A DNA stretch of 20,617 nucleotides, from the IMG/VR virus record IMGVR_UViG_3300044516_000950, positions 1 to 20,617 of that record. One strand, 5' to 3'. The notes beneath the pieces are model-generated. The model did no database searches. It had not been told where the DNA came from and saw only the letters and a list, made by a program, of their open reading frames with translations. Made by a program: the position numbers and the translations under genes. The stretch is from a virus. The first letter of the stretch is position 1, and each line of letters begins with the position of its first letter. Below, in pieces: positions 1-20,617 of this stretch.

Positions 1-858
1 AGTGGATTGCGTCACATATTAAATATGGGAGATGTTCAGCCAGAAGCTGCATCAAGGTTGCTGTTTAGCGCCAAGCCAAGCGAAGTTAAGTTGGTGTATG
101 ACAATCTTAGTCCAGAAGGTAGGCGCAACGCTCAGTATGCAATGCTTGAAAAGGCTTTGAGCGATTCTATTAATCAAACCACGCTAGAACCTAGCGCGAC
201 CTTGGTGGAAAAAAGACTTAATCAACTTAAGAAGGACTCTAACATCTTTTTTAAAAACACACTTCAAAGGGACGAAATTGAAGGGTTGACCCGCATGCTT
301 CGACTGACATCGCCTGCTGTAGAGTTGCAGGCAGATCCAAATACGGGCCAGCGTGCAGTTGCGCCTATGGCTGCTATAGCGGCATTAGCTGGTCAAGGCG
401 CAGTTAAAACAGTAGCCGGAGCAACACTACTGGATCGAGTTGCTAGTTTTTACGAGTCTCCACTTGCACGCAAAATCTTAAAAGCTATTCCTAAAACGCC
501 AAAAGATTCACCAGAAGAATTTGCGCTGACTAAACGATTCATAAATGCATTTGAGATTTACAATGATCAAAAGTCCGTTGAGCAGCTTGAAAAAAAGCGT
601 ATTGCAATGGCATTTTTGCCAGACAATACAACAAATGAACAAATGCCAAACGGTAGTTTCATTAAGGTAGACAACAGTCTTGGATACAAAATGATCAAGC
701 CAACAAACGGCAAAATTAGATTATTTGATAAGACTGGTTCACAAGTTCCTGGAATTTTTAACGATGAAGAAACGGCTATAAAAAAAGCCACGAATTTAAC
801 GTATCGCGAAGTCATCCAACAAATTCGAGCAAAGGAAAAAGCATATGCCTCTGAATAA
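1..858 (+). CDS. C-terminal part of a large phage (probably virion) protein, truncated by the window edge
   Basis: The frame is open from the first base, so the gene very likely begins to the left of the window; the TTG at 7 and the internal ATGs look like internal codons. About 285 residues are visible. They are helical and charged, with an Ala-rich stretch around residues 118-140 (MAAIAALAGQGAV) and a Lys/Glu-rich C-terminus. The opening (LLFSAKPSEVKLVYDNL, then SPEGRRNA) resembles C-terminal regions of very large internal-virion or polyvalent phage proteins; that is recognition by style, not a proven homology. The DNA is clearly more AT-rich than the genes from 1.0 to 3.5 kb. Its stop overlaps the next small gene by 14 nt. 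Lying before the early genes, it would suit the end of a late operon. Confidence 0.6.
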   Translation, partial: SGLRHILNMGDVQPEAASRLLFSAKPSEVKLVYDNLSPEGRRNAQYAMLEKALSDSINQTTLEPSATLVEKRLNQLKKDSNIFFKNTLQRDEIEGLTRMLRLTSPAVELQADPNTGQRAVAPMAAIAALAGQGAVKTVAGATLLDRVASFYESPLARKILKAIPKTPKDSPEEFALTKRFINAFEIYNDQKSVEQLEKKRIAMAFLPDNTTNEQMPNGSFIKVDNSLGYKMIKPTNGKIRLFDKTGSQVPGIFNDEETAIKKATNLTYREVIQQIRAKEKAYASE

Positions 859-997
859 ATCCGCATCCGACAAAGCCTTTACCGAAAACCTTCGGCGCGA
901 ACTTGGTGCCGGCAAGCCGCAGAAGCAGGCTGTGGCAATCGCTTATCGCGTACAAAAGGACGCCGCTCGCCAACAGGCTGCCCGCAAGCGCAAATAG
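845..997 (+). CDS. Small conserved phage protein (50 aa), PLNK...GKPQKQAVAIA type
   Basis: This 50-residue basic protein starts at the ATG at 845, inside the 3' end of the preceding gene, and stops at TAG 995-997. It has the pattern of a widespread tiny phage protein: MPLNKS at the start, then FTENLRRELGAGKPQKQAVA, then a Lys/Arg/Gln tail. The core 'GKPQKQAVAIA' is the recognisable part. No biochemical function is known to me. It is too small for an enzyme; a role as a DNA- or protein-binding accessory is only a guess. The GC content rises sharply at its start compared with the upstream gene. Confidence 0.75.
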   Translation: MPLNKSASDKAFTENLRRELGAGKPQKQAVAIAYRVQKDAARQQAARKRK

Positions 998-1002
998 CTC
1001 TC

Positions 1003-1755
1003 ATGGCCAACATCACACGGAAGTGGAAACGCTTCCTTGCAGTCTCATGCAGCCACGGCTACATGGCCGACCAGGCTGTACTCAAGGAAGTCCTCCGCTT
1101 TCGTGACCGATGGAAGCCGGACACGGTGCTGCATCTCGGTGATGCCATCGACATGACGTGCCTACGAACCGGGGCGCTGACTAACGACAACGCCGACTCA
1201 GCGGTCGATCCCGAGGCTGACCTGAACGACGGTCTCGCGTTCATCTCCGCGCTGCGTCCACAGCACTACCTGCTCGGCAACCATGAGGCCCGGCTGGTCA
1301 CACTGATGAGTCACCCGAAAGCAATCATCTCGGCTCTGGCGACCCGCGTCTATCACCAGATCCACGACCGGGCCAAGGCGATCAAGTGCAAGGTGTACGA
1401 CTACAAACTTAAAACTGGCTTCGTTGGGCTGGGTGACGCTCTGTTCCAGCACGGTTACCTGCACAGCGAGAACGCGCTTAGGGACAGCGCAGAGCGCATG
1501 TGCCACGGCAGGTACACCAAGCTTGTCATGGGGCATATTCACCGTGTACAAATCGCTGAAGGACGGCGCATTAAAGGTGTGACTGGCTACTCTGTTGGGT
1601 GGCTCGGAGATCCCGAAATGGCTGGCTATGCGGAGAATAGGATTGCAACCACCGCTTGGAGCAGAGGCTGGGCGTGGGGCGAATATACTGACAACGAGAC
1701 AATTGTATGGCTAACAAAAGAACTAAAAGACGGGACGTTCAAGCTCCCGCTGTAA
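1003..1755 (+). CDS. Calcineurin-like metallophosphoesterase
   Basis: A 250-residue protein with the ordered motifs of the binuclear metallophosphoesterase fold: SCSHG (15-19, with Ser where the first Asp of DxH is usual), HLGDAID (44-50, the GDxxD motif), LGNHEAR (91-97, GNHE), QHGYLH and GHIHR (GHxH). Such enzymes hydrolyse phosphomono- or phosphodiesters using two metal ions. Phage members are often found near replication genes, but their substrate is not known. The changed first motif (Ser for Asp) could alter metal binding. It starts 5 nt after the preceding gene, with no strong ribosome binding site visible. Its 3' end overlaps the next gene by 49 nt. Confidence 0.85.
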   Translation: MANITRKWKRFLAVSCSHGYMADQAVLKEVLRFRDRWKPDTVLHLGDAIDMTCLRTGALTNDNADSAVDPEADLNDGLAFISALRPQHYLLGNHEARLVTLMSHPKAIISALATRVYHQIHDRAKAIKCKVYDYKLKTGFVGLGDALFQHGYLHSENALRDSAERMCHGRYTKLVMGHIHRVQIAEGRRIKGVTGYSVGWLGDPEMAGYAENRIATTAWSRGWAWGEYTDNETIVWLTKELKDGTFKLPL

Positions 1756-1964
1756 AGGGAGATTGGCTCACGCAGCTTGCGGAGAATCTGGAGCTACAAC
1801 CAGCACCTCCTGGATGGTACACGTTAAGCCAAATCGCTCAACATCTGAAGATTGGAAGAACTGCCACAAAAAGAATTCTTCTTGAAAAGAAGGCTATGCG
1901 GCAGAAGTTCTACCATAAGACTCAAGACGGCAGAATCATTCCGACCATACACTACAAGCTATGA
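1707..1964 (+). CDS. Small basic protein with a helix-turn-helix-like core
   Basis: An 85-residue protein with a very basic N-terminus (MANKRTKRRD) and a central segment, GWYTLSQIAQHLKIGRTATK (about 37-56), that reads like a helix-turn-helix: 'TLSQIAQHLKIGRTATKRIL' has the spacing of a recognition helix. It is therefore probably a DNA-binding protein of the early region. The start at 1707 lies inside the phosphoesterase gene; no shorter in-frame ATG would keep the basic N-terminus, so the 49-nt overlap is accepted. The stop TGA overlaps the ATG of the next gene (ATGA). Confidence 0.65.
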   Translation: MANKRTKRRDVQAPAVKGDWLTQLAENLELQPAPPGWYTLSQIAQHLKIGRTATKRILLEKKAMRQKFYHKTQDGRIIPTIHYKL

Positions 1965-2245
1965 CGCCCGAGGAAAAGGAACGCCAAGCGATCATCCAAC
2001 GCGCAAAGGACATTCTCTCTGAACACTTTGAGTGCGGCGAAATCCTTGTCCAGGCGCAGGATGAGCTGGATAGCGACAACACAAACCGCTACGAGAGCGG
2101 CTGGGGGAATCGTTTTGCTCGAGACATGCACATTAACCTAATGCACAAGGAAAGAGTGCTGGAACACTCATGGATAGAAGAGTGTGGGGATGAAGAAGAT
2201 GACGAGGACGACGACGAGGACGACAAAATAAAATCAAAAAAGTAG
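1961..2245 (+). CDS. Small acidic-tailed phage protein, function unknown
   Basis: A 94-residue protein beginning at the ATGA overlap with the upstream gene. Residues 1-70 are a mixed helical region (MTPEEKERQAIIQRAKDIL). Residues from about 71 are an almost pure Asp/Glu run ending in a short basic KIKSKK tail. Acidic tails of this kind occur in DNA-mimic, inhibitor and scaffold proteins, but nothing here decides between them. Part of the N-terminal half (ESGWGNRFARDMHINLMHKE) looks folded. The repetitive GAY/GAR codons of the tail create Ser-rich false frames on the other strand. Confidence 0.65.
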   Translation: MTPEEKERQAIIQRAKDILSEHFECGEILVQAQDELDSDNTNRYESGWGNRFARDMHINLMHKERVLEHSWIEECGDEEDDEDDDEDDKIKSKK

Positions 2246-2248
2246 TTG

Positions 2249-2278
2249 CGTGCAGACAAGCAACGTGTAGCTTGCACG
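2249..2278 (+). promoter_or_regulatory. Hairpin in the leader of the SSB-like gene
   Basis: Bases 2249-2253 (CGTGC) pair with 2274-2278 (GCACG), and 2258-2261 (AAGC) with 2270-2273 (GCTT), leaving a 4-nt bulge and an 8-nt loop. The hairpin fills the 72-nt gap between the stop of the acidic protein and the ATG at 2318. It has no T-tract, so it is not a typical terminator. A translational control role for the following gene is possible but untested. Confidence 0.35.
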
Positions 2279-2317
2279 GCATTCGGTGAATGGTTCATCG
2301 ATGAAACCTTACAAAAA

Positions 2318-2959
2318 ATGAAAGTAGCACAAATTAGTGATTTGGCCAATTTGGCCGACGGTTCAGTGATTGGTGAGATGCGGGTGACGATCAAGGCGAC
2401 GTTCCCGCCCAAAACTGGTGAGGGCAAGTTTGGACCTTGGCGCGTGCAGAACGCGATCCTTCAGGATGCAACCGGCGAGTGCAGGGCATCGTTCTGGATG
2501 CCAGACGAGATCGGCGACCTCAAGGGTCAGATGGTGACGCTTCGTTCACAGGCTGGCAAGAAAGGTCTTCAGGGCATCAGCGTGAAGACATCCTCGCACT
2601 CTGGTGAGAACGAGCTGAAGATCACCGACCAGTGCGCAATCATCGACGATGCCGGCGCAGCCGTCGCAGCAGCCGGACCACGCAAGCCGGTGCTGGCTTC
2701 GTCGCCGATCTCGTTGACGGTGGCAGACGCCAAGCGTGCGCTCTTCCAGGCGGCACAGCTCATGGCTGAAGCCATTAAAGCCGCAGAGTGGGTTGGTGGA
2801 CAAGCCAACGTCACGCCAGAGCAGTTGCAGGCTATCGCTACGTCACTGTTCATTTCCGCAGACCGTGCGGGATTTGCCAAGGCATTCCCCTCAGCGCAGA
2901 CTAAGCCAGCGGTAAAGAAGGAAGAAATTGAACTTGAGGAGGACGATCTCAAATGGTAA
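2318..2959 (+). CDS. OB-fold single-stranded DNA-binding protein (SSB-like)
   Basis: A 213-residue protein if started at ATG 2318 (preceded by an A-rich ACAAAAA). The in-frame TTG at 2246 would add 24 unlikely residues encoded by a hairpin, so I prefer 2318. Residues about 15-75 have the OB-fold pattern of RPA/SSB-like domains: VIGEMRVTIKATFPP, a loop, then VQNAILQDATGECRASFW (the 'LxDxTGxxxAxxW' signature). The C-terminus is acidic and ends EIELEEDDLKW, like the interaction tip of SSB proteins that recruits partners. It most likely coats ssDNA during phage replication or recombination; neighbours are a resolvase-like nuclease and a helicase. Its stop overlaps the next ATG (ATGGTAA). Confidence 0.7.
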   Translation: MKVAQISDLANLADGSVIGEMRVTIKATFPPKTGEGKFGPWRVQNAILQDATGECRASFWMPDEIGDLKGQMVTLRSQAGKKGLQGISVKTSSHSGENELKITDQCAIIDDAGAAVAAAGPRKPVLASSPISLTVADAKRALFQAAQLMAEAIKAAEWVGGQANVTPEQLQAIATSLFISADRAGFAKAFPSAQTKPAVKKEEIELEEDDLKW

Positions 2960-3144
2960 AGGCCAAAGATATTGCTGCAATGGCAAACGTCTCGCTTCAG
3001 ACCGTGCTTAAGTGGGCGCGTGAAGGGAAAATCCCTCATCACAGGATCAGCTCCCGTTGCCTGCGGTTCTCAATGGAGGAAGTCAATTACTGGCTAAAGC
3101 TTAAGCGCGATGCCCAAAATAAACAGCCGAGCCAAGGGGTGTAG
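2953..3144 (+). CDS. Excisionase/MerR-like helix-turn-helix DNA-binding protein
   Basis: A 63-residue protein with a clear winged-helix HTH pattern of the excisionase (HTH_17) type: VKAKDIAAMANVSLQTVLKW (2-21), then AREGKIPHHRISSRCLRF and the helix FSMEEVNYWLKL. This family binds DNA as excisionase, repressor or recombination directionality factor. No integrase is seen in the window, so a regulatory role in the early operon is more likely here. It overlaps the SSB-like gene by 7 nt and the next gene by 35 nt, which suggests one coupled transcript. Confidence 0.8.
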   Translation: MVKAKDIAAMANVSLQTVLKWAREGKIPHHRISSRCLRFSMEEVNYWLKLKRDAQNKQPSQGV

Positions 3145-3466
3145 GGGCGAACGTCTCTGGCGTGACATGCTCAGGGAGGCTGGCTTCACCGCAAGGCGGG
3201 GCCAGCAATTCTCTGGGGGATCTGACAGTCCAGATGTTATCTGTGACGAGTTACGCAGCCTTCACATGGAGGTTAAGTTCGTTGAGTCCCTTAATCTTGA
3301 GAAAGCCTGTGAACAGGCTGATCGAGATCGCGGTGTCAAGCCATACATCGTTGCTCACAAAAAGAGTCGTTCTTGTTGGAAGGTGACGATGGATGCACAT
3401 TTCTTTTTTGCTTTACTGCGAGAAGGAATGGACGCTTGCAAATCAGAGTACCATCCTATTTTGTGA
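3110..3466 (+). CDS. PD-(D/E)XK nuclease, Holliday-junction-resolvase-like
   Basis: A 118-residue protein with the active-site layout of the archaeal Hjc/VRR-type PD-(D/E)XK fold: Glu14 in GERLW, Asp42 in SDSPDV, and Glu54-x-Lys56 in HMEVKFVE, preceded by the basic MPKINSRAKGCRGE. Such enzymes cut branched DNA (Holliday or Y junctions) before packaging or during recombination. Length and order of motifs are normal for the family. It sits in an operon with an SSB-like protein and the helicase. The exact substrate is inferred. It overlaps the upstream HTH gene by 35 nt. Confidence 0.75.
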   Translation: MPKINSRAKGCRGERLWRDMLREAGFTARRGQQFSGGSDSPDVICDELRSLHMEVKFVESLNLEKACEQADRDRGVKPYIVAHKKSRSCWKVTMDAHFFFALLREGMDACKSEYHPIL

Positions 3467-3596
3467 CACCTGCCCCGCTGGATACTCCGGCGAGCAAGGA
3501 CTGGGAGATCCGGTCGCTGAGTGGTGTGACGGCTGGAGAGACAGCGCAATTCTCGGACGCGAGATCGGGAACGCCGCCAAGGGTCAATGGGCGTGA
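3393..3596 (+). CDS. Possible small Cys-containing protein (start uncertain)
   Basis: A 67-residue frame overlapping the resolvase 3' end by 74 nt; a TTG shortly downstream at about 3408 is another possible start. The second half (residues 22-67) reads like a real protein, with CDTCPAGYSGEQG, a Cys in AEWCDGWRD and the ending GREIGNAAKGQWA. CxxC plus a further Cys could bind zinc. Its TGA lies inside a 22-nt direct repeat that also holds the stop of the next small gene. Competing frames here are low-quality. Confidence is moderate because the N-terminus is unclear. Confidence 0.45.
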   Translation: MHISFLLYCEKEWTLANQSTILFCDTCPAGYSGEQGLGDPVAEWCDGWRDSAILGREIGNAAKGQWA

Positions 3597-3612
3597 CACT
3601 GGGAGAGACTAG
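3591..3612 (+). repeat. Direct repeat, copy 1 of 2 (TGAYACTGGGRGAGACTAG core)
   Basis: A 22-nt segment that recurs at 3778-3799 with two mismatches. It contains the stop codon TGA of the upstream frame and lies 16 nt before the ATG at 3628. It could be a duplicated intergenic junction or a protein- or RNA-binding site. Confidence 0.7.
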
Positions 3613-3627
3613 GATAAATCTAAAATT

Positions 3628-3783
3628 ATGACCACACAACAAATTACAGACAACGTGCAGCGCAGAATGGCTTCATACAACAAGTTGTTGAGCCAAAAGG
3701 AAATTACAGAGTTTGAATATGTCGAGATGGCCTACCGCATGATCGACTACTGGATGAGTGTGATTCGCGATCGGATGGCGTGA
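3628..3783 (+). CDS. Small helical protein (51 aa), function unknown
   Basis: ATG 3628 to TGA 3781-3783 encodes 51 residues beginning MTTQQITDNVQRRMASYNKL and ending WMSVIRDRMA. It is charged, Met-rich and predicted helical, without Cys or membrane segments. The gene is enclosed by the two copies of a 22-nt direct repeat; the second copy includes its stop codon. The upstream sequence (GGATAAATCTAAAATT) is AT-rich with a weak GGA. I do not recognise the family. Confidence 0.55.
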   Translation: MTTQQITDNVQRRMASYNKLLSQKEITEFEYVEMAYRMIDYWMSVIRDRMA

Positions 3784-3799
3784 TACTGGGGGAGACTAG
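3778..3799 (+). repeat. Direct repeat, copy 2 of 2 (TGAYACTGGGRGAGACTAG core)
   Basis: The second copy of the 22-nt repeat at 3591-3612, 187 nt downstream, differing at two positions (C/T and A/G). It again overlaps a gene's stop codon and precedes the next gene's short leader (3800-3847), which contains nothing else I can name. Confidence 0.7.
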
Positions 3800-3847
3800 A
3801 CAGCTTCTGCACCATGCAGGGGCGCGACTGCACAACGCGCACATCTT

Positions 3848-4411
3848 ATGAACATCAGCATCAATATAACATACGTTAGCGGCACCAAAGTCGAACTGAT
3901 TGTCCCTCTTGAAGAGCCGTGTCAGATCGTCAGCCAGCCAGAGTCACCCGTGACACCTGAGCCGGTGCAGCCCGCGCAGGATTTGGCCGACGCGATGGCG
4001 GGACTGCCTGTGCTCACGGACGAAGAGCGCGAATTGCTCAAGCCGTCCGGCAGACGGTACACGTCCGTGCAAGACATGGTCGATGAACTTAAGCAAGACC
4101 CCGAGTCAGGCAAAACGATGAGCCTGTACGACATTACCTTCGTCACTCAAGACGGCAAAGAGTGGAAGGTGCCGCCCGGGCTTATGAAAGACTTTATCAC
4201 CATTTACGGTGAGAAGACCGTTGAGCAGGAACTATGGAAGGCACACGCTTGGATCGAGGCCGACGTCCACCGTCGCAAGACCGCCCGCGGTATGGGGCGC
4301 TACCTTAACGGCTGGCTCTCCCGTGCATCGTCGATGGTGCGTACACCGATCAAGACCCTGCTTAAGCGGGACAGCTTACTGACCACAAATGGAACCCAAG
4401 AAAGCTGGTAG
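3848..4411 (+). CDS. Replication-associated protein with W...RRxxRG...LxxWL tail
   Basis: A 187-residue protein. Residues 1-22 form a short beta-like segment, followed by a Pro/Glu-rich linker (SQPESPVTPEPVQPAQ). The C-terminal part, from LMKDFITIYGEKTVEQELWK onward with RRKTARGMGRYLNGWLSRA, matches the tail often seen at the end of phage replication initiators and helicase loaders. A related module occurs in the gene at 6188-6496. It lies directly upstream of the DnaB N-half and overlaps it by 23 nt, so a loader or replication-organiser role is reasonable but unproven. No ATP-binding motif is present, so it is not a DnaC-type ATPase. Confidence 0.6.
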   Translation: MNISINITYVSGTKVELIVPLEEPCQIVSQPESPVTPEPVQPAQDLADAMAGLPVLTDEERELLKPSGRRYTSVQDMVDELKQDPESGKTMSLYDITFVTQDGKEWKVPPGLMKDFITIYGEKTVEQELWKAHAWIEADVHRRKTARGMGRYLNGWLSRASSMVRTPIKTLLKRDSLLTTNGTQESW

Positions 4412-5102
4412 GCGCAAGCCGGTGGAGCTGCCGCCTGACACGGTAGTGCCGACTGCTACTGAGGCCGAGCGAGGCATAGCGTCGATTGCGCTGAACCACC
4501 CCGAGGTGTTCCTTCACCACATTAGCGAGAAGAACTTCAAGGTGGCGGATATCTTTGAGCCGCTGAGTCATCGAGTGTGCGAGATCATCTTGCAGCAGCA
4601 GAGCCGCAACGCTTCGTCAGAAATTCGTGTGGTTTTCGAGAAGGTACGCGAGACGTTGCCGACGACCCAGTTCCATGAACTCAGCGAACTCTACACGCTC
4701 ATGCCTATTGCCGGCGCGATTGGCGAGCTTATCGAGATCGTCAAGTCCACGGCTAAGCGGCGCACCTTGCAGCATGTCGCGCATGAAGTGCTCATGGCGA
4801 TTGGCGACTCGACTGTGCAGACGCCGGAACTGCTCAGTGATGTCGTGATGAAGGTGGAGGGCTTGTCCCGGGAGTTGGCACCGCCAAAGGTGATGGATAC
4901 GAAGGCGCTCCTGCTCAATGCGCTCAACCGCTACGAAACAGGCGACGACGAGTCGATGCGGATAAAGACTGGCTACTCTGCTATCGACAATATCTGCCCG
5001 ATCAGATACGGAGACTTCGTCGTCATCGGTGGAGAGACCAAGTCCGGCAAGACGATGCTCGCACTCAACATAATTGCAAACCTAATAAATGAAACTAATT
5101 AA
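4389..5102 (+). CDS. DnaB-type replicative helicase, N-terminal half (through Walker A)
   Basis: 237 residues: a DnaB N-terminal helical domain (about 22-120, EAERGIASIALNHPEVFLHH and onward), a linker helix (about 121-165), then the start of the RecA-like ATPase: IKTGYSAIDNI, FVVIGGETKSGKT (Walker A 214-222) and the following helix MLALNIIANLINETN, where it stops. DnaB proteins normally continue for about 200 residues; the missing Walker B, H3 and arginine-finger region is found as a separate gene at 7027-7611. Family function: ring helicase unwinding DNA at the fork. The stop TAA (5100-5102) lies inside the next gene, which starts 14 nt earlier. No intein N-fragment is attached. Confidence 0.9.
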   Translation: MEPKKAGRRKPVELPPDTVVPTATEAERGIASIALNHPEVFLHHISEKNFKVADIFEPLSHRVCEIILQQQSRNASSEIRVVFEKVRETLPTTQFHELSELYTLMPIAGAIGELIEIVKSTAKRRTLQHVAHEVLMAIGDSTVQTPELLSDVVMKVEGLSRELAPPKVMDTKALLLNALNRYETGDDESMRIKTGYSAIDNICPIRYGDFVVIGGETKSGKTMLALNIIANLINETN

Positions 5103-5400
5103 CTTAACTCCGCACGATATCACCATCACTGGTTACGGTATCGTGGAACCCAGCGGTCACTCCGTCAAAGTGCATAGTCACCTGTCCAAAGTTGGCGATG
5201 CCGACGGTGTCCCCATCATGTGCTGCAAGGAGTCGAAAGTGTCGAACCTGCCCGACCCGATGGACGGTATCCTGTACATTGTCCCGGCTTACGTCAGAAC
5301 GTCGTTGCCGCGGCGAACCGATTTGGCTAGTCCAACAAAACTCATCCGCGACGAATCCGGCAGAATTGTTGGGTGCGGGGCGCTTGAAATCAACCCATAA
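5089..5400 (+). CDS. Conserved phage protein of the 'MKLINLTPH' family
   Basis: 103 residues with the pattern of a small conserved phage family: start MKLINLTPHDITI, a beta-rich middle, 'DGILYIVPAYVRTSLPRRTD' and the ending LIRDESGRIVGCGALE. Function is unknown; the all-beta pattern suggests a small compact domain. It is the first of five genes lying between the two helicase halves. Its first codons overlap the last codons of the N-half, and because the family normally begins MxLINLTPH, the ATG at 5089 is well supported. This means the coding content of the insert starts right at the helicase break. No Shine-Dalgarno sequence is visible; expression may depend on translational coupling. Confidence 0.75.
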   Translation: MKLINLTPHDITITGYGIVEPSGHSVKVHSHLSKVGDADGVPIMCCKESKVSNLPDPMDGILYIVPAYVRTSLPRRTDLASPTKLIRDESGRIVGCGALEINP

Positions 5401-5411
5401 CAAACACAAAC

Positions 5412-6191
5412 ATGAAAAACGAAATACACTACAACTGGGAAATGACAAAGTATCGGGCGACACCGGGCTTGTCTAAGCACAGCCTGGACGCATTTGCAGT
5501 CTGCCCGTCGTACTACAAATGGAAGGAGAGTCAGGAGTGGAAGCCGTCCCGCGAGATGGAACTTGGCACACTCGTCCACAGCTTGGCGCTGGAGGGGCGC
5601 TGTGACTACGCTATCGCTCCAGCGTGCGACCGACGCACGAAGGAAGGCAAGCTGACATGGGAGAACTTCTGCCAGGCTAACATCGGTAAGGTTATCCTCA
5701 ACGAGGACGAAGGGGCGCGTGTAGAGGGTGCCTGCGCTGCCGTGGAACCGCTGCTTGAGATGGTCACCGCCAACAAGGTGATCGAGGCGTCCATGTTCTG
5801 GGAGCGTGACGGTGTGCAGTGCAAGGGACGCCCCGACATGATAAGCGAGATCAAGGGCAGGCCAGCAATCGTGGACCTCAAGACAACCAGCGACTGGTCT
5901 AAGTTCGACCACAAGTTCTTTGGCTTTGGCTACGACAAGCAAGCCGCTTGGTACACCTACGGTCTAGAGCAGATCACCGGCCAAGAGGACATTGACTTCT
6001 ACTTCTTGGTTGTGGACATGCAAGCGCCCCATCTCAGTCAGTGGGTGAAGGCGTCGAGCGAACTCATCGACATTGCTAACCAGCAGCTCGACGTGACACT
6101 GTCGCAGTACAAGCTGTGCCTCGATCAAGATGTGTGGCCCGGTCCACCAACGATGCGCGTGATGCTGCCGCGTAGATGGGAGGAAGCATGA
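5412..6191 (+). CDS. RecE/exonuclease VIII-like PD-(D/E)XK nuclease
   Basis: 259 residues with hallmarks of the phage RecE-like exonuclease family: GLSKHSLDAFAVCPSYYKW near the N-terminus, LGTLVHSLALEG (His56 and Glu61 region), GRPDM (139-143, catalytic Asp142), IVDLKTT (Asp155-x-Lys157), and a C-terminal motif around YDKQAAWYTYGLE. Such enzymes chew 5' ends to give 3' ssDNA for annealing. The four Cys of Cas4 or AddB are absent. No RecT/Erf annealing protein is seen here. A start at ATG 5442 (MTKYRATPG) is also possible; 5412 is preceded only by an A-rich leader. It is the second gene between the helicase halves and overlaps the next by ATGA. Confidence 0.85.
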   Translation: MKNEIHYNWEMTKYRATPGLSKHSLDAFAVCPSYYKWKESQEWKPSREMELGTLVHSLALEGRCDYAIAPACDRRTKEGKLTWENFCQANIGKVILNEDEGARVEGACAAVEPLLEMVTANKVIEASMFWERDGVQCKGRPDMISEIKGRPAIVDLKTTSDWSKFDHKFFGFGYDKQAAWYTYGLEQITGQEDIDFYFLVVDMQAPHLSQWVKASSELIDIANQQLDVTLSQYKLCLDQDVWPGPPTMRVMLPRRWEEA

Positions 6192-6496
6192 GCGACGAAC
6201 TAAGTGACGCAACATTGCGAGATCAGATTTACGGGATGACGTTTTTAATGACTGACGGATGCACTCGCTGCCCAAAAGACATTCTTGATCTTGCCATCAA
6301 CAGGTACGGAGAAGAGGCTGTTTACAAAGAGATGCTGAAGGCAAAAAAGTGGTTGCTTTCACATGCAGCAAGACACAAGAAACGTAGAGTTTCTGGAATT
6401 GGATTGTTTTTGCTAAACTGGTTTGAAAGTGCCGCCTTCTTTCGTTTGCGCGACGCAGAACAAAAGAAAAACTCATACAACAGATGGGAGGACTAA
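6188..6496 (+). CDS. Small protein related to the tail of the 3848-4411 product
   Basis: 102 residues, started at ATG 6188 because a strong ribosome binding site (GGGAGGAAGC) precedes it and it forms an ATGA overlap with the exonuclease gene. The core, LAINRYGEEAVYKEMLKAKK followed by W, RHKKRRVSGIG and LLNWFE, aligns with the C-terminal tail of the gene upstream of the helicase (YGE..V..E..KA..W, then basic residues, G.G..L..W). It lacks that protein's N-terminal part. The DNA is more AT-rich than its neighbours. It is probably a replication accessory, with a duplicated or shared domain; the exact job is unknown. Third gene within the helicase gap. Confidence 0.65.
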   Translation: MSDELSDATLRDQIYGMTFLMTDGCTRCPKDILDLAINRYGEEAVYKEMLKAKKWLLSHAARHKKRRVSGIGLFLLNWFESAAFFRLRDAEQKKNSYNRWED

Positions 6497-6497
6497 T

Positions 6498-6791
6498 ATG
6501 AGCGACGATGAGATTAATGCGGCTATGGCTGACGCGATGGGCTGGCGCAAGGAAGATGGCGTCTATGTGTGGACGGCCAACGGCATAGACTGTACCTGCG
6601 ACGAATTGTGGGACTGGGTGAATGATCTCAACGCCATGCATTTGGCGGAGAAGTCGCTGAACATGCAGCAGTGGAGGATCTACCTGATGCATCTAGCCAC
6701 CTTCATGCAAGACATCTGCCATGCTACCGCAAAAGAAAAGGCGAAGGCGTATCTGAAAACGCTCGGTAAATGGAAGGAGGCGCAACCATGA
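6498..6791 (+). CDS. Phage ABA-sandwich domain protein (paralogue A)
   Basis: 97 residues from ATG 6498, chosen because GGGAGGA lies just upstream and the family begins MSDDEIN/MTDEQIN. Recognisable segments are MSDDEINAAMADAMGWR, DLNAMHLAEKSL, and TAKEKAKAYLKTLGKWKEA at the C-terminus, the usual layout of this abundant small phage family whose function is unknown. A paralogue lies at 7971-8312. Fourth gene in the helicase gap; it overlaps the next gene by ATGA. Cys residues in the middle (CTCDE) are not arranged as an obvious zinc site. Confidence 0.8.
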   Translation: MSDDEINAAMADAMGWRKEDGVYVWTANGIDCTCDELWDWVNDLNAMHLAEKSLNMQQWRIYLMHLATFMQDICHATAKEKAKAYLKTLGKWKEAQP

Positions 6792-7030
6792 GCGACTGGG
6801 TACTCATACGCCGTACAAACGTGCTGCAAGACGTGGAGCTGCCGCGCCCCAAGCGCACGCAGGACATCGTCTGCATCGGGCCGAAAGACGCGCTCGGCTC
6901 CAAGATGGAGCAGCTCATGCTACTGCCGGAGAATCAATCGACGGATCTGATCGAGGTGAAGTATGTGCTGGAACCGTACACCGGGCAGCACTCGCATACC
7001 TCGGCAAGACCGATGAATGGACTTAGATGA
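6788..7030 (+). CDS. Small phage protein, function unknown (80 aa)
   Basis: 80 residues starting at ATG 6788, preceded by a clear GGAGG (GGAAGGAGGCGCAACC) and in ATGA overlap with the ABA-sandwich gene. The sequence (MSDWVLIRRTNVLQDVELPR, then CIGPKDALGSKMEQL) has no motif I can name. The last residues (SARPMNGLR) are encoded up to 7027-7030, where its TGA overlaps the ATG of the helicase C-half (ATGA). It is the last of the five genes between the helicase halves and the one that could couple translation into the C-half, which has no good ribosome binding site of its own. Confidence 0.65.
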   Translation: MSDWVLIRRTNVLQDVELPRPKRTQDIVCIGPKDALGSKMEQLMLLPENQSTDLIEVKYVLEPYTGQHSHTSARPMNGLR

Positions 7031-7611
7031 ACAAAGGAATCCTCGTCATCTCGCTTGAGATGCCTGCGAACCAGATCATCGACCGGCTTGTCGCCCGGCT
7101 AGGCAGCGTCAGCCTGCGTACCCTCGCCGAGGGAGCCAAGCTGGAGCGCGACATCAGAGGTGTCCACAGTGCCATCCAGAAGCTCAATGCGAGCCGTTTG
7201 GTGGTGCGGGACGACCTGTACGACATCGCCAACATCTGCGCCACGGCACGGGCAATGGCGAAGTCCCCGGATGGGTTGGGTGTCCTGTTTGTCGATTACA
7301 TCCAGCTTGTACGGTGCGACCTCGGGAAAGACTCAAGCCGCGAGCGTGAGGTGGCCGAGGTCAGCCGGAGTTTGCGCCTGCTTGGCATCGAATTAGGTTG
7401 CCTTGTGATCAGCATTACGCAACTAAATGAGCAGGGCAAAGCTCGTGAAAGTCGTGCAATCGGGCAAGACGCTACAGCCGTGATGGTTGTGAAGCTCTCT
7501 GACGAGGCCGAGTTTCGCGAGATTAGCATACCCATCCAACGCAATGGGCCGTGTGGCGTCAGCGCCAACCTGCGCTTCCACGGCAAGACTGCAACATTCC
7601 ACAATGAATAA
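7027..7611 (+). CDS. DnaB-type replicative helicase, C-terminal half (Walker B to arginine finger)
   Basis: 194 residues that begin exactly where the N-half ends: NKGILVISLEMP (motif 1a; DnaB 'LIFSLEMP'), then VLFVDYIQL (Walker B, 86-94), VISITQLNEQ (H3 region, 127-136), the 'IGQDATAVMV' segment and IPIQRNGPCGVSANLRFHG with the conserved R-N-G-P-G arginine-finger region (171-177). All core elements after Walker A are present and uninterrupted, so this does not look like a decaying pseudogene. Together the halves give 431 residues, near a normal DnaB. The ATG overlaps the upstream stop. Most likely it pairs non-covalently with the N-half to form a working ATPase site. Confidence 0.9.
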   Translation: MNKGILVISLEMPANQIIDRLVARLGSVSLRTLAEGAKLERDIRGVHSAIQKLNASRLVVRDDLYDIANICATARAMAKSPDGLGVLFVDYIQLVRCDLGKDSSREREVAEVSRSLRLLGIELGCLVISITQLNEQGKARESRAIGQDATAVMVVKLSDEAEFREISIPIQRNGPCGVSANLRFHGKTATFHNE

Positions 7612-7819
7612 ACACTACCAAAGTTACATGAAACTAGAACCTGACAACTCCAACAAAGCAGTCCCATACCTGTGGGGCTTTGCTACCCTCGCTGTCTTTG
7701 ATGGTCTGGCCATCGCTTACTTCGCTGAAGAGCTATGGGAGGCCATTGTATTGCTCGTCCTGTTTTGGGCTAGTGCAGCGTTTGCGGTATCGGCAATGCA
7801 AGAATGGAGGGGCAAATGA
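7604..7819 (+). CDS. Small membrane protein with two predicted transmembrane helices
   Basis: 71 residues from ATG 7604, which overlaps the helicase stop by 8 nt (ATG 7628 is an alternative start). After a polar N-terminus there are two hydrophobic stretches, YLWGFATLAVFDGLAIAYF and AIVLLVLFWASAAFAVSAM, separated by an acidic turn (EELWE). It could be an inner-membrane accessory or superinfection protein; a holin is possible by size but there is no lysis gene nearby. The stop overlaps the next ATG (ATGA). Confidence 0.6.
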   Translation: MNKHYQSYMKLEPDNSNKAVPYLWGFATLAVFDGLAIAYFAEELWEAIVLLVLFWASAAFAVSAMQEWRGK

Positions 7820-7974
7820 CACCAACAAAAAAACAGATTGAGAGTGTGATTGCTGATATTGAGAGAATCTCAAACGATCTTCGCAACCAGGAGATCAAAC
7901 TTGCGGACATCTCTCGCATCTTGATGGGTTTGCGAATAGCGAAAGAATATCTTGAACGGGAGTTGGAGCCATGA
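7816..7974 (+). CDS. Small coiled-coil protein (52 aa)
   Basis: ATG 7816 to TGA 7972-7974, with ATGA overlaps at both ends and a GGAGG about 8 nt before the start. The 52 residues (MTPTKKQIESVIADIERISN and onward) have regular hydrophobic positions typical of a short helical hairpin or coiled coil, ending KEYLERELEP. No family is recognised. Its sequence is AT-richer than the helicase genes. Confidence 0.65.
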   Translation: MTPTKKQIESVIADIERISNDLRNQEIKLADISRILMGLRIAKEYLERELEP

Positions 7975-8312
7975 CCGACGAGCAAATCAATCAGGCTATT
8001 GCGGAAGTCTGCGGGTGGCGTGACTTTGCGATTGAAGGCGGATCTGGCTTTTACAAGGGATTCGACAACGGCGCAGAGTTGCGTCCAGACCTGCCGGATT
8101 ACGTTAACGACCTCAACGCGATGCATGACGCTGAACAGCACTTGTGGCGTAAAGATTACTACATGCGGTACGATTACATCGACGAGCTTGGGAAACTACA
8201 AAATCCACACAACTGGCAACGCATGGAAGCGAGCGACATATTAGACGTTACAGCTCGCGAACGCGCAGAGGCGTTTCTAAAGACGATAGGTAAATGGGAG
8301 GAGGCGAAATGA
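7971..8312 (+). CDS. Phage ABA-sandwich domain protein (paralogue B)
   Basis: 113 residues with the same family marks as the gene at 6498: MTDEQINQAIAEVCGWRDF at the start, YVNDLNAMHDAEQHL in the middle and TARERAEAFLKTIGKWEEA at the end. It is longer than paralogue A, through insertions around residues 22-45 and 66-85. The family is small, abundant in phages and of unknown function. The start is fixed by the ATGA overlap with the upstream gene and by the conserved first residues. Its stop overlaps the next gene in the same way. Confidence 0.85.
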   Translation: MTDEQINQAIAEVCGWRDFAIEGGSGFYKGFDNGAELRPDLPDYVNDLNAMHDAEQHLWRKDYYMRYDYIDELGKLQNPHNWQRMEASDILDVTARERAEAFLKTIGKWEEAK

Positions 8313-8461
8313 TCAGCACAGGCTACCCTGGTGATAGCGACCCGCTGGCAGAACTGCCCACATGCCCCGAGTGTGGCATCTGGCTCACGCAAGACTTGTT
8401 TGATGACTGGATCTGCGAAGACTGCGACGCTAAAGAGAACAAGAATGAAGAACCCACCTAA
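8309..8461 (+). CDS. Small zinc-ribbon-like protein (50 aa)
   Basis: ATG 8309 (ATGA overlap; GGGAGGAGG upstream) to TAA 8459-8461. The 50 residues contain CPEC (19-22) and CEDC (36-39), the two knuckles of a zinc ribbon, with an acidic spacer. The tail is Lys/Asn/Glu-rich. Such ribbons in phages may bind DNA, RNA or RNA polymerase; no specific role can be assigned. The last codons overlap the next gene. Confidence 0.7.
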   Translation: MISTGYPGDSDPLAELPTCPECGIWLTQDLFDDWICEDCDAKENKNEEPT

Positions 8462-8531
8462 AATTCAGGTTGCTATTGCCGTGCTGAGCATCATAGCTTT
8501 GGCGCTGAGCTTAATACTCGACAGAGAATGA
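8445..8531 (+). CDS. Very short single-span membrane peptide (28 aa)
   Basis: ATG 8445 to TGA 8529-8531 gives 28 residues: a basic MKNPPK start, one hydrophobic helix (VAIAVLSIIALALSLIL) and the end DRE. It overlaps the zinc-ribbon gene by 17 nt and the next gene by ATGA, so it is embedded in the coupled gene chain. The function is unknown. The positive-inside pattern suggests an N-terminus in the cytoplasm. Confidence 0.5.
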   Translation: MKNPPKIQVAIAVLSIIALALSLILDRE

Positions 8532-8779
8532 GTGCTCAACTAATCGACAACCTCATGGAGAAGATCCATGTGTTAACACAAGAAAACAAACGACTAAAAG
8601 ATGAGAACAAGACAAAGACAGAGACAATCGAACGGCTGGGTAGCCAAATTGCGGAAGGTAGATCCACGGGACTGGAAGTCACGGATCATGGAGTTGCCCG
8701 TGAGAATGCAGGTGTTTGTGGCGCAGATTGTGTGGTGGGATTACTTTGCGGACAAGACGGTGCCGGACCGGTGGCCTGA
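8528..8779 (+). CDS. Coiled-coil N-terminus with a doubtful C-terminal frame
   Basis: 83 residues starting at an ATGA overlap. Residues 1-44 form a convincing coiled coil (MSAQLIDNLMEKIHVLTQEN, then basic repeats ending RLGSQIAEG). After that the translation becomes Gly/Val/Cys-rich (GLEVTDHGVARENAGVCG) and looks like an out-of-frame reading of the next gene, which overlaps it in the +1 frame. Either two genes overlap extensively or a frameshift near 8650 split a single gene. The second view would give a coiled coil followed by the DWKSRIMELPV domain. Confidence 0.45.
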   Translation: MSAQLIDNLMEKIHVLTQENKRLKDENKTKTETIERLGSQIAEGRSTGLEVTDHGVARENAGVCGADCVVGLLCGQDGAGPVA

Positions 8780-8942
8780 CCTAGACATGTGGCTCCGCGC
8801 ACATCCTTTCACTTTCCGCAAGGAAGTGTGGCCTTCAGACGAGGAGATGGTTGATGCGCTCATTGGCATCGGTTACGAGCCCCGAACTGCGTTACGTCGC
8901 ATGGGGATTAGCCAGAACAACAAGTGGCACAAGTACAACTAA
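8688..8942 (+). CDS. Conserved phage protein, 'QVFVAQIVWWDYFAD' type
   Basis: 84 residues from ATG 8688, with a modest GGAAG upstream. The frame is open further up and residues VDPRDWKSRI before the ATG look coding, so the true start may be earlier (TTG near 8655, ATG 8601, or fusion with the 8528 frame). Distinctive segments are RMQVFVAQIVWWDYFADK, WPDLDMWLRAHP and VDALIGIGYEPRTALRRMGI; the end KWHKYN is basic. The Trp-rich helical pattern looks like a folded domain. Function unknown. The stop overlaps the next ATG (TAATG). Confidence 0.65.
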   Translation: MELPVRMQVFVAQIVWWDYFADKTVPDRWPDLDMWLRAHPFTFRKEVWPSDEEMVDALIGIGYEPRTALRRMGISQNNKWHKYN

Positions 8943-9136
8943 TGGACGCGCAAAACGAACTACTCATGTACAAGCACGTCTTGGCCCAGGCTGCATCCGC
9001 TATCGAGCAGCTCAAGCACTGCCTGCTACGGCACTACGACGCTCACTCGGCGTTTGCCAACGACCGGGCTGCACTACTCGACGCTGACCTTGTGCTGGCG
9101 CAGGCGTATAAGCTGACACAGAAGGAGGACAAATGA
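8942..9136 (+). CDS. Small helical protein (64 aa)
   Basis: Started at ATG 8942 because of the TAATG overlap with the preceding stop. The 64 residues (MDAQNELLMYKHVLAQAASA, ... LLDADLVLAQAYKLTQKEDK) are amphipathic and alpha-helical, likely a coiled coil or helical hairpin. No family is recognised. The sequence before the next gene (GAAGGAGGACAAATG) provides that gene's ribosome binding site. Confidence 0.65.
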   Translation: MDAQNELLMYKHVLAQAASAIEQLKHCLLRHYDAHSAFANDRAALLDADLVLAQAYKLTQKEDK

Positions 9137-9462
9137 CCACAAACGCACTTATAGAAAATCTTAAATCATTAAACCCAGAAGGGCCGCTTACAAAATCCTT
9201 GGTGTCTTTAGCTGCTCTAAGGCTAGATGAGTTGCAACAACTAAACAAAAACCTAGAGTGTTCATGTGATTCTTGGGAAGATGAAGTAATCAAGTTGCGC
9301 AAAGAACTTGAAGAAACCCGCCCAGAACCGTCTCGGCTTGAGATTGCGGCGATGGCAATGCAGGGTTTGCTTGTAAGCTCAGAATATCCCAAATCAACAA
9401 TTGTGACAGATGCTGTATGGTGCGCTGACAAGTTAATCGCAGCAGTAAAGGAGGCGAAATGA
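9133..9462 (+). CDS. Phage protein with 'LEIAAMAMQGLL...ADKLIAA' domain
   Basis: 109 residues in two parts: an N-terminal helical or coiled-coil region (1-62, ELQQLNKNLECSCDSWEDEV and onward) and a C-terminal module, LEIAAMAMQGLLVSSEY...DAVWCADKLIAAVKEA. The latter is a common small phage module of unknown function, often next to ABA-sandwich or similar genes. The gene is AT-richer than its neighbours. It starts in an ATGA overlap behind a GGAGG and ends the same way. Confidence 0.7.
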   Translation: MTTNALIENLKSLNPEGPLTKSLVSLAALRLDELQQLNKNLECSCDSWEDEVIKLRKELEETRPEPSRLEIAAMAMQGLLVSSEYPKSTIVTDAVWCADKLIAAVKEAK

Positions 9463-9596
9463 CCGACAAAACAAAATACATCATCGTTGTTATTTTGTTC
9501 CCATTCCTTGCTTATGCGGGATTCAAGTGGCGGATTGCAGAGATCCGCTACTTTGCTGGAACATGTAATTGCACACACACTTGCACACAGAAATGA
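9459..9596 (+). CDS. Small single-span membrane protein with Cys-rich tail (45 aa)
   Basis: ATG 9459 (GGAGG upstream, ATGA overlap) to TGA 9594-9596. The 45 residues consist of MTDKTK, a hydrophobic helix (YIIVVILFPFLAYAGF) and a polar tail containing CNCTHTC, a compact Cys cluster. The tail could bind metal or form disulphides if exported. Function is unknown. The stop overlaps the dNMP kinase start. Confidence 0.6.
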   Translation: MTDKTKYIIVVILFPFLAYAGFKWRIAEIRYFAGTCNCTHTCTQK

Positions 9597-10075
9597 TCCT
9601 CCGCACCAAGATCATCGGCTTCACCGGGCTATCCGGCTCAGGCAAAAGCTACGCAGCTTCAATCGTCAAGGAGTGTTATCCTGCGTATCGACTGTTCTCG
9701 TTTGCACACGAAATCAAGCGGCTTGCTGGCTGCTACATGGGTTGGGATGGCAACAAAGACGAGCGTGGGCGCAAGCTCCTGCAAGACCTAGGCATGGCAG
9801 GCCGGGCGTATGATCCGCAGTTGTGGGTAGGCTTCATGCCGCCCGACAGACTACTCGTCATCGACGACGTACGCTTCCTCAACGAAGCTGCGGCTATCCG
9901 CGAGCATGGCGGGATCGTCATCCGAGTCAGGCGATTCGGCGTAGACCCTATGAATCATGTGTCCGAGACGGAGCAAGAGCGGATCAGCCCGGACTTCACG
10001 CTGGTTAATGATGGCAGCGAGACGTTTAAGCACATCCTGCTACACGAGCTAAAGAAATATGGCAGCAATGAATAA
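9593..10075 (+). CDS. Deoxynucleoside monophosphate kinase
   Basis: 160 residues from ATG 9593 (ATGA overlap). Walker A is GLSGSGKS (12-19) near the N-terminus after beta-strand TKIIGFT. Later come FSFAHEIKRLAG, the substrate-side region LLQDLGMAGRAYDPQLWVGF, VIDDVRFLNEAAAIREHGG (the 'DDVRFxNE' motif of phage dNMP kinases) and VIRVRR with a later H.SE.E region. These enzymes phosphorylate dNMPs to dNDPs and supply precursors for phage DNA synthesis. The length is normal to slightly short. It sits in the coupled early operon and overlaps the next gene by 17 nt. Confidence 0.85.
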   Translation: MILRTKIIGFTGLSGSGKSYAASIVKECYPAYRLFSFAHEIKRLAGCYMGWDGNKDERGRKLLQDLGMAGRAYDPQLWVGFMPPDRLLVIDDVRFLNEAAAIREHGGIVIRVRRFGVDPMNHVSETEQERISPDFTLVNDGSETFKHILLHELKKYGSNE

Positions 10076-10361
10076 GCGTCAATTGTGGATACGCCGGGTC
10101 GAAGCTCGCAGTGGGATTGCGCCGCTCGATTTCAAGATGGCGCGGTACATCGAGTTAATGAACATCAGCAACATGCAAGACTTGCGCTGGTCGTTCACGA
10201 CACCGGGCAACGTGCGCGGGATTGGCGCTGGCACGCTGAACAAGCTGAAGGGGCTGGCCGGCATCGAGGTGCCACCCAAGCGGGTGACATGGAAGCGCGA
10301 GGCGTTACGGCTGTATGCGCTGCTTGAGCAACATGGTATAGAGTACGTTAAACAAAAATGA
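10059..10361 (+). CDS. Small protein with helix-hairpin-helix-like motif
   Basis: 100 residues if started at ATG 10059, or 97 from ATG 10068. The central segment TTPGNVRGIGAGTLNKLKGL (about 47-66) resembles a helix-hairpin-helix (hydrophobic-x-GIGxxTLxKL), a non-specific DNA-binding element. The flanks are basic helices (NKRQLWIRRVEARSG; KRVTWKREALRLYALLEQHG). It follows the dNMP kinase in the same transcript. A DNA-binding role is inferred from the motif only. Confidence 0.65.
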   Translation: MAAMNKRQLWIRRVEARSGIAPLDFKMARYIELMNISNMQDLRWSFTTPGNVRGIGAGTLNKLKGLAGIEVPPKRVTWKREALRLYALLEQHGIEYVKQK

Positions 10362-10597
10362 TTATGACAAAAACATATGACCAAATGACTGACGCAGAAA
10401 AGTATCACCATGAACTTCCACAGTATCGGCAAAAACTTATAGTTGCTGGCATTGAACGTGATGACGTTCTTCGGCTTGTTTGTAGAGCATTCAATATGCT
10501 TACTGAATTAATTGAAAGGCCAGAACTTGCAAATGATCCAGAGTGGAAAGTTGAGTATAAATTTTTAGATGAGGCAATAGATAAGTGGCTTAAGTAA
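10358..10597 (+). CDS. Small acidic helical protein (79 aa), AT-rich gene
   Basis: Starts with an ATGA overlap (10358; a second ATG two codons later is possible). The 79 residues (MTKTYDQMTDAEKYHHELPQ, ... WKVEYKFLDEAIDKWLK) are charged and helical, without known motifs. The gene is clearly more AT-rich than the two before it, suggesting a different origin within the mosaic. The stop is separated from the next start by a single base. Confidence 0.65.
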   Translation: MIMTKTYDQMTDAEKYHHELPQYRQKLIVAGIERDDVLRLVCRAFNMLTELIERPELANDPEWKVEYKFLDEAIDKWLK

Positions 10598-10598
10598 C

Positions 10599-10847
10599 AT
10601 GAACACACCAGAACACACCATTGCCGCAGAGATCCTTCTGCTTCAGGCTGAGGAGGAGATTTCAAAACTGAAAAATGAAATTCAAATTTTGAAAAAGGAG
10701 CGGGAAATTGAGGCTGACATTCAGCTCAAGATTGCGCTCAAGGCTGACAAGTACTACATGCAACTACAGGCCATCAAGGAGTCTGCCTTCGGTGATATCA
10801 CCGGGATCACGGCAGAAGACCTGTCGTTTATGAGCGAACGAGAATGA
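10599..10847 (+). CDS. Small coiled-coil protein (82 aa)
   Basis: ATG 10599; the codons after it contain a perfect 10-bp tandem repeat (GAACACACCA, 10601-10620). Residues 10-45 form a Leu/Glu/Lys-rich coiled coil (LLLQAEEEISKLKNEIQILK). The part around 10660-10700 is built from TTCAAA/TTCAAATTTTGAAA sequence related to the AT-rich repeats further on, and it encodes 'ISKLKNEIQILKK'. The C-terminus is AFGDITGITAEDLSFMSE. Function unknown. The stop overlaps the next ATG. Confidence 0.65.
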   Translation: MNTPEHTIAAEILLLQAEEEISKLKNEIQILKKEREIEADIQLKIALKADKYYMQLQAIKESAFGDITGITAEDLSFMSERE

Positions 10848-11428
10848 GCGAGACACCCAAACGCAAGAAACGCAACGCCGTGTACCGCTCGCCTGAGAGC
10901 CGTGCGCGGCAGCTTGCTGGGTTGAGCGGGGTGAAGCTGGAGAAGCATGTGCCGGGTGTGATCATGGAGAAGGTTAACGGTCAAGGGGCGCTTGCCGGCA
11001 TTCCGCCCGAGATCCAAAAGAAGGTGCTCGACTTGTTCGTCACAGGCCAACACAGCCGGGCCATTGCGATGCAGTTGGGGATCAGCGAGCGGAGTGTGGA
11101 CGAGATCAAGGTATCGGCGCTGGACATGGATAGCCAGTTCAGGAATGCGTACTTCAATACGAATCTGAAGGCCAAGCTACAGTCGGTGATCGATGGCGCT
11201 GCCCAGCGGGTCATGGAGCTTATGCCGGAGATGTCCGCGAAGGATGCTGTGCTGGCACTGGGGATCACGTTGGACAAGTATGCTAATCTGGAGAAGAACA
11301 AGGTGCCGGATCAGCTGCACCAGCATGTGCATCTGCACACGAACAACGACATCTCTGCCGCTTTCATGGCGGCCCTTAAGCCGCCGAAAGCACAAGACGA
11401 TCATGTTGGAACGATTGAAAACGAGTGA
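10844..11428 (+). CDS. HTH DNA-binding protein, candidate small terminase subunit
   Basis: 194 residues: a basic N-terminus (KRKKRNAVYRSPESRARQLA), a homeodomain-like HTH (about 60-90: KVLDLFVTGQHSRAIAMQLG, ISERSVDEIK), a helical oligomerisation segment (about 105-155, AAQRVMELMPEMSAKDAVLA, LGITLDKYANLE) and a His-rich stretch (LHQHVHLHTNN). This layout resembles small terminase subunits and related phage regulators that recognise packaging sites. The large subunit lies 4.3 kb downstream beyond a minus-strand block. A regulatory protein is the main alternative. The start is set by ATGA overlap. It overlaps the next gene by 26 nt. Confidence 0.55.
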   Translation: MSETPKRKKRNAVYRSPESRARQLAGLSGVKLEKHVPGVIMEKVNGQGALAGIPPEIQKKVLDLFVTGQHSRAIAMQLGISERSVDEIKVSALDMDSQFRNAYFNTNLKAKLQSVIDGAAQRVMELMPEMSAKDAVLALGITLDKYANLEKNKVPDQLHQHVHLHTNNDISAAFMAALKPPKAQDDHVGTIENE

Positions 11429-11687
11429 CGCCCTTGCAAGGTTGGGATGGAAAAAGGCGACTTCAATTCCAAATTTGCAGGCTGATTCTGGAATTCAAAT
11501 TTCAAATTCAAATTTCAAAATTGAAAATCAAATTTCAAAACTGGTTTCACAAGAGCAGGCTGACCTAGCCAACGAGGTTCTCGACCTGCGCGACCTGACC
11601 GAACGGTATTGGCGCGTGATCCAGGCGCAACATGTGCGCATCGCACGATTGGAGAGCGAATTATGTGCGAGGAATGTGCCGCGCTAG
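11403..11687 (+). CDS. Small coiled-coil protein containing a repeat-encoded segment
   Basis: 94 residues from ATG 11403 (overlapping the candidate small terminase by 26 nt). The middle, residues about 31-46 (IQISNSNFKIENQISK), is encoded by the AT-rich repeat at 11490-11541, identical over 21 nt to the intergenic repeat at 12586-12606. The rest is helical: EQADLANEVLDLRDLTERYW and RIARLESEL. The repeat therefore appears to have expanded or inserted in frame. Function unknown. Confidence 0.6.
   Translation: MLERLKTSDALARLGWKKATSIPNLQADSGIQISNSNFKIENQISKLVSQEQADLANEVLDLRDLTERYWRVIQAQHVRIARLESELCARNVPR
11490..11541 (+). repeat. AT-rich TTCAAATTTCAAATT repeat inside a gene
   Basis: A run of TTCAAATT / TTTCAAAA units; bases 11499-11519 are identical to 12586-12606 in the same orientation. 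Related AT-rich runs are at 10660-10700, 12046-12070, 12238-12290 and 12640-12668. This copy is in frame with the surrounding gene. Confidence 0.8.
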
Positions 11688-11845
11688 AAGAGGAAGCGGA
11701 GTTCTACGCGGAGGAAGCCGCGAAGTGGCGGGCCATGTACGCGCTGGCGCACAAGCGTGAGGTCACGCTGGCGCAGAGGCTCCGGGTGCTGATCCAGAGC
11801 TTGCGCCAGGTTGCTAGCGAGGTGCGCGGAATGGGCGCGAATTAA
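11663..11845 (+). CDS. Small Cys/Glu-rich helical protein (60 aa)
   Basis: Started at ATG 11663 because GGAGAG lies 6 nt upstream. The 60 residues begin MCEECAALEEEAEFYAEEAA and continue as a basic helix (KREVTLAQRLRVLIQSLRQ). CEEC could bind metal, but with only one pair this is uncertain. It is the last plus-strand gene before the minus-strand block; its TAA (11843-11845) overlaps the stop of the convergent gene in the sequence TTAA. Confidence 0.6.
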   Translation: MCEECAALEEEAEFYAEEAAKWRAMYALAHKREVTLAQRLRVLIQSLRQVASEVRGMGAN

Positions 11846-12045
11846 GCGTCCTGCATCTTAGGAAAAGCCTCAAGATTGCGGTCGGTATCCAACCACCGAG
11901 CCCGGATCAATTTGAGGTTATATTTCTTCGCCCACAGATGAGCATCTGCCTCGATAAAGCACCACTTGCTGGAACCCTCCGCAGGTGGCAAAGGTTCAAT
12001 CTTCCAAAGTCCGTCGATGTTGATGAGGTGGCAACGTGTTTTCAT
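11842..12045 (-). CDS. Small protein of the minus-strand block (67 aa), unknown
   Basis: Reads leftward from ATG at 12045 to a stop at 11842-11844. The sequence begins MKTRCHLINIDGLWKIEPLP and contains SSKWCFIEADAHLWAKKYNL, a balanced soluble-protein composition. No family is recognised. The start is preceded directly by an AT-rich repeat-type leader (12046-12070) rather than by a Shine-Dalgarno sequence, as with two other genes in this block. It converges on the plus-strand gene with overlapping stops and only a weak hairpin at about 11857-11874. Confidence 0.6.
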   Translation of the reverse strand: MKTRCHLINIDGLWKIEPLPPAEGSSKWCFIEADAHLWAKKYNLKLIRARWLDTDRNLEAFPKMQDA

Positions 12046-12070
12046 TTTTAGGATTTCAATTTGAATTTAA
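12046..12070 (-). promoter_or_regulatory. AT-rich repeat leader before the 12045 gene
   Basis: On the minus strand this reads TTAAATTCAAATTGAAATCC and then TAAAA up to the ATG. It resembles the AT-rich repeats of 11.5 and 12.6 kb and sits directly against the start codon. No GGAGG is present. A promoter or translation-enhancer role is inferred from position only. Confidence 0.4.
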
Positions 12071-12237
12071 GGTTGACGACTTGAAACTCTAGCAAGGTGC
12101 GTGATGATTCTTCGGCGCTCCTCATCCGATAGAGTGGCCATCACTGCGGGCGGCACCACGCTCCGATAGGTGCAGCGTCGACCCTCTAGAATGTTCCAAA
12201 GGGATACGGCACCGTTTTTCCGACAGATAGTTTTCAT
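12067..12237 (-). CDS. Small basic protein of the minus-strand block (56 aa), unknown
   Basis: Leftward from ATG 12237 (MKTICRKNGAVSLWNILEGR) to the stop at 12067-12069; ATG 12249 is an alternative start. The later part, MATLSDEERRRIITHLARVS, is a charged helix. I choose 12237 because the codons upstream of it are AT-rich repeat sequence (KTKIRKPKSKSMNSN), not convincing protein, and the block's other genes also start MKT or MKN next to such repeats. Unknown function. Confidence 0.55.
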   Translation of the reverse strand: MKTICRKNGAVSLWNILEGRRCTYRSVVPPAVMATLSDEERRRIITHLARVSSRQP

Positions 12238-12290
12238 GTTTGAATTCATGGATTTTGATTTTGGTTTTCTGATTTTGGTTTTCAAAACGC
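12238..12290 (-). repeat. AT-rich repeat leader before the 12237 gene
   Basis: Plus-strand sequence made of GATTTTGATTTTGGTTTTC units with a TTTGAATTC segment next to the ATG; on the minus strand it reads AAAACCAAAATC repeats ending AATTCAAAC-ATG. It overlaps the 3' end of the next minus-strand gene. Confidence 0.55.
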
Positions 12291-12554
12291 GCAGCACCCA
12301 CAGCATGGCGCGTCCTCACAGCGCCCAGCCCGGTTGCGGATGCCACGCCAGCCTGAGGACGTGACGACGCCGTAGGATGTTGCGTTGCCGCGCGACCAGG
12401 CGAGTGCCTCGTTAAGGTCGCTGGATGGTTCAGCTCCGGCTGTGCAGTCAGGACAGAGGACGGCCCAGCCACGGCGGGTACGGGAGAGAGTGCCGGCCTG
12501 GGCTGGCACAGTGGTGCAGCATTCGCTGCAATTGGCGGGGTATCGGTTTTTCAT
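12282..12554 (-). CDS. Zinc-ribbon-containing small protein of the minus-strand block (90 aa)
   Basis: Leftward from ATG 12554 to a stop at 12282-12284. The N-terminus has a zinc-ribbon pattern, NCSECCTTVPAQAGTLSRTR then GWAVLCPDC, with CxxC pairs about 22 residues apart, as in many small phage ribbon proteins. Residues 40-75 are Ser/Ala/Gly-rich, and the tail is again Cys-rich (CEDAPCCGCCAF), which is odd. The ATG 12605 further upstream would add residues encoded by the AT-rich repeat (KFEFEIRISKTKT), so I reject it as the start. Function unknown; nucleic-acid binding is possible. Confidence 0.65.
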   Translation of the reverse strand: MKNRYPANCSECCTTVPAQAGTLSRTRRGWAVLCPDCTAGAEPSSDLNEALAWSRGNATSYGVVTSSGWRGIRNRAGRCEDAPCCGCCAF

Positions 12555-12845
12555 GTGTGTGTTGGTTTTGGTTTTGCTTATCCGAATTTCAAATTCAAAT
12601 TTCAAATTTAAATTCTAAACTCGGATTTCAAAATCAAAATTGGTTTTCTAAATTCAAATTTCAAAAAAGGTTTTTGCTTTGGGGAATCGAGAGCCGAAAA
12701 CGGCCTGGGTGATGCGACGATGCGGGTGCTGGGTATGGGTGCGTATTGGTGCGAAAAAGCGTCAAAAGACGGCGCCTTTCAGACCAAAGATACTAGAAAA
12801 GGTTGAAACGGAGAAGGTTAAGGCATAGGGAAAAGGCGCAAAAGA
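12555..12845 (-). promoter_or_regulatory. Non-coding leader with AT-rich repeats and GC-rich segment
   Basis: This 290-nt gap between minus-strand genes holds the AT-rich repeats at 12581-12670 (including the 21-nt identity with 11499-11519) next to the start of the 12554 gene. Further away are a G-rich stretch with GGGTGC repeats (about 12719-12754) and small hairpins GCCGAAAACGGC and CGTCAAAAGACG. It probably contains the promoter and leader of the left part of the block; no consensus promoter is obvious. Confidence 0.45.
12581..12670. repeat. AT-rich TTTCAAATTCAAATTT repeat cluster
   Basis: Three short runs of the same units: 12586-12606 (identical over 21 nt to 11499-11519), 12627-12645 (TTTCAAAATCAAAATTGG) and 12650-12668 (AAATTCAAATTTCAAAAA). 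The cluster is immediately upstream of a minus-strand start codon. Confidence 0.8.
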
Positions 12846-12870
12846 GCCCCTAGGCGCTGAACCTAGGGGC
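12846..12870 (-). terminator. Rho-independent terminator of the minus-strand operon
   Basis: A perfect 9-bp stem (12846-12854 GCCCCTAGG with 12862-12870 CCTAGGGGC) and 7-nt loop. Reading leftward it is followed by TCTTTTGCGCCTTTT, a T-rich tail. It lies 18 nt after the stop of the minus-strand gene 12888-13094, so it ends the Gp88-containing transcript. Confidence 0.8.
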
Positions 12871-12887
12871 GATTGCTTGGCAAGGGG

Positions 12888-13094
12888 TTAGAGTATGCCT
12901 CTCATGATGTCCCGATATAAACGACGGTTTTCGGTGTGTAACTCGCGGCAAGCGCGCGCAAACTGTACTCGCCAGGATAGGCGCTGAGCTTGCCAAAATT
13001 CGGGTTTTAGACGGCTTATAGCGTAGCAGAGCACCTCTCGGTGCGAGTCTGCTACGTTACAGCGTGAAACGATGGAAAAGAGGGCGGTTTTCAT
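12888..13094 (-). CDS. Small basic helical protein (68 aa), minus strand
   Basis: Leftward from ATG 13094, whose first base is shared with the stop of the Gp88-like gene (TAATG overlap), to the stop at 12888. The 68 residues (MKTALFSIVSRCNVADSHRE, ... RACRELHTENRRLYRDIMRG) are Arg-rich and helical. Translational coupling suggests it works with, or is controlled with, the Gp88-like protein. I do not recognise a family. A terminator follows directly. Confidence 0.65.
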   Translation of the reverse strand: MKTALFSIVSRCNVADSHREVLCYAISRLKPEFWQAQRLSWRVQFARACRELHTENRRLYRDIMRGIL

Positions 13095-13699
13095 TAATGG
13101 AGTCTGTAGGTGACCGTTTGAACGCTCTTATCCCAACAGTTGCGACAGTCGCCGCACTTGTTGCCCTGCGCAGGCGCAGGACAGGTCCCCTCCGTTGATG
13201 AGACTTCGCTGGTGGTAAGGCCCATATGCTGCGCGAGACTGTTAGGGCCAGCTTTATCTACCATGTAAGCGGAAAGACGCACAGTAAGGTTAGCTGGAAA
13301 CGGGCCGTAGAGCTCGAAATACTCACTGACAATCCCATACTCTTTAGTCGGGAGCCAGAATTGTATTTCAGGCAACGCTAGAGCAATGCGAACGATACTT
13401 TTGAGCGTTTTTAGAGACTGTAAGTCGCCACTATCGAACCATCGAAAATATCCGCTTTTCTCTGTACTGCGGATTTTTTCGATCATCGCTGGCACCCATT
13501 GGGGCGAGTCCATTAGGGCGAGACGCTCTTGCAAGGCACGCTGCACGTTAGGCATGCGATAAAAGCCGGATAAGGCATAGCAGCCATGGCATACAGAGCC
13601 AGCGACTTGAGCGAGCTTACTGCCCGTTTTGCATGCTAAAGCGGGTACTGACCAGCCTTGGCAAGGCATCTTTGATGGTTGTGAGAGGGTGAGTTTCAT
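13094..13699 (-). CDS. Gp88-like phage protein, Cys-rich
   Basis: 201 residues from ATG 13699, leftward. It has the pattern of the phage 'gene product 88' family: an N-terminal SVPALACKTGSKLAQVAGSV segment leading to CHGCYA (36-41), then NVQRALQERL, a core with YFRWFDSGDLQSLKTLKSIV and IALALPEIQFWLPTKEY, and a C-terminal Cys cluster (CPAP...CGDCRNCW). Seven or more Cys suggest bound metal or an iron-sulphur cluster; the 'FRWFDSGD' segment is typical. The biochemical role of the family is not established to my knowledge. It starts a small minus-strand operon ended by a strong terminator. Confidence 0.75.
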   Translation of the reverse strand: MKLTLSQPSKMPCQGWSVPALACKTGSKLAQVAGSVCHGCYALSGFYRMPNVQRALQERLALMDSPQWVPAMIEKIRSTEKSGYFRWFDSGDLQSLKTLKSIVRIALALPEIQFWLPTKEYGIVSEYFELYGPFPANLTVRLSAYMVDKAGPNSLAQHMGLTTSEVSSTEGTCPAPAQGNKCGDCRNCWDKSVQTVTYRLH

Positions 13700-13734
13700 A
13701 TGTTGCGTGTTTGTAGTGTGTTAGGTTGCTGAGG

Positions 13735-13878
13735 TTATTTTTGCTTGCTTTTGCGGTAGTCGAAATAGACTGAAAGCCAAAGGGTTGCGGTTATAAGCGC
13801 GCATCCTCCCATAAGAAGGAAAAGGCACAAGCGGGTATAAGCCGCGAACTCTAAGGCGTTCATATCGTGGACGTTCAT
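13735..13878 (-). CDS. Small single-span membrane protein (47 aa), minus strand
   Basis: Leftward from ATG 13878 to TAA at 13735-13737. The 47 residues start MNVHDMNALEFAAYTR, contain one hydrophobic helix (LCLFLLMGGCALITATLWLS) and end with a basic YFDYRKSKQK. An alternative start is the ATG at 13863. It is the first gene of the minus-strand operon, 35 nt before the Gp88-like gene. Function unknown. Confidence 0.6.
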   Translation of the reverse strand: MNVHDMNALEFAAYTRLCLFLLMGGCALITATLWLSVYFDYRKSKQK

Positions 13879-14050
13879 AAGCTGAGTTGGGTTGGTTAAG
13901 GTTGAACTAACAGTGGCGAGACTAGCGTTTCGGTATAGCGTGGCAATAAAAAAGAGAAGATGGGCAAAGAAAAAAGCATGAGTGTGACAGCTTGGCGAGC
14001 TCGCGACTGTCGCGACTGTGGTACGGCGAGAGCGAAAGCGGCGGCGCTAT

Positions 14051-14088
14051 TGCAAGTGAGTTGCGTTAGCGTAGTGCAAGTAAGTTGC
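14051..14088 (+). repeat. Direct repeat TGCAAGTRAGTTGC, two copies 24 nt apart
   Basis: Copies at 14051-14064 and 14075-14088 differ at one base. They lie upstream of the minus-strand operon start and could be operator or iteron-like protein-binding sites. Confidence 0.7.
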
Positions 14089-14522
14089 AATAAGGTGAAG
14101 AAAATGCGTTACGCCCCCAGCGTCACACGAAAGCACCGCGCGCCCGCGCCCGCGCCCGGTACGCCCGCCCATCGTCCCAGCATCGCCCTTTTGACGTTCC
14201 CCGACGCACGTTTTGACGATCCCGACACCCTACGTTTAGCCGACCCCTGTAAGCCGTTGAGCTCGAGCACCTTGCCAATAACTGAATACTATGTACGTCA
14301 TATGGAACGGGGTTTTTACTCTGTAAAACCGGCGATAGGGGGGGCGGGGGGCCGACCTGTTATTACGACGGCGACGGCGACGCATTCCCCCCCTCAGACT
14401 TTTTTTCGCCAACTGGCCCCCTTCGCGCTTGCGTGTACCCGTCGCCATGCTACATTCCCCTACGTCGTCCAAGACACCTCGGCTTCCGTGTTTCCCTTCT
14501 GGGGCGCACGTTGGCCACACTA

Positions 14523-14562
14523 AGCCCGTTGCGCCTTGAGGAGCGTAGCGGGCTTTCTCTTT
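14523..14562 (+). terminator. Rho-independent terminator, plus strand
   Basis: AGCCCG (14523-14528) pairs with CGGGCT (14549-14554); the interior adds weaker pairing around GCGCC-TTGA-GGAGC. The stem is followed by TTTCTCTTT (14554-14562). It implies a plus-strand transcript entering from the left through 14.0-14.5 kb. Confidence 0.65.
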
Positions 14563-14577
14563 CCCCGCCTTGCACGC

Positions 14578-14594
14578 TACACTGCGCTAGTGTA
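14578..14594 (+). promoter_or_regulatory. Inverted repeat TACACT-N5-AGTGTA before the 14609 gene
   Basis: A perfect 6-bp inverted repeat with a 5-nt spacer, ending 14 nt before the ATG at 14609. A possible operator; overlapping promoter elements (TTGCAC at 14570) are weak. Confidence 0.35.
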
Positions 14595-14608
14595 CCGTTG
14601 GTGTCACT

Positions 14609-15016
14609 ATGACAATCAAGTACACACTAAGCGAGAAAACGGTTAAGCAGCATCTTGGTCCGGCGTATCGGCCCATGTCGTACAAGCTCGGGGAGGACTA
14701 CATCGAGCGGAAGTGCTTTCGCAGCTTCAAGCGCATCTATCGTAGCGACCTGTTGGATGGCACGCTGCCCGGTGAAGTGGCCGAGCAAAGCGCCTCTGAG
14801 CCGCAAGCGGACGTGCCGGCTCAAGTAGAAGCGCCCCATGTTGCGGAACCTGTGCAGAGTGGGGTAAGTGTGGAGCAGAAGATTGTCAGGTTGTATCCGA
14901 ACCGGCGCTGGGTGCAGACGGACAAGGAGGAACAAGTGTTTGTGGGGCTCAAGGGACTCAATCTTAAGTGCGGTCAAATCATTCGGGTTAAGAACAAGAC
15001 GCTATGCATAAGATGA
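14609..15016 (+). CDS. Two-part protein of unknown function (135 aa)
   Basis: ATG 14609 is the first start after the inverted repeat. Residues 1-52 are basic (MTIKYTLSEKTVKQHLGPAY ... CFRSFKRIYRSDLL). Residues 53-92 are a Glu/Pro/Ala/Val linker (EQSASEPQADVPAQVEAPHV). Residues 93-135 form a basic beta-rich C-terminus (LYPNRRWVQTDKEEQVFVGL...IIRVKNKTLCIR). It looks like two small nucleic-acid-binding parts joined by a flexible linker, but no family is recognised. It overlaps the next gene by 13 nt and is probably transcribed as a two-gene unit ending at 15260. Confidence 0.65.
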   Translation: MTIKYTLSEKTVKQHLGPAYRPMSYKLGEDYIERKCFRSFKRIYRSDLLDGTLPGEVAEQSASEPQADVPAQVEAPHVAEPVQSGVSVEQKIVRLYPNRRWVQTDKEEQVFVGLKGLNLKCGQIIRVKNKTLCIR

Positions 15017-15207
15017 CGCTCAAGGACAAGTTGGCGGTATATGACAAGCTCGAAAGGCTTAAGAGCAAGCTTAAGTCGCTTATGTTCGCATTAAGCGCAG
15101 GTTATGTTCTGCATATCGCGCTTAAGTGGTGCTTAAGCCTGGTGAACGCGCAAGAGATGCAGCTTAACACCTTTGAGTTGGCTATACTTTGGATCATCTG
15201 TTCTTAA
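15004..15207 (+). CDS. Small membrane-associated protein (67 aa)
   Basis: 67 residues from ATG 15004 (a second start is ATG 15013). A basic helix (KMTLKDKLAVYDKLERLKSK) is followed by a hydrophobic stretch (LMFALSAGYVLHIALKWCLS) and a hydrophobic C-terminus (FELAILWIICS). It is likely anchored in the membrane by one or two spans. The gene is unusually rich in GCTTAAG heptamers. A terminator follows 18 nt after the stop. Confidence 0.55.
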   Translation: MHKMTLKDKLAVYDKLERLKSKLKSLMFALSAGYVLHIALKWCLSLVNAQEMQLNTFELAILWIICS

Positions 15208-15224
15208 GCTGAGATCAAGTTCTT

Positions 15225-15264
15225 AGTCACTAGTGATATTCCCCTTCTCTAGTGACTTTCTTTT
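15225..15264 (+). terminator. Rho-independent terminator after the 14609-15207 pair
   Basis: AGTCACTAG (15225-15233) pairs perfectly with CTAGTGACT (15249-15257), loop of 15 nt, followed by TTCTTTTG. It ends the small two-gene unit and isolates it from the terminase leader. Confidence 0.75.
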
Positions 15265-15712
15265 GCTCTAGCTTCGTGTTGCCGTGATAACTGTCGAAGC
15301 GCCAGCTTATCACTCTCGCAGCAGAAGCTGCTGCTCACCGTGGGAGATAAACAATCCGGCAAGGAGAGTTGCGAGTGAGCATAGTACCCCCAAGACTCAG
15401 CATTACTGCCTATCTTGGGGGAGTACTATACAGAAATGAGACTTAACGATCCGTATAAGTGTCGTCGTTTCGTTTCGCAATTACAGTCATGAGTGATGGC
15501 TACCCGTTCGGGAAACTCTTGCCATTCTCGTAGGCGTGACTGTCAGTACTCTGCAACTTTGAGACCGATGCAGATGTTTAATCCAGCTCAAGAGGGATAG
15601 CTGGAACCATTTAATCGCCTGTGCGTCCGATGTTTCAGGTGGTGCAGAGGGTACACGGTCGCCTATTTGACGACACAACAAATATAGGGCATCGTGGAAA
15701 AACGTCAACACT
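15265..15712 (+). ncRNA. Candidate structured leader RNA upstream of the terminase
   Basis: A 448-nt stretch without a credible gene but with many pairable segments. In order: GCTTCG/CGAAGC interlocked with GTGATAA/TTATCAC (a possible H-type pseudoknot, 15271-15313); GCAGCAG/CTGCTGC (15318-15334); a 15-bp hairpin with a 2-nt bulge (15381-15395 with 15413-15429); an 8-bp long-range helix GTGTCGTC/GACGACAC (15459-15466 with 15669-15676) enclosing ACAGTCA/TGACTGT, TCTGCA/TGCAGA and CCAGCT/AGCTGG stems. Some pairings are alternatives to each other. It could be the 5' leader of the late transcript, a separate small RNA, or a packaging-site region; folding and covariation would decide. Confidence 0.4.
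15381..15429 (+). other. Strong 15-bp hairpin without T-tract
   Basis: ATAGTACCCCCAAGA (15381-15395) pairs with 15413-15429, with a 2-nt bulge on the 3' side and a 17-nt loop. No T-run follows on either strand, so it is not an ordinary terminator. Confidence 0.7.
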
Positions 15713-17827
15713 ATGAATGAAGAAAATCAGGAAATTATCGAGAAAGTTTTAGCCTACAAGCTGGAGGATCATCCAATCCTGCCTGCGCCTAATAAGCGGG
15801 AAAGGTTGGCTATGATCCAGAACATTGGCCCGGAGAAGGTGCTTGATCTGTTCCTTATGCGGGAGAACAAGATTAAGGCTGAACAGAACGATCCGATGCG
15901 CTATGGCCACGAACTGGCGCACTGGCCCGACGCGGACAGCCTGCTCAACCGTTTTAACGAGACGGTCATCCTTGGCGGGAATAGATGCCTGGCTGGGGAG
16001 ACGGAGATCACAGATGCCAAGACCGGCAAGAAGCTGCGCGTAGATGCCATCAACAAGCCGTTTCATGTTCTGGCCATAGATGAATCAACCGGGCAGGTTG
16101 TGGTGGCTGAGGCTGAGGTTCCTTTCAAGAAAGAAAATGCGGATCTCTTTGAGGTAAAGACAAACCTTGGCACATCGGTTGTTTGCTCAGGGGCACACCT
16201 TGTTTTGTGCAAAGATAAAACGTGGATGCCTATTTCAAAGCTGTCTACCAGCTCTGAGCTCTTTCATCCATGTGAAGACCTTAAGATAGAGTCAGTGCAA
16301 TTTATACGGAATGACGTTGTGTGGGATTTCACCGTCCCAGTATATCATAACTACATACATGCGGCGATAACCCATCACAATTCAGGAAAAACCGAGTACG
16401 CAGCCAAACGGATGGCTCAAGCGTTCATCGGCACTGACCTGTCCGGCACTACACCCGACTGGATCAAGGAACGCCAGGGTAAACGCAACATCCGCATCTG
16501 GTGTTTGCACACGACCCACATGACCAGCGTGTCAGCACAGCAGAACGTATTCTATAAGTACCTTCCACCAGAGATTCGCAACATTAAACGTACTAATCAT
16601 ACGCAAATTAGTTTTAGCCAAAAGAACGGCTTTAGCGACAATACGGCGGTGTACATGGGCAACCAGATCTGGTTCCTGAACTATGCCCAGGACATTAAGG
16701 TGGTCGAAGGTGGCGAGGTGGACTACGTCTGGTGCGACGAGCTTGTCCCGCAGAACTGGCTGGAGACCCTCCGCTACCGGCTTGTGACACGCTCAGGCAA
16801 GCTGATCGTCACCTTTACGCCGGTGCAAGGGTACACCCAGGTCGTGAAGGAGTACATCAACAGTACCAAGGTCACCGTCAGCCGCCCCTCGCCGCTCTTG
16901 CCCAATAGCAACGTCCTTACCGTACCCAAGGGTGAGATGCCCTACATGGCCGAGAACCTGTACGGACGACACGCCTGCATCTGGTATCATACCGAGCTTA
17001 ACCCGTACAACAACTGGGAACGGATGAAGCAGGAGCTTTCGGGGCGCTCCAGCCACGACATCAAGATCCGCGCTTATGGCTGGGCAGATCAGACGGCTGG
17101 CTCCGAGTTTCCCATGTTTGGTGACCACAACCTGTGGAAGGGGGAGCCGGAAGACTTGATCCCCGAAGGAAGCAACTACATGACCGTTGACCCTGCCGGG
17201 GCGCGGAACTGGTTCATGCTCTGGGGTAGGGTGGATAAATACGGTATACTTTGGGTCTACCGTGAATGGCCCGACCAAAGCTACGGGGAATGGGCGCTCC
17301 CTAGTGACAAGGCCGACGGTCGAGCTGGCCCGGCACAGAAGGCGGGTGCAGGTCGCGGGGTGAACGAGTATACGGACTTGATCTGGAGCCTGGAGACGGC
17401 TGGCGACCGGCGCGAGATGATCGTTGACCGTTGGATTGACCCAAGGACGGCTGGCACGGAGACGATCACCCGTGATGGGGGTGTTACAGTGTTGGACTTG
17501 CTTAATCAGACAGATAATCCACTTATATTTACTCCTGCCGCCGCCATGCCAATTGAAGAGCGGGTGATGTTAATCAATGATCTTTTGTCATGGGATAGAG
17601 AAAAACCAATGGAAAAAGGTGTAAACCATCCCAAGTTAATGGTGCATGAGCGTTGTCAGAACTTGATTTACAGTTTAAAGGAATGGACTGGACAAGATGG
17701 ACAAAAAGGTGCTAGTAAAGATCCAATTGACGCCTTAGGATATATGGTGGTTATGCAGCCACAATACTTCGGCGGTGAACAATGGGAAAAGCAAATGAGG
17801 CAAATGGCTCAAAGCGGCTCTTATTGA
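15713..17827 (+). CDS. terL: Terminase large subunit (packaging ATPase/nuclease) with intein
   Basis: 704 residues, of which 92-223 are an intein; the spliced protein would be 572 residues. ATPase: after splicing GGNR joins SGKT to make Walker A; Walker B is VDYVWCDE (336-343, Asp342-Glu343); the coupling motif is LIVTFTP. Nuclease: Asp493 in TVDPAG, Asp572 in IVDRWIDP and Asp673 in KDPIDALGY form the usual RNase-H-like acidic triad. It pumps DNA into the prohead and cuts it. The portal follows 13 nt downstream. The final third (from about 17480) turns AT-rich with different codon use. No strong ribosome binding site precedes ATG 15713. Confidence 0.9.
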   Translation: MNEENQEIIEKVLAYKLEDHPILPAPNKRERLAMIQNIGPEKVLDLFLMRENKIKAEQNDPMRYGHELAHWPDADSLLNRFNETVILGGNRCLAGETEITDAKTGKKLRVDAINKPFHVLAIDESTGQVVVAEAEVPFKKENADLFEVKTNLGTSVVCSGAHLVLCKDKTWMPISKLSTSSELFHPCEDLKIESVQFIRNDVVWDFTVPVYHNYIHAAITHHNSGKTEYAAKRMAQAFIGTDLSGTTPDWIKERQGKRNIRIWCLHTTHMTSVSAQQNVFYKYLPPEIRNIKRTNHTQISFSQKNGFSDNTAVYMGNQIWFLNYAQDIKVVEGGEVDYVWCDELVPQNWLETLRYRLVTRSGKLIVTFTPVQGYTQVVKEYINSTKVTVSRPSPLLPNSNVLTVPKGEMPYMAENLYGRHACIWYHTELNPYNNWERMKQELSGRSSHDIKIRAYGWADQTAGSEFPMFGDHNLWKGEPEDLIPEGSNYMTVDPAGARNWFMLWGRVDKYGILWVYREWPDQSYGEWALPSDKADGRAGPAQKAGAGRGVNEYTDLIWSLETAGDRREMIVDRWIDPRTAGTETITRDGGVTVLDLLNQTDNPLIFTPAAAMPIEERVMLINDLLSWDREKPMEKGVNHPKLMVHERCQNLIYSLKEWTGQDGQKGASKDPIDALGYMVVMQPQYFGGEQWEKQMRQMAQSGSY
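15986..16381 (+). mobile_element. Mini-intein (132 aa) in the terminase Walker A motif
   Basis: Residues 92-223 of the terminase. It starts with Cys (CLAGETEI, block A), has a block B-like GTSVVCSGAHLVLC with its His, a block F VVWDFTVPVYHNYIHA, and ends in HHN followed by Ser (block G: penultimate His, final Asn, +1 Ser). All residues needed for class 1 splicing are present. At 132 residues there is no room for a homing endonuclease. The insertion lies between Arg and Ser of GGNR/SGKT. The intein DNA has a more AT-rich second half than the adjacent extein. Confidence 0.9.
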
Positions 17828-17840
17828 ACTTTATCTTTCT

Positions 17841-19961
17841 ATGTATTCAGCTTCTTCAGATCCTCTGGCTATTGCAACAAATGTCCCCGACGTTGGGGAT
17901 CTGTTGAGCGAATACAATCGTGCCATGATCAACTCGACGCAGGGTAACCTGACGATCAAGTTCGATGATGTGCGTTTTGCACGGTGGGCAGGCCAGAGTG
18001 ACGACGGCAAGAAGCATAGCAACCTTCGCAACGAGGGTGACCCGGCATGGCCGTTTGAGGGGGCGAGTGACGTTCGCAACCGTTTAATTGATTCTACCTG
18101 CAACGAGCTTTCGTCGCTACTGGTAACGGCATTTGAGCGTGCAACGATTCGCGCAAGCGAGGTTGAAATGCAGGATATGTCGATTAGCGGCATAGCCACA
18201 ACGCTTTTGCATTGGGTTCGCGACAATAAGATGCCGCTGGAGCTGCGCAGGGAGGCTGAGCTTGGCGCACAGTACGCTTTTCAGTACGGCTGGACGGCTT
18301 TCTTTGTGGGCTGGAGACAGAACATCAGCAAGCGCGAACAGCCTGTCACGATGAATGAAATTGTGGCCTTGGCGCAACAGTCGCAAAGCCCGACGCTCAT
18401 GCAGTTGCCAGACTTGATCATGCAACAGTCTGATGAGGCTGCTGCTATTCTGGAGGCTACAATGCCGGGGCTATCCGCTCGCGAGGCAAAGCGAATGGTT
18501 AAAGAACTTGCCACTACTGGAGTATCCTCTAGAGATGAAGAGTATATTAGCAAAAACTTGCCTGAGATTATTGCTCTTAAGCCTTGGGATGAAGTTCTTG
18601 TTCCGCCTGAAACGGCAGACCTCCAGCGATCCCGTGTAATTTTCCGCCGGACATGGATGTCTGAAGTGGAGATTCGCGAGAAGATTACCACTGAAGGCTG
18701 GAACAAAGACTGGGTAGAGCTGGCTGTGCAGATGGCTGGCAAGAGCAGCACAATGTACAACACGAACATCCTGCCAAGCACGGAGCTTCTTGTATACAAC
18801 GGCCTTAACTATCAAAACATGATTGAGGTGGTGTACTGCTACACCAAGAGTCTGGACGGCAAGGCTCCGTGCATCTACTACACGGTTATCTGCCCGCAGG
18901 CTGCCGTAGATCATCCGAAAGAAAAAATTTCGTATGCTATCCATGAAAGGCTTGATTACGCGCACGGAGAGTATCCGTTTGTGGAGTTCCGTCGTGAGTG
19001 CATCCGCCGTGCCATTACTGATACTCGCGGCGTTCCTGAGCTTGCACACACGGATCAAGATGAAATCAAAGCGCAGCACGATTCCATCCGGGATCATACT
19101 GCCTTCTCGACTCTTCCCCCCATCAAAGTCGTCAAACGCATTGGAGCCATTAATCGAGTTGGGCCCGGAGTGCAGTTACCTGTCGTAAGTCCAACGGACT
19201 ACACGTTCATGGATCCTCCAGCTCGCGAGCCGAATGTTGCTTTTGAGCTGATTAAACAAGTCGAGGCAAGCCATGCCGCTTACTTTGGTACGGTTAATCC
19301 TAATGTTGATCCACGCAAAACACAGCTTGCTCAACAGATGCTGGTAAACACTTGGCTGCTTACTTGGCGGACGATCTTCCGGCAGATGTTTAGTTTGTGC
19401 TGCCAGTACATGTCCCCTGTTGAGATCCAGCGCATTACTGGAGGCCAACTGCCGCAAAACTTGTCTGACATCCACAACGAGTTTGATTTAACGGTCAAAT
19501 TTGACGTGATGGATCTCGATAAAGAGTACATTGCGCAGAAGATTGATTTCCTTACCAAGGTTGCACAACTTGACACTGGCGGAGTCTTAAACAGAAACAA
19601 GCTCACTGAGATGATGATTCAGGCCGTTGCTCCAGAAGTGGCAAAAGACTTGATTCTTAATCCGCAAGATGCCAGCAGGCAGATGTTTAAAGATGTGCAG
19701 TCAGACATTGGCATGATGCTGCTCGGCAACGAGGCGCTATACCAAGAGAACGATCCGGCTGCACAGACCAAGCTGCAATACGCGCAGCAGGTGATGCAGG
19801 CCAACCCGAAAGCGCAGGCGGCTCTTCAGCAGGACGAGAACTTTAAAGCGTTGTTTGAGAACTACATTAAGAGCCTGCAAATGTCTGTTATGCAACAACA
19901 AAACGCGCAAATTGGCCGGATTGGAGTAACGCCAGTGGCACAGCAGGAGGCGCAACAGTAA
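17841..19961 (+). CDS. Portal protein
   Basis: 706 residues, directly after the terminase, beginning MYSASSDPLAIATNVPDVGD. The early segment has the pattern of large portal proteins of P22-like or related podo-type phages: FARWAGQSDDGKKHSNLRNE followed by PAWPFEGASDVRNRLID. The length also fits that type. Further supports are the position between terminase and scaffold, a long helical C-terminus rich in Gln (QQQNAQ) and a region TVNPNVDPRKTQLAQQML. The portal forms the dodecameric ring through which DNA is packaged and to which the neck attaches. Local AT-rich patches occur (about 18480-18600). Confidence 0.85.
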   Translation: MYSASSDPLAIATNVPDVGDLLSEYNRAMINSTQGNLTIKFDDVRFARWAGQSDDGKKHSNLRNEGDPAWPFEGASDVRNRLIDSTCNELSSLLVTAFERATIRASEVEMQDMSISGIATTLLHWVRDNKMPLELRREAELGAQYAFQYGWTAFFVGWRQNISKREQPVTMNEIVALAQQSQSPTLMQLPDLIMQQSDEAAAILEATMPGLSAREAKRMVKELATTGVSSRDEEYISKNLPEIIALKPWDEVLVPPETADLQRSRVIFRRTWMSEVEIREKITTEGWNKDWVELAVQMAGKSSTMYNTNILPSTELLVYNGLNYQNMIEVVYCYTKSLDGKAPCIYYTVICPQAAVDHPKEKISYAIHERLDYAHGEYPFVEFRRECIRRAITDTRGVPELAHTDQDEIKAQHDSIRDHTAFSTLPPIKVVKRIGAINRVGPGVQLPVVSPTDYTFMDPPAREPNVAFELIKQVEASHAAYFGTVNPNVDPRKTQLAQQMLVNTWLLTWRTIFRQMFSLCCQYMSPVEIQRITGGQLPQNLSDIHNEFDLTVKFDVMDLDKEYIAQKIDFLTKVAQLDTGGVLNRNKLTEMMIQAVAPEVAKDLILNPQDASRQMFKDVQSDIGMMLLGNEALYQENDPAAQTKLQYAQQVMQANPKAQAALQQDENFKALFENYIKSLQMSVMQQQNAQIGRIGVTPVAQQEAQQ

Positions 19962-19962
19962 T

Positions 19963-20214
19963 ATGACGGAAGATCAAAAGAACGCTTTTGGATTTTCAGG
20001 GAAAAACATTATTTGGTCAGAAACATGCAAGGTTCTTGAGCAATTACAAGAACAGCACTGGATGCTTGCTATAAGTAAAGACTGCAAAGGAGAAGATAGA
20101 ATACATGCGGCTGGGCAGGCTGACGGAATTAATCTGGCTTTAAGCACGCTTATTGAATTAAGAAAACAAGCTAGACAATTAAATGGCTTGACTCCTGAAA
20201 AAGATTTGGCATAA
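19963..20214 (+). CDS. Small conserved protein between portal and scaffold (83 aa)
   Basis: ATG 19963, with GGAGG 14 nt upstream inside the portal 3' end. The 83 residues include WSETCKVLEQLQEQHWMLAI and HAAGQADGINLALSTLIELR, a helical pattern often seen in small genes of phage head modules. Function unknown; an assembly chaperone or regulator is only a guess. The DNA is AT-rich. The following 63 nt contain two mutually exclusive small hairpins (TAACG/CGTTA and CCAG/CTGG, 20221-20244) and no gene. Confidence 0.7.
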   Translation: MTEDQKNAFGFSGKNIIWSETCKVLEQLQEQHWMLAISKDCKGEDRIHAAGQADGINLALSTLIELRKQARQLNGLTPEKDLA

Positions 20215-20277
20215 CGCCACTAACGGGCCTTCCAGCGTTACTGGATTGAATTAAAAAGGGCTTGCTACCAATATAGC

Positions 20278-20617
20278 ATGAATAACACAAATACACAGCC
20301 TGACGCCGGGAGTCAGGAGGCAGATAGTACACCCGTTGCAAACAACCTCGGAAACATTAGTGGAAACAGTTTAACTGATTTCATTAAATCTAATTTCCTA
20401 AACGAGGAGGAGGCGGCTCCAGCCAAAGAGGAGCAGCAGGCCGAACCTGAAGTAGAGACCGAAGAGCCAATTGTGGACTCAGAGGTTGAAGCTGAAGAAG
20501 AGGCCGACCAGCCCACCGATGAAGAAGGTGAGCCTGAAAGTCCATTAAGCCGAGGCGTGCAGAAGCGCATCAACAAACTAGTTGCTGCGAAAAAGGCCGC
20601 TCAGGCTAAATTGCAAG
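20278..20617 (+). CDS. Scaffold-like acidic head protein, N-terminal part (truncated by window edge)
   Basis: ATG 20278 opens a frame that runs to the window end (113 codons). After MNNTNTQPDAGSQEAD the protein is Asp/Ser/Asn-rich, then extremely Glu-rich (EEEAAPAKEEQQAEPEVETE), followed by a basic helix PLSRGVQKRINKLVAAKKAA. Acidic disordered N-terminus plus helical, basic continuation, right after the portal, is the typical profile of a phage scaffolding protein, which guides prohead assembly and is later removed. The rest, including the C-terminal capsid-binding domain, lies outside the window. Opposite-strand Ser-rich frames here are shadows. Confidence 0.75.
   Translation, partial: MNNTNTQPDAGSQEADSTPVANNLGNISGNSLTDFIKSNFLNEEEAAPAKEEQQAEPEVETEEPIVDSEVEAEEEADQPTDEEGEPESPLSRGVQKRINKLVAAKKAAQAKLQ

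Follow-up and report, generated by a model that had tools for sequence, protein, structure and literature searches.

A DnaB-type helicase divided within its motor domain between two genes in a family of uncultured aquatic phages

The window, i.e. the whole stretch of 20,617 nucleotides analysed here (IMG/VR record IMGVR_UViG_3300044516_000950, positions 1 to 20,617), carries two genes that correspond to successive portions of a DnaB-type helicase, separated by five other genes. The features of this locus are as follows:

4389..5102, plus strand: DnaB N-half gene, 237 aa, with the DnaB N-domain, the linker, the first strand of the RecA core and Walker A
5028..5054, plus strand: GGETKSGKT, the Walker A motif (N-half residues 214-222)
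5055..5099, plus strand: tail of the N-half, 15 residues past Walker A; variable end and site of the break
5089..5400, plus strand: intervening gene 1, 103 aa, phrog_30542; its start overlaps the N-half stop
5412..6191, plus strand: intervening gene 2, 259 aa, exonuclease VIII/RecE-like PD-(D/E)XK nuclease (phrog_412, E 4.9e-57; PF12684, E 5.2e-23)
6176..6496, plus strand: intervening gene 3, 106 aa, missing from many relatives
6498..6791, plus strand: intervening gene 4, 97 aa, with paralogues nearby
6788..7030, plus strand: intervening gene 5, 80 aa; its stop overlaps the start codon of the C-half
7027..7611, plus strand: DnaB C-half gene, 194 aa, with motif 1a, Walker B, H3, the DNA-binding loops and the arginine finger
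7276..7296, plus strand: GVLFVDY, the Walker B strand, which includes Asp90 of the C-half
7540..7542, plus strand: Arg172 of the C-half, at the arginine-finger position in the QRNGPCG motif

A check of the open reading frames showed that the original prediction had placed both helicase genes correctly, in coordinates as well as in frame, and that the N-half gene indeed stops exactly 15 residues past the Thr of GGETKSGKT. The C-half gene starts at 7027 with an ATG that follows immediately on an in-frame TAG, and its product begins MNKGILVISLEMP. The PHROG DnaB family phrog_19 matches the N-half over profile positions 154-377 (E 3.9e-16) and the C-half over positions 381-580 (E 5.2e-35); likewise, on the DnaB structure 2r6a the profile of the N-half covers residues 11-227 and that of the C-half residues 233-435. 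The pieces are thus adjacent, with few loop residues between them. Pfam DnaB_N alone matches the N-half at no better than E 0.026, and PF03796 matches the C-half at E 4.8e-31 (positions 49-255 of the 255-position model). Foldseek searches with structural models of the halves returned E. coli DnaB (7t20) as the best match of the N-half, which also matches the DnaB N-terminal domain 2r5u with a TMt of ~0.8, and V. cholerae DnaB (8a3v; E 1.4e-13, TM 0.83) for the C-half. The N-half therefore contains a DnaB N-terminal domain by phrog_19, 2r6a and Foldseek alike, and the motif content predicted for the C-half (motif 1a, Walker B, H3 and the arginine finger) is borne out by profile and structure alignments, in which Arg172 falls on the QRNGP of DnaB structures. 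Only both genes together provide a complete RecA core, from Walker A through Walker B and H3 to the arginine finger. Taken jointly, the profile, structure and Foldseek matches identify the halves as one DnaB once over, broken in the loop past the P-loop helix and encoded not as a single polypeptide but by two ORFs that lie 1.9 kb apart, which confirms that the fracture is real.

With respect to the break itself, the original prediction held that the joined halves reproduce the distance from the P-loop to SLEM of E. coli DnaB exactly (25 residues). Counted from GKT to SLEM, the two polypeptides of the window sum to 23 residues (15 + 8), while the E. coli-type spacing, deduced from the 2r6a alignments of both halves, is 21; the window is thus off by two, the earlier count having omitted the Asn that ends the N-half and the initiator Met of the C-half. 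Among 66 pairs of related halves the commonest sum is 21 (38 pairs), the range is 19-24, and one clade has 45. N-tails extend mostly 11-17 residues past GKT, with a maximum of 37, and C-heads comprise ~8 residues before SLEM. The tails vary freely between lineages in length and sequence, their ends being e.g. INETN, INE, LL, IA, NEPS and TQC, and in one clade STSPHIVSTSTEKPLSQQDMSLA. The start of the C-half is an ATG in each of the 66 pairs, always at the corresponding position, and in 15 of them a stop codon stands directly upstream. The variable tails together with the uniform start have the look of two free chain ends and are unlike a splice junction.

Scanning of IMG/VR with each half yielded ~80 loci per half, and in all loci that contain both halves these are split. 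At least 66 distinct N/C sequence pairs, drawn from many metagenomes, share this break, which extends down to a diverged lineage reached with another query (loci L271-L273; 43-45% identity for N, ~67% for C). The 23 near-complete relatives (37-44 kb) all possess exactly two complementary matches to the DnaB_C model, the N piece covering positions ~2-48 (in a few cases up to 60) and the C piece ~46-255, and none of the 23 has an intact DnaB_C gene. Scans for an intact sister gene, run with the C-half of the window, with an alignment of 10 members and with two diverged members, retrieved nothing but split relatives as far down as 64% identity, followed by a drop to intact DnaB at 35% or less; in the collections searched, no intact relative exceeds 36% identity to the C-half. 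In phage C75C1, which among named phages is closest in its portal protein, DnaB is intact and only 29% identical to the C-half. A scan of bacterial genomes revealed one contig with the split, L217 (JAFMIZ010000069.1), in a metagenome-assembled genome of Pedosphaera (Verrucomicrobiota; isolate DEBay_Sum019D), a bin that gives a faint hint at the host.

Positions 1-3402 and 3128-20617 of the window overlap another IMG/VR contig, IMGVR_UViG_3300042510_000830 (42,763 bp), to which they are practically identical. This contig is classed as linear in IMG/VR and closes on itself through a 275-bp end repeat with 4 mismatches; owing to these imperfect repeats, a circularly complete genome (42.5 kb) for the phage of the window seems to be available. 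It contains no second helicase-like P-loop protein; its plausible P-loop proteins besides the N-half are only a dNMP kinase and the terminase. The many split relatives and the lack of a second helicase in these genomes exclude for practical purposes both an assembly error and a second intact helicase, which the original prediction had named among the circumstances able to overturn it (the latter together with a lack of activity). The split is fixed across a deep phage clade, which shows that it is stable and no passing accident. Uncultured aquatic phages that form a large family encode their sole replicative helicase in two genes, cut inside the motor domain.

Analysis of the genes between the halves reveals a conserved core with variable additions, in a gap of 1.3-3.8 kb. 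The exonuclease gene is found there in every lineage mapped, gene 1 in nearly all of them, including the deepest (L271/L273, 57-59% identity), and the 80-aa gene 5 in most. The variable genes encode cytosine methylases, an HNH_3 endonuclease, ThyX and dNMP kinase. The site between gene 5 and the C-half accommodates a variable cassette with C-5 cytosine methylase genes in many close relatives (e.g. L024:6382-8032 and L009:5365-6780, also L004, L014, L021 and others), once with an HNH_3 gene alongside. The ORF at 6498-6791, between the halves, and that at 7971-8312, just behind them, are paralogous (~38% identical), with further copies in relatives. In agreement with the original prediction, Pfam and PHROG profile matches identify none of the five genes of the window as a homing endonuclease, and the deepest lineage mapped has none at the break either; the HNH_3 gene was found between the halves in one relative lineage only, 1.2 kb from the start of the C-half. 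The exonuclease cassette already lay between the halves in the ancestor that the lineages seen have in common, and the simplest account of the origin of the split would be that a block of ordinary phage genes was inserted or rearranged.

The two complementary ORFs, which cover the whole enzyme once, are both under purifying selection: the median dN/dS for 66 distinct pairs is 0.053 for the N-half and 0.040 for the C-half, in line with the earlier impression that both are well conserved. Within the N-half, the P-loop fragment has a pN/pS of 0.028, compared with 0.105 for the N-domain and linker, and a column identity of 0.82 compared with 0.57 and 0.49 elsewhere. The severed strand and helix of the P-loop (~45 residues) are thus the most constrained part of the N-half, a pattern to be expected only if they still form part of an ATPase. 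In 26 diverse N-halves the GG and K218-S219-G220-K221-T222 of Walker A are invariant, and so are, in 26 diverse C-halves, the Walker B Asp90, the Gln of H3 and the arginine finger Arg172. The Lys that stands two positions ahead of the arginine finger in E. coli-type DnaB (KQRNGP) is replaced in the split family by a hydrophobic residue (I/Y/F-QRNGP), so catalysis may differ in detail.

Four other explanations have to be considered against the reading in which two separately translated proteins act together. That the locus is an assembly chimera or a decaying pseudogene has practically no probability: gene fragments are common in metagenome contigs, but here dozens of independent metagenome assemblies and deeply diverged lineages share the arrangement, with a dN/dS of ~0.05. 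An intron spliced in cis or in trans, whose exons would meet between ...ANLI and GILV, would rejoin the halves in RNA and account for two adjacent pieces with matching ends, and read-through into it could generate the variable N-tails. Yet no Rfam intron was matched, either in the whole window at the gathering threshold or in the region 4300-7700 at an E-value of 5, the C-half retains its ATG in 66 of 66 pairs (with an in-frame stop just ahead of it in 15), the N-half stop overlaps the next gene, and the gap consists of conserved protein genes in variable number and of variable length. We therefore regard the intron, which the original prediction had raised as a way in which it could fail, as extremely unlikely.

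Slightly less improbable, but still very unlikely, is that the halves have no role as a helicase, the N-half binding or hijacking the DnaB or primase of the host and the C-half being the remnant of a DNA-binding ATPase. The host has its own DnaB, and distinct genes could have different expression levels; on the other hand, neither half contains a complete ATPase core, the invariant motifs are distributed over both (Walker A on N; Walker B, H3 and the arginine finger on C), the P-loop fragment is the best preserved portion of the N-half, and the genes are found together in 23 of 23 near-complete relatives. The remaining alternative concerns the origin and is compatible with non-covalent assembly: an ancestral split intein or homing endonuclease may have fractured the gene and been lost later. 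Fractured phage helicases with split inteins are known (gp41-1, in the account given by PMC10882715), and some close relatives have HNH_3 and cytosine-methylase genes in the gap, upstream of the C-half. Nevertheless, none of the 66 pairs has conserved splice-site residues or an intein remnant in the N-tail or C-head, the HNH gene was found in a single lineage and lies 1.2 kb from the C-half start, and the core genes (gene 1 and the exonuclease) occupy the gap even in the deepest lineage, so this scenario seems unlikely. As to the present proteins, intein models matched neither half, which together with the tail lengths and the lack of splice-site residues upholds the claim that the fractured helicase has no split intein.

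With no intein or intron to rejoin the halves, the two proteins most likely snap together into the motor. Very probably, the halves are translated as separate polypeptides that bind each other non-covalently and make up one DnaB subunit. A phage gene for a DnaB-type replicative helicase would have undergone an ancient fission in the loop past the P-loop helix, with Walker A on one side of the cut and motif 1a on the other, and each half would be translated separately from a polycistronic message. The N-protein would contribute the DnaB N-domain, the linker and the strand, loop and helix of Walker A, and the C-protein the remaining RecA core with Walker B, H3, the DNA loops and the arginine finger; the chains would associate without a peptide bond into one helicase subunit, six such pairs presumably forming a ring. 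The sequences show that the halves are complementary, conserved and under selection, and that neither an intact copy nor intein or intron sequence accompanies them; we infer the association of the halves, the hexamer and the helicase activity from sequence conservation. The interpretation of the original prediction, a fracture without splicing, is thus supported, and on this reading the halves would assemble into an active helicase. In AlphaFold models of the isolated chains, the N-domain of the N-half is confident (pLDDT 82-92) and its P-loop segment is below pLDDT 50, and the C-half is confident for residues 1-130 and not for 133-194, although the low values of isolated segments may partly stem from the shallow alignment (26 sequences). 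The low-confidence segments in these models suggest that each half seems to need its partner. The strand order of the ASCE fold is 5-1-4-3-2; the strand missing from the C-half would be the central one, located on the N-half, so each half should need the other.

In comparison with single-chain DnaB proteins of SF4 (E. coli, V. cholerae and Geobacillus 2r6a), the split family has the same domains, order, motifs and lengths and, from the summed halves, the same GKT-to-SLEM spacing, but it is encoded by two genes broken within the RecA core, lacks the Lys before the arginine finger and has a shorter loop between H3 and the RES motif. To our knowledge, no natural ring helicase has Walker A and Walker B on separate chains. 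For a motor ATPase, having these two motifs on unlinked chains is a drastic separation. The precedents for assembly without splicing that the original prediction had invoked hold: the split NrdA of Aeh1 is functional without splicing and the T4 topoisomerase gp39/gp60 is consistent with it; moreover, the parts of the 43A/43B DNA polymerase of phage 25 co-purify and are active (PMC2988022). In Aeh1 NrdA, T4 gp39/gp60 and 43A/43B (phages 25 and 44RR), as here, one enzyme is made of two translated parts with no intein or intron; however, their breaks hold a homing endonuclease or a short untranslated spacer and are confined, as far as described, to one or a few phages (PMC2988022), whereas the break in DnaB harbours several ordinary genes (1.3-3.8 kb), extends over a deep clade and cuts the ATPase site of a ring motor. 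The split inteins gp41-1 and gp41-8 come from a fractured phage gp41 DNA helicase gene (Dassa et al. 2009, as cited in PMC10882715); in that type, going by this citation, a phage replicative helicase is likewise in two, whereas the halves in the window carry no split intein and their gap no homing endonuclease. Enzymes with genes in pieces and helicases fractured by split inteins are thus known; no DnaB that is cut between Walker A and Walker B, unspliced, and fixed in a deep clade, and no other split DnaB or ring helicase without an intein, turned up in the open-licence papers searched.

A natural split helicase could be used for studies of ring assembly and for two-component control, and gene callers or helicase surveys that expect an intact DnaB would miss the replisome of a common aquatic phage group or take its parts for fragments. 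There is also some, rather small, chance that the replication fork of these phages is run by a ring helicase whose ATP sites each combine two gene products (Walker A from one, Walker B from the other) and that the split is useful in itself; if so, P-loop subunits might, for example, join C-subunits on the DNA to build the ring with no need of a separate loader, or the amount and timing of the helicase might be set by two genes.

Elsewhere in the window, the gene for the terminase large subunit (15713-17827) has its Walker A interrupted by a continuous mini-intein of 132 aa (15986-16381) without an endonuclease, with the junctions GGNR|CLAGETEI...ITHHN|SGKTEY. As relatives with 90-96% identical terminases are uninterrupted there (GGNRSGKT), this intein is a recent insertion. 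A gene-product-88-like protein (PF17338) is encoded at 13094-13699 on the minus strand, which is unusual, beside sparsely coding DNA at ~12000-14600.
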